Positions 1-64,000 of a stretch of DNA of 64,000 nucleotides are shown here, piece after piece (the stretch's first letter is position 1; every line of letters starts with the position of its first letter). Under the pieces are notes generated by a model. It saw only the letters and a program-made list of their open reading frames with translations, did no database searches and was not told the origin of the DNA. The stretch comes from Thalassotalea sp. LPB0316 (lineage in GTDB: Bacteria; Pseudomonadota; Gammaproteobacteria; Enterobacterales; Alteromonadaceae), in the NCBI RefSeq assembly GCF_014898095.1, contig NZ_CP062946.1, forward strand, positions 682,001 through 746,000, read 5' to 3'. The position numbers were made by a program, and so were the translations under genes.

Positions 1-970
1 ATGCTGTGTAGATAGAAATTTTTTCGCCTTCACCATCTTGGGTCCACAAGTCTTTTCCCAAGCGGTTATTGTTATTGGCTATCAGGTGATTGGCTGCCTG
101 TAAAATATTAGCGGTAGAGCGGTAGTTTTGTTCAAGTCGAATAGTTTGAGCACCAGCAAAATCGGTTAAAAAGCGCTGAATATTTTCCACTTTAGCGCCG
201 CGCCAACCGTAAATTGATTGATCATCGTCGCCGACAATCATCACGCGACCTTGCTCACCACCAAGTAATCTCAACCACGCGTATTGAATCGCGTTGGTAT
301 CTTGGAATTCGTCGACCAAAATATGGCGAAAGCGCTGCTGGTAATGATGCAACAATACCGGATTATTGAGCCAGAGTTCATGAGCGCGCAGCAATAATTC
401 AGCAAAATCGACAAGGCCTGCGCGATCACAGGCTTCTTGGTAGGCTTGATACACTTTGACAAACATCTGTTCGGTGGGATCATAACTGTGCTCAATGTGC
501 TGCGGACGAATGCCTTCATCCTTTTTGCCATTGATATACCATTGCATTTGTTTAGCTGGCCAACGTTTTTCGTCGATGTTTAACGCTTTTAAAATCCGTT
601 TGATCAAACGCGTTTGGTCGTCTGAATCAAGCACTTGGAAATTTTGCGGTAATTTGGCTTCTTGAAAGTGCATGCGCAATAACCGATGGGCTAAACCGTG
701 GAACGTGCCAATCCACATCCCGTGAACGCCACCACCGGTAGTTTGTTCGACCCTTGCGCGCATTTCTGCGGCGGCTTTATTGGTGAAGGTAACGGCTAAA
801 ATACTGTGAGCTGAGGCTTGCTCAACTTTCATCAACCAAGCTATACGGTGCACTAAAACACGGGTTTTACCACTGCCAGCACCAGCGAGTACCAGCATAT
901 TTTGTAGCGGCGCGGCTACCGCTTCTCGTTGCTTGTCATTCAAGCCATCAATTAAGTCAGAAACATCCAT
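1..970 (-). CDS. uvrD: DNA helicase II UvrD, 5' part of the gene (runs off the window)
   Basis: Superfamily 1A 3'-5' DNA helicase of nucleotide excision and mismatch repair. About 323 N-terminal residues of the roughly 720 usual for the family are present; the rest lies beyond position 1. The start is the ATG at 970, giving a protein beginning MDVSDLIDGLNDKQREAV. Walker A AGAGSGKT is near residue 30, followed by the TFTNKAAAEMR motif, the Walker B region LVDEFQDTN and motif III GDDDQSIYGWRGA. These are the diagnostic UvrD/Rep motifs. The gene lies 18 bases after yigB on the same strand, as in enterobacteria, so it is probably the distal gene of the lptM-lysA-dapF-DUF484-yigB run. Only the window edge truncates it. 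Confidence 0.96.
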   Translation of the reverse strand, partial: MDVSDLIDGLNDKQREAVAAPLQNMLVLAGAGSGKTRVLVHRIAWLMKVEQASAHSILAVTFTNKAAAEMRARVEQTTGGGVHGMWIGTFHGLAHRLLRMHFQEAKLPQNFQVLDSDDQTRLIKRILKALNIDEKRWPAKQMQWYINGKKDEGIRPQHIEHSYDPTEQMFVKVYQAYQEACDRAGLVDFAELLLRAHELWLNNPVLLHHYQQRFRHILVDEFQDTNAIQYAWLRLLGGEQGRVMIVGDDDQSIYGWRGAKVENIQRFLTDFAGAQTIRLEQNYRSTANILQAANHLIANNNNRLGKDLWTQDGEGEKISIYTA

Positions 971-988
971 TATGGGATCTCTAGTTAC

Positions 989-1708
989 CTAGTTGGGTAA
1001 TTGTAAAAGTTGTTCGACACTGGAAATTTCAACATTTGGCAGCACTTTTAACGGCTTACCAACATCGTATTTGTTTAACCAAGCGCTTTGGCAGCCTGCG
1101 CGCATAGCGCCGAAAATGTCAGCGTGGCCACAATCGCCAACATGTAACAGTTGGCTGGGCCTAATATCAAGTAATTGGCAGGCTTGGTTAAACATATCGC
1201 TATCCGGCTTTTGTAAATTGCCATCGCCTGCTAGAAAAATATGGGTAAAGTAGGGGGCTAAACCAACCCGGCGAACATCAACGTTACCATTCGTAATCGC
1301 AACGAGTGGCAGCTTTTGAGCTAATTGCGCTAAAAAATCTAGCGTGGCTTGCTCAACCGTAAAGTTACTGCGCTGATATAAGAAATGTTCCAATCCTTGC
1401 TTTGCCAATTTTGTCGCAAGTTCATCAGCCAAGCCAAGCGCGGTTAAACCATGGTGATAGACCACTTCGCGTACTTTAGTGACGTCATGCTTTAACATCG
1501 GGGTTTGTTTGACGACCGCTTGGCGATACGGCCACCAAAATTTAGCGCTATAATCTTGCTCAGGTAAACCGTGAGGTGGCAGTACTTGGTTGAAGTACTG
1601 ATTCATCGCTTGGTCGGCGGCAATCATTTGTTCGCGATTGCTATAGAGCGTGTCATCTAAGTCAAAGCTGATCGCCTTTATCGCTTTAAAGCGACGATAA
1701 AACTTCAT
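989..1708 (-). CDS. yigB: HAD-superfamily phosphatase, YigB-like
   Basis: Haloacid-dehalogenase phosphatase of 239 aa. In E. coli, YigB dephosphorylates FMN and the riboflavin precursor 5-amino-6-ribitylamino-uracil phosphate. Visible motifs are motif I SFDLDDTLYSN near residue 15 (both catalytic Asp), motif II VAITNGN, the motif III lysine in KPDSDMFN, and motif IV HVGDCGHADIFGA. An alpha-helical cap fills the space between motifs I and II. Its ATG overlaps the DUF484 stop codon by one base (TAATG), implying translational coupling. In most gammaproteobacteria xerC lies between these two genes; here it does not. The substrate is inferred from family and position. Confidence 0.9.
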   Translation of the reverse strand: MKFYRRFKAIKAISFDLDDTLYSNREQMIAADQAMNQYFNQVLPPHGLPEQDYSAKFWWPYRQAVVKQTPMLKHDVTKVREVVYHHGLTALGLADELATKLAKQGLEHFLYQRSNFTVEQATLDFLAQLAQKLPLVAITNGNVDVRRVGLAPYFTHIFLAGDGNLQKPDSDMFNQACQLLDIRPSQLLHVGDCGHADIFGAMRAGCQSAWLNKYDVGKPLKVLPNVEISSVEQLLQLPN

Positions 1709-2445
1709 TACTTAGCCTGTAAATGTTGACCGAGTAATTTGCCAACAAGTTTTCTAAACTGCTCAAGCAATAAGGTATCCATTGTTGGGTCAAAATGATC
1801 GGCATCTTGTGAGCTAATCGCAATAAAACCAAGTGTTTCATCGCCATTTTCTAGCTTGATCAGCACAACAGAGCCGGTAGTCGGCTCAGTAAAAATCATC
1901 TCTTGCTCACTTTGCTGTAAACGACCAAAGTAGTAATCATTTTTTGTTAGTCGATTTTGCAGTACGCCATAACAGTCATTGGTAATGACATTTTGATGAT
2001 CGAGTAGTTTATCAATTAGCCACAATTTACAGTCGGCCAATGATAATAGTTGTGTACAAGCCTGATGGATACAGTCGATAATCTCTTGCGCACTTTGGCA
2101 ATCGATCATGCGCATATACATGTCGCTGTATAAAAAGAACAGTCGCTCATTTTGCTGTGCTGTTGACATCAAGTGGGTGATTTCTTCTTCTAAGCCTTGT
2201 ACTTTTTGACGCAATACTTGCTGTTGACGCTCAACTAATGACACCACACCGCGTTGTGGCTCTTGTAGTCTCAAACTCGCAAGCAGCGCTGGATGACGAA
2301 GGAAAAAATCAGGGTGTTGCACTAGGTAATCGGCAACGATTTGCTCAGTGACTTGGCTGCCCACTTTGGCGATCATTTCATCGCTAACACCTTCAATGTT
2401 TGCGTCTAATTTTTCTTGTTGGTTCTGAAGGTTGTCATTGTTCAT
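1708..2445 (-). CDS. DUF484 family protein (YigA-like)
   Basis: A 245-aa cytoplasmic protein of the DUF484 family, which has a GAF-like fold and no firmly assigned biochemical function. It is the standard neighbour of dapF. The start was taken at the ATG at 2445, which overlaps the dapF stop as ATGA; a longer reading frame exists upstream but runs through dapF and is unlikely. Typical features are the N-terminal [19 protein letters not shown] segment, a coiled-coil stretch ([16 protein letters not shown]) and a C-terminal GAF-like part ending [15 protein letters not shown]. It is coupled to genes on both sides. Confidence 0.88.
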
Positions 2446-3272
2446 AAGTGTAATTGCCCATCGAATACATGCACTGCAGGACCTGACATTTTGACTGAAT
2501 GGCCAGGACCTTTCCAAAAAATACGTAATTTACCACCGGGAAGCTCAACCGTCACTTGGTTGGCGAGCTTTTTCTGAATTTGCCCTACCACTACGGCTGC
2601 ACAAGCACCACTGCCACAAGCGAGTGTTTCACCTGCGCCGCGCTCATAAACCCGCAACTTAACAAACTTGTCTGAGACAATTTCCATAAAGCCAACATTT
2701 GCTTGCTCAGGAAAACGCTCGTGGTGTGAAATTTCAGCACCCAAGGTTTCGACCGGAGCAGATTCAATATCATCGACCGTGACCACGCAATGCGGGTTAC
2801 CCATTGAAACCGCGCCACAAAATACGGTTTCATCGTCAGTGCGAATAATATACGTGCCTTCTTTTTTCTGCGCTTGAAATGGAATTTGATTCGGTTCAAG
2901 TTGCGGGACGGGCATATGCACCGAAATATTGCCGTCGCGCTCAACAAATAGCGTCATCTTGCCTGCTTGCGTTGACACTTTGATCTTGGTTTTATTGGTC
3001 AGCCCTTTTAATCGGACAAACTTGGCGAAACAGCGCGCGCCATTGCCGCACTGGCTAACTTCGCTGCCGTCAGCATTAAAAATGCGATAGTGGAAATCTA
3101 GATCGGGATCATACGGCGGCTCAACAACTAACAGTTGGTCAAAGCCGACACCAAAATTGCGATCCGCCAACTGCTTAATTTGTTCATTCGATAAAAAGAC
3201 ATTCTGCGTGACATTGTCTAACACCAAAAAGTCGTTACCTAGACCATGCATTTTTGAAAAATTTACTAACAT
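2442..3272 (-). CDS. dapF: diaminopimelate epimerase
   Basis: Interconverts LL- and meso-diaminopimelate in lysine and peptidoglycan synthesis. The protein is 276 aa, the normal length, with start ATG at 3272 giving [15 protein letters not shown]. The two catalytic cysteines are visible: Cys75 in SQCGNGARC and Cys219 in [11 protein letters not shown], each in the family signature context. It follows lysA by 10 bases and overlaps the next gene by 4, so lysA and dapF, the last two steps of meso-DAP/lysine metabolism, are co-transcribed. Upstream in-frame codons extend into lysA and are not needed. Confidence 0.97.
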
Positions 3273-3282
3273 ACCACTCTTC

Positions 3283-4554
3283 TTACTGCGCCGAAGGCTG
3301 TTCCGGTAAAACAGTTTCGCCGTGCCACAAACTTTCAATCGTTTCACGCTGACGAACTAAGTGTGCGGCTTCGCCATCAACCATCACTTCAGCAGCGCGC
3401 GGCCGAGAATTATAATTTGAACTCATGGTAAAACCATAGGCACCAGCTGAGCGCACGGCAAGTAAATCGCCAGCAACTAGTGATAACTTGCGCTCTTTGC
3501 CAAGAAAGTCACCGGTTTCACAGATCGGGCCAACAATATCGTAGGCTTGCTCTTCAACTTCAGGGCGTACCGTTTGTTCAACGGGAATAATTTGCTGATA
3601 GGCTTGATACAAAGACGGACGAATTAAATCGTTCATTGCCGCATCAACAATGGCAAAATGGCGACCTTCATTAACTTTTAAAAACTCCACTTCTGTTACC
3701 AAAATACCGGCATTGGCCATGATCGCTCGACCTGGCTCATAAATTAAGGTCAGATCGTAATTCGCGAGTTTTTCAGCTAACGCTTTGGCGTAATCGTTAG
3801 GATGCGGCGGCTGCTCTTGATCGTAGCAAACGCCAAGGCCACCACCGACATCGAGGTGGGAAAGCGCAATGCCCATGTCTGACAAGCGATCAATTAACGC
3901 TAATACCCGATCAAGTGCATCTAAAAACGGGGCCATGTCAGTGAGTTGAGAGCCAATATGGCAATCAACGCCCTTAACTGCTAGCCCAGGCATTTGATTT
4001 GCTTTTTGATAAAGCTTGATCGCTTCTTCAATGCTGACGCCGAATTTGTTTTCTTTTAAACCCGTTGAAATATACGGATGGGTGCCAGCATCAACATCGG
4101 GATTTACCCGCAGTGAAATATTCGCCACTTTATTTTTATTTAGCGCAACGTGATTAATACGCTCTAGCTCGGCCGCTGATTCAACATTAAAGCAGTAAAT
4201 TTCTTGATCGAGTGCATAAGCTATTTCGGCTGACGTTTTACCGACGCCCGAGAACACCACTTTTTTCGGATCACCACCGGCTTGAATAACGCGTGCAAGC
4301 TCGCCTTGCGAGACAATATCAAAACCACTGCCAAGTCGCGCCATGGTATTTAATACCGCCAAATTACTATTAGCTTTTACCGCGTAACAAACTAAATGCG
4401 GCTGGTCACCTGCCGCCTTATCAAAGGCGTGCCAGTGGCGCTCAATCGTTGCGCGAGAATAGACGTATAAAGGCGTACCGTAAGTTTTTGCCAACGAAGT
4501 CACTGAGCAGTCTTCAGCAAAGAGTGACTCGCCTCGGCGATTAAAATAGTCCAC
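3283..4554 (-). CDS. lysA: diaminopimelate decarboxylase
   Basis: PLP-dependent fold-III decarboxylase that converts meso-diaminopimelate to lysine, the last step of the pathway. The protein is 423 aa. The PLP lysine lies in [10 protein letters not shown] near residue 60. Other family motifs are HIGSQ, the phosphate-binding [15 protein letters not shown], and the substrate-binding CETGDF. Its start is 3 bases after the stop of the small lipoprotein gene upstream. The order lptM-lysA-dapF is common in gammaproteobacteria outside the enterics. Confidence 0.97.
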
Positions 4555-4557
4555 GAA

Positions 4558-4692
4558 TTACTGTTCCTGTGAAGAGGTAGTTGAAGTAGTTTGCGAAGGT
4601 GGCTCTTGATATAGCTCACCATTTAAGCCACAGCCCGATAAACACAAAACCAATAAACTACAAACGAATGAGATAACTTTTTGCTTGTTCAT
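4558..4692 (-). CDS. lptM: small LptM/YifL-type lipoprotein
   Basis: A 44-aa open frame (start ATG at 4692, stop TAA at 4558-4560) encoding a signal peptide with lipobox LSGC near residue 20, immediately followed by CGLNGELYQEPP. E. coli LptM (YifL) has CGLKGPLYFPP at the mature N terminus and also sits just upstream of dapF. LptM is an outer-membrane lipoprotein that assists maturation of the LPS translocon LptDE. Position, lipobox and the CGLxGxLY signature all agree. It is probably the first gene of the lysA-dapF operon. Confidence 0.85.
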   Translation of the reverse strand: MNKQKVISFVCSLLVLCLSGCGLNGELYQEPPSQTTSTTSSQEQ

Positions 4693-4852
4693 ATGAATTT
4701 CATACCAAATATCTTTAGATAATTGGTCTTTCGAGTTTTTTTACCATGATAGACGTTTTATAATCGCTTTTATACAACGAATTTTATTACCTTGACGTAT
4801 ATCAGTATAAAGGTGAATAAAATTGCTACATTACACGAGTTAAAGGATAATT

Positions 4853-5173
4853 ATGAACGATAGCCAATACAATTTAATTGCTGATGACTTACTACTGGCA
4901 ATTGAAGAGGCCATTGAAGATTGTGGTGTTGATATCGACTACGAAAGCGTCGGTTCAATGCTGACATTAGCGTTCAAAAATGGCTCAAAAATCATTATTA
5001 ACAAACAAGCACCGCTACATGAAATATGGGTCGCTACTAAGTTTAACGGTCACCACTTCGTTTTTGATGGCGAACATTGGCAAGATAAACGCGGCGGCGG
5101 CGAGCTTTGGCAGTTTTTATCTAACGCAGTAAGCGTTCAGGCCGAAGCCACCATAGAACTAAGTGCTGAATAA
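4853..5173 (+). CDS. cyaY: frataxin-like iron-sulfur protein CyaY
   Basis: A 106-aa bacterial frataxin, an iron-binding regulator of iron-sulfur cluster assembly. It has the acidic N-terminal helix ADDLLLAIEEAIED, the family core GSKIIINKQAPLHEIWVA and a C-terminal WQFLS helix. The length is normal. A modest ribosome site (AAAGGATAATT) precedes the ATG. It is divergent from lptM-lysA across about 160 bases and followed 14 bases later by hemC, so iron and tetrapyrrole genes are adjacent. Confidence 0.95.
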   Translation: MNDSQYNLIADDLLLAIEEAIEDCGVDIDYESVGSMLTLAFKNGSKIIINKQAPLHEIWVATKFNGHHFVFDGEHWQDKRGGGELWQFLSNAVSVQAEATIELSAE

Positions 5174-5187
5174 ATTAAGGTAGTTTC

Positions 5188-6117
5188 ATGACCCCCACTG
5201 TACGCATTGCTACGCGTAAAAGCGCTTTAGCACTATGGCAAGCTGAATATGTTAAAGCTCAATTAGAGCACTTTCATGACAATATCAAGGTTGAACTTGT
5301 TCCTATGGTGACCAAAGGCGATATTATTCTAGATACGCCATTAGCCAAAGTTGGCGGTAAGGGCCTGTTTGTCAAAGAACTCGAAGTTGCGATGCTAGAA
5401 GGTCGCGCCGATATCGCCGTGCATTCGATGAAAGATGTGCCGGTCGAATTTCCTGAAGGCTTAGGGCTTGAAATTATCTGCCCGCGTGAAGATCCACGCG
5501 ATGCTTTTGTCTCAAATACCATAGCCAGTTTTGCCGACTTACCACAAGGCGCGATTGTTGGCACGTCAAGCTTGCGTCGCCAATGCCAAATCAAAGCATT
5601 GCGCCCTGATCTCGATATTCGCGATTTGCGCGGTAATGTAAATACTCGATTGAAAAAGCTCGACGACGGTCAATACGATGCCATTATTTTGGCAGCAGCT
5701 GGCTTAATTCGCTTGGAAATGCCTGAGCGCATCAAAGAATTTATCGAGCCTGAGGTCATGCTACCCGCTAACGGCCAAGGCGCTGTTGGCATTGAATGCC
5801 GCACCAATGACGAGCAAATAAAAGCCCTGTTAGCCCCTTTAGCTTGTGAGCAAACTCGTATTCGCGTACTCGCTGAGCGTGCGATGAACCGCGCACTTGA
5901 AGGCGGTTGCCAAGTCCCGATTGGCGCATTTGCGACCTTAGATGGTGATCAAGTGCTGCTAAAAGGTTTAGTGGGTGCTGTTGACGGCTCACAAGTGATC
6001 GAAAAATCGATTACCGGCCATAAAGATCAAGCCGAACAATTAGGTCAATCTCTCGCACAAGATTTATTGGCAATGGGCGCCGACAAAATCCTTAAGCAGG
6101 TTTATGACCAAGCATAA
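5188..6117 (+). CDS. hemC: hydroxymethylbilane synthase (porphobilinogen deaminase)
   Basis: Polymerises four porphobilinogen molecules into hydroxymethylbilane in haem synthesis. The protein is 309 aa. Key elements are the N-terminal [27 protein letters not shown], the active-site HSMKDVP loop, [17 protein letters not shown], and Cys241 in [10 protein letters not shown], which carries the dipyrromethane cofactor. The 3' end overlaps hemD by 14 bases. First enzyme of the hemCDXY operon. Confidence 0.97.
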
Positions 6118-6838
6118 GCCTCACGTATTAGTGACTCGGCCTGAACCCAAAGGCCGAGAGCTCACCGCTTTATTCATCAAGCATGGCTATAAAGCGCGCT
6201 TTGAACCTCTATTCGATTATCAAGCCCACGCGTTAGCTACAGAAAAACCGCAAGCAGATATTGCCATTTTTATCTCACAAGCTGCCGTTGAATTTGCACA
6301 GCAGCAATCGGCTATTAACCGCTGGCAGGTAACAACCTTTATTGCTGTCGGCCAAGCAACCCAATTAGCGTTAGAAAAGCTCGGTATTTCAGCTATTTCA
6401 CCTGATCAGCAAAACAGCGAAGGCATGTTAGCGTTGCCAGCGCTCAGCCAAGTTGATAACAAAAGTATTATTATTATTCGCGGTGACGAAGGCCGAGAAT
6501 TATTGTTTGAGCAATTAGTAGCACGCGGCGCCAAGGTAACGTATTTACAAAGTTATCAACGATTATGGCGAACATTCCCCAGCCAAATGGCTCAGCAGTG
6601 GCACCAAGAGGGGATAAACTTTATTATCTGCACAAGTGTCGCTATGCTAGAAAAGATGGCAAAATTATTAGTAACGACTGATAATTACTGGCAAAGATCA
6701 TGTATTTGGGTAGTTGCCAGTGCACGGATTTACGCAAAAGCAAAGCAGTTAGAATTAACCCACATTATTCTAGCCAAAGGCGCAAGCAACCAAGATTTAC
6801 TGACCGCTTGCCAAAATGGAAGTAATTATGACCGATAA
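6104..6838 (+). CDS. hemD: uroporphyrinogen-III synthase
   Basis: Cyclises and inverts ring D of hydroxymethylbilane to uroporphyrinogen III. The protein is 244 aa with the weakly conserved two-domain HemD fold. Recognisable pieces are the N-terminal [42 protein letters not shown] and ICTSVAML. It is assigned by these motifs and by position between hemC and hemX. Its start overlaps hemC by 14 bases and its end overlaps hemX by 11. Confidence 0.93.
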
Positions 6839-8171
6839 AAAATCAACGCCAACCGACTCAACTGCGTCTGAAAAGGCTGTAGAAACCGACAACACAGATC
6901 AGGCAACACAACCAAGTACGCCTGAGGCAGTCGAACATAGCGCTGAGTCAAAAGTCGCAACATCAAAGCCTTCAACTGCCACAGAAAAAAGCGCAGTAAA
7001 AGCCGACGATAAAACTACGGCTAAGGCCAGTACATCATCAAAAACTGCGCAGCGTAGCCAACCAGAGCCACCAGCACCGATAAAACGTAGCAACAAGCTT
7101 GCAGGGTTTGCGTTATTCCTAGCGTTATTAGCCATAGCTGGTGTTGTGGGTGTTTTTTATTGGTATCAACAACAGCTATTGGTGTTAAACCAACAAGCCT
7201 CGAGTAAAGTCGCCGAGTTAGAGCGTGCTAACCAAAACCAAATTAATGGCTTGATTGCCAACCAGAGCAAAGTACTTGAAGCTAAAATTGCCAGTGCTCA
7301 ACAAGGCGGAAAGTCTGAACTTGCCCAAGTTTCAAAAACTATCAGCCAACTCAATCAACAAGTGATTGAGCTAAAAGACATGCGTTCAAGCGACTGGCTA
7401 CTCCACGAAGCGCAATACCTAGTTCGCCTAGCATCTCGTGCATTGTGGTTAGAAGACGACACGCAAGGTGCGATTACCTTACTGCGAGATGCCGACAATC
7501 GTCTTATCGAACTTAACGATCCCAATTTACTGCCATTGCGCGAAGTCATTCATCAAGATATAGAGCAACTTTCGCTATTACCGGCGCTCGAAAGTGAAGC
7601 TGTAATTTTGACCTTAATCGGTCTAGAAAAACAAATCGAGCAACTGCCGTTAGCATTAGCCTACAAGCCTGATAGCGCAGAACAAGAAACAGATCTTACT
7701 CTCAGTGACAACACCGATGATTGGCGTGAAAATTTGGCAAAATCATGGCAGCGCTTAATGGATGACTTTATTACCGTGCGCCGCCGCACAGCCAATGTTG
7801 AACCTTTACTCGCACCACAGCAACAGCAAAATCTACAGCAAAACCTGAGTTTAAAACTACAAGTTGCTCAATGGGCGGTTACACGTAAAAATCCCGCGTT
7901 ATTCAAACAAAGTATTGCCGATGTTCAAGCATGGTTAACAACCTATTATGATGCAGATAGCCAACAAGTGATTAGCTTTAGTGAGCGACTAACAAGCTTA
8001 ACCGATAGCGTGATCGACCTACCATTACCGAGCAAGTTGCGTTCATTAGGTGCAATTTCTCAAACGCTCGACAGCAAGACCAATCGCGCACCAACGCAAG
8101 TCCCCTTGCTAGAAAAACTGCCAATGCCTAAGCCTGTATCAACCGACAAGGACGGTGAGGGCAACGCATGA
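6828..8171 (+). CDS. hemX: HemX-family membrane protein
   Basis: A 447-aa inner-membrane protein of the HemX family, encoded in hem operons; its biochemical role is unproven despite older annotation as a uroporphyrinogen methylase. The ATG at 6828 was chosen because GGAAG lies just before it; an ATG 12 bases earlier is possible. Layout: a hydrophilic Thr/Ser/Ala/Lys-rich N-terminal tail of about 90 residues, one transmembrane helix (about 95-118), a coiled-coil stretch (VAELERANQNQI), then the conserved HemX periplasmic domain with WLLHEAQYLVRLASRAL. It overlaps hemY by 4 bases (ATGA). Confidence 0.9.
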   Translation: MTDKKSTPTDSTASEKAVETDNTDQATQPSTPEAVEHSAESKVATSKPSTATEKSAVKADDKTTAKASTSSKTAQRSQPEPPAPIKRSNKLAGFALFLALLAIAGVVGVFYWYQQQLLVLNQQASSKVAELERANQNQINGLIANQSKVLEAKIASAQQGGKSELAQVSKTISQLNQQVIELKDMRSSDWLLHEAQYLVRLASRALWLEDDTQGAITLLRDADNRLIELNDPNLLPLREVIHQDIEQLSLLPALESEAVILTLIGLEKQIEQLPLALAYKPDSAEQETDLTLSDNTDDWRENLAKSWQRLMDDFITVRRRTANVEPLLAPQQQQNLQQNLSLKLQVAQWAVTRKNPALFKQSIADVQAWLTTYYDADSQQVISFSERLTSLTDSVIDLPLPSKLRSLGAISQTLDSKTNRAPTQVPLLEKLPMPKPVSTDKDGEGNA

Positions 8172-9349
8172 AAAGTATAATGTTATTTATTCTGTTGTTT
8201 CTGCTTGCCGTGGCAATAAGCCCAATGCTGATCGGCGAGAAAGGTTACATCTTGATTGCCATGGGCAATATCACGATTGAATCGACAGTGGTCACCGCTG
8301 CAGTACTACTGTTTTTCAGTATGATCGCATTGTTTATTGTCTTGCGCGTTATCAGCGGTAGCGTCAGTTTTAGTTTTAGCACGTGGCGCAAGTTTTCACT
8401 GGCGAGTAAACGCAAAGCCAAGCGCAATTTTCGCAAAAGTGTTGCCGCCTATATCTTAGGCGATTACAAAACGGCAGAAACATTGTCGGTAAAAAGCGCA
8501 GAGCCCATCGATAACCAAGATATCGCTTATCTTATCGCTGCCGATAGCGCCCAAAAACAAGAAAATAAAGCCAATACGCTGCACTACTTACAATACTTAG
8601 AAAGCAGTGAAAATACTAAGCACCACATTGAAAGTGCGCTCGTGCGCTTAAATACGTTAATGGCACTTCAAGAGTATAAAAAAGCGCGTGAATTACTCGA
8701 TGAATATCATCGCCATATTGGCCATGAATCACGCCTACTGGCGCTAGAAATTTCGCTATCACTGGCTGAATTGCGTTTTGACCACGCTATTGAGTACCTA
8801 GTGCGCGCCCGTAAAGATAAAAATATTGGTGAAGATGAAGTTTGCCAATGGGAGCGTGTTGCTTTTACTGGCCAGTTTAACTTGATCATTCGAGAAAAGA
8901 GTAATGATGCGCTGCACAATTATTGGCAAGATCTACCGCGCAAAGTAAAACAGCGTGAAACCGTGATCAGCTGCTACGCCCATGTATTAGCGGAAAATAA
9001 TATTCAACAAGGCCTGAGCAAAGTGTTATTGCCACTTATTAAGCCAGGTACGAATGCCGAGTTACTCAAAACACTTCGCGACTTACCACTGACTAAAGCT
9101 GATGACTTAATTGCTAATGTCCAAAAAATCGTGCAAAAACAACCTGAAAACGGTGTCTGGCTCAGTTATTTAGGTCATGTTGCTGGCCAGACAAAAGACT
9201 GGGATATGGCAAGCAAGGCATTTCATTCACTCGCTCAGCTTGAACATTACCAGATGGATAAACAAGATTACGTTATGTATAGCAAAGCGTTAATCGCACA
9301 AAATAAAATCCAAGAAGCTAATGATATATTAGTTAAAGCGTTAGCTTAA
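8168..9349 (+). CDS. hemY: HemY-type TPR membrane protein
   Basis: A 393-aa protein with two N-terminal transmembrane helices (about 4-22 and 37-60) and a long helical TPR-like domain. This is the HemY_N plus TPR arrangement of gammaproteobacterial hemY. It is not the Bacillus protoporphyrinogen oxidase of the same name. It is thought to act in late haem synthesis or its organisation at the membrane, but no catalytic motif is visible. Last gene of the hemCDXY operon, overlapping hemX by 4 bases. Confidence 0.9.
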   Translation: MKSIMLFILLFLLAVAISPMLIGEKGYILIAMGNITIESTVVTAAVLLFFSMIALFIVLRVISGSVSFSFSTWRKFSLASKRKAKRNFRKSVAAYILGDYKTAETLSVKSAEPIDNQDIAYLIAADSAQKQENKANTLHYLQYLESSENTKHHIESALVRLNTLMALQEYKKARELLDEYHRHIGHESRLLALEISLSLAELRFDHAIEYLVRARKDKNIGEDEVCQWERVAFTGQFNLIIREKSNDALHNYWQDLPRKVKQRETVISCYAHVLAENNIQQGLSKVLLPLIKPGTNAELLKTLRDLPLTKADDLIANVQKIVQKQPENGVWLSYLGHVAGQTKDWDMASKAFHSLAQLEHYQMDKQDYVMYSKALIAQNKIQEANDILVKALA

Positions 9350-9387
9350 AGATCAAAAATGGAGAAGAGTTCAATAAAGGAAGGTCA

Positions 9388-10008
9388 ATGAACAATGAAA
9401 CAATAGATATATTAGTACAAGCTGTATTAATTATTCCCGCCTGTTTGTATTGTTTATATTTTTTATCAATGGCGTTGAATGGTGCTAATAAAAAGTTATT
9501 TCAAGTTATTATTTTTAATATTGTTTTTTATTCCTTTTTGGTCGCATTTTCTTTAAAAATTGGACTTCTGTGGTATTTCAATCAACAGCCAGATTTTTTG
9601 ATGGCGTTTTTCAATGTATTCGTCTTAATGTTGGTTTTATTTGCTTTAACATTTCATTACAGCATGTATGTGACAGATTGCACTGTAAAATCTGTTATGA
9701 ACGCGATAGAAGAAATAAAAGAAGAGCAGGAATTCAATTATGAAATAAATGAGTACAATTCAGGTCGTAAGTTTACACTAGTTAATATTAATGATAATGC
9801 TAAAAATAAAATTAGTATCAGCTCTATATTCGGTTTAACTGTTATAGGAGTGTTTAATGAAAAAAGGTTTAACTCATTAAATTTGCTAGATAATGTTGAG
9901 ATAAAGTTACAAAACAATGCTAAGAAAACAGATGTTGATGCAATTATTTGTTACGTTCTTATTTTAGTTATTGTGAGTGTGTTAATTGCAGGTAACTTTC
10001 TTAAATAA
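9388..10008 (+). CDS. hypothetical membrane protein, AT-rich
   Basis: A 206-aa protein I do not recognise. Three hydrophobic segments lie in the N-terminal half (about 8-29, 37-62, 70-92), then a soluble basic/acidic region of about 80 residues (IEEIKEEQEFNYEINEY), then a C-terminal transmembrane helix (about 185-203). A usable ribosome site (AAGGAAGG) lies upstream of the ATG. Base composition is visibly more AT-rich than hemY and fre on either side, with many Asn/Lys/Ile codons, suggesting recent acquisition. It follows hemY by 38 bases and could be read from the hem promoter. Confidence 0.7.
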   Translation: MNNETIDILVQAVLIIPACLYCLYFLSMALNGANKKLFQVIIFNIVFYSFLVAFSLKIGLLWYFNQQPDFLMAFFNVFVLMLVLFALTFHYSMYVTDCTVKSVMNAIEEIKEEQEFNYEINEYNSGRKFTLVNINDNAKNKISISSIFGLTVIGVFNEKRFNSLNLLDNVEIKLQNNAKKTDVDAIICYVLILVIVSVLIAGNFLK

Positions 10009-10040
10009 AAGGCAGCATCGAATAAATGCTACCTTTTACT
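10007..10040 (+). terminator. probable intrinsic terminator after the hypothetical membrane gene
   Basis: The arms AAAGGCAGCAT and ATGCTACCTTT pair with one mismatch around a six-base loop and are followed by a short T run. It lies between the converging plus-strand gene and fre. Confidence 0.6.
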
Positions 10041-10064
10041 AAAAAATTATGTTCAAAGTTAATT

Positions 10065-10760
10065 TTAAATAAACGCAAAAGCATCGGCAAACATATGCGC
10101 TTTAATGCCACCTTGCTCGATAAAATCTTGACGAACTTTGCCAACCATATCAAAACGACCAGCTAAATAAATATCATACGGCTCAAAGCTAACAATATCT
10201 TTCATCGCCACTTCGTGTACTAAACCCACTTTACCTTGCCAGTTCTCATCAGGCGTTTCAACCACGGGAATGAAGCTCGAATGAGCCAGCTTGCCAATCG
10301 TTTGTGCTGTTTTTTCTAGCTCATAGCAAGCACTTGGTTCACGTAATCCCCAGTAAACAATCACAGGACGCTGGCACTGGCTGTTAACCAAATGCTCGAA
10401 AATCGACTTGATGTAAGAAAACCCAGTTCCGCCAGCTAGTAATAGAATAGGGCGCTCACTATCAGCTCTAAACTGCGCCTTGCCCGCTGGCATTTCAACT
10501 TGGACGGTTGCTGATGCTTTGATGCGATCAATAACCTGCATTGGGTAGCTATCAGCACCATAGGCACCAATTTGCAGCTCAATGATTTCACTTTCTGGCG
10601 CGCTAGCGATAGAAAATGGTCGTTTGTCTTCTTCAGACATAACAAAATTCAAGTACTGCCCAGCTTCGAACGAGACAGCTTGTTCAGGCTTTAACAGCAC
10701 TTTATACACGTGCTCAGTTAACGGGCTAATTTCCACTACCTGACAAGTAATTGTTTTCAT
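10065..10760 (-). CDS. fre: NAD(P)H-flavin reductase
   Basis: A 231-aa Fre/LuxG-type reductase that reduces free flavins with NAD(P)H. It has the flavin-binding RPFSIAS motif near residue 48 and the nucleotide-binding LLAGGTGFSYIKSI near residue 107, with the C-terminal YDIYLAGRFDMV. The length matches E. coli Fre (233 aa). It lies 39 bases after ubiD on the same strand. UbiD needs a prenylated flavin cofactor, and the ubiD-fre order is conserved in many gammaproteobacteria. Confidence 0.93.
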   Translation of the reverse strand: MKTITCQVVEISPLTEHVYKVLLKPEQAVSFEAGQYLNFVMSEEDKRPFSIASAPESEIIELQIGAYGADSYPMQVIDRIKASATVQVEMPAGKAQFRADSERPILLLAGGTGFSYIKSIFEHLVNSQCQRPVIVYWGLREPSACYELEKTAQTIGKLAHSSFIPVVETPDENWQGKVGLVHEVAMKDIVSFEPYDIYLAGRFDMVGKVRQDFIEQGGIKAHMFADAFAFI

Positions 10761-10799
10761 ATTTAACCTTACATCTTAGTTGGCATATACGTGAAACGG

Positions 10800-12269
10800 C
10801 TATTCTAAAATGCCGAGTGATTGCCAAATCTCATCTACTTCTTGTTTAACTGCTTCGTCCATCACGATAGGTACACCCCACTCGCGATCGGTTTCGCCCG
10901 GCCATTTATTGGTTGCATCTAACCCCATTTTAGAGCCTAAGCCCGAAACTGGCGAAGCAAAGTCTAAATAATCGATTGGCGTATTATCGATTAACGTGGT
11001 GTCGCGTGTCGGATCCATCCGCGTGGTCATTGCCCAGATCACATCGTTCCAATCTCGTGCATTCACATCGTCATCACAAACAATGACGAATTTGGTATAC
11101 ATAAATTGTCGCAAGAACGACCATACCCCCATCATCACACGCTTGGCATGGCCAGGGTATTGTTTCTTAATGGTCACTACCGCCATGCGATACGAGCAGC
11201 CCTCTGGTGGCAGATAAAAGTCGACAATTTCAGGGAACTGCTTTTGAATAATCGGTACAAACACTTCATTTAACGCAACCCCCAAAATGGCTGGCTCATC
11301 GGGTGGACGCCCCGTATAAGTGCTGTGATAAATCGGTTTATGTCGTTGCGTAATATGGGTAACGGTAAAGACAGGGAAATCATCAACTTCATTGTAGTAA
11401 CCGGTGTGATCGCCATACGGCCCTTCAGGCGCCATTTCATCTGGATCGATATAACCTTCTAGCACGATTTCAGCCGATGCTGGCACTTGTAAATCGTTAC
11501 TAATCGATTGGACAACTTCGGTCTTACTACCGCGCAAAAGGCCAGCAAACGCATATTCAGAGAGTGTATCTGGGACAGGTGTCACTGCCCCTAAAATCGT
11601 CGCTGGATCTGCGCCTAACGCGACTGAAACTGGGAATTTCTCACCCGGATGCTCTTTTTTCCACTCAAAAAAGTCTAATGCGCCACCGCGATGCGATAAC
11701 CAGCGCATAATCACTTTGTTTTTACCGAGCAATTGCTGACGGTAAATCCCTAAGTTTTGACGCTTTTTATGTGGCCCTTTGGTAATCGTTAAACCCCAAG
11801 TGATCAAAGGGGCGACATCACCAGGCCAACACAGTTGGATAGGTAACTTAGTTAAATCAACATCATCACCGGTCAACACCACCTCTTGGCAAGCGGCCTT
11901 TTTGACTTGCTTGGCCGGCATATTCAAGACTTTCTTGTATACCGGAATTTTATTTAACGCATCGCGAAAGCCCTTGGGTGGCTCAGGCTCTTTTAACATC
12001 GCTAACAACTTGCCTAACTCGCGTAGCGCGGTTAAATCTGGCTGGCCCATCGCCAATGCTACCCGCTCTGGCGTACCAAACAAGTTGGTTAATACCGGCA
12101 TATCAAAACCAATAGGATTTTCAAACAGCAAGGCAGGACCTTTGGCGCGTAAGGTGCGGTCGCTAATTTCCGTCATGGTTAACTCAGTTGATATCGGTTG
12201 AGTGATGCGTTTGAGCTGACCTTTAGCTTCTAATTGTTCGATAAAATCGCGTAAGTCGTTGTATTTCAT
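10800..12269 (-). CDS. ubiD: 4-hydroxy-3-polyprenylbenzoate decarboxylase
   Basis: Prenyl-FMN-dependent decarboxylase of ubiquinone synthesis, 489 aa, close to the 497 aa of E. coli UbiD. It begins [19 protein letters not shown] and has the cofactor-region NLGIYRQQ, the conserved [20 protein letters not shown] with catalytic acidic residues, and [10 protein letters not shown]. The C terminus has [11 protein letters not shown]. It is followed by fre and preceded by about 80 bases after the orphan binding protein. Confidence 0.96.
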
Positions 12270-12351
12270 TGAGCGTTGCGTTCTAAAATTTGCTGAGCAT
12301 TATATGCTATTGCAAGGATTAACCAAAGCGTGAAATCAATCACCTTAGCTC

Positions 12352-13119
12352 TTATTCAAGCTTGTCTATTTCAGGTGACTCATCGTAAGCCTGTAAAAGA
12401 CGACTAATAAGATGAGGGTCGGTTCCCTTACTAAATGCAAAATATAATTGAGTAGAAGGTACAGGTAACGGATGGAACTCAACCAACCGATCACAATTTA
12501 AGCTCATTTTTTGGCAAAAAGCCGCCAAACTGGTACTGTTTGCAGGAATCGCATCAACGCGTTTTTTATTGAGCATATTCACCATTTGAACGGGGTTATT
12601 TACTAATTGGAGGTTTTCATAACCATACTTTGTGAGGTGCTGCTCTGTCGCCGAATTGCGGATTGCCGCGATGTTAAGTGCCTTTAATTCCTGCTGTGAC
12701 AAAGACGAAAAAGCCTGTTGATTCTCTTTCAGGGTATACAGTGAATAGCTCAAATCAGTGATCGGTCGCCCCCAGATAAATTCATGCTCTCTTGCTGGTG
12801 TTCGGGCAATCGAAAAGATCATCACATTAGGGCTATTGAGCGCGATATTATAAGCGCGTGCCCATGGCAGTACTTCTATCTCCGCGGCTAAATTCGCTCC
12901 GGTCAACATCGCCTGAACCGTTTCGGCGTTTTTGCCTTTGATTACGCTATTTTCAAGGTACTGAACCGGATAAGAATCTTCGGTCACGATCCGTAAATTA
13001 GTCGCACTAGCGGACAGCGAGCAAAAAAAGACCAATAAAAGTGCATTTAACGCTCGATGCCAACCACCTTTACAAGTTATTAATTTTTCGAGGGTTTTAA
13101 CAATATTGAAATTCATCAT
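12352..13119 (-). CDS. orphan periplasmic substrate-binding protein (SBP family 3-like)
   Basis: A 255-aa exported protein. A hydrophobic segment (about 25-39) ending SASA suggests a signal peptide, preceded by a rather long basic N region. The mature part starts NLRIVTEDSYPVQYLENSVIKG and resembles type-3 solute-binding proteins for amino acids or similar ligands (EVLPWARAYNIAL, FSIARTPAREHEF). No ABC permease or ATPase lies nearby. Such orphans are common in Alteromonadales and may feed a remote transporter or act in sensing. The ligand cannot be read from sequence. A second orphan of similar design lies at 41701-42375. Confidence 0.8.
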   Translation of the reverse strand: MMNFNIVKTLEKLITCKGGWHRALNALLLVFFCSLSASATNLRIVTEDSYPVQYLENSVIKGKNAETVQAMLTGANLAAEIEVLPWARAYNIALNSPNVMIFSIARTPAREHEFIWGRPITDLSYSLYTLKENQQAFSSLSQQELKALNIAAIRNSATEQHLTKYGYENLQLVNNPVQMVNMLNKKRVDAIPANSTSLAAFCQKMSLNCDRLVEFHPLPVPSTQLYFAFSKGTDPHLISRLLQAYDESPEIDKLE

Positions 13120-13138
13120 TTCGCTACTACCAAATACG

Positions 13139-13165
13139 AAAAAGCCAGCAATTAAGCTGGCTCTT
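13139..13165 (-). terminator. intrinsic terminator of rho
   Basis: On the minus strand the arms AGCCAGC and GCTGGCT pair exactly around TTAATT and are followed by TTTTTCG. It lies 16 bases after the rho stop codon. Confidence 0.85.
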
Positions 13166-13180
13166 AGATAACGCTTTGAT

Positions 13181-14440
13181 TTATTGACGCTTCATCGAGT
13201 CGAAGAATTCATCATTGGTTTTGGTCATTGCCAACTTATCAATAAGGAATTCCATTGCATCAATTTCACCCATTTCATGAACGATTTTGCGCAATATCCA
13301 CATTTTTTGTAGTTCGTCAGGTTTAGTCAATAATTCTTCGCGACGCGTGCCACTGCGGTTAATGTGGATAGCAGGGAATACGCGCTTCTCTGCAATTTTA
13401 CGAGAAAGGTGTAGTTCCATATTACCTGTACCTTTAAACTCCTCGTAAATCACTTCATCCATTTTTGAACCGGTTTCAATTAGCGCTGTTGCGATAATCG
13501 TTAAGCTACCACCTTCTTCAATATTACGCGCAGCACCAAAGAAACGCTTCGGACGGTGTAAAGCGTTAGCGTCAACACCACCGGTTAAAATTTTACCCGA
13601 TGAAGGAATAACTGTGTTGTAGGCACGGGCTAAACGGGTAATAGAATCTAATAAGATAACCACATCTTTTTTGTGTTCAGTTAAACGCTTAGCTTTTTCA
13701 ATAACCATTTCAGCTACTTGCACGTGACGACTCGCTGGCTCGTCAAAAGTAGATGCAACAACTTCACCTTTAACTAGGCGTTGCATTTCAGTCACTTCTT
13801 CCGGACGCTCGTCAATCAGTAACACCATTAACTCACACTCTGGGTGGTTATAGGCAATACTTTGGGCAATGTTCTGTAAAAGTAAGGTTTTACCCGCTTT
13901 TGGTGGCGCAACAATCAAGCCGCGCTGACCTTTACCGATAGGTGATGCTAAGTCTAAAACGCGTGCGGTAATATCTTCAGTTGAACCGTTACCGCGCTCC
14001 ATGCCTAAGCGTTCATTGGCGTGAATAGGTGTTAAGTTTTCAAATAAGATTTTATTGCGAGAGTTTTCTGGGCGGTCGAAGTTAACTTCATTAACTTTTA
14101 ATAGGGCAAAGTAACGCTCGCCGTCTTTAGGTGGACGAATTTTACCTTGAATAGTATCACCGGTGCGCAAACTAAAGCGGCGAATCTGACTCGGTGAGAC
14201 ATAAATATCATCAGGCCCTGCTAAGTATGATGAATCTGCCGAGCGTAAAAAACCAAAACCATCTTGTAAAATCTCAAGTACACCACCACCGAAAATGTCT
14301 TCACCGCTTTTAGCGTGAGCTTTTAAAATGGCGAAAATAATATCTTGTTTGCGGTGTCTAGCTAAATGCTCAAGTTTCATTGATTCAGCAAGTTGCACCA
14401 ATTCATTAATCGATTTTTCTTTAAGTTCGGTAAGATTCAT
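13181..14440 (-). CDS. rho: transcription termination factor Rho
   Basis: Hexameric RNA-dependent ATPase that ends transcription, 419 aa as in E. coli. It begins [20 protein letters not shown]. The RNA-binding cold-shock-like domain has GFGFLRS near residue 61, Walker A is [13 protein letters not shown] near residue 175, and Walker B lies in [18 protein letters not shown] leader of about 220 bases separates it from trxA, and that leader holds a perfect inverted repeat. Confidence 0.98.
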
Positions 14441-14540
14441 AGTGAGAGTACTTAAAAATATTTAATATGTTTGATGGCCTGACGGAGCAGGTTCACAATA
14501 TTATAGAAAGTGTTTTTGGTTGATATGTAAACTTCGTTTG

Positions 14541-14558
14541 AATGCTAAACTTAGCATT
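14541..14558. promoter_or_regulatory. perfect inverted repeat in the rho leader region
   Basis: AATGCTAA and TTAGCATT are exact complements separated by two bases, about 100 bases upstream of the rho start and after the trxA terminator. With a two-base spacer it is more likely a dimer-binding operator than an RNA hairpin. No factor can be named; rho leaders are often autoregulated. Confidence 0.35.
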
Positions 14559-14628
14559 AATTTTCGAATAGGTAAAGAAAGTGGCGTTTCTTTCTAAATT
14601 TTCTTGTGTTAAATCAGCCTAAATAACA

Positions 14629-14652
14629 AAAAAGCCCTAAAAAGGGCTTTTC
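14629..14652 (-). terminator. intrinsic terminator of trxA
   Basis: AAGCCCT and AGGGCTT pair around four A/T bases; on the minus strand a TTTTTT run follows. It lies about 12 bases after the trxA stop codon. Confidence 0.88.
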
Positions 14653-14663
14653 TATCTTATCGC

Positions 14664-14990
14664 TTATAAGTTGTTATCTAAAAACTCTTTCAATTGAGTT
14701 TTCGATAAAGCACCTACTTTGGTGTCAGCTACATTACCGTCTTTAAATAACAATAATGTTGGGATACCGCGGATGCCGTATTTTGGTGGCGTGCCCGCAT
14801 TTTGGTCGATGTTTAATTTAGCTACCGTTACTTTGCCGTCGTATTCTTCAGCAATGTCGTTTAATAGCGGGGCGATCATTTTACATGGACCACACCATTC
14901 AGCCCAAAAATCAACAAGTACAGGACCAGATGCATTAATGACATCTGCTTCAAAACTATCATCTGTTAGCTGAACAATCTTATCGCTCAT
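14664..14990 (-). CDS. trxA: thioredoxin 1
   Basis: A 108-aa thioredoxin, cytoplasmic dithiol reductant. The active site WCGPC has Cys33 and Cys36, and the cis-proline is in [12 protein letters not shown]. The start was set at the ATG at 14990 ([17 protein letters not shown]), which matches family length; the longer upstream frame is not needed. It is divergent from rhlB, the usual arrangement of trxA, rho and rhlB in gammaproteobacteria. Confidence 0.97.
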
Positions 14991-15227
14991 TATTTTCTCC
15001 GTTGTATGTGGCCTAACTGCCTGATGGTGGAAGAGTATAACGCTATCTTCCACAGATACCAAATCACCCTTTTTTATATCTAATACCAACCGTTATTAAA
15101 ATTCGATCAATGCAACGCACTTTATCACGCAAAAGAGGGTAAAAATCTTGCTTAACACCTATATAAGGGCGCAAGAAACAATAATCAATAGTTTTTTATT
15201 AACTGCTTACCTGTTAAGCTAGCAGCC

Positions 15228-16490
15228 ATGAAAAAAACACACTTATCAGATAAAAAGTTTGCCGACTTAAACCTGGATCCAAAGGTAGTGGCCGGTTTAC
15301 ATGCCATGGGCTTTGAACAATGCACCTCAATTCAGGCAAAATCGTTGCCAGTATTAATTGAAGGTAAAGACATTGCAGGCCAAGCACAAACAGGTGAAGG
15401 TAAAACAATTGCCTTTTTAGCCGCCACGTTCCATCGCTTGATGCAGTCAGAACGACCGAACAATAATAATCCTCGCGCGATTATTATGGCGCCAACTCGA
15501 GAACTTGCGATTCAAATCCAGAAAGACGCTATTGAAATGGCGAAAAGCACAGGTTTGCGCGTAGGCGTTGTCTACGGTGGTGAAGGTTACGACTCGCAAC
15601 GAGAAACGCTCGAAAAGGGTGTTGATATTCTGATTGGCACCTGTGGTCGCTTAATCGATTACCTAAAGCAGGGTATTTACCAATTAAACAATATTGAAGC
15701 GGTTGTGCTAGACGAAGCCGACCGAATGTTTGATTTAGGCTTTATTAAAGACATTCGTTACTTGTTTAGACGCATGCCTGAAGCGAAAGAGCGCTTAAAC
15801 ATGTTGTTCTCTGCCACCTTGTCATTCCGGGTAAAAGAACTTGCCTTTGAGCACATGAACGATCCGGTCAGTGTTGAAATTGAGCCAGAGCAAAAAACCA
15901 ACCTGCGCATTTCAGAAGAGCTATTTTATCCATCGAACGAAGATAAAATGACCTTACTTCAAACACTGATCGAAGAAGAGTGGCCAGAAAAAGCGATTAT
16001 TTTTGCCAACACCAAACACTCATGTGAAAACGTCTACAATTACCTTGTTGCCGACAAACACCGCGTAGGCCTATTAACAGGTGATATCCCACAAAAGAAA
16101 CGCTTAAACATTTTAGAGAGTTTCAAAAAGGGTAACTTAGATATTTTAGTGGCAACCGACGTTGCTGCCCGTGGTTTACATATTCCGTCGGTAAGTCACG
16201 TGTTTAATTACGACTTACCCGATGATTGCGAAGACTACGTTCACCGCATTGGCCGTACTGGTCGCGCGGGAGCGACGGGGCATGCGATTAGCTTAGCTTG
16301 TGAGGAATATGTTTTTAACTTGCCGGCGATCGAAAACTATATCGAGCACACCTTACCTGTTAGTAAATACGATCCCGATGCTTTATTGACCGACTTGCCT
16401 AAACCAAAACCTAGACAACGTCGTCATAAACCACATAATGGCGGACAAAACCGTACAAAAACCTCGTATAACAAACAACGTAGAAATTAA
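15228..16490 (+). CDS. rhlB: ATP-dependent RNA helicase RhlB
   Basis: DEAD-box helicase of the RNA degradosome, 420 aa. Motifs in order: Q motif region [15 protein letters not shown], Walker [41 protein letters not shown] and [13 protein letters not shown]. The C terminus is a basic tail rich in Arg/Lys/His ([15 protein letters not shown]), as in other RhlB proteins. gppA follows 5 bases later, an order shared with E. coli. Confidence 0.96.
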
Positions 16491-16495
16491 CGCTT

Positions 16496-17977
16496 ATGAC
16501 ATCACCTTTGTACGCTGTTATTGATTTAGGCTCAAACAGCTTTCATATGCTCATTACCCGCCAACTGGCTGACAGCGTACAAATTGTTGATAAAATTAAG
16601 CGTAAAGTGCGTTTGGCCAGTGGCCTTAACACTGACAATATGTTGAGTGATGAAGCAATTGAGCGCGGTTTAGAGTGCATGCGCTTTTTCGCGGAGCGAT
16701 TACAAGACTTTCCCAAACAAAACATTCGAGTTGTCGCTACAGCGACTTTAAGACTCGCGAAAAACCGCGATGTTTTTATCGAACAAGCCAACCAAATTTT
16801 GGGGCATAATATTCAATTATTATCAGGGGTTGAAGAAGCCAAAACGATTTATAAGGGCGTGGCTTATACTTCCAATATCCAAGGTAATAAATTAGTTTTC
16901 GATATTGGTGGTGCCAGTACTGAAATTATCATTGGTGAAAATGTTGAGCCACTCAAAGCAATGAGCTTAGATATCGGCTGTGTTACCTTCAACCAAACAT
17001 TTTTCAACGCTGGCGCATTAACGCTAAGCGCCTTTGAACTGGCTACAGCACAAGCCAAATTACATATCAATAGCGTGATCAGCGAATACCAAGGGTTAAC
17101 CTTTGATGTTGTGCTTGGCGGTTCGGGAACCATGCAAGCGTTGGCTGAAATTTTAATGCATCAGCAAAAACCTACCCTCATCGATTACGAGTTTTTATGT
17201 GCGATTAAACAGCAACTCATCGCCTGCAAAACCATTGATGCGATTAGTATTGGCGGTTTAGACGGGGAGCGTATTCCAGTTTTTGCCAGTGGCCTTGCGA
17301 TTTTAATCGCATTATTTGAAGTGTTTGAAGTTAAGACCTTGCGTTTGTCATCAGGCGCGCTGCGTGAAGGTTTGCTTTACGATATGTTACCAAGTGCAAA
17401 AACGGTTGACATAGCGGCCTTAACCATTAATTCGATGATGGTGAAATATCACGTTGAACAGCAACAAAGTGAGCGGGTTACCAGTATTGCTCAGCAACTT
17501 TTTAATGGCTGTGTTGATCACTGGCCAGCCATTGTCAATGATGATTATTTTGTCGTTAATGCGGCTTGCCAACTACACGAAATCGGTTTGCTGATCGACT
17601 TCAAGAACCAACAAAAGCACGGCGCCTATATTGTTAATAACAGCCAAATGCTAGGCTTTGATCAAAGTCAAAAGCAAACGCTTGCCATGCTCATTGCCCA
17701 ACAAAAATCTGACATTGATTTACAATATTTGGCCAGCCAGCTGTTACCGCTAAACACCTGTGCATCGCTACTCGCAATTGTCCGCCTTGCGATTTTACTG
17801 GCAAGCAGACGTCACGACAAACATCTACCAACACTCACATTAATTAGTGATGTCGATAGCCTAACGCTAGGGTTTGAACACGCTTGGTTAGCTAGCCATC
17901 CGCTGATTGCAGATGAATTAAGACAAGAAGTAAAACAGTTTGGCAAACTAGGTATTAAGCTGAACGTTAATACCTAG
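16496..17977 (+). CDS. gppA: Ppx/GppA family phosphatase, probable pppGpp phosphatase
   Basis: A 493-aa member of the exopolyphosphatase/pppGpp 5'-phosphohydrolase family. The first actin-like phosphate loop is YAVIDLGSNSFHMLI at residues 5-19, the second FDIGGASTEI near residue 137, followed by GGSGTMQALAE. The C-terminal half is an HD-like helical domain (CQLHEIGLLIDF). The length and the position right after rhlB support GppA over Ppx. It probably converts pppGpp to ppGpp in the stringent response and may have polyphosphatase activity. Confidence 0.92.
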   Translation: MTSPLYAVIDLGSNSFHMLITRQLADSVQIVDKIKRKVRLASGLNTDNMLSDEAIERGLECMRFFAERLQDFPKQNIRVVATATLRLAKNRDVFIEQANQILGHNIQLLSGVEEAKTIYKGVAYTSNIQGNKLVFDIGGASTEIIIGENVEPLKAMSLDIGCVTFNQTFFNAGALTLSAFELATAQAKLHINSVISEYQGLTFDVVLGGSGTMQALAEILMHQQKPTLIDYEFLCAIKQQLIACKTIDAISIGGLDGERIPVFASGLAILIALFEVFEVKTLRLSSGALREGLLYDMLPSAKTVDIAALTINSMMVKYHVEQQQSERVTSIAQQLFNGCVDHWPAIVNDDYFVVNAACQLHEIGLLIDFKNQQKHGAYIVNNSQMLGFDQSQKQTLAMLIAQQKSDIDLQYLASQLLPLNTCASLLAIVRLAILLASRRHDKHLPTLTLISDVDSLTLGFEHAWLASHPLIADELRQEVKQFGKLGIKLNVNT

Positions 17978-18003
17978 CGCAATCCATAAGACGGCATTAA
18001 GCC

Positions 18004-19020
<1,017 letters not shown>

Positions 19021-20868
19021 CTACTTTTCTAAATTAATCGGCAAATATTGAACCTGATTTCGGCCCTCGTTCTTTGCCCGATACAGTGCTTTATCAGCAC
19101 AACTAAATAAGGTTTCTACTGTAGCAAAAGATTCTTGTCGGTAGGTTGAAATACCGCAACTTATCGTTAAGTTGATTTCGTTCTCTGCTAGCGTAATCGG
19201 GTGTTCTTCTACTTGCTTGCGCAACTTTTCCGCAATTGCCATCGCACCTTGTTCATCGGTTTCAGGCAATATAATACAAAACTCTTCACCGCCATAACGA
19301 CACGCGATATCGGTGCTGCGTTGGGTTGTCAGCTTGATCAGTGAGGCGACAGCAATCAAACTTTTGTCACCGCCTAAATGACCAAAATTATCATTGACTT
19401 GCTTAAAGTGATCAATGTCGATCAGCAATAAACTCAACGGCGTTAAATTTCGCTTGCTACGTCTAAATTCCGCCAGTATTTTTTGATCGTAAAAACGACG
19501 ATTATACAAGCTCGTTAGCTCGTCCGTCGTGTTTGTTCGCTCTAACTCTTGGTTTGCTTGCTCGAGTTCTTGCAACGCTATATTAAGTTCAAAGGTTCGC
19601 TCTTGTACCCTAGATTCTAACTCTTCTTGGGTGGTATTTTGTAAGGCAAGGAGTTCTTCTTGTGCTTTTCTTGTTGCATTGGCCTGCGCTAACGCCTGTC
19701 TTTGCGCTAACTGCTTGTCTTGAATTTGGTGGTAATACTGTTTACTCAGCAAAAACACCACCAAAATATTATGCAACCAAAAGCCGACAAACATCAGGGT
19801 ATGTGACTGCTCAAACCAATAGTAATTGTAGCTGTAATAATAGAGCACGCCCAAGCAAAGTTGAATTGCCGAGATAATGGTAAACGCTAACGATAACCGA
19901 ACCTTGCGCTGATAGAGCTGCCAACCAATGACAACAATGGCGCCGGTAACAATAAAATGCATCAAACTTGAAATTGCGCTGTTAATACGAGTATCAATAA
20001 GCAAGCTCAATGGAATATAAACTACCAAAATTAAGCCAACGGTTTTTAAGATTCGATGGGCACGCGGTAATCGCTGACGTAAATTAAACAGGTTTTCAAT
20101 AAACAAAAAGTAAAAAATTACGGAAATAGCACCTAAAATAGGAGACTCTACTGAGCGCAACTCAGGATATTCGGGGAAGAAAAAATAGAGGTTGTACCCC
20201 ATAGTCGTGGTTAACAACAAAGTACGAGTAACAAAAAACGCAAATAGCCATAACAGTGGCCCATTGCCGGTACCAAAGTACAACAACAAAGCAGCGATTG
20301 ATAAACACAACATACCGCCAATGGCAAAACCTTGAGTAAATTGAGCGTCAAACGATGCTTCGACAAATGCCGACTCTTTACTGAGCTTGATCTGAACCAA
20401 CTCAGGCCAATCAGCTTCAATCGCTAAGTATACCGTCGAACGGCCAAATGCCGTTAACGGCATCGATATCGACCAAGTATCATTATTGAGTAAACTCACC
20501 GATAACGCTTTTGGGTCTAGGCGTTTATCAACGTAAAATGCTTTGATGTTTTGCAGTGCATGGCGATTAGCTATATTGATAAAGGCAGTTGCGGCATCTT
20601 CGTGGTGATTGGCAACTTCAAATCGAAGCCAATTTTTACCTTCGGCCAAGCGGATATAGTTAGCATTGTCGACTTGGCTATCTTGCCAAGCACTTGCCGG
20701 TGCAGCCAAGACGGCCGATACTGAAGACACCGCTAATGACTGCATACGCAGCGCTTGATACTCGGTGACAACAAACGTTGTCGACTTTTCTTTGAAGCCG
20801 TAAACGGTTTGGCCATTAGTTGCCAAGCTTGTTAACAATAACCAGCAAAGCAAGGCCAACCTAGCCAT
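19021..20868 (-). CDS. membrane diguanylate cyclase with 7TM-DISM sensor
   Basis: A 615-aa protein. It has a signal peptide (to about residue 20), a periplasmic beta-rich DISM-type domain (about 25-175), seven hydrophobic segments (about 180-385), a coiled coil (about 390-450), and a C-terminal GGDEF domain starting TDELTSLYNRRFYD. The active motif is GGEEF at 526-530. RSTD exactly five residues upstream is a product-inhibition site (RxxD), so c-di-GMP synthesis with feedback inhibition is expected. The periplasmic ligand is unknown. It overlaps tatD by 8 bases and precedes hemB by 6, an unusual place for a signalling gene. Confidence 0.9.
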   Translation of the reverse strand: MARLALLCWLLLTSLATNGQTVYGFKEKSTTFVVTEYQALRMQSLAVSSVSAVLAAPASAWQDSQVDNANYIRLAEGKNWLRFEVANHHEDAATAFINIANRHALQNIKAFYVDKRLDPKALSVSLLNNDTWSISMPLTAFGRSTVYLAIEADWPELVQIKLSKESAFVEASFDAQFTQGFAIGGMLCLSIAALLLYFGTGNGPLLWLFAFFVTRTLLLTTTMGYNLYFFFPEYPELRSVESPILGAISVIFYFLFIENLFNLRQRLPRAHRILKTVGLILVVYIPLSLLIDTRINSAISSLMHFIVTGAIVVIGWQLYQRKVRLSLAFTIISAIQLCLGVLYYYSYNYYWFEQSHTLMFVGFWLHNILVVFLLSKQYYHQIQDKQLAQRQALAQANATRKAQEELLALQNTTQEELESRVQERTFELNIALQELEQANQELERTNTTDELTSLYNRRFYDQKILAEFRRSKRNLTPLSLLLIDIDHFKQVNDNFGHLGGDKSLIAVASLIKLTTQRSTDIACRYGGEEFCIILPETDEQGAMAIAEKLRKQVEEHPITLAENEINLTISCGISTYRQESFATVETLFSCADKALYRAKNEGRNQVQYLPINLEK

Positions 20869-21658
20869 GACAGCTCCCTAACTTAAACACGCGAGCCGCA
20901 TTGTTTTGGCTGTGTTCAATAATGACTTGTTCACTCTCACCATATAACTGCGCTAGGGTGCTAACGACAAAACCGAGGTAACTTGGCTCGTTGCGGCTCG
21001 ATTTAGGTTTTGGCCGAATCGTACGAGGGGTTAGATACGGCGCATCCGTTTCAATCATTAACCGCTCAAGTGGGATCAGTGGCACGATAGATTGGAGCGC
21101 TTGGCCTCGGCGTTCATCGCAAACCCAACCAGTAATACCAATATACATGTCATGCGCTAAACAAGTTTCTAACTCTTGTTGGTTGCCAGTAAAACAATGA
21201 GAAACCATTGCTGGTACTTTACCCAAATAAGGTTTAAGACAGCCAAACCATGTGTCAAATGCATCGCGCTGGTGCAAAAACAGCGGTTTTTGTAATTCAC
21301 TGGCGAGCGCTATTTGCGCCTCAAAAACCCGTTGTTGATTCGCCGGTGTTGAAAAATTGCGATTAAAATCAAGGCCGCATTCGCCAATAGCTTTAACACA
21401 AGCATGTGATGTCGTTAATAATCGCAATTGCTCGATAAAGTCATCACTCACGTGATCAGCGTCATGTGGATGAACACCACATGTACTAGATAAAAAATCG
21501 GGGTATTGTTGGCATAGCGCAACAGCTTGACTACTTTCAGCAACACTCGTTCCCGTGACCAAGCAATGCTTAACACCAGCTAATTGAGCGCGATCAATTA
21601 CCTCAGGTAAGTCTTTACTAAAGCGACTATTGGTTAAGTTAACCCCGATATCAATCAA
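20861..21658 (-). CDS. tatD: TatD family metal-dependent hydrolase
   Basis: A 265-aa TIM-barrel hydrolase of the TatD DNase family. E. coli TatD is a magnesium-dependent 3'-5' exonuclease involved in DNA repair; it is not needed for Tat export. It begins MIDIGVNLTNSRFSKDLPEV; metal-binding motifs are CGVHPHDAD, IGECGLDFNRNF, FLHQRDAF, VSHCFTG and IETDAPYLTPR. It belongs to the tat gene run, 4 bases after the small secreted-protein gene. Confidence 0.94.
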   Translation of the reverse strand: MIDIGVNLTNSRFSKDLPEVIDRAQLAGVKHCLVTGTSVAESSQAVALCQQYPDFLSSTCGVHPHDADHVSDDFIEQLRLLTTSHACVKAIGECGLDFNRNFSTPANQQRVFEAQIALASELQKPLFLHQRDAFDTWFGCLKPYLGKVPAMVSHCFTGNQQELETCLAHDMYIGITGWVCDERRGQALQSIVPLIPLERLMIETDAPYLTPRTIRPKPKSSRNEPSYLGFVVSTLAQLYGESEQVIIEHSQNNAARVFKLGSCHG

Positions 21659-21662
21659 GTAC

Positions 21663-22166
21663 TTACTTCACTCTTTTTACACGAATCTTACGGTTGTAAC
21701 CGACTTTCTTTAAATACACGGCACTCCAAGCCCCTTTAAACAATTCAACTTTATCACCCGCTTGTAAGCGCAGTGATTCAGTATCTGTTTGGTGCCAGCG
21801 CTGGCCGTTCTCAAAAGTTAGCTTGAGTTTTTTCTTCGCCGAATACGAAACCTTCGCGACAGTAAACTGAACGCGCTCTAACTCATCGGGTTTTTTATCT
21901 TTTTTCAGGTGATGATCGCCAAACTCATCCACGTTGTTTTCCGGCTTTACAGGTGGCTCAATCGCTGGCGCCGGTATAACCTTGGTTTTAGCTGTCGCAT
22001 CTGCCTTTTTCGAGGAATTCGCAAGGTTGTCGTAACAAGCTAAACGCTCAGTTGAAGAAGCTATTTGGGCACATTGTTGCAATGAGCTATTGAGATCAAC
22101 GGCATAGGTACTACCAACAAATAGACTCGAAAAGATAAGTGCACGAGTGACAATGGATTTAATCAT
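21663..22166 (-). CDS. secreted protein of unknown function in the tat operon
   Basis: A 167-aa predicted periplasmic protein with start ATG at 22166, preceded by AGGAAAG. A signal peptide of about 20 residues ends TYA. The N-terminal mature part has [18 protein letters not shown], a short cysteine-pair motif seen in several periplasmic protein families. Next come a Lys/Pro/Ala-rich linker and a small C-terminal domain ([19 protein letters not shown]) that may be SH3-like. The function is not recognised. It overlaps tatC by 8 bases and is probably coupled to it. Confidence 0.78.
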
Positions 22167-22908
22167 GGATACTTTCCTGCTTAGAGAGATTTTTCTTATT
22201 TTTTGACTGTATCGACGCAATAATGACACCAACTTCAAACAGTAACAACATAGGTAAGGCAAGTAGCGTTTGTGAGATAACATCTGGCGGCGTAAGTAAC
22301 ATCCCAATAACAAACGCACCAACAATTATATACGGGCGTTTTGCTTTTAAACTTTCTGGTGTCGTCACCCCTGTCCAACACAGTAAAATTATGGCAATAG
22401 GAATTTCAAAGGCGACACCAAAGGCAAAGAATATTTTTAAAATAAAATCTAGATAGCTCGATATATCCGTCGCTATTGTGACGCCTTCAGGCGCAACGGA
22501 CGTAAAAAATGCAAACGCCAGTGGAAATACCACAAAATAAGCAAACGCAACACCACAATAAAACAAAAACGAACTACCAAACATTAATGGTGCCACTAGG
22601 CGTTTTTCATTCTGGTACAACCCCGGCGCAATAAACGCCCAAATCTGGTAAAGAATAAATGGAATGGCTAAAAACAATGACAGAATCAGCGTTAGCTTGA
22701 ACGGCGCAAAAAAGGGTGAAGCGACCTCAGTTGCGATCATTTGAGTGCCTTCTGGTAACACGTCGAGTAACGGTTTAGCAATAAATTGATAAAGGTCTTG
22801 AGCAAAGTAAACTAAACCACAAAAAATCAGCAAAACCGCCAATATCGACCTTAACAAGCGCGATCTTAATTCGATTAAGTGATCAAAAAGCGTTGATGAC
22901 TGAGACAT
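22159..22908 (-). CDS. tatC: Sec-independent translocase subunit TatC
   Basis: A 249-aa six-helix integral membrane protein, the twin-arginine signal-peptide receptor of the Tat system. It has the N-terminal [15 protein letters not shown], the conserved FFAPFKL in the first periplasmic loop, and [10 protein letters not shown] before the last helices. The length is normal. It follows tatB with no gap between stop and start. Confidence 0.97.
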
Positions 22909-23250
22909 TTATTCTTGTTTTTCTGTTGATTGCGAAGGCGCTGCGCCATCGTCTTTCTTGGCGTAAGGGCGATTGACCATATCTGCTGCCTCTTTGAGTT
23001 GAGCAACCGATTGTGCGACATCCGGCGAAAGGTTTTCCATATTGGCCTGCTCGGCCTTTTTCAAATTCTCGTGTAATTCATGCACACGCAACTCTTCTTT
23101 GAGTTCGCTTTGAACGTTTTGACTAAACGCTTTAACGTTTCTCACCCAGTTGCGAACAGTGCGTATGGCTGTTGGTAAGCGCTCTGGCCCGAGCACGACA
23201 AGGCCAATTACCATAATAAGTAACAGCTCCCAAAAACCAATATCAAACAT
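22909..23250 (-). CDS. tatB: Sec-independent translocase subunit TatB
   Basis: A 113-aa TatB. It has a short N-terminal transmembrane helix (MFDIGFWELLLIMVIGLVVL), then GPERLPTAIRTVRNWVR as an amphipathic helix and a polar coiled-coil tail. The Glu near residue 8 and the GPERLP hinge are diagnostic for TatB. It lies between tatA and tatC. Confidence 0.96.
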   Translation of the reverse strand: MFDIGFWELLLIMVIGLVVLGPERLPTAIRTVRNWVRNVKAFSQNVQSELKEELRVHELHENLKKAEQANMENLSPDVAQSVAQLKEAADMVNRPYAKKDDGAAPSQSTEKQE

Positions 23251-23254
23251 GAAC

Positions 23255-23467
23255 TTAAGCCTGCTCTTTGTCTTTCTCTGTCGCTTGTTTAGCTTTTTGG
23301 CTTTCGTCGGTTAGCGATTCTGTTTTTTCATCTTCACTCATCGCTTTTTTAAAGCCTTTTACTGCGCTGCCTAAATCGCCACCCATACCACGTAACTTCT
23401 TGGTACCAAATAACAAGATAATAATTACCGCAATAATAACAAGCTGCCAAATACTAATACCGCCCAT
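23255..23467 (-). CDS. tatA: Sec-independent translocase subunit TatA
   Basis: A 70-aa pore-forming subunit of the twin-arginine translocase. It has [20 protein letters not shown] as transmembrane helix, the [14 protein letters not shown] hinge and amphipathic helix, and a charged tail. It is the first gene of the run tatA-tatB-tatC-(unknown)-tatD-GGDEF-hemB. The promoter should lie in the 100 bases shared with the divergent gene at 23568. Confidence 0.96.
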
Positions 23468-23567
23468 AGCATTCTCCTAAAATTAAGTTATGATGATTAT
23501 AAAGTGTTGGAAATAAAAAGCACGTATTTCAAGTAACTTGAGTTCGCCATGTGCCGATGGAGTGTCG

Positions 23568-24650
23568 ATGAGCAGAAAAAGTAAAATAACTCAGCTTGTG
23601 TTGTTGGCGTCGAGTTTTTTATGTTTTGCTACTCAGGCACAAGAAACTGGTGATACCCAAAAAGCTCAGAAGCCAGAGAGTGAAATACCACTGACTGAGG
23701 CTGAGCGCAAAACCATTGAGCAAATTGAAGAGCTTGAGCAAAAAGTACTTAGGCCTATCCCTGAATTAAAGCCATTAACCGAATTAACCGTATCGCCAGA
23801 AATGAATGACTGGATGGAAGAAGTGCACCGCGATATTTCTGAATCAGTGCACCAGTCAATGATTTGGTTCGATGGTTTCTTCAACGACAACCCTGGCCAC
23901 GAACTCATGCCAAAATCTCTTGCTAGGATATCAACTTCATGGTTGCCTCGAGCGCGCGATTGGAGTGAGGTCAAAATCAGGTTCAAATTAAAAGCAAAAT
24001 TGCCTTATTTTAAAAACAAAGTAGACGTCATTTTTTCAGATGATGACTACGCCGATCAACTTCCGCTTGAATCAGAGCAGGTAAAAGGTAGCTTTGAAGA
24101 AAGCAGCTTCGCGGCAGCAATCCGCTATATCCACAAACAAGACAGTAAAGAATTTACTGATACTCGTGTCGGTATTTCTGGTAGTGAGCTTTTTGTTCGA
24201 AGCCGCTACAAACGCACACACGTATGGCAAGAAAAGCACAGTTTTATCTTCACACCATCAATAGAGTACTACACTGACGATGGTTTAGGGGCTCGTTTGT
24301 TATTAGAGTATGACTACCAATTAAATCCCGACCACCTATTTCGCCTCAACTACTCTATTCGCGGCTCAGAATCATTTTCAGGTATTCGCTGGAAGCACGG
24401 GTTGTATTACCTGCGTCATATTTCCGATAAAGAAGCGAGCGTCTTTGGTTTTTTAGTTGAAGGTGAGCGCAATGGAGAAAATGGCTTTTTAATTGAAAAC
24501 CACACCTTGAGTTACCGCTATCGCTTCAACGCCATTAAAAAGTGGTTATTTTTCGAGATTGAACCCTTCGTTGAATGGCCAGAAGAAGATAACTATAGCA
24601 CGACGCCAGGTATCGCATTCAAAGTAGAAGGTTATTTCGCTAAGGGGTGA
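23568..24650 (+). CDS. predicted outer-membrane protein of unknown function
   Basis: A 360-aa exported protein; the ATG at 23568 was chosen because GGAG lies 5 bases before it. The signal peptide is about 24 residues, ending ATQAQ. A Glu-rich segment (TEAERKTIEQIEELEQKV) and a helical MNDWMEEVHRDISESVHQSM part follow. From about residue 130, alternating aromatic/charged strands (FEPFVEWPEE-type endings, YYLRHISDKEASVFGF, NHTLSYRYRFNAI) suggest a beta barrel. It ends AFKVEGYFAKG rather than in a terminal Phe. No function is recognised. It is divergent from the tat operon. Confidence 0.72.
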   Translation: MSRKSKITQLVLLASSFLCFATQAQETGDTQKAQKPESEIPLTEAERKTIEQIEELEQKVLRPIPELKPLTELTVSPEMNDWMEEVHRDISESVHQSMIWFDGFFNDNPGHELMPKSLARISTSWLPRARDWSEVKIRFKLKAKLPYFKNKVDVIFSDDDYADQLPLESEQVKGSFEESSFAAAIRYIHKQDSKEFTDTRVGISGSELFVRSRYKRTHVWQEKHSFIFTPSIEYYTDDGLGARLLLEYDYQLNPDHLFRLNYSIRGSESFSGIRWKHGLYYLRHISDKEASVFGFLVEGERNGENGFLIENHTLSYRYRFNAIKKWLFFEIEPFVEWPEEDNYSTTPGIAFKVEGYFAKG

Positions 24651-24730
24651 GCCTACTAGCGGCTATAATTATCTGAATAAATATCAGGTGATATCTATCG
24701 GGTTCAGTCAAATCGGGAGGAGCTAGATTG

Positions 24731-24790
24731 TACCAATTGCAGAAGTAAGCCAACTAGTGCCGTCATCCCGTTGAAGAACGGGATCTCCTA
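24731..24790 (+). repeat. dispersed hairpin repeat, copy 1
   Basis: About 60 bases that recur, inverted and with few changes, at 61682-61740. The core is a perfect hairpin of eight base pairs: ATCCCGTT, loop GAAG, AACGGGAT. It lies in the gap of about 270 bases between two converging genes. It resembles the REP/MITE-type repeats with a CGTCATCCCG core found in many marine gammaproteobacteria. Nothing else is evident in this gap. Confidence 0.8.
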
Positions 24791-24922
24791 CATTTTTTTT
24801 ACTTACATCCATGCAAGCATTTACTTCAATGACGGTGTATTTTTATGAATACACTTTATTCCGTAAATCACTCTCTTGTGCCTGTTACTACCCAGTGAAA
24901 ATTTAAGGTCAGGCATAAGCAG

Positions 24923-25957
24923 CTACAATCTATGCTTAGCTGCTAATAATTTACGTAATGTATCGGGCAACACACTTCTTGCTTTTTCAGTTATTGCGAG
25001 TTCATTTTTTTGCCACAAAACGCCTAAATATATAACGAACAAACCAAGCAAGGTTAAGGAAATCGGGAATAACCAACTCTCTTTAAAGACATTTGATGCA
25101 AGATGGCTAATATAACCGCAGCATCCTATTGCGCCAAAAACAACAAATACCCGTCTGATAATTAATACACCGATAAAGATCATGCCCAAGTTTATGGTGA
25201 AATAGATAAACTTTGCCAATTCACTATCTGAAGATTGAGAAGACAAGCCACCCCAAAAGGCAATCACACCAAAAAGGTAAAGCCAAAACGAATAATCAGC
25301 TTTACTGGTTGAGCGTACCTCAACATAAAAAGCTACAGCTATCATGAGTAACCCAGTATACATAGAGACTACTTTTCTTAACTGCCAACTATTTTCGTCG
25401 CCATAGATCATCACCGATAGATCCATGCTCAAGTACCAAAGTGTTACGGCAATCGGCATAATCAAAAATGGGTATTTGTATTTTCGCGCGATGATCACAC
25501 CCACAGCGAGCGTACTTAACTCCATATAGAGCCAATGCCATTTAATCGTTCGGTGGTACTGGCGGTAGACACTTTCATCTGGCCATACCCCTAGGGCTTG
25601 TTGCAAGCCATAAACGGCTAATGGTGTTAAGGCAATAACAAAAGTACCACAAATGCCAGCAGGAATAGCTAAACCTTTAGCTTTGAAATGATTGGTAAGT
25701 TTCAGTCCAACAGCGGCATAGAATAATGAAATGAAGAAAATGCCGAGGCCGCCAAATGATTCCCAACCTAAGTTCATGAACAGCGTCATTGCGCCAATCG
25801 CGAGCATCCCACCGAGGTAATAAAGCACATGGGTAAAATCAAATTTAGGCGTAATTTCAGGTTGTTGTTTGAAAAATGCTATGAGCTGGTTAGCTTGCTG
25901 TGATGAAATAATATTTTCTTTAACTGCGCCTTCCAACTGCTCTCTATTGATATTCAT
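24923..25957 (-). CDS. DUF2157-type multi-pass membrane protein
   Basis: A 344-aa protein, start ATG at 25957 with AAGGAGT upstream. The N terminus (MNINREQLEGAVKENIISSQQANQLIAFF) is a soluble helical segment typical of DUF2157 proteins, followed by about ten hydrophobic helices from residue 45 on, starting VLYYLGGMLAIGAMTLF. The function of the family is unknown. Monocistronic, converging with the gene at 23568. Confidence 0.78.
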   Translation of the reverse strand: MNINREQLEGAVKENIISSQQANQLIAFFKQQPEITPKFDFTHVLYYLGGMLAIGAMTLFMNLGWESFGGLGIFFISLFYAAVGLKLTNHFKAKGLAIPAGICGTFVIALTPLAVYGLQQALGVWPDESVYRQYHRTIKWHWLYMELSTLAVGVIIARKYKYPFLIMPIAVTLWYLSMDLSVMIYGDENSWQLRKVVSMYTGLLMIAVAFYVEVRSTSKADYSFWLYLFGVIAFWGGLSSQSSDSELAKFIYFTINLGMIFIGVLIIRRVFVVFGAIGCCGYISHLASNVFKESWLFPISLTLLGLFVIYLGVLWQKNELAITEKARSVLPDTLRKLLAAKHRL

Positions 25958-26039
25958 GAAACACTCCTTCGCTTGTTGTGCCGCCAATTTGAGCAATAAG
26001 CAATACTTAAGGCATGTAACCTACAGTAGCATAACTAGC

Positions 26040-28631
26040 TTAAGCCTTGAGCTTATGACTATCGATCAACTCAGCAATTGACGACTCAATCTTAGTTGGT
26101 CGGCTAATGTGGTAGCCCTGACCAAATTCACAACCAACGCCTTGTAGTTTCTTCAGCATAGTTTCAGATTCAATACCTTCAGCGACAATGCGGTAGCCAA
26201 ATTGCTCACCCAGCTCGTTCAGCGCTTTGACCAAAGTAAGGTTCTTGTCGCTATTATTGAGCGTGCGAATAAAGCTGCGATCTAGCTTAATAAACTCAAA
26301 CGGATAACTGTGTAAAAAACTGAAAGACGAAACCCCGGCGCCATAATCATCAAGCGCCAATTTCACGCCAAAGTCTTTTAATTTTCGCAACCCTTTGTGA
26401 GCTAATTCAGTATGCTGGGTAAACGCCGACTCATTAAACTCTAAAATCAGTCGCTCAGGCTCAACGGTATTTTGCTTAATTAAGGCAATTAACTTATTGA
26501 GTTGATTTGCTTGAGTGAGCTGTCGACCAGATAAATTCACCCCAATAAATGCGTTATTGTATTGGCTGTGATCTTGCCACTGAGCTAACTGTTGGCAAAC
26601 CTCTTCAATAACCCATGTTTCAATATCGAGAATAATGCCGGTTTCTTCAGCCATAAACAAAAACTGACTCGGCGTGAGCAAACCTTTGGTCGGGTGCTTC
26701 CAGCGCAGCAATGCTTCAAAGCCAATGGCATTAGTACTATCTAGGTTGGAGATTTGTTGATAATGTAATTCGAACTCTTGTCGCTTAATAGCCGCGCGAA
26801 GTTCCTGCTCTAACGACATATTTTCAAGTAACTTTTCACGCATACTTTCATCGAAAAAGACAAAGCGACCGCGACCTAAGCTTTTGGCTTGATACATGGC
26901 GGCATCAGCATCGCGTAAAATTTCATTGGCATCGTTGTATTGATGGCTACACAAGGCAATACCAATACTTGCATTAGAGTAAAGTTCATTGCCGTCGTAT
27001 ACAAAAGGTTCAGCGATTCTGTCGATAATACGCGAACAGACATCTTCAACGTCTTCTTGGCTCTGCATAGAATCGAGTAAAACGACGAATTCATCACCGC
27101 CCAATCGCGCCAGTAAATCGTTATCGCGTACACAAAATTTTAGGCGGTTTGCTATTTCAACTAAAAATTCATCACCGGCGTGATGACCTAAGGTATCGTT
27201 GATCATTTTAAAGCGATCTAAATCGATAAACAGCACAGCAAAGCGATTTTGCGGATGGCGCTTAATATGGCGAAGTGCAAAGCTCAAACGATCGGAAAAC
27301 ATCGCTCGATTCGGCAGTGTTGTCAGTGAATCGTGATGTGCTTCGTGATAAAGCTTGGCCTCAGCTTTCCGGCGCTCCTCTACTTGCATACGCAAATTGA
27401 GGTTACTAATTTGCAATTCTTTAGTGCGTTCATTAACCAAACGCTCTAAATCATCTTTATTCTTTTGCTCTTGCAACTGGTGATTTTTCTGGCTGATCGC
27501 GCTAGCGATGTGATCGGCGATAAAGCGAATAATTTCTAAATCGTCTCGCTGATAAGCATTTTCTTGATAAAAATCTTGCAGCGCTAGCACACCGATCACT
27601 TCACCTTGGTACATTAAAGGGGCAGAGAGCCAAGCTTTCGGTAAACTGTTATTAAACTGAGTAAAAGATAAGTCTTGCGCTTCAATGGTACCGCTAGAAG
27701 ATAAACTCACCAACTGTTGTTCAGCAAGCAATAAAGGTGCTGACAAAACAATTGTCCGCTCAGTTAAACCCGACTTGCGCCGACTTGAGTTAATCTCAAT
27801 AATTTGTTCATTGACAATGTACGGGTATTCTAACTTGTATCCGTCATTCGACAGCAGGCTGATAAAAAAGTTTTTCGCCGGCAGAAGTTTTTTCACTTGC
27901 GTATGCAGCGCTTGGTAGAACTGCTGAATATCATCGCTTGAGGCGGTAATTTCTGAAATCGCGAGCAAAACCTTATGCACATTTTCAGCTTTTTTTCGTT
28001 CGACAATTTCTTTTTGTAATTGCGCATTAGCCTGGGTTAGTTTGCGTGTGCGCTCGGCAATACTATGTTCAAGCGACTGACGAGAACGCACCCGATCAAT
28101 TGCCGTTACAATGTGCTCACTAATAAAGGTCAATAAATCAGCATCGGCTTTGTCAAAAGCTAGGTCGGCTTGATAGCTTTGGATAGCAATCACGCCAATC
28201 ACTTTATTGCCGCGCTTCAAAGGAGCGCCGAGCCACTCTAAACAATGACAATGATGGCTTTGCAATTTAGCTGGATAAAAGTGTTGAGTGCGAGCCTCTT
28301 TATAGACTTGTGCGCTCAAGCCTGTTTGCCAATCTTCAACTGAAGTATTGACGATAAGCTCGGCATCAACATTATTTTGCATGTAAGCTAATTCAAGTTG
28401 TTGATGCTGATTAACTATAGCGATGTGAAAGTTTTTAGTACGGAAAATCGGCTCTACCACAGAAGCAAGTGCGGTATAAAAAGCGTTCATGTCAGTCACA
28501 GTAGCCGCCAACTCCGACAGAGTTAACAGGTTAGACTGCATGTTTTTGAGGTGTCGGTACTTCTTGAGTAACGACTTAAATTTTGGCAGCTGTCGAGCAG
28601 CAATAAAACTATCGCTCGCCTTGCATTCCAT
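26040..28631 (-). CDS. GAF-GAF-GGDEF-EAL cyclic-di-GMP enzyme
   Basis: An 863-aa soluble signalling protein. In order: a GAF domain (about 30-185), a coiled coil (SLEHSIAERTRKLTQANAQL), a second GAF domain (about 220-380), another coiled coil, a GGDEF domain with intact GGDEF and an RDND inhibition site five residues before it, and an EAL domain. The EAL residues look complete: EALLRW, GVNLSGRQL, EFNES, LDDYGAG, KLDRSFI, AEGIES and FGQGYH. Both synthesis and hydrolysis of c-di-GMP are therefore possible. The GAF ligand is unknown. No membrane segment or signal peptide. Confidence 0.93.
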   Translation of the reverse strand: MECKASDSFIAARQLPKFKSLLKKYRHLKNMQSNLLTLSELAATVTDMNAFYTALASVVEPIFRTKNFHIAIVNQHQQLELAYMQNNVDAELIVNTSVEDWQTGLSAQVYKEARTQHFYPAKLQSHHCHCLEWLGAPLKRGNKVIGVIAIQSYQADLAFDKADADLLTFISEHIVTAIDRVRSRQSLEHSIAERTRKLTQANAQLQKEIVERKKAENVHKVLLAISEITASSDDIQQFYQALHTQVKKLLPAKNFFISLLSNDGYKLEYPYIVNEQIIEINSSRRKSGLTERTIVLSAPLLLAEQQLVSLSSSGTIEAQDLSFTQFNNSLPKAWLSAPLMYQGEVIGVLALQDFYQENAYQRDDLEIIRFIADHIASAISQKNHQLQEQKNKDDLERLVNERTKELQISNLNLRMQVEERRKAEAKLYHEAHHDSLTTLPNRAMFSDRLSFALRHIKRHPQNRFAVLFIDLDRFKMINDTLGHHAGDEFLVEIANRLKFCVRDNDLLARLGGDEFVVLLDSMQSQEDVEDVCSRIIDRIAEPFVYDGNELYSNASIGIALCSHQYNDANEILRDADAAMYQAKSLGRGRFVFFDESMREKLLENMSLEQELRAAIKRQEFELHYQQISNLDSTNAIGFEALLRWKHPTKGLLTPSQFLFMAEETGIILDIETWVIEEVCQQLAQWQDHSQYNNAFIGVNLSGRQLTQANQLNKLIALIKQNTVEPERLILEFNESAFTQHTELAHKGLRKLKDFGVKLALDDYGAGVSSFSFLHSYPFEFIKLDRSFIRTLNNSDKNLTLVKALNELGEQFGYRIVAEGIESETMLKKLQGVGCEFGQGYHISRPTKIESSIAELIDSHKLKA

Positions 28632-28697
28632 TAAGGCTTTCCATTTTATTAGTATTATTTTTAAGCAGTCAGTCTAACAAAAAACACAGACATGACC

Positions 28698-28834
28698 ACC
28701 TTTTTTATAACCTCATGATAAAAAAAAGGTTAACGTTAAGCAATAGTTAGGTATAAACACTGATAATTCATGATTAGCGCAACAACTGCGCTATTTTTGA
28801 ACGTCAAACTAATCGATATAACTGGCGTTAACGT
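28698..28834. promoter_or_regulatory. upstream region of the RND operon with repeated GTTAACGT
   Basis: The gap of about 290 bases before the efflux operon holds an imperfect A/T hairpin (ACCTTTTTTAT against ATAAAAAAAAGGT) and two copies of GTTAACGT at 28729-28736 and 28827-28834. The hairpin may end the GGDEF-EAL side or lie in the efflux leader. The repeated octamer is a candidate operator, but no regulator gene is adjacent. Confidence 0.3.
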
Positions 28835-28922
28835 AAAGTTGTGTAAATAGTATTTTCTCTTTAGCAAAAATCCATAAACTGATGTCATCAAAGAATAAAT
28901 ATCAATGCAAGGTAATAACAAG

Positions 28923-30329
28923 ATGAAGCTAAGTCGGCAGCTCGCTCCCGCCTTTATCACAAGCGTGTTACTAATTGGTTGCGCCACTCAATCGCCACTC
29001 GACGAGCAAGCGATACTTGAGCACGCACCTAACCAATGGCAGCAGGCCAAACAAGATCGCGAGCTCAACACCCAATGGTTAGCCACCGCAAGTAGTCCAC
29101 AATTAGCAGCCTTAGTAGAACAAGCACTCAGTAGTAATCGTCAGTTAAAGCAACAAGCACTCGATTTAGCGATTCAAGCCGAACAAGTTAATATTAACGA
29201 TGCGGCGCTTTGGCCAGAAATCGACTTTTCCCTTACCAGCTCTCGACAATCGTCTGGTGAACCAAGACGCTACAGCAACACCAATAATGTCGCTATCGAT
29301 GTCAGCTATGAAATTGATATTTGGGGTAAACTTTCAGATTCAGCGAAACAAAGCCACTTGCTCTACCTATCTACCAAAGCCAATTATCAAGCGGCGCGAA
29401 ATCAGTTAATCACCGATGTCATTAATAGTTATTTCGCGCTGATCAGCGCTCAACGACTCAAAGCTTTAGTTGAACAGCGCGTCGCCCTATCAAAAGAAAA
29501 CTTAGACATTATTCTCTCGGGCTACAAACAAGGTCTAAATGAAGCGCTTGATGTGTATCTTGCCCGCAATGACCTAAATGCTGAACTATCTTCATTAGCA
29601 GCTCAGGAAGCTCAATTACAACAAGCCAGTGCTACCCTTGAATACTTAGTCGGTGATTACCCTAGTGGTTTGCTTGCTGCATCAGGAGAGTTGCCGGCAG
29701 TGCTCGATAATATATTACTCGGTGTGCCCTCAGAGCTGATCAAACAAAAACCGGTACTACAAGCCAATTGGTACCAATTGCTCGCCCAAGATGCTGCCCT
29801 CGCATTTGCCCATAAGCAACGTTTTCCAAGTATTCGAATCAGCGGTAGTTATGGTAGCCAAGCCAATCAATTAGATGACTTATTATCTGGCTCTTCTGTT
29901 GCATGGTCGTTATTAGGCGGGTTAACTATGCCGTTATTTAATGCTGGTGAACTCAAGTCAATCGAACAACAGCAACGTTTGAAGTTACAACAACAAGAGC
30001 AAGCGTATATCGATAGTGTTTATCAAGCGTTCTTGGATGTTGAACGTGGTATCAATTTAGAAAGCAGCTTGCAAGAGCAATATCAGCGAACCTTGGCAGC
30101 ACAAGAAAATGCCGTCATTGCTCAAACGCTAGCGTTTGAGCAATATCAAAATGGCCTAGTGAGTTACACCACGGTTCTCGATGCCCAAGAACGCGCTTTT
30201 AATGCACAAAGCAATGTTATTTCATTAAAAAATCAATTAATTACTAATCGCGTAAACCTATATGTAGCCCTAGGCGGTGACTATAGCCAAGGTTTACTGT
30301 TACAAGAGCGTCTGACCAATGATGAATAA
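28923..30329 (+). CDS. RND efflux outer-membrane lipoprotein (TolC/NodT family)
   Basis: A 468-aa outer-membrane channel of a tripartite efflux pump. The ATG at 28923 has AAGG ten bases before it; an in-frame ATG at 28905 lacks a ribosome site. The signal peptide ends in lipobox LLIGC, so the mature protein is lipid-anchored as in OprM/NodT. Two outer-membrane efflux repeats follow (VSYEIDIWGKLSDSAKQS; LLGGLTMPLFNAGELKS) with long coiled-coil helices. It overlaps the next gene by 11 bases. Confidence 0.93.
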   Translation: MKLSRQLAPAFITSVLLIGCATQSPLDEQAILEHAPNQWQQAKQDRELNTQWLATASSPQLAALVEQALSSNRQLKQQALDLAIQAEQVNINDAALWPEIDFSLTSSRQSSGEPRRYSNTNNVAIDVSYEIDIWGKLSDSAKQSHLLYLSTKANYQAARNQLITDVINSYFALISAQRLKALVEQRVALSKENLDIILSGYKQGLNEALDVYLARNDLNAELSSLAAQEAQLQQASATLEYLVGDYPSGLLAASGELPAVLDNILLGVPSELIKQKPVLQANWYQLLAQDAALAFAHKQRFPSIRISGSYGSQANQLDDLLSGSSVAWSLLGGLTMPLFNAGELKSIEQQQRLKLQQQEQAYIDSVYQAFLDVERGINLESSLQEQYQRTLAAQENAVIAQTLAFEQYQNGLVSYTTVLDAQERAFNAQSNVISLKNQLITNRVNLYVALGGDYSQGLLLQERLTNDE

Positions 30330-31587
30330 AAAATATTTACTTCCTATCGCGATAGTTGCCACAACCGTGTTGGTGATATTTTTCATCACCAGTAATCCGC
30401 CAAGCGCGAAAAGAGGGCGCGGCGTACCAACAACGCAATTGGTTGTTGAAACTAAAACGCTAGCACCACAACGTTATCAAGTGATTATTGAGAGTTTTGG
30501 CACCGTAAAACCTCGCACAAAAAGCTCTTTAGTCACACAAGTATCAGGACAAATTTTGTCTATCAGCCCGAACTTCAGAGAAGGTGGCACATTTAAAAAG
30601 GGCGAAGTCTTGGTAAAGCTCGACGATAGAGATTATCGCGCCGATGTCAAAATTGCCCGTGCAGCTGTATTTTCTGCCCAACAAGCCTTAGCGGAAGAAA
30701 AAGCGCGTAGTAAGCAAGCATTAACTGACTGGAATCGGCTTGCCAATGGTGAAACACCCACCGATTTAGTCTTGCGTAAGCCTCAATTAGAAGCAGCAAA
30801 AGCGAGCTTAATGTCAGCACAAGCACAGTTAGAAATTAAAGAGCTCGCGCTTGAACGCAGCCAAGTGATCGCGCCATTTGATGGCCGCGTACTCGACAAA
30901 CAAGTAGACGTAGGCCAAGTGGTATCGAGTAATACTCAACTAGCCAGTATTTACGCGACGGATTACGTCGAGATCAGACTACCTATCAACAACAATGATC
31001 TCGCGTTAATGACCTTGCCCGAATCGTTTAAAGCCTCAAATATCATTGATGTTGCCTTTAGTTCAACGCTAGTCGGTAAGCAACGCTGGCAAGGTCAGGT
31101 TATTCGTTCTGAAGCCGCAATAGACGACAGCTCACAACAGCTTTATGTCGTCGCTCAAATCAATCAACCGTTTGAAGTTAACAAAAATCAACCCGTACCG
31201 ATAAAAATTGGCCAATACTTAACGGCCAATATCGCTGGCAACGTACTAAATGACGCCCTCGTTGTACCAAATAATACGATTTATCAAGGTAGCTATGTTT
31301 ATACCGTTAGTGATGGCCGAGTTTACCGTAAAGCCGTTGATATTTTATGGCAAAACAGTGAAGAAGCGATTATTGCCAATGGGTTAAGTGCTGGTGATCA
31401 GCTCGTCATGACTTCCTTAGGTCAAGTAAGTTCGGGCACCAAGGTCGCGATTTTAGGCGACCAACCTATCGAAAAAAGTAAACGCGAGCAGCCGGTCAAG
31501 CTCTCAAACAAAAGATCTGAAACCACGATCGGCGACGGCCAAGCTAAAACTGCCAATCAGGCAAAGATTGAGGAGGCAAACCTATGA
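30319..31587 (+). CDS. RND efflux periplasmic adaptor (membrane fusion protein)
   Basis: A 422-aa HlyD/AcrA-type adaptor. One N-terminal transmembrane anchor (about 5-24), a lipoyl half (SFGTVKPRTKSSLVTQVSGQ), a helical hairpin (about 105-175), the second lipoyl half (VIAPFDGRVLDKQVDVGQVV) and beta-barrel domains. The C-terminal 35 residues are a charged tail. Genes on both sides overlap it (11 and 4 bases), so the three pump parts are made together. Confidence 0.93.
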   Translation: MMNKKYLLPIAIVATTVLVIFFITSNPPSAKRGRGVPTTQLVVETKTLAPQRYQVIIESFGTVKPRTKSSLVTQVSGQILSISPNFREGGTFKKGEVLVKLDDRDYRADVKIARAAVFSAQQALAEEKARSKQALTDWNRLANGETPTDLVLRKPQLEAAKASLMSAQAQLEIKELALERSQVIAPFDGRVLDKQVDVGQVVSSNTQLASIYATDYVEIRLPINNNDLALMTLPESFKASNIIDVAFSSTLVGKQRWQGQVIRSEAAIDDSSQQLYVVAQINQPFEVNKNQPVPIKIGQYLTANIAGNVLNDALVVPNNTIYQGSYVYTVSDGRVYRKAVDILWQNSEEAIIANGLSAGDQLVMTSLGQVSSGTKVAILGDQPIEKSKREQPVKLSNKRSETTIGDGQAKTANQAKIEEANL

Positions 31588-34500
31588 TTGCATGGTTCGC
31601 TAAAAACTCAGTAGCCGCCAACCTGTTGATGGCGTTTATTTTGGTGATCGGGCTCGGCTCATTATCAACTAAAATACCATTAGAAGTCTTTCCTTCTGTT
31701 GAATCTGAAGTTATTTCCGTTCGCATCTCTTTGCGTGGAGCAACGCCTGAGGATGTTGAAAAAGGCGTGACGATTCGCATTGAAGAAGCAGTTCAAGATC
31801 TCGAAGGCATCGAGCGCATTGTCAGTAGCTCTTCGGAGAATAGCTCGTCTGTCAATATAGAAGTAGAAAGTGGTTATGATCCACGTGAAATGCTTGCCGA
31901 TGTAAAAAGTCGAGTCGATGCCATCAACACCTTTCCCGTTGACGCCGAAAAACCGATTATTGCCCTAGCACAAAGAAAGCGCGAAGTTATCGCCGTTACG
32001 GTGACTAGCCCATATAGTGAAAAAGAGACACTTGAATTTGCCGAAGTTGTGCGCGATGAATTATTGCGCCTTCCTGGTGTCACTCAGCTCGACTTAAGCG
32101 GTGTGAGAAATTACGAAATTAGCTTAACGCTATCGCAAGATCAGCTCCGTCAATATGGCTTAACTATCAATGAAGTCTCAAGGCAAGTAAATGCCTTTAG
32201 TACTGACGTATCAGCAGGTAACTTACGCTCCTCTGGTGGTGATATTTTATTGCGCTCAAAAGGGCAAGCGTATTACAAAGATGAATTTGCCGATATTCCC
32301 ATCAAGACACGTGCTGACGGTACCATTATTCGCTTGCGCGATGTTGCTACGATTAATGATGGTTTTGAAGAAACCCCCATTAGAACGCGTTTCAATGGGC
32401 AACAAGCGGCATTTATTGATGTTTACCGCATAGGTCAGCAAAGTGCGATTGAAGTCGCCGATCAAGTCAAAGCTTATATCGACCGTCGCCAAGATACCCT
32501 GCCAGAGGGGTTTGCCTTAAGCTATTGGGATGATGACTCAGAAATCGTCAAAAACCGTATCGCCACCTTAACCTCTAGTGCTTTGCAAGGCGGTTTTTTA
32601 GTCTTGCTACTGTTAACTTTATTTTTGCGCCCATCAATCGCCTTTTGGGTCTTTATTGGTATCCCTGTGTCATTTATGGGGGCCTTTATTTTTATGCCAG
32701 TATTTGGCGTAACACTCAATATAATGAGCTTATTCGGCTTTATTTTAGTACTCGGCATTGTCGTCGATGACGCTATCGTCACCGGCGAAAACATCTACAC
32801 CCATTTACGTAACGCTGAGTCAGGTGAAGAAGCTGCGATTAAAGGTACTCAAGAAGTCGCGACACCCGTGACTTTTGGTATTTTAACAACGGTAACCGCT
32901 TTTCTACCGATGTTGTTTATCGAAGGTCGCCGCGGCGCGCTATTTTCACAAATCGCCATCGTTGTTATCCCAGTGTTAATATTTTCCTTGATTGAATCGA
33001 AATTTGTTTTGCCGGCGCACTTGAAGAAAATCAAGCTGCGCGGCCAAAGTAAACCCAATCGCTTAGAGCGCTTCCAGCAACGTTTTGCCGATGGCTTTGA
33101 ACGGGCAATTTTAAAATTTTATCAGCCGCTATTATCTGTTGCGCTACGCAATAAAATGACAACGATATCGCTATTTGTTGGCACTTTTTTAATTATCATC
33201 GCTTTATTGATGTCCGGTTGGAGTAAGTTTGTCTTTTTCCCTAGAATACCGAGTGAAACAGTAAGGCTCAACTTAACCATGCCCAACGGCACGCCATTTG
33301 AAGTGACCAATCAGCACATTATTAATATTGCTGCCCAAGCTGAAAAATTACAGCAAAAATACGTTGATAAAGAGACTAACCAAAGTGTGATCATGAATGT
33401 GCTAGCAACAACGGGTGGCCGCGGTGGCACTTCTCACGTCGGTGGCGTGCGCTTTGAATTAGTGCCGCCTGAAAAACGCACGATTAATGTCACATCTCGC
33501 CAAATGGTTGCCGAATGGCGGCAATTAGTTGGTCAAATACCTGGGGCAGAGTCGATGACCTATCGAGCAGAAATCGGTCGTTCATCAGATCCCATCGATG
33601 TTCAGCTAACCGGAAATTCACTTGAAACCTTGCAAGAGGTTGCCAATAAAGTGAAGCTCCATCTGGCCACTTACCCGACGGTGTTCGATATTGCAGACAG
33701 CTTATCTGACGGTAAAGAAGAGCTACAAATTGAACTAACGCAACAAGGTAAAGCGCTCGGCTTATCTAGGCAAGAAGTTGCTAGCCAAGTTCGCAATGCC
33801 TATTTTGGTGCTCAGGCACAGCGTATTCAGCGTGGTCGTGACGATGTTCGCGTAATGGTGTTGCTGCCGATTGAGGAGCGTCGTTCTTTAGCAGATCTCA
33901 AACACATCTTAATCGATACACCGTCAGGAGCCAAAGTACCGCTATCTCATATCGCTGAGCTGATCCCCGGTAAAAGCCCATCAACTATTCGCCGTATCGA
34001 TCGTTATCGCACGGTAAATGTTACCGCAGATATCGATAAGCAAACCGCTAATATGACGGCACTAAACGCCGACTTGAAAGTGTTTTTAGATAATTTAGTC
34101 GCTCAATATCCTGGCATTAATCACTCGTTAGAGGGCGAGGCTAAAGAGCAACGCGAGTCATTTGGTTCACTCGGTTGGGGGTTACTGTTTGTCTTTTTTG
34201 TCATTTACGCACTACTGGCTATTCCTTTTAAATCCTATATCCAACCGCTTATTGTGATGAGTGTGATCCCATTTGGTTTAATTGGCGCATTCATCGGCCA
34301 TTGGATCATGGGCATGGATTTAACCTTATTTAGCTTACTCGGCATGCTCGCATTGATAGGTGTTGTGGTTAATGACTCGTTGGTACTAGTTGATTTTATC
34401 AATAAGAAGAAACAGCAGGGTTACAACATTGCCAACGCCGTGCTTACCGCCGGTGCTTCACGCTTTAGGCCAGTGATGCTAACTAGCTTGACCACTTTTA

Positions 34501-34706
34501 TAGGCTTGATGCCACTGCTCTTTGAAAAATCGACGCAAGCGCAGTTTTTGATCCCAATGGCTATTTCACTTGGCTTTGGTATTTTATTTGCGACTTTTAT
34601 CACCTTGATATTAGTGCCAGTAAACTACCTAGTGGTTGAGCGATTAAAAGGCAACAAGGTCAAAACAGAAGAATTAATACTGCCAGCAAGAGCAATAACA
34701 AGCTAA
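31584..34706 (+). CDS. RND family inner-membrane efflux transporter
   Basis: A 1040-aa proton-driven pump of the AcrB/HAE-like superfamily. The first helix is near residues 8-28, followed by a large periplasmic loop; helices 2-6 include GIVVDDAIVTGENIY with the Asp pair of the proton relay; a second large loop and helices 8-12 follow, with GVVVNDSLVLVDFINK. It begins directly in the membrane (MIAWFAKNSVAANLLMAF), as in the Shewanella/Vibrio VexF-like branch. The substrate cannot be predicted. No repressor is adjacent. Confidence 0.94.
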   Translation: MIAWFAKNSVAANLLMAFILVIGLGSLSTKIPLEVFPSVESEVISVRISLRGATPEDVEKGVTIRIEEAVQDLEGIERIVSSSSENSSSVNIEVESGYDPREMLADVKSRVDAINTFPVDAEKPIIALAQRKREVIAVTVTSPYSEKETLEFAEVVRDELLRLPGVTQLDLSGVRNYEISLTLSQDQLRQYGLTINEVSRQVNAFSTDVSAGNLRSSGGDILLRSKGQAYYKDEFADIPIKTRADGTIIRLRDVATINDGFEETPIRTRFNGQQAAFIDVYRIGQQSAIEVADQVKAYIDRRQDTLPEGFALSYWDDDSEIVKNRIATLTSSALQGGFLVLLLLTLFLRPSIAFWVFIGIPVSFMGAFIFMPVFGVTLNIMSLFGFILVLGIVVDDAIVTGENIYTHLRNAESGEEAAIKGTQEVATPVTFGILTTVTAFLPMLFIEGRRGALFSQIAIVVIPVLIFSLIESKFVLPAHLKKIKLRGQSKPNRLERFQQRFADGFERAILKFYQPLLSVALRNKMTTISLFVGTFLIIIALLMSGWSKFVFFPRIPSETVRLNLTMPNGTPFEVTNQHIINIAAQAEKLQQKYVDKETNQSVIMNVLATTGGRGGTSHVGGVRFELVPPEKRTINVTSRQMVAEWRQLVGQIPGAESMTYRAEIGRSSDPIDVQLTGNSLETLQEVANKVKLHLATYPTVFDIADSLSDGKEELQIELTQQGKALGLSRQEVASQVRNAYFGAQAQRIQRGRDDVRVMVLLPIEERRSLADLKHILIDTPSGAKVPLSHIAELIPGKSPSTIRRIDRYRTVNVTADIDKQTANMTALNADLKVFLDNLVAQYPGINHSLEGEAKEQRESFGSLGWGLLFVFFVIYALLAIPFKSYIQPLIVMSVIPFGLIGAFIGHWIMGMDLTLFSLLGMLALIGVVVNDSLVLVDFINKKKQQGYNIANAVLTAGASRFRPVMLTSLTTFIGLMPLLFEKSTQAQFLIPMAISLGFGILFATFITLILVPVNYLVVERLKGNKVKTEELILPARAITS

Positions 34707-34742
34707 CCAGTCTTTATCTTAGCTCATTTACAACAGACATAA

Positions 34743-34768
34743 AAAAGCCCGGTACTGCCGGGCTTTTC
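34743..34768. terminator. bidirectional terminator between the RND operon and rpoH
   Basis: AAAAGCCCGG and CCGGGCTTTT pair around a five-base loop, with A/T runs on both sides. It can end both the efflux operon and the converging rpoH gene. Confidence 0.88.
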
Positions 34769-34808
34769 ATTATTTATTAGCTCACTTTGCTTATTAGCAC
34801 AGACTCAA

Positions 34809-35672
34809 TTAGACAAGAGCGGTTTTGAGTTTAGTCAAAGCATTTTTTTCTAACTGACGAACACGCTCAGCAGAAATACTATATTTTTCAGCAAGCTCTT
34901 GCAGTGTCGCTTTATCGTCATCTAACCAACGCGTTTTAACGATATCCTGACTGCGATCATCTAAAGCGACTAAAGCATTCGCTAACCGCTTATTTGCGTG
35001 CGCTTCATAGTCTTGCTCTTCAACCATAACGGCTAAATCTGAACGTTTATCTTCTAAGTACTGTGCTGGTGAAAAGTTGCCAGTTGCACTTGCCGAATCA
35101 TCATCGTCAGAGCTTAGTTCAAATGCTTGATCTTGATTGCTCATACGGGACTCCATTTCAAGCACGTCTTTAGTTGAAACACCTAAAGTTTCAGCAACGT
35201 TATCAATTTCGTCTTGGCTAAACCAACCCAAACGCTTTTTGTTTTTGCGCAGGTTAAAGAATAGTTTACGTTGTGCCTTTGTGGTGGCAACTTTAACGAT
35301 TCGCCAGTTCTTTAATACGAACTCGTGAATTTCAGCTTTGATCCAGTGGACAGCGAATGACACTAGGCGCACACCGACCTCAGGATTGAAACGCTTTACC
35401 GCCTTCATTAGGCCTACGTTACCCTCTTGGATTAAATCTGCTTGTGGTAACCCATATCCCGCATAGCCTTTGGCAATGTGAATAACAAAACGCAAGTGTG
35501 ACATGATCAACTCTTGCGCGGCTTGTAAGTCATTTTCGTGATGTAAACGAGTCGCCAATTCATGCTCGCGCTCAGCGCTAAGCATAGGAATGCTGTATGC
35601 AGATTGTACGTAAGCTTCAATGCTCCCACTTTGTGGAACCGTTAACGCCATTGATTGCATCGTATTACTCAT
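34809..35672 (-). CDS. rpoH: RNA polymerase heat-shock sigma factor RpoH (sigma 32)
   Basis: A 287-aa sigma-70 family factor directing heat-shock transcription. Region 2 has [21 protein letters not shown]. The RpoH box [17 protein letters not shown], near residue 134, separates it from other sigma factors. Region 4 has the helix-turn-helix [23 protein letters not shown]. The start at 35672 has CGAGGATCAAA before it. It sits near ftsX-ftsE-ftsY as in other gammaproteobacteria, but an EAL-HDOD gene is inserted between them. A heat-shock-like promoter lies upstream (35757-35783). Confidence 0.97.
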
Positions 35673-35756
35673 TTTGATCCTCGATTAACATGGTCTCGCG
35701 ATAATAACACGCGATTACGTCTTTTGCTATGCCTATATGCTACTCATTTGAATAGA

Positions 35757-35783
35757 CCTTGGGGCATTAAAAATAATTTCAAG
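35757..35783 (-). promoter_or_regulatory. sigma-32-like promoter upstream of rpoH
   Basis: On the minus strand CTTGAAA (35783-35777), 12 bases, then CCCCAAGG (35764-35757). The E. coli heat-shock consensus is CTTGAAA, 11-16 bases, CCCCATNT. The -35 is exact and the first five bases of the -10 match. It lies about 85 bases before the rpoH start codon, suggesting self-regulation. Confidence 0.55.
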
Positions 35784-35895
35784 TATAATCAAATGAAACA
35801 GCACACTTGTAACAATTATCGATCATTTTGTTAGATTTTTTATCAACTTTCATTGTATGCTAGCTTGAGGAAAAGCCGCAATATTGAGGTAGCTT

Positions 35896-37122
35896 TTGTA
35901 TTCATATGTAGCACGACAACCGATCTTAGACAGCAACCAAGAACTTGTTGCTTATGAGTTATTATTTCGAGACGGTGAAAGTAACCAATTTCCTAATATT
36001 TGTCCCGATCAAGCAACGTCAAACTTATTAACCAACAACCATTTGCACATGGGAGTTGAAAAGGTGACCGGTGACTTACCCGCGTTTATTAATTTTCACG
36101 CCGATACCTTAATTAAAAATTTTCCTAGCTTTCTCGATCCAGAAAAAGTGGTGATCGAAATACTTGAAGATGTTCCTATCAGTGAAGAACTGCTAACCGC
36201 CTGCCGAGATCTGCGAGCAAAAGGCTATAAATTCGCACTCGACGACCATGATTTTGATCCTAAATGGGACGTATTTTTCCCGTTAGTTGATATTATTAAA
36301 GTCGATGTGCTCAACACCAATATGTTATCGATCAGTCGATATGTTCGCCGTTTACAGGAACACAACCTTGTTTTACTCGCTGAAAAAGTAGAAACAGCGG
36401 AGCAGTTTGCGCAACTAAAATTACTCGGATTTACCCACTTCCAAGGGTATTTCTTCGCCCGGCCAGAAATGATCAAACAAAAGAAAATCTCCACGGCTAA
36501 GCAAAAGATACTTTCACTGATTGAGCAAGCAAATCAAGTACAACTCGACTTTGACAAGATCAGTGAGATCTTTAGCAGTGATACAGGTTTAACCTATAAA
36601 TTACTGCGTTTTATTAATAGCCCTACTTATGGTCGCAATCAAGAAATCACTTCGCTTAAACACGCGTTAATTTACATTGGTGAAGCCGAGTTGAAAAAAT
36701 TTATCGCATTGCTCGCACTGTCAGATTTGAACGAAGATCAGCCAAGTGAAACCTTGCGAATGTCGCTGACAAGAGCAAAGTTCTGCGAACAAATTTCAAA
36801 CCTACGCCAAGACGAAGAAAACCCACCGAAAGCATTTTTGACCGGTATGCTATCAATGATTGATGGTATCTTAAATTCCGAGCTCGACTCAGTCTTGGAA
36901 ATATTGCCAATTCACCCAGAAATCAAAGCCGCACTGAAAGGTAAGAAAAACAACTTGTTTGGTTATTTGTTATTAGCGCGAAAATCCGAGAAAGGTTTGT
37001 GGCAACAAGCAGAAAAGCTTGCTGACAAATTGAAAATTGCCAAAGAGCAATACTATCAAGCCCATGCTAAAGCACTAGAATGGGCCGATGAAATGATGCT
37101 TACTCAGCAGACGGCTCAATAG
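35896..37122 (+). CDS. EAL-HDOD signalling protein (YuxH-like)
   Basis: A 408-aa cytoplasmic protein with an N-terminal EAL-type domain (about 1-200) and a C-terminal HDOD domain (about 200-390). It starts at TTG with GAGG 7 bases before it; the protein begins MYSYVARQPILDSNQELVAYELLFRD. EAL-equivalent positions are YELLFRD, FINFHAD, VIEILED, LDDHDF, IIKVDVL and AEKVET, typical of the YuxH branch, so hydrolysis of c-di-GMP is uncertain. The HDOD part (LLRFINSPTYGRNQEITSLK) is common in regulators. Its 3' end overlaps converging ftsX by 23 bases. Confidence 0.88.
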   Translation: MYSYVARQPILDSNQELVAYELLFRDGESNQFPNICPDQATSNLLTNNHLHMGVEKVTGDLPAFINFHADTLIKNFPSFLDPEKVVIEILEDVPISEELLTACRDLRAKGYKFALDDHDFDPKWDVFFPLVDIIKVDVLNTNMLSISRYVRRLQEHNLVLLAEKVETAEQFAQLKLLGFTHFQGYFFARPEMIKQKKISTAKQKILSLIEQANQVQLDFDKISEIFSSDTGLTYKLLRFINSPTYGRNQEITSLKHALIYIGEAELKKFIALLALSDLNEDQPSETLRMSLTRAKFCEQISNLRQDEENPPKAFLTGMLSMIDGILNSELDSVLEILPIHPEIKAALKGKKNNLFGYLLLARKSEKGLWQQAEKLADKLKIAKEQYYQAHAKALEWADEMMLTQQTAQ

Positions 37123-38077
37123 CCTTGATGTGCTTTCTAACTGAAATATAGCTACCTAGTAACCCTAAGGTAACGGCGAATAACAATAGTGTTAGCACTT
37201 CACCGCCTGCTAACGCTTGAAAGTCAAAGCGTTGCTGATAGACCTCGGTAAGTTTAGTAATGGCACTCGATAAGTAACCGACAAGCAACCAAATGAGTAC
37301 GGTGGCGAGCAAGCCACCAAAAATGCCATACCACATACCTGCGTATAAAAAAGGTCGTTGAATGAAACTATCTGTCGCGCCAACCAATTTCATCACCGCG
37401 ATAGTTTGGCGTTGATTGAGAATTTGCAAGCGAATGGTATTGCCAATAATTAACACAACAGACGTACACAGCAGCAAGGCGACTGACATAACAATATCTT
37501 CAATTAAATTAGCAATTGCCTCTAAGCGGGTTAACCACTCTAGATCCAGTTGACCGACATCAACTTCTCGTTCATTTTTTAATTTAGCTAGTAACTCTTT
37601 TGCTGCTGTTGATTGACTGTGGCGCTGAGTTGGTGTGACTAACAATGTTGCTGGCAACGGGTTGTTATCGAGATAACCTAATGCACCGCCAAAACCAGAA
37701 GACTGGCTAAACTCAGCTAGCGCCTGCTTTGGTGAAATGTAAATAACATCATCCACTTCAGGGTAAAGTGATACCCTTTGAACCAATGCTTGTGCCGCTT
37801 TTTCAGACGTTGAAAGCTTTAAATAAAGCGTGATTTGTGAAGCACTGTGCCATTGATGCGATACGGCTTGAGCGTTTTTAACGAACACGTGTAAGGTCGC
37901 AGGTAAGGTTAAACTTATCCCCAATACCACCACTGTCATTATCGTGGTAAACGGCGTTCGCCATAAGTCACCCAGGCTGCCAATTGCCTGTTGTAAGTGT
38001 CTTATTGGTAATGATGTTAACTTTTGCCAAAAAGTAGGTCGATGGGCGATTGCACTCGTTGATTTAGCCATGCTCAC
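37100..38077 (-). CDS. ftsX: cell-division ABC transporter permease FtsX
   Basis: A 325-aa membrane protein with an N-terminal cytoplasmic tail, four transmembrane helices and a large periplasmic loop between the first two. With FtsE it activates murein hydrolases at the septum. Family motifs are [26 protein letters not shown] entry into the first helix and [19 protein letters not shown]. It overlaps ftsE by 14 bases. The 3' end shares 23 bases with the converging EAL-HDOD gene. Confidence 0.95.
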
Positions 38078-38759
38078 CTCCCAAGTTTAACCCTTCAACT
38101 ACACCATCGTTGATCATGTTGCCTTGTTTTAGGGTCAGGGTGCGATATTTCATTCTGGCAATCAATCCCAGATCATGGGTCGCAATCAGCACCGATACAC
38201 CGACGGCATTAAAGTCTTCAAACAGTTTAATAATTTCAAGTGATAACTTGGGATCTAGGTTACCCGTTGGTTCATCGGCAAGGATAATAGGTGGCTTGTT
38301 GACGATGGCACGTGCGATACCAACACGTTGTTGCTCACCCCCAGAAAGCATATAAGGATAACAGCGAATTTTCTCTAATAAGTGAACTTTTTCCAACGCT
38401 GTTTCAACGCGCTTTTTAATTTCTTTTGCACTAAAGCCCTCAATGACTAGCGGTAGGGCGACGTTGTCAAAAACCGTGCGATCCATCAGTAAGTTGTGGT
38501 TTTGGAAAATCATGCCAATACCGCGGCGAACATAGGGGATGTCCTGATATTTGATATTGGCAAGTTCAGTACCATTGATATTGATACTGCCGCTACTCGG
38601 TTTTTCCATTAGCGAGATGAGTTTTAATAACGTACTTTTACCCGCACCAGAGTGACCAGTGAGAAAAGCCATTTCGCCAGAGTCTACCTTAAAGCTGACT
38701 TGCTTTAGCGCGAGAAAACCACCGGGATATGTTTTACTAACGTTATTAAATTCTATCAT
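38064..38759 (-). CDS. ftsE: cell-division ABC transporter ATPase FtsE
   Basis: A 231-aa ABC ATPase. It has Walker [15 protein letters not shown] near residue 36, a Q loop in [14 protein letters not shown], the signature [14 protein letters not shown], Walker [12 protein letters not shown], and the switch histidine in IATHD. It begins [14 protein letters not shown]. It sits between ftsX and ftsY in the usual division cluster. Confidence 0.97.
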
Positions 38760-38843
38760 TTGGCTACATTTTTATAATTTTTATTATCTTAGTGCCTTTA
38801 GCTTAGTGCTGACAATAGCTTATTCCATTATGTGAATGAAACA

Positions 38844-40097
<1,254 letters not shown>

Positions 40098-40220
40098 AAT
40101 GCTTTATTTCAATACGTTGCGTAATTTGGATCGTTTGTTAATAGTTTTTCATGACAAACAGCGATAAAATTGCCGATATATTACCACCTTAATCCATTAG
40201 ACAAAACAGCAACGATCGAT

Positions 40221-40802
40221 ATGGCAAAACAACGTTCAAGTAAAAAATCAACTTCAGGCTCTATTCGAATAATTGCTGGCATGCATCGCGGCAGAAAGTT
40301 ACCCGTGCTTGACGCACAAGGCTTGCGACCAACGACCGATCGGGTAAAAGAAACCGTGTTTAACTGGCTAATGCCCTATTGCCGAGAAAGTGACTGCCTC
40401 GATTGCTTTGCCGGTGCCGGCTCTCTGGGTTTTGAAGCCTTATCTCGCGGCGCAAATAGTGTGGTGATGTGCGAATTGGATAAGTCAGCTGCCCAACAAC
40501 TAACGCGCAACGCTAAGCTCCTAAATGCAGAGAATGTTCAAGTAATACAAGGAGATGCGTTAACTTACCTGCGACAACCACCTCAGGCGAAAGACATCAT
40601 TTTTATCGATCCACCATTTAGGCAAGGCTTAGCAGAAAAGGCTATCAACGAAGTAGATAAGGGGTGGCTAAAACCCAATGGCTTAGTGTATCTAGAAGTT
40701 GAATCAGAATTACAGTTGTCTAACTTGCCGTCTAGTTGGTGCTTGCTCAAAGAAAAAGTGGCTGGGCAGGTCGCTTACCGACTATACCAAAAGACAACTT
40801 AA
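40221..40802 (+). CDS. rsmD: 16S rRNA (guanine966-N2)-methyltransferase RsmD
   Basis: A 193-aa SAM-dependent methyltransferase modifying G966 of 16S rRNA. It has IRIIAGMHRGRKLPVL, LRPTTDRVKETVFNWL, the SAM-binding LDCFAGAGSLGFEALSRGA, and the catalytic DPPF in IIFIDPPFRQGL. The start is taken at ATG 40221 (MAKQRSSKKS) by family length; no strong ribosome site is visible there, and a TTG at 40170 is an in-frame alternative. Divergent from ftsY, as is usual. Confidence 0.94.
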   Translation: MAKQRSSKKSTSGSIRIIAGMHRGRKLPVLDAQGLRPTTDRVKETVFNWLMPYCRESDCLDCFAGAGSLGFEALSRGANSVVMCELDKSAAQQLTRNAKLLNAENVQVIQGDALTYLRQPPQAKDIIFIDPPFRQGLAEKAINEVDKGWLKPNGLVYLEVESELQLSNLPSSWCLLKEKVAGQVAYRLYQKTT

Positions 40803-40856
40803 ACCTTGGCTTAAAGCAATATCACGGTGCAAGCAAGCGTCAGCTAAGAGAAGGAC

Positions 40857-41444
40857 TTAGCTAATTTCAATGCCTAAATTAGACATGCCTTCCTCTAATA
40901 CCATTGCTTTTGCTTCCTTACAGCTAGCTTTGGTTTCTGGCGCATTAGCAATAAAGTCAAACAACTGTTGTTGGGTTGCTAACTCCCACTGCATCAGCGG
41001 GTGTTGCTCAATTGCTTGGTCAAGCTCTGCTTGCTCTAGCTCTTCGTGTTCGGAAAGCTCTAGTTCGCAATAGAAATTAACCGAATTGAGCGACAATTGG
41101 GCGACGTTGTCAAAGTTCTCTAGCTCTTTGTCTTGCATCCCTTGTAATAACGAAATCATCGCCATGGTGACATCGATCGCGGGAAAGACACCAAAACTGT
41201 CAAATTGCTCAGGATCGGGGATCAGCGGCTCTAGCTTGGCAAGCTGTGCATTGTAATTAATTTTGCACGATTGATTTTTGTCTAACCATTGCCAAACCAA
41301 ATCGAGTTGGTTGCGCAATAATTTTGGCTCACCAAATTCCGTTACTTCATAAAACATGAATAAATTCGGTAACATGCGCTCCATAAGCGCTGCGCTAAAA
41401 GCGACTTGTTGCCAATGATTCAAGCGAGATAAGTTGACTGTCAC
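40857..41444 (-). CDS. DUF416 family protein (YjaG-like)
   Basis: A 195-aa cytoplasmic protein of the YjaG/DUF416 family. It begins MTVNLSRLNHWQQVAFSAAL and has the family-typical ERMLPNLFMFYEV and FGVFPAIDVTMAMISLL. The C-terminal half is very acidic (LSEHEELEQAELDQAIEQ). Function unknown. It converges with rsmD. Confidence 0.85.
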   Translation of the reverse strand: MTVNLSRLNHWQQVAFSAALMERMLPNLFMFYEVTEFGEPKLLRNQLDLVWQWLDKNQSCKINYNAQLAKLEPLIPDPEQFDSFGVFPAIDVTMAMISLLQGMQDKELENFDNVAQLSLNSVNFYCELELSEHEELEQAELDQAIEQHPLMQWELATQQQLFDFIANAPETKASCKEAKAMVLEEGMSNLGIEIS

Positions 41445-41522
41445 AATGTTACTCTTTCGATGATATGCGCCGACATTATATCAAGTGAATGAGCAAATTG
41501 ATCACTTTGCGCGAATTAAAAA

Positions 41523-41708
41523 ATGAATAGTGATAAGTCGTATCTTGATTTAACTTTGGCGATGCACAACCGATTGCGAGAAATCAAAGTTTGGGAGACC
41601 TCATATTTGAGCCAAATAAAAAAACAAGTAGCTAGCGATCAACTTATTATATTTATCATCAGTGAACTCTGCCTAGGTGAGCGCCACAACGCTGTACCAC
41701 TTAATTAA
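41523..41708 (+). CDS. possible small protein, doubtful
   Basis: A 61-aa open frame (MNSDKSYLDLTLAMHNRLRE) in a gap of about 250 bases. No ribosome site precedes its ATG and the 3' end runs 8 bases into the converging binding-protein gene. No domain is recognised. Length and composition permit a real small gene, but chance is just as likely. Confidence 0.22.
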   Translation: MNSDKSYLDLTLAMHNRLREIKVWETSYLSQIKKQVASDQLIIFIISELCLGERHNAVPLN

Positions 41709-42375
41709 TGAGGTTGGTTTCAGCTGCTTTTTGATATTGAGTTATGCATCGATCATGGACGTGCAGGGTTATTGGGGTCTCAAATAATGATGTAGTGGAA
41801 AACTGTAATTTTGCCTTATTCTCTGCTTCTAAACTCTCAAACGACCATGAATCGGCTAACCCTAAGTCGACACGAGATAAAAGAACCATCATAACAATAG
41901 CTTGAGGCGATTCAGCAAAAGCTACCTCAATACCTGCATTCTCAAATTCTTGAAGAAATGTTGAGTTATCACTTGTTCTTAGCAGTGCAACTGTCTGACC
42001 TTTTAGCTGCTCTAGCGCCGTCCACGCAAAGTCTCCTTGTTGCTTTAAACGCACGAGTCCGATCTTCACCTTCTCTTGAGATAAAGCAAAGCTCTTGTAA
42101 TCATTAGTGTTTCTTATCGGATAAAAACTGGCGCACCACGGACCTTCACTAAGGTAGCGAGCGGCGCGTGCTGGTGGCAAAAACAACGGGCTAGCAGTAA
42201 CATGGGAATTTGCTAATCGACTTTCTAGCAATTCAAACGCAATGCCGCCGCTTTTGTTGTTAAGCGTTGTAAAAGGCGGATACTCAACTGCGACAACTTC
42301 CAAACTAAATGTTTCGGCGGCTAAGTGATAGGAAAACAAACAACTGAAGATTATTATTCGTTTTAATAAATTCAC
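41701..42375 (-). CDS. orphan periplasmic substrate-binding-like protein
   Basis: A 224-aa exported protein. The best start is GTG at 42375, placed after GGGAGG; an ATG eight codons upstream lies in front of that site and is less likely. Signal peptide of about 18 residues, then ETFSLEVVAVEYPPFTTLNNKSGGIAFELL, typical of type-3 solute-binding domains, with FLPPARAARYL and a C-terminal HDRCITQYQKA. No transporter genes are adjacent. It is similar in design to the orphan at 12352-13119. Confidence 0.75.
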   Translation of the reverse strand: MNLLKRIIIFSCLFSYHLAAETFSLEVVAVEYPPFTTLNNKSGGIAFELLESRLANSHVTASPLFLPPARAARYLSEGPWCASFYPIRNTNDYKSFALSQEKVKIGLVRLKQQGDFAWTALEQLKGQTVALLRTSDNSTFLQEFENAGIEVAFAESPQAIVMMVLLSRVDLGLADSWSFESLEAENKAKLQFSTTSLFETPITLHVHDRCITQYQKAAETNLIN

Positions 42376-42596
42376 TCTACCTCCCAAAAGAACCGTCAAT
42401 TATAAGCAAAGATAGATTAAAGCGATAAAAAATCAAACAATGTTTGACTAGCACATAACAAATACTTCCTAGATAGATAAACAGATAGTGACTATTTATA
42501 CTTGGCATGAGTGAGCATTCAATTTTCTTGATGTTAGCTTAACACGCCATGCCAAAATACTCGCATTATAGTCACCCTTGTTTACACTGCAGGCTT

Positions 42597-42627
42597 GGCG
42601 TTATCAACAGTCGAGTTTGATAACGCC
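42597..42627. promoter_or_regulatory. perfect 11-bp inverted repeat after the coiled-coil gene
   Basis: GGCGTTATCAA and TTGATAACGCC are exact complements with a nine-base loop, about 30 bases after the stop of the coiled-coil gene. No T run follows on the minus strand, so it is not a classical terminator for that gene; on the plus strand a T-rich stretch follows. It may protect the mRNA 3' end or stop plus-strand reading. Confidence 0.5.
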
Positions 42628-42655
42628 TTCTTATTTATACAAGTGCCATCTATGC

Positions 42656-44350
42656 CTAACTTGAGGTTTGTTTGGCTAACTGCTTTTGCGCGTATTCAAA
42701 GCGCAGGCGATACTCTTGTAACTTGTCTTCCAATTCAGCGGTTGAAGTTGATAGCTTTTCTGAGAGTTCGAAATTCTCGTCGCGCAAATATTTGATTGTT
42801 TCGCGTGCTTTTTCGTAATCTTCTTGCTCTTTTTTGCGACGCAACTGTGCTTTTTCTTTTTGTAGCTCGGTATCATCAATTAACTGTTGATATTTTTCTT
42901 GCGCCTCTTCTTTCTCTGCTTGGAAGTTTTGGGCTTGCTGCTCTAGTGCTTTATTGGCTTGTTCTTGCTCGGCTAGCGCTTCATTGAGTTGTGTTATTTG
43001 TTGTTGTAACGCTTCACTTTCTTGCTGACTTTGCACCAAGGCATTTTGTTGCTCTGTTAGCTGATTATTGAGTTCAGCAAGGCTTTGCTCTAATGCTTTT
43101 TGGCGCTGCTTTTTCTGTTCATTGCGCTGGTTGAGATCTTCAATGGTGAGTTGTAATTTATCTTGTTGCGCCGTGTTGTCGTCTATCGTCGCTTGGTATT
43201 CATCAATCATGGCTTGCATGGTGGCAATATGCTCTTTTTGCTCGGCAATGGTTTGCTCACTATCGGCAACGCGTTGATGGGTTTGTTGAATATTTTGCTC
43301 TAGCTCGCCACATTTGGTGGTTAAGTTGGTGACATCTTGCTGGTACTGACGATTTTGCTCTTGCTCCGTTTCAATGCTTGCGTGTAATTCACTGATATCG
43401 TTTTGCAGTGCATTGATGTGACTTTGCTGTTGCTCTATTAAGCTTGTTTGTTCACTTGCTGACTGCTCTTGTTCAGACTTGGTTTGCGTTAAGCTTTGAG
43501 TCAATTGTTGAACTGTTGCTTGTTCTTCAGCTAGGTTGGTTGTAAGTTCGCTATTGGTTTTTGTTGCTTGCTCTAGTTGGTCTTGCGATTTTTCAAGCAT
43601 CGAACGCAATTCATCGATACAGTCTTGTGCTGATTGCTGACTGGTCTGATTCGACGCTAACTGTTGATTAAATTCAATTTGTTGCTGAGTTAACGCTTGC
43701 TCTGCAAGGCTCAATTCATTTTGCAAATTCGCTTCGGTTTGCTTTAATTTTGCAACTTGTTGTGCGAGTTGGTCTTGTACCGCTTGTTGATCGTTTAAGT
43801 GCTGCTTTTCCGATAACTTAAGTTGCTCATTGAGGTTAGCTAATTCAGCTTGTAAATTGACTTCGATCTGTTCGCGCTTCGAGAGATCTGCCGCCGCTGA
43901 TTTTTGAAAATCATCAAACTCACGCTGAATATGCAGCTCTCTTGCTTCTGTGGCTTGAATAGTTTTCACTAGAGATTCAATTTTATCATTGAGTTCGGCA
44001 ATAACAACTTGGTCTTGCTTGTGGCTATCGGCGAGCGCTGCGTCGTTATCACTTTGCTGATTCAACTGAGATTTTAACTCGAGATTATCGCTGTTTAAGA
44101 CATTTATCTGTTGTTCTTTTAATGCCAAACGCTCGTTGAGTTGCTCTATTTGTTGATAAGCGTTGGCTAAGCCCTTTTCAATTTTCTGAAATTCTGGTTG
44201 GCTCTTAACATCTAGCGGCTCCGGGGTTACTTCTGATTGCGCCTTAACAAGCAATTGGTTAAAGCGCTCTTCGAGTTTGAGGTATATCTCACCGGTTAGG
44301 TTTTGTAACTCATCTTCAACGGCCTGCATCAGTTTTTTATTATCAGCCAT
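42656..44350 (-). CDS. long coiled-coil protein of unknown function
   Basis: A 564-aa protein that is almost entirely coiled coil from about residue 60 to 555, very rich in Gln, Glu, Leu and Ala (for example QQQSHINALQNDISELHASI). There is no signal peptide or membrane helix. A short N-terminal globular segment (MADNKKLMQAVEDELQNLTG) resembles a cytoplasmic helical cap. It looks like a structural or scaffold protein, but coiled-coil similarity is not informative about function. Monocistronic, 167 bases after sapC. Confidence 0.8.
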   Translation of the reverse strand: MADNKKLMQAVEDELQNLTGEIYLKLEERFNQLLVKAQSEVTPEPLDVKSQPEFQKIEKGLANAYQQIEQLNERLALKEQQINVLNSDNLELKSQLNQQSDNDAALADSHKQDQVVIAELNDKIESLVKTIQATEARELHIQREFDDFQKSAAADLSKREQIEVNLQAELANLNEQLKLSEKQHLNDQQAVQDQLAQQVAKLKQTEANLQNELSLAEQALTQQQIEFNQQLASNQTSQQSAQDCIDELRSMLEKSQDQLEQATKTNSELTTNLAEEQATVQQLTQSLTQTKSEQEQSASEQTSLIEQQQSHINALQNDISELHASIETEQEQNRQYQQDVTNLTTKCGELEQNIQQTHQRVADSEQTIAEQKEHIATMQAMIDEYQATIDDNTAQQDKLQLTIEDLNQRNEQKKQRQKALEQSLAELNNQLTEQQNALVQSQQESEALQQQITQLNEALAEQEQANKALEQQAQNFQAEKEEAQEKYQQLIDDTELQKEKAQLRRKKEQEDYEKARETIKYLRDENFELSEKLSTSTAELEDKLQEYRLRFEYAQKQLAKQTSS

Positions 44351-44466
44351 GTCTTCCTCTTACAACTCACTAGTAAGTATGTGTGATCACAAATAGTACC
44401 CTAGCATATCAATGACGAGGTGTTAATTTTTAATCAATTTTTCGTTCTACCATTTTGTGAAGACGT

Positions 44467-44496
44467 AAAAAAACCTAGCAATTGCTAGGTTTTTCA
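44467..44496 (-). terminator. intrinsic terminator of sapC
   Basis: AAAAACCTAGCAATTGCTAG followed by GTTTTT is a perfect palindrome; on the minus strand CCTAGCAATTGCTAGG is followed by a T run. It lies about 22 bases after the SapC stop. Confidence 0.85.
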
Positions 44497-44517
44497 TTAA
44501 CTTATTTAAGCAATGGG

Positions 44518-45285
44518 TTATGCGTTTGCCGCTTGTTGCTCTTCAGCGTCGGCTGGTGCAACGCGCAAGCTAACGACTTTCTTACCATCTGTTTCGTTGC
44601 GCAATTTAGCTAAACGATTGATTTGGCCTAAAGAAAGTAGCATTGCGTGCATAGGAACAAAAATGCCACGCTTAGTAAAGTCGAGGATCTTTTCATCTGA
44701 TAACGCTTGTAATTTTTGCTCATCGATACCGAATAAACCAACAAGTTTCTTCTTCTCGCCTGTTGCGTAATCGATGTTAAGTTGTAGTTCAGCAAGTAAC
44801 TCGTGATCGACGAGTTCTTTAACAAACTTTTCAGTTAACACTTCGCTATTGTATAAGTCGCCTAATGCTTCTTGAATGTTTTTGAATAACTGTGTTTCTT
44901 CACCTTTTTCGTCGAATAAAGGTAAGTCTTTGTCTTCACCAACGTATTCGCTATCTAAGTCAACACATGTGGTTAGTGTTTTTTCTTTTTCAGGATCTAA
45001 ACCTAAGCTAAATGGTGCTAATGCTAATGCTTGTGGCATGAATAACGAATCTAATACGCCGTCTTTGTAGTATAAGTTCTCGCCAGCTTCTAAGCCGGTC
45101 ATTAATACTGGGCGGAAACGCTCACCGTCTTTGATTAAGAAAATAGGGAAGCTTGTTGCTAATTGTGGGAATTCACGAGCGTGTGTCGCGATAATGTGTT
45201 GGTTTGAAATATCTGGTAAGCCACGTTGTGTAGCAACTTTTAAGTTTTGGTGTGATTCTTTTTTAACTGGGGCAAAGTTAGCCAT
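44518..45285 (-). CDS. SapC family protein
   Basis: A 255-aa soluble protein of the SapC family (named after a Campylobacter S-layer-associated protein), found in many Alteromonadales. It starts MANFAPVKKESHQNLKVA and has FPIFLIKDGERFRPVLMTGLE and PQALALAPFSLGLD. No signal peptide is visible, so the S-layer role is doubtful here; the true function is not known. It has a strong terminator and its own upstream gap of about 240 bases. Confidence 0.85.
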   Translation of the reverse strand: MANFAPVKKESHQNLKVATQRGLPDISNQHIIATHAREFPQLATSFPIFLIKDGERFRPVLMTGLEAGENLYYKDGVLDSLFMPQALALAPFSLGLDPEKEKTLTTCVDLDSEYVGEDKDLPLFDEKGEETQLFKNIQEALGDLYNSEVLTEKFVKELVDHELLAELQLNIDYATGEKKKLVGLFGIDEQKLQALSDEKILDFTKRGIFVPMHAMLLSLGQINRLAKLRNETDGKKVVSLRVAPADAEEQQAANA

Positions 45286-45528
45286 AATTCTTCTCTTCTT
45301 TGAATGTTTGCCTGAACAAAAGGCTTATAATATTTTTTTAAGTAATACCAACAAAATTGAGTATTTCCCATGATATCAGTTATGGAGACGAGGTAATGCG
45401 GTTTCAATAGCCAGACTGCATTTTTTTATTCCGCGACTGCATTGCTGTCTTCATTTTTCAAAAAAAGGCTAGCAAGTCAAGCATAGTCAGCGTAAATTTC
45501 ACAGATATTTAACTTAATAGGATAAATT

Positions 45529-46386
45529 TTGCTCGCTTTAGTTTTTGTTTCGCTGTTATGGGCATTTTCATTTGGTATTATCAAAGGTGAGCTCACTGAT
45601 TTACCACCCTCACTTGTCGCCCACCTGAGGCTTTTATTAAGTTTCTTGGTGTTTTTGCCGATCGCGCTTTGGTTGAGAAAAATGACAATCTCCTACAAGT
45701 TAATAGTGCTTGGCTGTATTCAATTTGGCGTCATGTACATCGCCTATATTTTTTCTTACCAATATTTACCCGGCTATTTAGTTGCCGTACTCACTATCTT
45801 CACGCCGCTTTACGTCATGTTATTTGATGCCATCTTGAGAAAACAATTTAACAGCCATTGGTTTTTACCCATTATATTATCGATCGTAGGTGCTGGTGTT
45901 TTAGTTTACCGAGAAAGTAATGCCGAGCAGTGGCTTGTTGGTTTTTTGATTTTGCAAGTCGCTAATCTCGCCTTTGCCTTTGGCCAGATCTATTATCAAC
46001 ACTACGCTAAACAGACGACGACATTAGCTCAGCACACCAGCAATATGACGAACATGTATTTCGGCGCTGCCGTTTTTTCAGGGCTCGTTATGCTCTCTCA
46101 GTTAGGTAGTTCCGTTGGACAAGTAGCCATTAGCGAGCGTCAAATTTACTTTCTCTTGTATCTTGGAGTCATTGCCTCCGGTTTTGGCTTCTTCTTGTGG
46201 AATTGGGGCGCAAAGCAAGTATCACCTTCTACGTTAGCCATTATGAACAATGGTTATGTGCCACTGGCGATACTGTTATCGTTTACCGTATTTGATGAAC
46301 AAGTAGACTTAATCAGGTTGGTTATAGGCACTAGCCTAATCGTGCTAAGCTTAGTTTGGGCATACAAACAGCAAGGGAGAACTTAA
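45529..46386 (+). CDS. EamA/DMT-family transporter
   Basis: A 285-aa protein with about ten transmembrane helices in two EamA repeats, the drug/metabolite transporter superfamily. The start is TTG at 45529 with AGGA six bases earlier; no ATG is close. Family marks are LLWAFSFGIIKGEL, PPSLVAHLRLLLSFLVFLP, YQYLPGYLVAVLTIFTPLYV and the C-terminal STLAIMNNGYVPLAILLSF. Substrate unknown. Its stop overlaps the next start (TAATG). Confidence 0.87.
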   Translation: MLALVFVSLLWAFSFGIIKGELTDLPPSLVAHLRLLLSFLVFLPIALWLRKMTISYKLIVLGCIQFGVMYIAYIFSYQYLPGYLVAVLTIFTPLYVMLFDAILRKQFNSHWFLPIILSIVGAGVLVYRESNAEQWLVGFLILQVANLAFAFGQIYYQHYAKQTTTLAQHTSNMTNMYFGAAVFSGLVMLSQLGSSVGQVAISERQIYFLLYLGVIASGFGFFLWNWGAKQVSPSTLAIMNNGYVPLAILLSFTVFDEQVDLIRLVIGTSLIVLSLVWAYKQQGRT

Positions 46387-46688
46387 TGCGTAAGATAGGG
46401 TTAATAGCGTTATTATTTAGCTTGTGCTTACCTAGCTATGCGATGCCAGATATCCGAATAGAACATGGCAAAAGCTTAGATGGCTTTGCTCGCGCGCGCA
46501 TTATCAACAACACAACCGAAATACTGGCTTGTTACGTCGCGATTGACGGCTATAAAAAGAAATTTGTTCTCGGCCCGCTCAAGCCGTCCACCTGGTACAA
46601 GGCAACCGATAAGCGCTTTAATTATAAGCACTTTAGTACTTGGTGCGACTATCTCGAGTTTTATCCACACTATGCAAAATATCAGTAA
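46386..46688 (+). CDS. small secreted protein of unknown function
   Basis: A 100-aa protein with a signal peptide (MRKIGLIALLFSLCLPSYAM) and an 80-residue mature part containing two Cys (EILACYVAIDG; TWCDYLEFYP). The ATG at 46386 overlaps the transporter stop, with AGGGAGA before it, implying translational coupling to the DMT transporter. No domain is recognised. Confidence 0.72.
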   Translation: MRKIGLIALLFSLCLPSYAMPDIRIEHGKSLDGFARARIINNTTEILACYVAIDGYKKKFVLGPLKPSTWYKATDKRFNYKHFSTWCDYLEFYPHYAKYQ

Positions 46689-46717
46689 CACTAATAGAAA
46701 CAAGGGTTACAAACTAA

Positions 46718-46755
46718 AAAGCCAGTTATCACAATGCGTTGTAATAACTGGCTTT
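46718..46755. terminator. bidirectional terminator between the small secreted gene and the acyl-CoA synthetase gene
   Basis: AAAGCCAGTTAT and ATAACTGGCTTT form a perfect 12-bp stem; the loop contains a further ACAA/TTGT pairing. It lies between converging genes, with an A run on its left that reads as Ts on the minus strand. Confidence 0.82.
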
Positions 46756-46777
46756 AAACGATTAATAACAATGACTG

Positions 46778-48343
46778 TTATGCAGAGCGCAACTCTCGAC
46801 GCAAAATTTTACCAACAGTTGATTTTGGTAACTCATCTAAGATAACCACTTTTTTCGGCACTTTGTAAGCCGTTAAGTGTTCGCGACAGTGCTCGATAAT
46901 AGCCTCAGGATCAACCTCGCCCTCAACCGTGATGTAAGCAGCGACTTTTTCACCTGTTTTGTCGTCACTCTCACCAATAACCGCAGCTTCTAGTACCGAG
47001 TTATGCTTAGTCAGAACGTCTTCAACTTCATTAGGGTAGACGTTAAAACCAGATACGATGATCATATCTTTTAAGCGATCAACAATTTTAATTTCACCTG
47101 TTTCAAGGCGAATACCGACATCACCTGTTTTAAAGAAGCCATCTTTCATCACTTTGGCTGTTTCTTCAGGCATATTCCAATAGCCGCTCATTACCTGCGG
47201 ACCACGGGCAACGATTTGACCTTCATCAACCACTTGGTCGTTATCGTCCCAAAGTTCAATTTCGGTATCACTAAGTGGCTTACCAACAGTGCCTAAAACT
47301 TCGTGATCTGGCGTATTTAAGCAAAGCACAGGTGACGTTTCTGATAACCCATAGCCTTCAGTAATCGAGCAACCGGTTACCTGACGCCAAATATCGACTG
47401 CCGAAGACGTTAACGCCGTACCGCCTGAAATGGTTAGCTTCAATTTAGAAAAGTCTAACGCTTTAAATCCTTCGTGATGACACAAACCAACAAACAACGT
47501 GTTGATCCCAGCAAAGCCGGTAAACTGAAATGGTGCTATTTGTTTAACAAAGGCATCTAAATCACGTGGATTAGGAATAAGGACATTTAAGCAGCCGCGA
47601 GAAAAGAACATCACCATGTTCACGGTAAAAGCATAAATGTGGTAGAGCGGCAGTGGACAAACAAACGTTTCTTCGCCTTCTATACATTTATCACCTAATC
47701 GATCAAATACTTGTGCAGAGTTAGCAATAATATTGTGATGGCTTAAGCGAGCCCCCTTCGAAACGCCGGTTGTGCCACCGGTATATTGCAGCACACAATC
47801 ATCATCACCAGCGCTTGTTTGACGCGGCTTTAAATCCGCGTTTTGATGTTGCGCTAAAATCGCATTAAAACTCACACAATTTGCTGGCGCATCTTGTCCC
47901 TCTGGCATTAATAAATCTGGTGCTTTTGTGGTGATCACCAGCTCAATATCGACGTCATTTTGAATCGCTTCGAACTTAGGTAATAAGTCTTCTAGAATGA
48001 CTAAAGCCTTAGCACCTGAATCTTTAAATTGGTGCTGCATTTCACGTGGTGTATACAAAGGGTTAGTATTTACTAAGATCAAGCCAGCACGCAATGCACC
48101 ATAAGCAGCTATCGGATATTGAATCAAATTAGGTAATTGAATTGCAATGCGATCGCCTTCATTGATCGCAGGGTGATTTTGCAAAAAGCTTGCTAAGGCA
48201 CGTGATTTTTGCTCGATTTCAGCAAAGGTTAAGGTTTGCCCTAAGCATGAGTATGCTGGTTTGTCAGCATGTTTGGCTAATGTATCCTCGACGAAATCAG
48301 CCAAGTGATGATGTTGTAATGCTAGTGCAGAGTTCGTTGTCAT
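46778..48343 (-). CDS. long-chain fatty acid-CoA ligase (FadD-like)
   Basis: A 521-aa AMP-forming acyl-CoA synthetase, activating fatty acids for beta-oxidation. The ATP-binding motif is YTGGTTGVSKGARLSH near residue 182. Other motifs are GYGLSETSP, FKTGDVG, IVDRLKDMIIVSGFNVYP (fatty-acyl-CoA synthetase signature) and the catalytic lysine in KSTVGKILRREL. It is shorter than E. coli FadD (561 aa) but close in sequence style. Start ATG with AGGATAAATAACG before it. It follows the aldehyde dehydrogenase gene by 22 bases. Confidence 0.92.
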   Translation of the reverse strand: MTTNSALALQHHHLADFVEDTLAKHADKPAYSCLGQTLTFAEIEQKSRALASFLQNHPAINEGDRIAIQLPNLIQYPIAAYGALRAGLILVNTNPLYTPREMQHQFKDSGAKALVILEDLLPKFEAIQNDVDIELVITTKAPDLLMPEGQDAPANCVSFNAILAQHQNADLKPRQTSAGDDDCVLQYTGGTTGVSKGARLSHHNIIANSAQVFDRLGDKCIEGEETFVCPLPLYHIYAFTVNMVMFFSRGCLNVLIPNPRDLDAFVKQIAPFQFTGFAGINTLFVGLCHHEGFKALDFSKLKLTISGGTALTSSAVDIWRQVTGCSITEGYGLSETSPVLCLNTPDHEVLGTVGKPLSDTEIELWDDNDQVVDEGQIVARGPQVMSGYWNMPEETAKVMKDGFFKTGDVGIRLETGEIKIVDRLKDMIIVSGFNVYPNEVEDVLTKHNSVLEAAVIGESDDKTGEKVAAYITVEGEVDPEAIIEHCREHLTAYKVPKKVVILDELPKSTVGKILRRELRSA

Positions 48344-48365
48344 CGTTATTTATCCTATCTGCTTA

Positions 48366-49781
48366 TTATTTTATAAAAAGTTTATAGACTAAGTTGTGTA
48401 ATGCCGTGCCATATGGCGGGAACAATAAGCTAGTTAAGCTAATTTTGCCGCGTGATAAAATAGCTTTGGCATGAGAAAAGGTTTTAAAGCCTTCAATGCC
48501 GTGGTAATTCCCCATACCAGAATGGCCGACACCACCAAACGGTAAATCTTCAACAGCCACATGGAAAGCCGCTTCATTAATACAAACACCACCAGAGTGA
48601 GTATTGGCTAAAATATGTTGTTGAGTTTGCTTGTTGAAACTGTAGATGTATAACGCTAGTGGGCGCTCATGGCGCTGAATATAGGCGATTGCGTCGTTAA
48701 CATCGTCGTATTCCATGATCGGTAACAAGGGACCAAAAATCTCTTGTTGCATTACTGTCATATCTTCGGTTACTTGTTCTAAAACAGTAAGCGGTAATTG
48801 ACGAGTCTTATTGCAATTAGGATTTTGGTTGAGTTCAGTAACAACAGCCCCTTTGGCTTTAGCATCCTCAACTAAGCCGACAAGGCGCTGATACTGCCCA
48901 TCATTGACGACACTCGTGTAATCTTGGTTGTTATCTATCGCAGGGAACATTTTGGCAAATAATTGCTGTAATTCTTGTACCGTTTCGCGACTTTTACCAC
49001 GAGGAACAAACAGGTAATCTGGCGCGACACAAGTTTGCCCAGAGTTCAGGGTTTTACCGAGCATTAAACGAGCGACGGCCGTTTTAATAGGCATATCAGG
49101 CGCAATAATGGCTGGCGATTTTCCACCTAATTCCAATGTTACAGGTACTAAATTTTCAGCGGCGGCGCGCATCACTAATTTACCGACATTAGTTGAGCCA
49201 GTAAAAAATAGGTGATCAAAGTTTAGTGCCGAGAACTTAGCCGCAACGCTTGCGTCACCATCTATGATAGCCACTTTATCTTGGCTAAAATACTGACTGA
49301 CAAGCTGAGCTAATACTTGAGTTGTTTTTGGTGTGAATTCAGACATTTTGATCATTGCTCGGTTACCCGCCGCCAATGCGGTTGTCAGCGGACCTAAAGC
49401 AAGGAAAATCGGATAGTTCCACGGCACCATAATACCAACCACGCCAAGCGGTTGATATTCAACACGCGCACTGGCAGGTTGAAACAAAATACCAACGTGA
49501 CGCTTTTGTGGTTTCATCCACTTTTTTAATTGTTTTTTGGCATAGTGGATACCCGCAACAGTTGTCAGAATATCACCAATTTTTGAGTCGTCGACTGAGC
49601 GATTACCAAAGTCTTCGTTCATCGCACTCACTAGTGCATCTTGATTATCGAGTACTAGCGATTTTAACGTATCAAGGTCGTTAATACGCGCTTGATACTC
49701 AGGATAAGGATTTGCGTTAAAGGCTACCTTTTGCTGATCTAAAATGTGATCTAACTGCTGTAACTCTTGATTGTCTTCCAT
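48366..49781 (-). CDS. NAD(P)-dependent aldehyde dehydrogenase (coniferyl-aldehyde/fatty-aldehyde type)
   Basis: A 471-aa aldehyde dehydrogenase. The catalytic Glu lies in LELGGKSPAI and the catalytic Cys in GKTLNSGQTCVAPDYLF. The NAD-binding region has FFTGSTNVGK and VPWNYPIFLALGPL. The hydrophobic C-terminal end (LLFPPYGTALHNLVYKLFIK) is typical of class-3-like fatty/coniferyl aldehyde dehydrogenases and may touch the membrane. Upstream of, and on the same strand as, the acyl-CoA synthetase, it would supply acids for activation. Confidence 0.92.
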   Translation of the reverse strand: MEDNQELQQLDHILDQQKVAFNANPYPEYQARINDLDTLKSLVLDNQDALVSAMNEDFGNRSVDDSKIGDILTTVAGIHYAKKQLKKWMKPQKRHVGILFQPASARVEYQPLGVVGIMVPWNYPIFLALGPLTTALAAGNRAMIKMSEFTPKTTQVLAQLVSQYFSQDKVAIIDGDASVAAKFSALNFDHLFFTGSTNVGKLVMRAAAENLVPVTLELGGKSPAIIAPDMPIKTAVARLMLGKTLNSGQTCVAPDYLFVPRGKSRETVQELQQLFAKMFPAIDNNQDYTSVVNDGQYQRLVGLVEDAKAKGAVVTELNQNPNCNKTRQLPLTVLEQVTEDMTVMQQEIFGPLLPIMEYDDVNDAIAYIQRHERPLALYIYSFNKQTQQHILANTHSGGVCINEAAFHVAVEDLPFGGVGHSGMGNYHGIEGFKTFSHAKAILSRGKISLTSLLFPPYGTALHNLVYKLFIK

Positions 49782-49908
49782 TTATTTCCCCCAAAACGCT
49801 CTTTCGAGCTTATCGAACCAAATTAACTCGACTGTTGAGCTATGGTTTCAAAGTATTATTCAACAGTTTTATCGCAAAAAAATGTTTAACCGCGCCAAAA
49901 ACTAATCA

Positions 49909-50970
49909 TCAAAGGGTAGAGCGTGGCTCTGTGCTTTCCATGATAATGTTATGCTGCTGCTTGCGATAAACGCCTGGCGTAACACCAGTCCAACGCTTGA
50001 ACGCTCTGTTAAAATTACCAATGTTTGAAAAGCCAACTAAGTAACCAATCTCACTAAATGATAAATGGCTTTGCAAGATGTATTCGAGCGCGAGCTTTTT
50101 GCGGGTATTTTCTAGAATATCTCGAAAGCTCGTCTGTTTTTCTTGGAGGCGACGTTGCAGGTTGCGCAAGCTCATCCCAAGTTGCGATGCAATTTCAGTT
50201 TGGGATGGCGTGCCAAGCGGCAACATTTCATAGATGCGGTTTTTTACTAGCTGCTCGACATCGTTTTTATCAAGCCGAGACAGATAATCATCGAGAATTT
50301 TCTCGTGGCTCTGGGTTAATAGTGGATTACCACCAACCAGTTGCTTAGAAAGTGTTTTTTCGTCAAAAACCAAACTTAACTCATCACTATCGAAGACAAT
50401 GTCACATTTGAAGTAGTCATTCAAAAAGCTGGTATCATAATTCGGTTTTGGCCAATTAAAGTGTATTTCCAAAGGGTTGTAGTCGGTCTTTAGCGTTTCT
50501 CGAGCGAACTGTACTATGGTACCTAAAAAGGCAATAATACAATCTTGGGTTAGCACCGGACGTTGTGAATCTTCATAGCACTTAATATCCATAACAAAGT
50601 GTATGTTTTCACCGCGTTCTTCGACGTTTAGCGTACATGTATTGGAGACAACTCGCTTGTAGCGAGCGATTCGATAAAGCGCATCTTTCAAGCTTTCAGA
50701 CGACATCATGGCATAACCTAATGCGTGAAACATGCCTGGGTGAAATGCTTTGGCTATTGCCAGAGCGAAATCTTTACGGCCTTTTTTGCGGTTGCAATAA
50801 TCGATAATCAGCGCCATTTTTTCAGCAGACAAGCGAGACTCTTGATCTTTAAAGTCCTCCGACTTTACATCACAATCTTTGAGAACGTCGGCAAGATCTA
50901 TTTGCCATTCCTCAAGCACCCGAGTAATGGGGATCATCCAACCACTTAACACTGAAAAATAACTGCTCAT
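49909..50970 (-). CDS. AraC-family transcription regulator
   Basis: A 353-aa regulator with an N-terminal arabinose-binding-like sensor domain (the OruR/ArgR-like AraC branch) and a C-terminal double helix-turn-helix (SQTEIASQLGMSLRNLQRRL; FSEIGYLVGFSNIGNFNRAF). It ends with the family motif FKRWTGVTPGVYRKQ. It lies between the aldehyde dehydrogenase gene and the divergent DUF1302-DUF1329 pair, so it probably controls this locus. The inducer is unknown; members of the branch often respond to lipid-related or amino-acid-related compounds. Confidence 0.9.
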   Translation of the reverse strand: MSSYFSVLSGWMIPITRVLEEWQIDLADVLKDCDVKSEDFKDQESRLSAEKMALIIDYCNRKKGRKDFALAIAKAFHPGMFHALGYAMMSSESLKDALYRIARYKRVVSNTCTLNVEERGENIHFVMDIKCYEDSQRPVLTQDCIIAFLGTIVQFARETLKTDYNPLEIHFNWPKPNYDTSFLNDYFKCDIVFDSDELSLVFDEKTLSKQLVGGNPLLTQSHEKILDDYLSRLDKNDVEQLVKNRIYEMLPLGTPSQTEIASQLGMSLRNLQRRLQEKQTSFRDILENTRKKLALEYILQSHLSFSEIGYLVGFSNIGNFNRAFKRWTGVTPGVYRKQQHNIIMESTEPRSTL

Positions 50971-51034
50971 ATTCTTGGCTAATCACTAAACTTAATTACC
51001 TAACAAATTACCGTGTTTTGCATGAAATGACAAT

Positions 51035-51046
51035 CATTTGGCACGT
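51035..51046. promoter_or_regulatory. candidate operator shared with the GMC gene, copy 1
   Basis: CATTTGGCACGT, 108 bases before the DUF1302 start, occurs identically at 63746-63757, 116 bases before the GMC oxidoreductase start. It lies between the AraC-type regulator and DUF1302. The idea that the AraC protein binds it is inference. Confidence 0.4.
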
Positions 51047-51153
51047 ATAGCCTCCCTTTTTCTAGGGATTTGTCTGTATCTTAGAGGCGTCAGTTCGATA
51101 ACAATTTCGAACAATTTAAAAAAACTAATACTGACAAACCTTCTGGGGGATAT

Positions 51154-53016
51154 ATGAGCATATTACGCAACAACAAAAGCGCACTTGGCTTAGCCATTGG
51201 TGCTGCTTTATTCGCGTCAAACGCCAACTCAGCTGAGTTCTACTTTGGTGAAAATGATGACATTTTACTCACCATAAACTCTCAGTTATCAATTGGTGCA
51301 AGCTGGCGCATTGAGGATCAAGACCCTCGCTATATTTCAGCAAACAATGGTGGCACAGGTGCAACCATGACGACTGACGATGGTAATTTGAACTTTGACA
51401 AGGGCGACACCTTCTCAAAAATTATCAAGGGTTCACACGAGCTACAATTATCAAAAGACAATTACGGTGCTTTTGTTCGTTTCAAATACTGGCATGACAA
51501 AGAACTTCAATACGAATCACGTCCTTTTGGCCATTCACCAAACGGTTATGAGCCAGGTGCGCCGCTAAATGACGATGGTTTTCAAAATTACTCAAAGTTT
51601 TCTGGCATCGCGTTACTTGACGCGTATGTCTACGGCACATTTGAGTTAGGTGAGTCGTTACTTGACGTACGTGTTGGTCGCCAAGTGTTGAGCTGGGGTG
51701 AGTCAACGTTTATCCAAGGTGGTATGAACTCTACCAACCCATTTGATGTAAGTGCATTGCGCCGCCCTGGTGCCGATCTTAAAGAAGGTATTTTACCTGT
51801 CGGCATGGTATACGGTAACTTAGGCCTGACGGAAAACTTATCGATTGAAGCATTTTACCAATACGAGTGGGAAAAGTTCGCCATTGATGCCTGTGGTACC
51901 TTATTCCAAGGCGCTGACTTTGCCGCAGATGGGTGTAACTACATTCAAGTAGGTGATACGCCAGAGAAGATAGCTTTCGATTTAGGTATTCACGCTGAGC
52001 GTCGCCCTGATATTGAACCTGATGACGGTGGCCAATACGGTTTAGCAATGCGCTATTTTTCACCTGAGCTCAACGACACTGAGTTTGGCTTGTACTACAT
52101 GAACATTCATTCTCGCGTACCGTTAATCAATGCAGTTCGCACAGCCGTACCTTTGGCTACAGGTGACTCATCGTTAATTTTTGTGCCTAAAGGGCTAGAT
52201 CCAACAGGTGGTCAACTAGCTGCATTAAATCCTGCTTACGCCATTGCGTTCCCTGAAGATTTAAAGTTTTACGGGGCTAGCTTTGCAACCAACGTTGCTG
52301 GTTTAGCGTTATCTGGTGAAGTTTCATACAAGCCAGATACACCGGTACAGATTAATGGACCAGAAATTTTAAATGCTGCACTTTCTGAGAACCCAGCATT
52401 CCGTTTTACCGACCGTATGACATCAGTGGGCTACGGTGAAATGGTACAAGGTTGGGATGAGTACGATGTCACTCAAATTCAAGTCACTGCTTTACAGTTT
52501 TTTGAACGCGTGATGGGGGCTGCTCGCTTAACCGTAATCGGTGAAGCTGGGGTCATTTTAACAGATGGTATTGAAGATTCAGATCAACGCTACGGCCGCA
52601 ACGCTGTATTTGGTTTAGGTGATTTTGATGCCGGCTTTACTCATCCAGTAGCGGGTTTCCAGGTTAACTGTAGCAACTTACTGGCCGCTGGCGCTATTGC
52701 TGGCGACTGTTCAAATGACGGCTATGTTACTGACTCAGCATGGGGTTACCGCTTACGAGCTATTTGGGATTACCCTGATGTTTACGCTGGTATTTCACTT
52801 AAGCCGACGCTTGCTTGGTCACACGATGTCAGTGGTTATTCTCCTGAGCCAGCACAACAATTCAACGAAGGTAAAAAAGTTTTAGGCTTATCTCTTGAAG
52901 CATCATACCTTCAAAAATACAGTGCAACTGTAGGGTATTCTCAATTTTCAGGCGGTAGTCATAACATCTTGACTGACAAAGACTTCGTTTCTCTCAGCTT
53001 TGCAGTTTCATACTAG
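51154..53016 (+). CDS. DUF1302 family outer-membrane protein
   Basis: A 620-aa exported protein. The signal peptide of about 26 residues ends ANS before AEFYFGEN. The rest reads as alternating amphipathic strands with many Tyr/Phe/Gly and ends FVSLSFAVSY, with a terminal aromatic like beta-barrel porins. DUF1302 proteins are usually paired with DUF1329 and often lie with genes for alkane, terpene, sterol or aromatic breakdown; uptake of hydrophobic substrates is suspected but unproven. A strong GGGGGA ribosome site precedes the ATG. Confidence 0.93.
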   Translation: MSILRNNKSALGLAIGAALFASNANSAEFYFGENDDILLTINSQLSIGASWRIEDQDPRYISANNGGTGATMTTDDGNLNFDKGDTFSKIIKGSHELQLSKDNYGAFVRFKYWHDKELQYESRPFGHSPNGYEPGAPLNDDGFQNYSKFSGIALLDAYVYGTFELGESLLDVRVGRQVLSWGESTFIQGGMNSTNPFDVSALRRPGADLKEGILPVGMVYGNLGLTENLSIEAFYQYEWEKFAIDACGTLFQGADFAADGCNYIQVGDTPEKIAFDLGIHAERRPDIEPDDGGQYGLAMRYFSPELNDTEFGLYYMNIHSRVPLINAVRTAVPLATGDSSLIFVPKGLDPTGGQLAALNPAYAIAFPEDLKFYGASFATNVAGLALSGEVSYKPDTPVQINGPEILNAALSENPAFRFTDRMTSVGYGEMVQGWDEYDVTQIQVTALQFFERVMGAARLTVIGEAGVILTDGIEDSDQRYGRNAVFGLGDFDAGFTHPVAGFQVNCSNLLAAGAIAGDCSNDGYVTDSAWGYRLRAIWDYPDVYAGISLKPTLAWSHDVSGYSPEPAQQFNEGKKVLGLSLEASYLQKYSATVGYSQFSGGSHNILTDKDFVSLSFAVSY

Positions 53017-53024
53017 GAGTTATC

Positions 53025-54386
53025 ATGAAAAATTTATTCAAAGTAACCGGCCTATTATCGATTACGTTAATTGCTAGCGCAGTTAACGCGAAAGTGAGCC
53101 CACAAGAGGCAGCCAAATTAGGCTCAGAGCTCACTTACATCGGTGCCGAAAAAGCAGGAAATGCCGCAGGAACCATTCCTGCGTATACCGGTGGTTTAAC
53201 AAGCACTAACACACCAAAAAGTGAAGATAGTGGCCGCCCAAACAACCCGTTTCCTAACGATAAAGTACTGTTCACTATTACCAACAGTAATTTAGATCAG
53301 TACAAGGCTAATTTATCGCCAGGTCAAATCGCGATGTTTGAAAAGTACCCGAGCTATCGCATGCCGGTTTATCAAACCCGCCGCACAGCAGCCTATCCAG
53401 CAAGCTTGCATAGCGTTATTAAGAAAAATGCCGAAAATGCTGAGCTCATACAAGGGGGCAATGGTTTAGCAAATTTTGACACCACGATTCCTTTTGCCAT
53501 TCCGCAAAATGCCAACGAAGTTATTTGGAACCACATCACGCGCTATCGCGGTGGCTCAGCCCGTCGTTTCCTAACGACAATTCCAGCGCAAGCAGATGGC
53601 TCTTTTGTACCGGTAAAAATGAATGACCAACTCGTTTGGCCTGAATTTTTAGACGGTGGTCGTGATGCTAAGAAAGACGACAATATTTTGTTCTACTATC
53701 TGCAAGTCATCACTGCGCCTGCGCGTTTAACGGGTACCGCATTAATGGTTCACGAAACGATTGATCAAGTTTCAGAAGCGCGTAAAGCTTGGGTTTACAA
53801 TGCCGGGCAACGCCGAGTTCGCCGAGCGCCAAACGTCTCGTATGACGGTCCAGCGGCAGGTACTGATGGCTTAAGAACGTCTGATAACTACGATATGTAC
53901 AATGGTGCGCCAGATCGTTACGACTGGAAGTTAGTCGGTAAGAAAGAATTATACATTCCATATAACTCATACCAATTAATGGACACCAGTGCCAAATACA
54001 AAGACTTGATCCAAGCAGGGCACTTAAACCCAGATTACTTGCGTTACGAGCTACACCGCGTATGGGAAGTTGAAGGAACCTTGAAAGAAGGTGCTCGCCA
54101 TATCTACGCTAAACGTACCTTGTTTATCGACGAAGACACTTGGGGTGCATCGGTCATTGATCACTACGATGGTCGCGGTGACCTATGGCGTGTCGCTGAA
54201 GCGCACAACGTTCAATTTTACGACGTAGATACGCCTTGGATGGTCGCTGAAGCCTTATACGACTTAAACTCAGGTCGCTATATAACAACAGGTTTAAGTA
54301 ACGAAGAGCCTAAGTTTATGGTGTGGGGTGAGAAGAATAGTCGCAAGGCATTTTCAACTTCTGCATTGCGTCGAATCGGCAAATAA
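53025..54386 (+). CDS. DUF1329 family protein
   Basis: A 453-aa exported protein (signal peptide of about 23 residues ending VNA), DUF1329 family, possibly related in fold to lipoprotein carriers of the LolA/LolB type. It has SPQEAAKLGSELTYIGAEKAGN, the conserved GGRDAKKDDNILFYYLQV, and PDRYDWKLVGKKELYIPYNSY. It follows DUF1302 by 8 bases and the pair is almost always found together. Its role in moving hydrophobic substrates across the periplasm is inference. Confidence 0.93.
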   Translation: MKNLFKVTGLLSITLIASAVNAKVSPQEAAKLGSELTYIGAEKAGNAAGTIPAYTGGLTSTNTPKSEDSGRPNNPFPNDKVLFTITNSNLDQYKANLSPGQIAMFEKYPSYRMPVYQTRRTAAYPASLHSVIKKNAENAELIQGGNGLANFDTTIPFAIPQNANEVIWNHITRYRGGSARRFLTTIPAQADGSFVPVKMNDQLVWPEFLDGGRDAKKDDNILFYYLQVITAPARLTGTALMVHETIDQVSEARKAWVYNAGQRRVRRAPNVSYDGPAAGTDGLRTSDNYDMYNGAPDRYDWKLVGKKELYIPYNSYQLMDTSAKYKDLIQAGHLNPDYLRYELHRVWEVEGTLKEGARHIYAKRTLFIDEDTWGASVIDHYDGRGDLWRVAEAHNVQFYDVDTPWMVAEALYDLNSGRYITTGLSNEEPKFMVWGEKNSRKAFSTSALRRIGK

Positions 54387-54436
54387 CAAGACATAGCGAT
54401 CAAAAAAGGCCGGGGTATCCTGGGCTGACGATATTG

Positions 54437-54464
54437 GGGATCTCAAATTTGAGATCCCTTTTTT
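54437..54464 (+). terminator. intrinsic terminator of the DUF1302-DUF1329 operon
   Basis: GGGATCTCAAA and TTTGAGATCCC form a perfect 11-bp palindrome followed by TTTTTT on the plus strand, 50 bases after the DUF1329 stop. Confidence 0.92.
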
Positions 54465-54576
54465 ATTTCCCTAAGAAATTTGCTACCTCTAGTGACTTAA
54501 TCCATTTAAAAATATTAGAAAGTAGCTCTTCAACCCTTGCTGTATAAAGGATTCCTAGAATTTGATATATGCCTCA

Positions 54577-55554
54577 TTAAAGTAGCTTACTCAATGGGCT
54601 AACCACTCCATTAGCACCTTGTTGTAAAACATGGGTATATATCTGTGTCGTTTTAACGTCTGAGTGACCAAGTTGGCTTTGCACAGTACGAATATCGGCA
54701 CCCGATTGTAGTAGATGAGTTGCAAACGAATGCCGTAAGGTATGAGGTGTAATTGGTTTAGTAAGTTGTGCTTTTAATGCTGCCTTTTTAATAGCTTTGC
54801 GCACTCCCGTTGGATAAAAGTGATGTCGTCTTATTTCGCCTGTTTCTGGATCTGCACTTAACTTATAAGAGGGAAATAGATATTGCCACGCCAGAGATTT
54901 GTTAGCTGATGGATATTTACGAGCAAGGGCATTCGGCATCCAAACACCAGAATATTGCTCGTTTTTAATGTCAAACTGCAAATAATCGTTGACCTGAATT
55001 ATTTGACTTCGCAATAAAGGAACTAACTCGCTAGCTAAAGTCACTATGCGGTGTTTATTGCCTTTGCCATTCCATATGCGAATGCTTTTATAATCGAAAT
55101 CAATGTCTTGAACTCGTAGTTGCACAGCCTCCATCACGCGCAAACCACTACCGTACATTAAGCCTGCGATTAAGTAATAGCGTTTATCTAAAAATGACAT
55201 CAACAATTTTACTTCATCAGGTGTCATAACAATGGGAAGTTTTTGCTGTTTTTTACTACGTACAAATACTAGGTTGGGCGACAACTCTTGTTTTATGATG
55301 TGTTTATATAAAAATGCCAGCGCATTTAAAGCCGTAGCTTGAGTTTTAGGCGACACATTTTTCTTCAAAACTAAATAATCTAAATATTTCTCAACCTCGT
55401 TATCTCCCATAGATGAGGGGTGTCGCTTGTCGTGATAATTAATAAACCCTGCAATCCATTTTAAGTAAGTGTCAACGGACCGCATAGAATATTGTTTGGT
55501 TAGCATGTAATCTACGATTGAGTTTAAAAAAGGCGAACGTGTTCTCATCATCAT
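54577..55554 (-). CDS. intI: integron integrase IntI (chromosomal type)
   Basis: A 325-aa tyrosine recombinase. The catalytic residues are Arg139 (GSGLR), Lys164, His271 and Arg274 (HTLRH), His297 (LGH) and Tyr306 (TQIYTH). Between residues about 200 and 245 (SGVWMPNALARKYP, then YPTGVRKA) is the extra segment that separates integron integrases from XerC/D and lets them bind folded attC. It faces away from the cassettes, as in all integrons. Three in-frame ATGs open the gene; GGA lies six bases before the third (55548), which may be the true start. A LexA-type box 16 bases upstream implies SOS control. Confidence 0.95.
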   Translation of the reverse strand: MMMRTRSPFLNSIVDYMLTKQYSMRSVDTYLKWIAGFINYHDKRHPSSMGDNEVEKYLDYLVLKKNVSPKTQATALNALAFLYKHIIKQELSPNLVFVRSKKQQKLPIVMTPDEVKLLMSFLDKRYYLIAGLMYGSGLRVMEAVQLRVQDIDFDYKSIRIWNGKGNKHRIVTLASELVPLLRSQIIQVNDYLQFDIKNEQYSGVWMPNALARKYPSANKSLAWQYLFPSYKLSADPETGEIRRHHFYPTGVRKAIKKAALKAQLTKPITPHTLRHSFATHLLQSGADIRTVQSQLGHSDVKTTQIYTHVLQQGANGVVSPLSKLL

Positions 55555-55570
55555 TCCATTGAAATTTAAC

Positions 55571-55586
55571 CTGTATACATATACAG
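55571..55586. promoter_or_regulatory. lexA box: LexA (SOS) box upstream of intI
   Basis: CTGTATACATATACAG is a full CTG-N10-CAG palindrome with the alternating T/A centre of gammaproteobacterial LexA sites. It ends 16 bases before the first intI ATG. Repression of intI by LexA and induction by single-stranded DNA are established for class 1 and Vibrio integrons. Confidence 0.88.
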
Positions 55587-55587
55587 T

Positions 55588-55612
55588 TTGACTATTTTGC
55601 CTCCATAGTCAA
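55588..55612. promoter_or_regulatory. inverted repeat next to the LexA box
   Basis: TTGACTAT and ATAGTCAA are perfect complements with a nine-base spacer, next to the LexA box. It could be another operator or an integrase-binding element in the attI region. Confidence 0.4.
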
Positions 55613-55643
55613 GAAAACGAGTAAATGGATCGTTTTCTACTTT

Positions 55644-55673
55644 TTGTTAGCAAGTGATTTCTCTAAATAATAA
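55644..55673 (+). promoter_or_regulatory. candidate cassette promoter Pc
   Basis: TTGTTA, 18 bases, TAATAA, reading toward the cassettes. It lies between intI and attI where Pc is expected. The match is moderate and other A/T-rich choices exist nearby. Confidence 0.3.
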
Positions 55674-55721
55674 TAATTTAGCAATAGTTTAAGATGTATG
55701 GTAAAACTGGTTCAATCAGAT

Positions 55722-55779
55722 AAACGACCCAACCAATGGTAGAAAAACGACCCGTTGGGTCGATATTAAATTGTTATAT
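55722..55779 (+). other. attI: attI recombination site
   Basis: The region ends in GTTATAT (55773-55779), the point where the first cassette joins (cut after the G). Upstream are two copies of AAACGACCC (55722-55730 and 55745-55753), like the directly repeated integrase sites of attI1, and an inverted repeat CGACCC-GTT-GGGTCG. Location between intI and the first cassette is diagnostic. The exact left limit is not certain. Confidence 0.75.
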
Positions 55780-55794
55780 GCGCAGGGAGTTTGC

Positions 55795-56115
55795 ATGAAA
55801 TATTGGATAATACTTCTAACATTTTTTTCTTCTTATTCTTTAGCATCGACCACTAAGTTTGAGTGTAAATATCATGATTATAATTTGGTACTAAAAGCTG
55901 GAGGCAATGATCATATTGTTCATGAACTTAGTATTAACGGCAAATTCGTAATTGATGAATTAATTGAAGGCATCTGGTTTATCGAAGAAATAAATTGTAG
56001 AAAAGAAGGCTATGAAATTATTGCTAGTCATATCCAGTTCAACGACCCAACTCAAAAGAGTTTCATGTTAACTTACCATCCAGATAAAGGTTATAAAATC
56101 GAAGCTGGCATATAA
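55795..56115 (+). CDS. cassette 1: small secreted protein, unknown
   Basis: A 106-aa product with a signal peptide (MKYWIILLTFFSSYSLAS) and an unrecognised mature domain of about 88 residues (KFECKYHDYNLVLKAGGNDH) with two Cys. The ATG at 55795 has CAGGGAG before it. The stop codon lies inside the outer core box of attC1. First cassette after attI, so best expressed from Pc and probably the most recently inserted. Confidence 0.75.
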   Translation: MKYWIILLTFFSSYSLASTTKFECKYHDYNLVLKAGGNDHIVHELSINGKFVIDELIEGIWFIEEINCRKEGYEIIASHIQFNDPTQKSFMLTYHPDKGYKIEAGI

Positions 56116-56214
56116 CAAACCAATTAAGCACGGGACTGCTAAAGCTTGGCTCAGTTCCGCTTCGCTACACAAGTTTAGCCAAGCATTTATCAGCCCCTTA
56201 TTGGGGCGTTATGT
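56110..56214 (+). other. attC: attC site of cassette 1
   Basis: Outer box ATATAAC and core GTTATGT bracket 105 bases with inner complementary arms (CTTGGCT with AGCCAAG; CAATTAAG near CTTATTGG). This is the resident attC type, shared with cassettes 2, 4 and 7. Confidence 0.92.
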
Positions 56215-56239
56215 ACCTTTCAAGGATTGAGGTATCAAT

Positions 56240-56665
56240 TTGACCAAGCATAATCTCCTTCTGGGTTTCAGTTACGCTGCGATTTGGCTTGGCGTAACCA
56301 CATTAATTTTTCAGTTTGGTTTTGAGTTTCCAATGTCTTGGACGCAATCAATACTAGAAACCCCTCATTTATCCGAATCATTAAAAATACTTAGCATACG
56401 GACTTTATGGACTGTTGAATTTGCTTTACATATATTGCTAGCGTCAATTCCCTCAAGTTACCTTATCGTAAAATTTTCCACTGATATCTCATTCAAAACT
56501 ATTGCTAAAATTTCTCTTATTTCGCTTGTATTCTTATCGGCATTCTTACTAGCTGTAATGCCCAAATATGTGCCGTTTTATTTTGCACTATTGTATGTAA
56601 CTATAAGCTTTGTATATATTTTATATGGCTGTGTTAGGTGCATGAGGTACATAACAAGCCAATAA
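56240..56665 (+). CDS. cassette 2: small membrane protein, unknown
   Basis: A 141-aa product starting at TTG with GAGG eight bases earlier. Four hydrophobic segments (about 7-27, 48-76, 84-104, 107-130) and a basic end. No family is recognised. The frame ends 10 bases inside attC2. Confidence 0.7.
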   Translation: MTKHNLLLGFSYAAIWLGVTTLIFQFGFEFPMSWTQSILETPHLSESLKILSIRTLWTVEFALHILLASIPSSYLIVKFSTDISFKTIAKISLISLVFLSAFLLAVMPKYVPFYFALLYVTISFVYILYGCVRCMRYITSQ

Positions 56666-56753
56666 AGTGATGGGACTGCTAATGCTTGGCTCGGTTCCGC
56701 TTCGCTTCACAAGTATAGCCAAGCATTATCAGCCTCTTATTGGGGCGTTAGCT
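56649..56753 (+). other. attC: attC site of cassette 2
   Basis: Outer box ACATAAC, core GTTAGCT, 105 bases, with inner arms GCTTGGCT and AGCCAAGC. Almost the same sequence as attC1. Confidence 0.92.
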
Positions 56754-56766
56754 GTACAAGGAAGTT

Positions 56767-57108
56767 ATGAGTAGCATCAAATTTCATTCCAAATGGGAGG
56801 CTGAACTGCAATCTGAAGAGGTTGTAATTTCGGGAATTTGGTATTACCAAAACGAAATTCCATATACAGCTGAACTAATCAAACAAAAATGGAATTATAG
56901 AAGCGCCGATTTAACTATTCTTGATGAAATTCTTGAAGTTCCATTTTGTGATTATATTGATTACTCTATTAGTGATGAGGGAGTAATATGGTTTTGGCGT
57001 TTTCAAAATGGAAATAAAAAAACGAGCAGTCCTACTTTTCCAACATTTTTCTTAGCCAGAGACCATATTAATACTTATGGTTATAAGTACAAGTTAGAAG
57101 AGCGCTAG
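56767..57108 (+). CDS. cassette 3: small soluble protein, unknown
   Basis: A 113-aa product, ATG with AAGGAAG just before it. Rich in aromatic residues (GIWYYQNEIPYT; GVIWFWRFQNGNKK). No signal peptide or membrane segment. No family is recognised. Confidence 0.7.
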   Translation: MSSIKFHSKWEAELQSEEVVISGIWYYQNEIPYTAELIKQKWNYRSADLTILDEILEVPFCDYIDYSISDEGVIWFWRFQNGNKKTSSPTFPTFFLARDHINTYGYKYKLEER

Positions 57109-57112
57109 GTAC

Positions 57113-57212
57113 AGCTAACAAGCCAATCAAGTCGGACGTATAACAGTTGGCTGCGTTCACTTCGTTCACAATTATAGCCAACTATTATCCGCCGCTTATT
57201 GGGGCGTTATAT
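57113..57212 (+). other. attC: attC site of cassette 3
   Basis: Outer box AGCTAAC, core GTTATAT, 100 bases; inner arms AGTTGGCT and AGCCAACT. A variant of the resident type. Confidence 0.9.
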
Positions 57213-57216
57213 ACCT

Positions 57217-57534
57217 ATGGAAGCATCGAAGAAGTCAGCATTTTTAGCAGGTGGAATTATCGTAATTAGCGGAATGCTAATTGAATCATTGTCACTTCCA
57301 TTTTCTTGGGTGTTAAGCACGCTCGTATTTTTTCCAACAATCTTTTATCTGGTCATAGGTAAAGAGATTCATCGAGAATATAAACGAGGTGCCCATATTA
57401 GTAATGGCTTTTATAAAGGACCTAAAGATACTGAAGGCAAGCGTATATATGGTCGGGTCTTTTTACGTATGTTAATTTGGTTTTTAGGTGCAGTTGTAAC
57501 TAGTATTTTAATCACAGTAATAAGCGGTATATAA
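57217..57534 (+). CDS. cassette 4: small membrane protein, unknown
   Basis: A 105-aa product from ATG 57217, 10 bases after the cassette junction; no clear ribosome site. Two hydrophobic segments near the N terminus (about 8-47), a basic polar loop (KEIHREYKRGAHISNGFYKG) and a C-terminal helix. It ends inside attC4. No family is recognised. Confidence 0.65.
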   Translation: MEASKKSAFLAGGIIVISGMLIESLSLPFSWVLSTLVFFPTIFYLVIGKEIHREYKRGAHISNGFYKGPKDTEGKRIYGRVFLRMLIWFLGAVVTSILITVISGI

Positions 57535-57632
57535 CAAGCCAATTAAGCGCGGGACTGCTAAAGCTTGGCTCAGTTCCGCTTCGCTACACAGTTTAGCCAA
57601 GCATTTATCAGCCCCTTATTGGGGCGTTAGGT
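57529..57632 (+). other. attC: attC site of cassette 4
   Basis: Outer box ATATAAC, core GTTAGGT, 104 bases, nearly identical to attC1 including the GGGACTGCTAAAGCTTGGCT arm. Confidence 0.92.
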
Positions 57633-57639
57633 AACACAA

Positions 57640-58050
57640 TTGAGTCCAGAGAGAATTCAAACATCGGCGTTAATATTGTTAGGTTTATTACCTGCAACAA
57701 TATTGTTGTTATTTTCTTTCATTCCCTTAGGCATCAATATTATTTTTATCTTTGATGATGAATTTGATTTCTCTTTCGCTATGTTATTACCGTGCATCGG
57801 AGCATTGCTAGGTTACGTGGGGTTGGTAGCTTCAGTTTTTAGGTTTCATATTTCAAATACTTTAAAAACTGTATTTCTTGCTATTGGTATTATTGCTGTG
57901 CTTTTTGTTGCTTATGACGGTTTAAGTGACCTAGCAAAGCCTTATAATTTGTGGTTAAGATATTGGTATGGCTATTTTTATTTATGCCCCGTAATAGTCG
58001 CAGTATATCTAATAGTTCGTAATCTGAAAGACCGAGAAATTGTTACCTAA
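57640..58050 (+). CDS. cassette 5: four-helix membrane protein, unknown
   Basis: A 136-aa product starting at TTG, with AGGT seven bases earlier, formed partly by the recombination core. Four predicted transmembrane helices (about 10-37, 45-66, 75-94, 108-127). No family is recognised. Confidence 0.65.
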   Translation: MSPERIQTSALILLGLLPATILLLFSFIPLGINIIFIFDDEFDFSFAMLLPCIGALLGYVGLVASVFRFHISNTLKTVFLAIGIIAVLFVAYDGLSDLAKPYNLWLRYWYGYFYLCPVIVAVYLIVRNLKDREIVT

Positions 58051-58143
58051 CAAGTTACTCAAAAGGACGCAAAACGCTTGGCTCGCGCTCCTTCGTCGCT
58101 AATTTTAGCCAAGCATTTTACGCCCATTAGTAAGGCGTTAGCT
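58045..58143 (+). other. attC: attC site of cassette 5
   Basis: Outer box ACCTAAC, core GTTAGCT, 99 bases; inner arms GCTTGGCT and AGCCAAGC. It differs from the resident type in the outer part (AAAAGGACGCAAAACG). Confidence 0.9.
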
Positions 58144-58157
58144 ATACAAGGAGTTCC

Positions 58158-58574
58158 ATGAGCGATCCGCAGAAAACTTGGGAAGAATATTACTCCCGAA
58201 TCAAAAATAGAAAAATCGATGAAGCAACTCAACTGTGGAATGCTGTTGTAAGTTCAGGTGCAAATGAGGAAACAATATTCGCTATGGATTTTTCTCATTT
58301 CTGTGACGTTTCATCGAAGTTAAATGAATTAGCTCAACAACTCACTGAAAACTATGAAATTAAGCTTAGTGAAGTTGACGAAAAAGGATATCAACTACTT
58401 ACTGGCACGACTCGCCCATATGGTAATGAATTGAGCAAAGAAGACTTCATAAACTGGGTTGAATTTATGTGTGATGTAGCTCAATCATACAGCTGTGTCT
58501 TTTCAGAGTTTTCAATCGAAAGTCCTGAACTTGGACAAGTATGGTCAAATACAGAATTTGAATCGGAAGTATAG
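58158..58574 (+). CDS. cassette 6: small soluble protein, possibly RraB-like
   Basis: A 138-aa acidic product; ATG with AAGGAG before it. The pattern DFSHFCDVSSKLNELAQQL, then YQLLTGTTRPYG, then LSKEDFINWVEFMCDVA resembles the RraB/DUF695 fold (RNase E inhibitor family). The resemblance is weak and unconfirmed. No signal peptide. Confidence 0.7.
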   Translation: MSDPQKTWEEYYSRIKNRKIDEATQLWNAVVSSGANEETIFAMDFSHFCDVSSKLNELAQQLTENYEIKLSEVDEKGYQLLTGTTRPYGNELSKEDFINWVEFMCDVAQSYSCVFSEFSIESPELGQVWSNTEFESEV

Positions 58575-58678
58575 CTAACAAGAGAATAAATAGTGATTCA
58601 CAGTAGTTTGTCACTTTTAGTTGCAAACAACGCAATAAAATTGCCAAACTAGGCTCACACATTATTCAGGCGTTATGT
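58573..58678 (+). other. attC: attC site of cassette 6, divergent type
   Basis: Outer box AGCTAAC, core GTTATGT, 106 bases. The inner arms are TAGTTTG and CAAACTA rather than the CTTGGCT arms of its neighbours. It marks a cassette from a different attC lineage. Confidence 0.82.
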
Positions 58679-58690
58679 GTTTCGTATAGT

Positions 58691-58999
58691 ATGAGTTTCA
58701 AAAAAAGTGACGAAGGTTTCGAATGTGAAACCGTACAAAAGAAGCAAAGCTATATCCATAAGGATTGTATCGTTAAGATCTTCGGGTATACACAGGACTT
58801 AGGCACTTACGATGAACTAAGACTGGGTATAGAGACTACACATGGAGTTACCTACCATTTTTCCGAAGAAGAAGCAGGTTGGCAAAGTTTAGTGGATTGG
58901 GTTAAAGACTTCGCCTCGTTAGAAAGTGATTGGATGTCAAAAGCGTATCCTGAGCCATTTTCACGAGAAATTAAAACGCTGTGGGAAATAAACACATAA
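58691..58999 (+). CDS. cassette 7: small soluble protein, unknown
   Basis: A 102-aa product, ATG 18 bases after the junction; no good ribosome site. Contains DCIVKIFGYTQDLGTYDELR and GWQSLVDWVKDFASLESDWM. No signal peptide or membrane segment; no family is recognised. Confidence 0.65.
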   Translation: MSFKKSDEGFECETVQKKQSYIHKDCIVKIFGYTQDLGTYDELRLGIETTHGVTYHFSEEEAGWQSLVDWVKDFASLESDWMSKAYPEPFSREIKTLWEINT

Positions 59000-59098
59000 C
59001 AAGCCAATTCAGAAATGGGACTGCTAATAGCTTGCTCAGTTCCGCTTCGCTACACAATTTTAGCAAGCTATTATCAGCCCCTGATTGGGGCGTTAGCC
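58994..59098 (+). other. attC: attC site of cassette 7
   Basis: Outer box ACATAAC, core GTTAGCC, 105 bases, resident type with inner arms TAGCTTGCT and AGCAAGCTA. Confidence 0.92.
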
Positions 59099-59113
59099 AT
59101 CCTTATCTAAATC

Positions 59114-59160
59114 TTGCATAAAACTTAAAAAAGGTATACTTTTTATATCATGTATACTTT
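59114..59160 (+). promoter_or_regulatory. promoter/operator of the cassette toxin-antitoxin pair
   Basis: TTGCAT and TATACT with 15 bases between are a possible promoter inside cassette 8. GTATACTTT occurs twice (59134 and 59152), the second copy overlapping the toxin start; GTATAC is itself palindromic. This fits autorepression by the BrnA antitoxin, which binds repeats at its own promoter. Confidence 0.5.
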
Positions 59161-59416
59161 CGAATATGATCCCAAGAAAAGTGAAATCAATCTCGATAAA
59201 CACGGAATCGATTTTGAGGAAGCTCAATCATTGTGGAATGATCCTGATTTAGTTGAGATCCCTGCAAATACAAGTGATGAACCCCGTTCTCTAGTTATTG
59301 CTATCCACAAAGGTAAATGCTGGTCTGCTGTAATAACTCATAGAACACCAAATGTTCGTATTATTTCTGTCAGACGTTCTAGAAAAAATGAGGTGGAATT
59401 CTATGAAAGCTTCTGA
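59150..59416 (+). CDS. brnT: cassette 8: BrnT family toxin
   Basis: An 88-aa ribonuclease toxin of the RelE-like BrnT family. Family motifs: FEYDPKKSEINLDKHGIDFE at the N terminus, EEAQSLWNDPDLVEI, and the C-terminal VRIISVRRSRKNEVEFYE with the Arg/Glu residues used in catalysis. It overlaps the antitoxin gene by 14 bases, with the toxin first, the normal BrnTA order. Known BrnT cleaves RNA and inhibits growth. Confidence 0.92.
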   Translation: MYTFEYDPKKSEINLDKHGIDFEEAQSLWNDPDLVEIPANTSDEPRSLVIAIHKGKCWSAVITHRTPNVRIISVRRSRKNEVEFYESF

Positions 59417-59624
59417 GTTTGATAAAAAGTTTGATGATGGTGAAGATATTTTATCTAATCTTGACCTATCTAAAGCTAAGCGTACTACCCAAGAAACTAA
59501 GCGAGTAAATGTCGACTTCCCAACATGGATGCTTGATTCGCTCGATCGTGAGGCTAGTCGTGTTGGCGTAACTAGGCAATCCATAATTAAAGTTTGGCTT
59601 GCAGAGCGCTTAGAGCACCTATAA
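59403..59624 (+). CDS. brnA: cassette 8: BrnA family antitoxin
   Basis: A 73-aa antitoxin, start ATG at 59403 with GAGGTGG before it. The N terminus (MKASEFDKKFDDGEDIL) is the toxin-binding arm and the C-terminal half (RVNVDFPTWMLDSLDREA, then GVTRQSIIKVWLAERL) is a ribbon-helix-helix DNA-binding domain. Expected to neutralise BrnT and repress the pair. Confidence 0.92.
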   Translation: MKASEFDKKFDDGEDILSNLDLSKAKRTTQETKRVNVDFPTWMLDSLDREASRVGVTRQSIIKVWLAERLEHL

Positions 59625-59642
59625 AGTCATCAGGTAAAGCAT

Positions 59643-59732
59643 GGCTAACAAGCGCCTAAACTCCGACAATGTGAAGTTGTCATGGTTTTGGCACACTACG
59701 CAAAAAGCCATGCCAACCATTGCGTGTTAGCC
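59643..59732 (+). other. attC: attC site of cassette 8, second type
   Basis: Outer box GGCTAAC, core GTTAGCC, 90 bases. Outer arms GGCTAACAAGCGC and GCGTGTTAGCC; inner arms ATGGTTTTGGCA and TGCCAACCAT. Different in sequence from the resident attC type. Confidence 0.87.
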
Positions 59733-59759
59733 GGACAAGAGAACGATCGAGATAAACAA

Positions 59760-61112
59760 ATGAATTATTGCAAAAAAATATACCGAATGAAGCCTGTCGC
59801 ACTTAAGTTACCTGCGCTGGTCGGACTGCTGGCGGTTTTCTTAACGCCGCCCAGCATGGCACAGCATCCGCTCGACATAGAAACTGTGTCGGATGCTTAT
59901 GTCTACCTGCTGGGGCGGTCGATTGTTATCCGACAGGAGCATACGGATATTGCCGAGCCGGCTGTTGACTACAACGTGATCAAGTACAACCCTGTCGGCT
60001 CGGCAGAATTCGTGAATCCGAACCTCGACGTTGCCTATCTCGAGGCATGGATTGCCGTGGATGACAAGACGCCCGTATTGCTCGAAATTCCAGAGATCGG
60101 GGACCGTTACTATACCGCGCAGATTTGTAACGAATGGGGCGACGTGATTGTTAATATCAACGAGCGTAATTTCCCGTCGAACCCTTCTGGCAAGTTTGCT
60201 TTTGTTGCTCCAGGCTCCAAAGCCAAGGTCCCTGCCGATGCCGTGCGTATTGAATTGCACTCTCGCAAGGCAAAGATGCTCGCTCGTGTTGAGCTAAAAA
60301 CAAATACCGAAGAGGCGATAGCACTGCAAAAGCAATTCAAGCTCAGGGCGCTCGGCGAACCCGTGATTGAACCGGCGACTCCGATACCGGAGTTTGGCAA
60401 CAAAGAATTGCTAGGCGTCGAAATTTTCGACTATGCCGAGCCGGTACTGAACAGTGCTCTGGATATCTCACCAATCGCCGCACGCATGCAAGCAAGGGTT
60501 CACGATATAGCATTGCAAGCCAAGGATAAGCAACACCGGGATAAGTTGGATACGATGATCAGAACTCAGGTAGTGCCAAATTTTCTGCAGTACGCGGTGA
60601 CCAAATCCGGCGTATTCAAAAACAACTGGCTTGGAACGCTCGGCACCGGCAACTACGGAAGCGACTACTGGATGCGGAGCTCCGCTAACCTGGTAGGCCT
60701 TTGGGCCAACACGAATGATGAGGTAATCTACTTTGTCGCAACCAAGGATGCCGAAGGCCAACCTCTCAACGGATCGAATGACTATGTGCTTGAGTTTCCT
60801 GCAGCAAGTCGCCCGGACGCCGTAGTGGATGGTTACTGGTCGGTGATTCTCGTCGATGTACCAGACTATCGCGTTGTGCCTAACTCGTTAAATCGTTTTA
60901 ACTTAAATAGTTATTCTGGATTGAAGTTCGAGCCCGACGGGTCATTGAGGATTCTTGTGGCCAAAAAGCCGAATGCCAAAGTGCCAGAATCCAATTGGCT
61001 CCCTTCTGCTGATGGCAAAGGTTTTTCGCTTACCCTAAGAACCTACGTACCGAAAGACATAGTTAAGAGGGGAGACTGGTTTCCTCCAAGCCTCACAAAG
61101 GTTGCTCAGTAG
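59760..61112 (+). CDS. cassette 9: DUF1254/DUF1214 domain protein, GC-rich
   Basis: A 450-aa exported protein, by far the largest cassette product. ATG at 59760 with GAGAT before it; a signal peptide follows, best from Met10 (KPVALKLPALVGLLAVF, cleaved after SMAQ). The N-terminal DUF1254 part has VYLLGRSIVIRQE and FVNPNLDVAYLEAWI; the C-terminal DUF1214 part has NYGSDYWMRSSANLVGLWAN, SNDYVLEFPA and GYWSVILVD. The family is secreted and of unknown function. Base composition is near 50-53% GC, clearly above the neighbouring cassettes, indicating transfer from another lineage. Confidence 0.9.
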   Translation: MNYCKKIYRMKPVALKLPALVGLLAVFLTPPSMAQHPLDIETVSDAYVYLLGRSIVIRQEHTDIAEPAVDYNVIKYNPVGSAEFVNPNLDVAYLEAWIAVDDKTPVLLEIPEIGDRYYTAQICNEWGDVIVNINERNFPSNPSGKFAFVAPGSKAKVPADAVRIELHSRKAKMLARVELKTNTEEAIALQKQFKLRALGEPVIEPATPIPEFGNKELLGVEIFDYAEPVLNSALDISPIAARMQARVHDIALQAKDKQHRDKLDTMIRTQVVPNFLQYAVTKSGVFKNNWLGTLGTGNYGSDYWMRSSANLVGLWANTNDEVIYFVATKDAEGQPLNGSNDYVLEFPAASRPDAVVDGYWSVILVDVPDYRVVPNSLNRFNLNSYSGLKFEPDGSLRILVAKKPNAKVPESNWLPSADGKGFSLTLRTYVPKDIVKRGDWFPPSLTKVAQ

Positions 61113-61122
61113 AGCTTTGGGC

Positions 61123-61192
61123 GGCTAACAAGGCGCTGCACAAGGACAAATTTACGCTTCGCTCCAATTTGCCAGTGAGCTTGGCGTTGGTT
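61123..61192 (+). other. attC: attC site of cassette 9, short type
   Basis: Outer box GGCTAAC, core GTTGGTT, only 70 bases; inner arms GGACAAATT and AATTTGCC around TACGCTTCGCTCC. The core reads GTTGG rather than GTTA. Short attC of this kind are typical of cassettes in other integrons. Confidence 0.82.
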
Positions 61193-61214
61193 TCTCAATA
61201 GATTGGAGTCACAA

Positions 61215-61481
61215 ATGACAGATGGAGATCCTAAAAAAGCAGGTGAAACAATACTTGAAGTTGTGGACAATCAGATAAACGCTAATGACCCTCCTTTGGT
61301 TAAGGAAACATTTAATCGTTTACGTAAACTTGGTATTAGCCGAAGAGAATCAAAAAAATACATTGCTTGTGCTTTATCTGTCGAAATATTTGATGTTGTC
61401 AAAAATAGCAACGAAATTGACTATGATAGGTATTTTACTAATCTTCAAAATCTGCCCGAGATGCCATGGGATGATGAGTAG
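61215..61481 (+). CDS. cassette 10: conserved small protein, unknown
   Basis: An 88-aa soluble product, ATG at 61215 with GGAG six bases before it. It has LEVVDNQINANDPPLVKETF, LGISRRESKKYIACALSVEI and the ending LPEMPWDDE. I recall similar small proteins of unknown function in varied bacteria but cannot name the family. Confidence 0.75.
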   Translation: MTDGDPKKAGETILEVVDNQINANDPPLVKETFNRLRKLGISRRESKKYIACALSVEIFDVVKNSNEIDYDRYFTNLQNLPEMPWDDE

Positions 61482-61484
61482 AGA

Positions 61485-61588
61485 AACATACAAGCCAATA
61501 AAGCATGGGACTGCTAAAGCTTGGCTTTTGTCACTGCGTTCCATATTTTAGCCAAGCTAATTATTTGCCCTTAGTGTAGGCGTTACCG
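61485..61588 (+). other. attC: attC site of cassette 10, damaged outer box, end of array
   Basis: The core GTTACCG (61582-61588) and inner arms CTTGGCT and AGCCAAG are present, but the outer box reads ACATAC instead of the ACATAAC seen in cassettes 2 and 7, a loss of one A. No further attC follows, so this is probably the array end. Confidence 0.75.
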
Positions 61589-61981
61589 ACGTCTGCTATA
61601 ACAATTAACTCTTAATTTAAATAAAATCTGCAACCATCTCTGATTAGCACAAAGCTACTATCAATAGTCGCCTATAAATGGAGGATATCCCGTTCTTCAA
61701 CGGGATGACGGTACTAGTTTTCTTACTTCTGTAACTGGTACTTAGTGACCATAAAAACTACGAAAAAGTTTAGCTGCTACCCTAACGAAAGCACTAGTGC
61801 ACTAAAACAACTAAATTATTGTATTTATTAATATAGAACCGTTACTTTGTAATTTTATCAATGACTTTTCTATTCTTAATTTATTGACTTTAATTGATAT
61901 TAAAAATAAATAGGGACCACATAGAGCCCTAATTGCGTATCAGTTCAGGGTTATCCCGCCTTTTTTATTACCAAAACTATT
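61589..61981. other. non-coding stretch after the integron
   Basis: About 390 bases, AT-rich, with no open frame that looks coding on either strand. It holds the second copy of the dispersed hairpin repeat (61682-61740) and, at its right edge, the terminator of the GMC gene. No attC, tRNA or direct target repeat was seen. Confidence 0.6.
61682..61740 (-). repeat. dispersed hairpin repeat, copy 2
   Basis: Reverse complement of the element at 24731-24790 with only a few changes over about 59 bases. The same eight-pair hairpin ATCCCGTT-GAAG-AACGGGAT is intact (the copy reads ATCCCGTT-CTTC-AACGGGAT on the plus strand). It lies about 100 bases after the last attC. Confidence 0.8.
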
Positions 61982-62014
61982 TGGGATTTAGCGCAAATTG
62001 ACGCTAAATCCCAG
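61970..62014 (-). terminator. intrinsic terminator of the GMC oxidoreductase gene
   Basis: TGGGATTTAGCG and CGCTAAATCCCA form a perfect 12-bp stem with an eight-base loop, 9 bases after the gene's stop; the minus strand continues AATAGTTTTGG. The T run is weak but the stem is strong. Confidence 0.8.
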
Positions 62015-62022
62015 TTACTTTT

Positions 62023-63630
62023 TTAGAGGTTATGCGCTTGTTTAATGAAATCAGCCGCTTTTTCACCAATCATAATAGTTGGCGCGTTGGTATTACCGCT
62101 AACCAGTGTTGGCATAATTGACGCGTCAACCACGCGTAAGTTTTCGATACCATAAACTTTTAATTGAGCATCGACCACGGCTTGTTGATCGTCCGCGGTT
62201 CCCATTTTACAGGTGCCAACAGGGTGGTATTGGGTATCTGCGCGATTGCGAATATCTTGCTCCATTGCCACGCGATCACCTTGCTCTACGTGATACAGCA
62301 TCTTTTCATTAATCGATGCTAATGGCTCGGACTCCAGAATTTTCTGCATGCGTTGCGCACCTTCTAGCAGTACTTCCATGTCCGCTGGATCATCAAAAAA
62401 TCTCGGATCGATATCTAATGACTCACTTGGATCTGCCGAGCGCAATCTAACCTCTCCGCGAGATTCAGGACGCAACAAGGTAATATGGCAACTAATACCA
62501 TGACCAAGGTTTACCGTACGGGCATGATTATCGACAATACCTGCAACCCAAACTAACTGAACATCAGCGCTCGGCACATCTTCGTTAGTCTTGTAAAACG
62601 CGCCCGACTCGGCAATTGTACTGGTAACTTTACCTTGACGAGAATTCTTCCACTTAACAATTTCTTTGAGCATGTGAACACCGCCGGTGAAACTCAAACC
62701 AAAAGAATCTTCTGACGCCTTGACTTTAAAGGTTTGGACATAGTCGATATGATCTTGTAAATTTTGACCAACCCCCGGTAAATCTTTAACAACTTCAATG
62801 CCGTGCTCTGCTAAATGGGCTTTTGGGCCAATACCTGACAACATCATTATTTGTGGTGAACCAAACGCGCCAGCACTTAAAATAACTTCTTTGTTAGCAA
62901 ACACTTCCTGCACTTTACCTTTAACACTAAAGCGCACGCCTGTTGCAACATTGGCTTGCGTGATCACTTTTTCAGTTAGCGCATGAGTAATAACCGTTAA
63001 ATTAGGGCGATCTAAATTGGGGGTTAAATAAGCTTTTGCCGCACTCCAACGTTCACCGTTTCTCACTGTTCGCTGGTACATGAAACAACCGTCTTGTGTT
63101 TCACCATTATAATCAGGGTTACGCGGCAGACCTTGTGCCTCACAAGCCTGTAAAAACAGTTCGTTATATGGGCTGGCATCAGTTGCATCACTGACGTACA
63201 AAGGGCCGTCATTGCCGTGATACTCATTGACCAAACGCTCATTGTTTTCTGACTTTTTGAAATAAGGTAGCACCTCATCATAACTCCAACCGGCGTTGCC
63301 AAGCTCAGCCCATTGGTCATAATCGAAACGAGCACCACGGACATATAACATCGCGTTAGTCGATGAGCTACCGCCTAGCGTTTTACCTCTTGGTTGGTAA
63401 CCTTTACGGCCATTTAACCCTGGTTGAGGGACTGTTTCAAACGCCCAGTTATTGTGCTTGGTCGGGAGCATTGCTGCGACCCCCATTGGTGCGTGAATAA
63501 ATGGGCTAGTGTCAGGGCCACCGGCTTCCAGTAAGCAAACGGTTACATCTGGATTCTCCGACAAACGGCCAGCCAGTGCACAACCAGCAGAGCCTCCCCC
63601 GACTATAATGAAATCGTATGTGTTTGACAT
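62023..63630 (-). CDS. GMC family FAD-dependent alcohol dehydrogenase
   Basis: A 535-aa glucose-methanol-choline oxidoreductase. FAD-binding [18 protein letters not shown] lies at residues 6-23, GMC signature 1 at [20 protein letters not shown], signature 2 at [16 protein letters not shown], the active-site HPVGTCKMG and the C-terminal [19 protein letters not shown]. The style is that of AlkJ-like and choline-dehydrogenase-like enzymes that oxidise primary alcohols to aldehydes and pass electrons to the membrane. With the aldehyde dehydrogenase and acyl-CoA synthetase at 46.8-49.8 kb it would complete an alcohol-to-acyl-CoA route. Strong GAGG ribosome site. Confidence 0.93.
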
Positions 63631-63745
63631 TTTACTTCCTCAACCTGTTGCTGCCATTTCGATGAATTATTATTAAATTTGGCAGTGTGATATTAAATCT
63701 CTACTCTATATCCTATTTCACTACCTCTGCGCGGCTTAAGCAAGA

Positions 63746-63757
63746 CATTTGGCACGT
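63746..63757. promoter_or_regulatory. candidate operator shared with DUF1302, copy 2
   Basis: CATTTGGCACGT, identical to 51035-51046, 116 bases before the GMC start codon but in the opposite orientation relative to the gene. TTGGCGG follows 21 bases later and may be a second half-site. Confidence 0.4.
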
Positions 63758-63948
63758 TAGGACAATAAGTTGGCGGATTGCTCTTTTTGTTTAAACACTA
63801 GCAACATCAGCGTAACATTTCAGCCATATTTTCTAAAAATTCAAACAAGTGTTTAGTTAAAGATAAAAGTTTGGCGTAGTCAGAACATTTAATTATGGTT
63901 AATCTCACTAATAATGATCATCCCTTTAACTATTCCATCAAGATAATA

Positions 63949-64000
63949 ATGAAGAAAAGATACCAAGGGTTGAAGTTGTTTTGCCTCATCGCTCTTCTAC
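63949..64000 (+). CDS. possible start of an exported protein (cut by the window end)
   Basis: ATG at 63949 opens a frame MKKRYQGLKLFCLIALL that continues to the window edge. The two lysines, arginine and hydrophobic run look like a signal peptide. Only 17 residues are visible and no strong ribosome site precedes it, so this is tentative. Confidence 0.4.
   Translation, partial: MKKRYQGLKLFCLIALL

What the first reader, a model, noticed from the sequence alone, without database searches (positions are those of the whole stretch)
54577..61588. Chromosomal integron with ten cassettes in a catabolic neighbourhood
An integron integrase with catalytic Arg139/Lys164/His271/Arg274/His297/Tyr306 and the integron-specific insert is followed by attI and ten cassettes, all oriented away from it, each ended by an attC with outer box, paired inner arms and GTT core. 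Most cargo is small and unrecognised: one secreted, three membrane, and several soluble proteins. Such arrays are known reservoirs of anti-phage and adaptive genes, so these short unknown proteins deserve testing as a set.
Basis: partly seen in the sequence, partly recalled or inferred. Interest (0 to 1): 0.8.

Follow-up and report, generated by a model that had tools for sequence, protein, structure and literature searches.

The report
Integron whose cassettes swap recombination sites
This is a genuine gene-capturing integron with ten small gene cassettes in a marine Thalassotalea-like bacterium; the array itself is ordinary, but one of its genes, and some genes of related arrays, turn up elsewhere little changed yet joined to unrelated recombination sites, which suggests that cassettes can exchange the very tags by which they move.

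Summary
In detail: an intact integron integrase (54577-55554, minus strand), attI and ten co-oriented cassettes to 61589; attC8-10 are atypical. As a system it is ordinary. The genome has a second integron (17 attCs, another integrase). The window's IntI is 97% identical to that of Pseudoalteromonas peptidolytica, where FtsY is 62%, so the module moved between genera. Cargo: BrnT/BrnA, DUF1254/DUF1214, a RraB-fold protein (c6) and seven unknowns; no PADLOC hit in the 10 of 11 proteins scanned. More interesting: c6 occurs in five other genomes of 394 searched, with the same 5' edge, but the three closest copies (88-94% identical) carry unrelated attCs (56-64%), changing just after the R'' box. 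Of 16 between-genome pairs with bodies at least 85% identical (six families), 9 (four families) have replaced and 7 (three families) kept attCs; three of the four replaced families come from one array, that of genome G229. I infer attC exchange at R'', perhaps by IntI itself; the mechanism is unproven. It matters because attC sequence is used in print to trace cassette origin.

The parts
54577..55554 (-). intI, integron integrase, 325 aa, intact
   Evidence: TIGR02249 455 bits; catalytic residues; 391 bits to PDB 2a3v
55571..55586 (.). LexA-box-like near-palindrome 16 bp upstream of the intI start (LexA reading recalled)
   Evidence: pattern copied from the window; + strand exact, - strand 2 mismatches; with up to 3 mismatches 0.34 matches expected by chance in the window, 3 found, the third at 48640; similar boxes visible in L005 and L006
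55600..55776 (+). attI region (left edge approximate)
   Evidence: nt homology to P. peptidolytica and T. marina runs through intI and stops at 55775-55780, the first cassette edge
55795..56115 (+). cassette 1 CDS, 106 aa, signal-peptide-like start (by eye), unknown
56111..56213 (+). attC1, type A
   Evidence: 112.4 bits R1 (training member); fold z -3.23
56240..56665 (+). cassette 2 CDS, 141 aa, membrane-like (by eye), unknown
56650..56752 (+). attC2, type A
   Evidence: z -3.78
56767..57108 (+). cassette 3 CDS, 113 aa, 7 homologues found
   Evidence: similar attC kept in G015, body 78.8%, attC 82%
57114..57211 (+). attC3, type A-like
   Evidence: z -4.30
57217..57534 (+). cassette 4 CDS, 105 aa, membrane-like (by eye), unknown
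57530..57631 (+). attC4, type A
   Evidence: z -2.51
57640..58050 (+). cassette 5 CDS, 136 aa, membrane-like (by eye); distant kin in L048 and L012
58046..58142 (+). attC5; 94% identical to the attC that follows c6 in genome G459
   Evidence: z -4.80
58158..58574 (+). cassette 6 CDS (c6), 138 aa, RraB-like fold
58574..58677 (+). attC6, type B: the commonest attC of the second integron of this genome, not the attC that c6 carries in the five other genomes
   Evidence: 100% to L003 13285-13388; at most 66% to any other-genome attC among the 239, but 91-94% matches exist in G304, G203 and G451
58691..58999 (+). cassette 7 CDS, 102 aa, near-orphan (1 homologue)
58995..59097 (+). attC7, type A
   Evidence: z -3.62
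59150..59416 (+). cassette 8: BrnT ribonuclease toxin
   Evidence: PF04365 82.6 bits, cut-off 34.5
59403..59624 (+). cassette 8: BrnA antitoxin
   Evidence: NF047399 127.6 bits, cut-off 60
59642..59737 (+). attC8, atypical R' end
   Evidence: z -3.01; 84% to an attC in L025
59760..61112 (+). cassette 9 CDS, DUF1254/DUF1214 protein, GC 0.51 against 0.31-0.40 for the other cassette genes (scanned from 59763)
61124..61192 (+). attC9, short
   Evidence: 75% to an attC in L041; does not outfold shuffles
61215..61481 (+). cassette 10 CDS, 88 aa, unknown
   Evidence: body kin in G161 ending at R''
61487..61589 (+). attC10, type A, decayed R'' box
   Evidence: 70.5 bits R1 (training member); z -0.57

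Best explanation
A conventional, probably functional chromosomal integron: IntI, seemingly under SOS control, captures and reorders cassettes by recombining folded attC hairpins with attI and with each other. It is not a co-evolved sedentary integron: the intI-attI module was exchanged between alteromonad genera, and this genome runs a second integron with which it shares attC types. Shown by comparison: in this order of bacteria the gene part of a cassette and its attC are separable. Copies of one cassette keep the same 5' edge (seen for c6) and bodies 88-98% identical but may carry unrelated attCs, changing just after the R'' box. Inferred: attCs are replaced by recombination at R'' after the cassette was born, for example when two neighbouring attCs recombine at R'' instead of R', so that a cassette acquires its neighbour's attC. 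In c6 the attC found here is the commonest type of the second integron; the cassette may have got it there and moved into the window's array by ordinary shuffling.
For: Integron. LexA-like box. Transfer of IntI: identity to P. peptidolytica, T. marina, an ALOHA Thalassotalea MAG and T. loyana 97, 97, 92 and 77%, FtsY (label recalled) 62, 80, 83 (partial) and 91%; nt homology stops just past the intI stop and at the attI point. Second integron; other attCs. attC exchange: c6 in six genomes is homologous from the 5' cassette edge through R'' and unrelated after it, save that G140/G482 and G212/G229 resemble each other. Of 16 between-genome pairs with body >=85% over >=150 nt, 9 have attC at or below 72.1%, the 95th percentile of random attC pairs, and 7 have attC within 10 points of the body (it printed 18 pairs, two dropped because contig lengths show one assembly under two handles). 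Mean identity of the 60 nt before R'', of R'', and of the two following blocks: 92.4, 100, 61.1, 66.4 for replaced pairs; 93.6, 100, 90.6, 94.9 for kept pairs. Kept pairs speak against fast attC decay. Added afterwards: G229-G582 body 96.2, attC 64.
Against: No recombination was observed. In the window the replacement rests on c6 alone; the three other replaced families share one partner, the array of G229. Two of the nine replaced pairs (attC 70 and 71%) lie close to the threshold; the second half of the attC still reaches 82% in G229-G512 and 73% in G229-G502. Places first left out and checked later are mixed: G229-G358 89.2/68 (R'' of G229 altered), G593 84.9/74, G530 79.6/78, the last not replaced. 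c3 kept a similar attC in G015 (78.8/82). Lower-identity pairs (c8, c10, B16576) are weak because attC may simply diverge; some have no attC there at all. The direction of replacement is not known. Two bodies of 86% and 98% identity run to R'' but no R'' box or attC follows.
Confidence: 0.78

Rival explanations
1. attC replacement arises without integrase, by rare deletion between short direct repeats: the conserved R'' letters of neighbouring attCs act as microhomology, deleting one attC and the next gene.
For: All nine changes lie just after the shared R'' letters; replication slippage needs no enzyme specificity.
Against: The shared stretch is only about 6-8 nt; the c6 family alone shows at least three attC types in genomes with 88-94% identical bodies, so several such events in one family.
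Confidence: 0.3
2. Gene conversion (homologous recombination) between attCs of an array homogenises them, as proposed for Vibrio 59-base elements (PMC1382264).
For: Published proposal (passage read); attC6 matches the type B sites of the same genome.
Against: Replaced and replacing attCs are hardly more alike than random pairs (57.0 sd 9.8), so there is little homology to start from; the change is sharp at R''.
Confidence: 0.2
3. Each c6 cassette was born separately: the same gene was captured several times next to different attCs.
For: Would give the same gene with different attCs without any exchange; how cassettes are born is unsolved (PMC4792948, passages).
Against: All six copies share the same 5' cassette edge and non-coding leader, expected from one birth.
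Confidence: 0.08
4. Ordinary integron only: the attC differences are just divergence or alignment noise.
For: Low-identity pairs alone cannot tell; some replaced attCs keep shared motifs.
Against: Pairs with 98% bodies and 68% attC (G229-G502, G229-G535), beside kept pairs at the same body identity.
Confidence: 0.07

Closest known systems
Sedentary chromosomal integrons of Vibrio (IntIA, VCR sites; features recalled)
   Same: IntI, attI, co-oriented array of small, mostly unknown, low-GC cassettes with a toxin-antitoxin cassette; many near-identical attCs in the second integron of this genome
   Different: Only ten and about seventeen cassettes; IntI not co-inherited with the host; two attC types shared by two integrons of one genome
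Shewanella integrons with several integrases per strain and lateral transfer of intI (PMC9229058, passages read)
   Same: Several integrases in one genome, horizontally moved chromosomal integrases, orphan attC clusters
   Different: Another genus; attC exchange between homologous cassettes was not in the passages I saw
Alteromonad integrons with IntI 92-97% identical (P. peptidolytica L005, T. marina L006, ALOHA MAG L007)
   Same: intI and attI at about 89% nt identity (87% for the displaced attI stretch of L007)
   Different: Other flanks; by eye they share about 110 nt past the intI stop that the window lacks; in L007 intI and attI are about 2.1 kb apart
BrnT/BrnA type II toxin-antitoxin
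   Same: c8 toxin and antitoxin, overlapping genes
   Different: Carried as an integron cassette; function not tested
RraB, regulator of RNase E (PF06877, VC0424/1nxi)
   Different: No sequence-profile match: none in Pfam at E<=1, hhalign probability 0.4% with a host RraB

Membership tests
Integron | Integron-type tyrosine recombinase with catalytic residues and integron-specific insert | tested here: met
   (place of the insert recalled)
Integron | attI next to intI, conserved with the integrase | tested here: met
   homology of intI plus the stretch to 55775-55780 with L005/L006, stopping at the first cassette
Integron | Array of co-oriented cassettes each ended by an attC | tested here: met
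   ten cassettes; 8 of 10 attCs outfold shuffles; attC9, attC10 weak
Integron | Recombination activity | not testable with these tools
   only indirect: cassette turnover and near-identical duplicated cassettes in the second integron
Sedentary chromosomal integron co-evolved with its host | IntI inherited vertically | tested here: not met
   IntI 97% but FtsY 62% to P. peptidolytica; same-genus T. loyana IntI 77%, FtsY 91%
Mobile integron | Carried by a transposon or plasmid | tested here: inconclusive
   single 3.55-Mb contig with genes on both sides that have orthologues in relatives; no family match to a transposase among the proteins scanned from 51154-63630, but no target-site or terminal-repeat search was done
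BrnT/BrnA toxin-antitoxin | Toxin and antitoxin family scores over curated cut-offs | tested here: met
   PF04365 82.6 (34.5); NF047399 127.6 (60)
RraB (PF06877) | Sequence-profile match | tested here: not met
   no Pfam match for c6 to RraB at E<=1; hhalign 0.4%
RraB (PF06877) | Fold | tested here: met
Known anti-phage defence systems (PADLOC) | Match to a PADLOC model | tested here: not met
   0 hits at E<=1 for 10 of the 11 cassette proteins; c9 not scanned

The most novel reading that the evidence does not exclude
Integron integrases also recombine attCs at the R'' box (the site of the normally neglected top strand), so that cassettes exchange their attC with a neighbour. Cassettes would then be three separable parts (5' edge plus gene, R'' joint, attC core). 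Repeated exchange with the commonest attC of an array would explain how arrays become uniform in attC although their genes come from many hosts, and would let an integron convert a foreign cassette to the attC its own integrase prefers.
Probability: 0.35. Interest if true: 0.8.

Novelty: new member of a known kind. Interest (0 to 1): 0.5.

Why it matters
attC sequences are used in print to assign cassettes to source taxa (PMC8352920, passages) and to trace cassette transfer (PMC1382264, passages), which assumes that gene and attC travel together. If attCs are replaced at R'' as often as in this small sample (four of six high-identity families), attC often reports an array that a cassette sat in, not where its gene came from. 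It also gives a testable route to attC uniformity, an issue tied to cassette genesis, for which one paper of 2016 says that no reliable model is available (PMC4792948, passage).

Tried and rejected
Rfam for attC: no match in 50000-64000 at E<=1. A motif-and-complementarity scan gave 9 candidates in 54000-64000, one of them false (inside c6); it missed attC8 and attC10 and gave false sites outside arrays, so covariance models were used. The dominant attC type as a host label: rejected, since type A occurs in both integrons here, in T. loyana, T. marina and some Pseudoalteromonas, and type B-like sites at 91-94% in three genomes of other families. Defence cargo: nothing in PADLOC for 10 of 11 proteins; PHROGs gave only BrnT and one weak unknown for c7 (c9 not given). 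c3 structure: mean pLDDT 69.7, not searched further. c6 on plasmids: none. Sigma-70 scan of 54400-56300: 7 promoter-like sites against 6.7 expected by shuffling, so no Pc promoter is claimed. c6 as an RraB member by sequence: rejected. Of the matches only the 30 returned loci entered; four further places were fetched later and, with L212, L213 and three loci of an insertion sequence, looked at (G582 96.2/64, G358 89.2/68, G593 84.9/74, G530 79.6/78; G583 and G585 without attC there; the insertion-sequence rows not used); other places were not read. Within-genome duplicates: the ten pairs with bodies of at least 99.1% have attCs of 94-100%; those in L058 (84-95% bodies, attC 72-96%) are mixed and were not used. 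PMC12901181 (passage) recounts the idea that the L box of attI1 recombined with R'' of attC to make odd resistance cassettes, the nearest printed idea I saw. I found no report of attC replacement between homologous cassettes in these searches; most subscription journals are not held, so priority is open.
Full report
What is there. The window lies at 682001-746000 of a single 3.55-Mb contig. Sixteen bases upstream of its start lies a near-palindrome that reads as a LexA box (the LexA reading is recalled). The attI region follows, then ten cassettes up to 61589, all on the plus strand.

Quality of the attCs. Folded as the single bottom strand, eight of ten attCs beat nearly all of 200 shuffles; attC9 and attC10 do not. 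attC10 has lost the standard R'' letters and attC8 has an odd right end, but attC8 and attC9 have relatives at 84% and 75% in other genera. Six or seven of the ten belong to one family (type A); attC6 is of another (type B).

Neighbourhood and history. The array lies between a DUF1329 gene, with a terminator-like stem, and a GMC oxidoreductase. In a genome of another genus (G043) the same interval holds an MBL-fold-like and a TetR-like gene (labels recalled) and no integron; in T. loyana and G013 there is no nt match to the DUF1302/DUF1329 pair at that place. The integrase has closer relatives outside the genus than within it: 97% to Pseudoalteromonas peptidolytica and T. marina, 77% to T. loyana, while FtsY (label recalled) gives 62, 80 and 91%. 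The nt homology is cut off just past the intI stop and at the attI point. The intI-attI module therefore moved between genera. Several integrases per genome and lateral transfer of intI are known from Shewanella (PMC9229058, passages), so this is a new case of a known thing.

A second integron. The same chromosome has a second integrase (43% identical, 2619202-2620149, minus strand) followed by 17 attCs, eleven of type B and six type A-like, with repeated cassettes, and perhaps an eighteenth at 2628771 (52.7 bits). Further attCs lie at 253121-254729, 2808130-2808755, 1164035 and 2289398. attC6 of the window is identical to a type B attC of the second array, and type A attCs occur in both, so the two integrons seem to trade cassettes. 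Type B is not private to this genome: 91-94% matches lie in G304, G203 and G451.

attC and gene part company. A search of 394 genomes of the order found c6 in five besides its own, each time followed by an attC and in four of the five also preceded by one. The six copies align from the shared 5' cassette edge, through a non-coding leader, the gene and the R'' box, and then fall into several unrelated attC types. Body and post-R'' attC identities to the window are 93.9/64 (G140), 89.5/60 (G459), 87.7/56 (G482), 71.5/56 (G229) and 71.5/59 (G212), against 57.0 (sd 9.8; 95th percentile 72.1) for 400 random attC pairs. The attC that follows c6 in G459 is 94% identical to attC5 of the window, which here follows a different gene.

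Is it general? From 265 cassettes in the 62 sources that gave hits, of 91 searched, against all loci then held, between-genome pairs with bodies at least 85% identical over at least 150 nt were taken, provided that both had an R'' box (239 of the 265 served as queries). Replaced meant attC at most 72.1%, kept meant attC within 10 points of the body. It printed 18 pairs; two at 100% are one assembly under two handles and were dropped. Of the 16 left, in six families, nine pairs (four families: c6 and three of the array of G229) have a replaced attC and seven pairs (three families, c6 among them) kept it. Identity steps from 92.4% in the last 60 nt before R'' to 61.1% just after it in replaced pairs and stays at 90.6% in kept pairs. 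The kept pairs speak against attCs simply evolving faster. Places first left out were checked afterwards: G229-G582 96.2/64 and G229-G358 89.2/68 look replaced, G593 84.9/74 is in between, G530 79.6/78 is not replaced. Lower-identity pairs (22 between-genome pairs, many of them c6 again, 19 with attC at 68% or less) agree but are weak, since attC could merely have diverged. The relatives of c8 are mixed: two have attCs of 59 and 52% at 75-76% body identity; two others (68 and 71%) share an inner stretch with attC8 by eye but also lie under the threshold; in the remaining five no attC of the kind was seen.

Mechanism. Normal cassette exchange cuts at R', so a cassette takes its own attC along; a change at R'' needs something else. 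The top strand of attC can recombine, about a thousand times less than the bottom strand (PMC8946536, passage), and by the standard geometry that cut falls in R'' (recalled). Recombination of two neighbouring attCs at R'' would join gene 1 to attC 2. Short-repeat deletion between R'' boxes gives the same product, and gene conversion has been proposed for attC uniformity in Vibrio (PMC1382264, passage). Separate births of the c6 cassette are unlikely because the 5' edge is shared. I put IntI-made exchange at 0.35, short-repeat deletion at 0.3, conversion at 0.2.

Verdict. The separability of gene and attC at R'' is the part that a specialist would want to test.

Noticed in passing
G000:C1:2619202-2628200 (L003 10200-19200): A second integron in the same genome with its own integrase, 17 attCs and cassettes present in two or three nearly identical copies.
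   Followed up: yes
L155 and L192 (minus strands; motif at about 363 and 2554): Two different cassettes in two genomes (G339, G543) run to the start of R'' and then into the same sequence of some 90 nt; in L192 a weak Y1 transposase-like gene lies beside it (E 0.0079, below cut-off). It may be an element that inserts in attCs.
   Followed up: partly
L147 (reversed) about 2520-3826 and L193-L203, L207 and others: A repeated element of about 1.3 kb, insertion-sequence-like, ends at an attC whose R'' lacks one A, as in attC10 of the window; it recurs in many genomes of that family.
   Followed up: no
L007 1466-3566: In the ALOHA Thalassotalea MAG about 2.1 kb of other DNA separates intI from attI.
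   Followed up: no
G171 (L153, minus strand, about 1980): The body of a second-integron cassette (about 87% identical) ends exactly at the R'' position, but no R'' box or recognisable attC follows; possibly a cassette that lost its attC or a non-cassette relative.
   Followed up: partly
G013:C2:63886-64150 and several family genomes: Broken or partial integrase matches are frequent in the family (internal stops or fragments).
   Followed up: no
window 54400-54576: By eye L005, L006 and L007 share about 110 nt past the intI stop that the window lacks, so the window's module seems cut at the intI stop on that side.
   Followed up: partly
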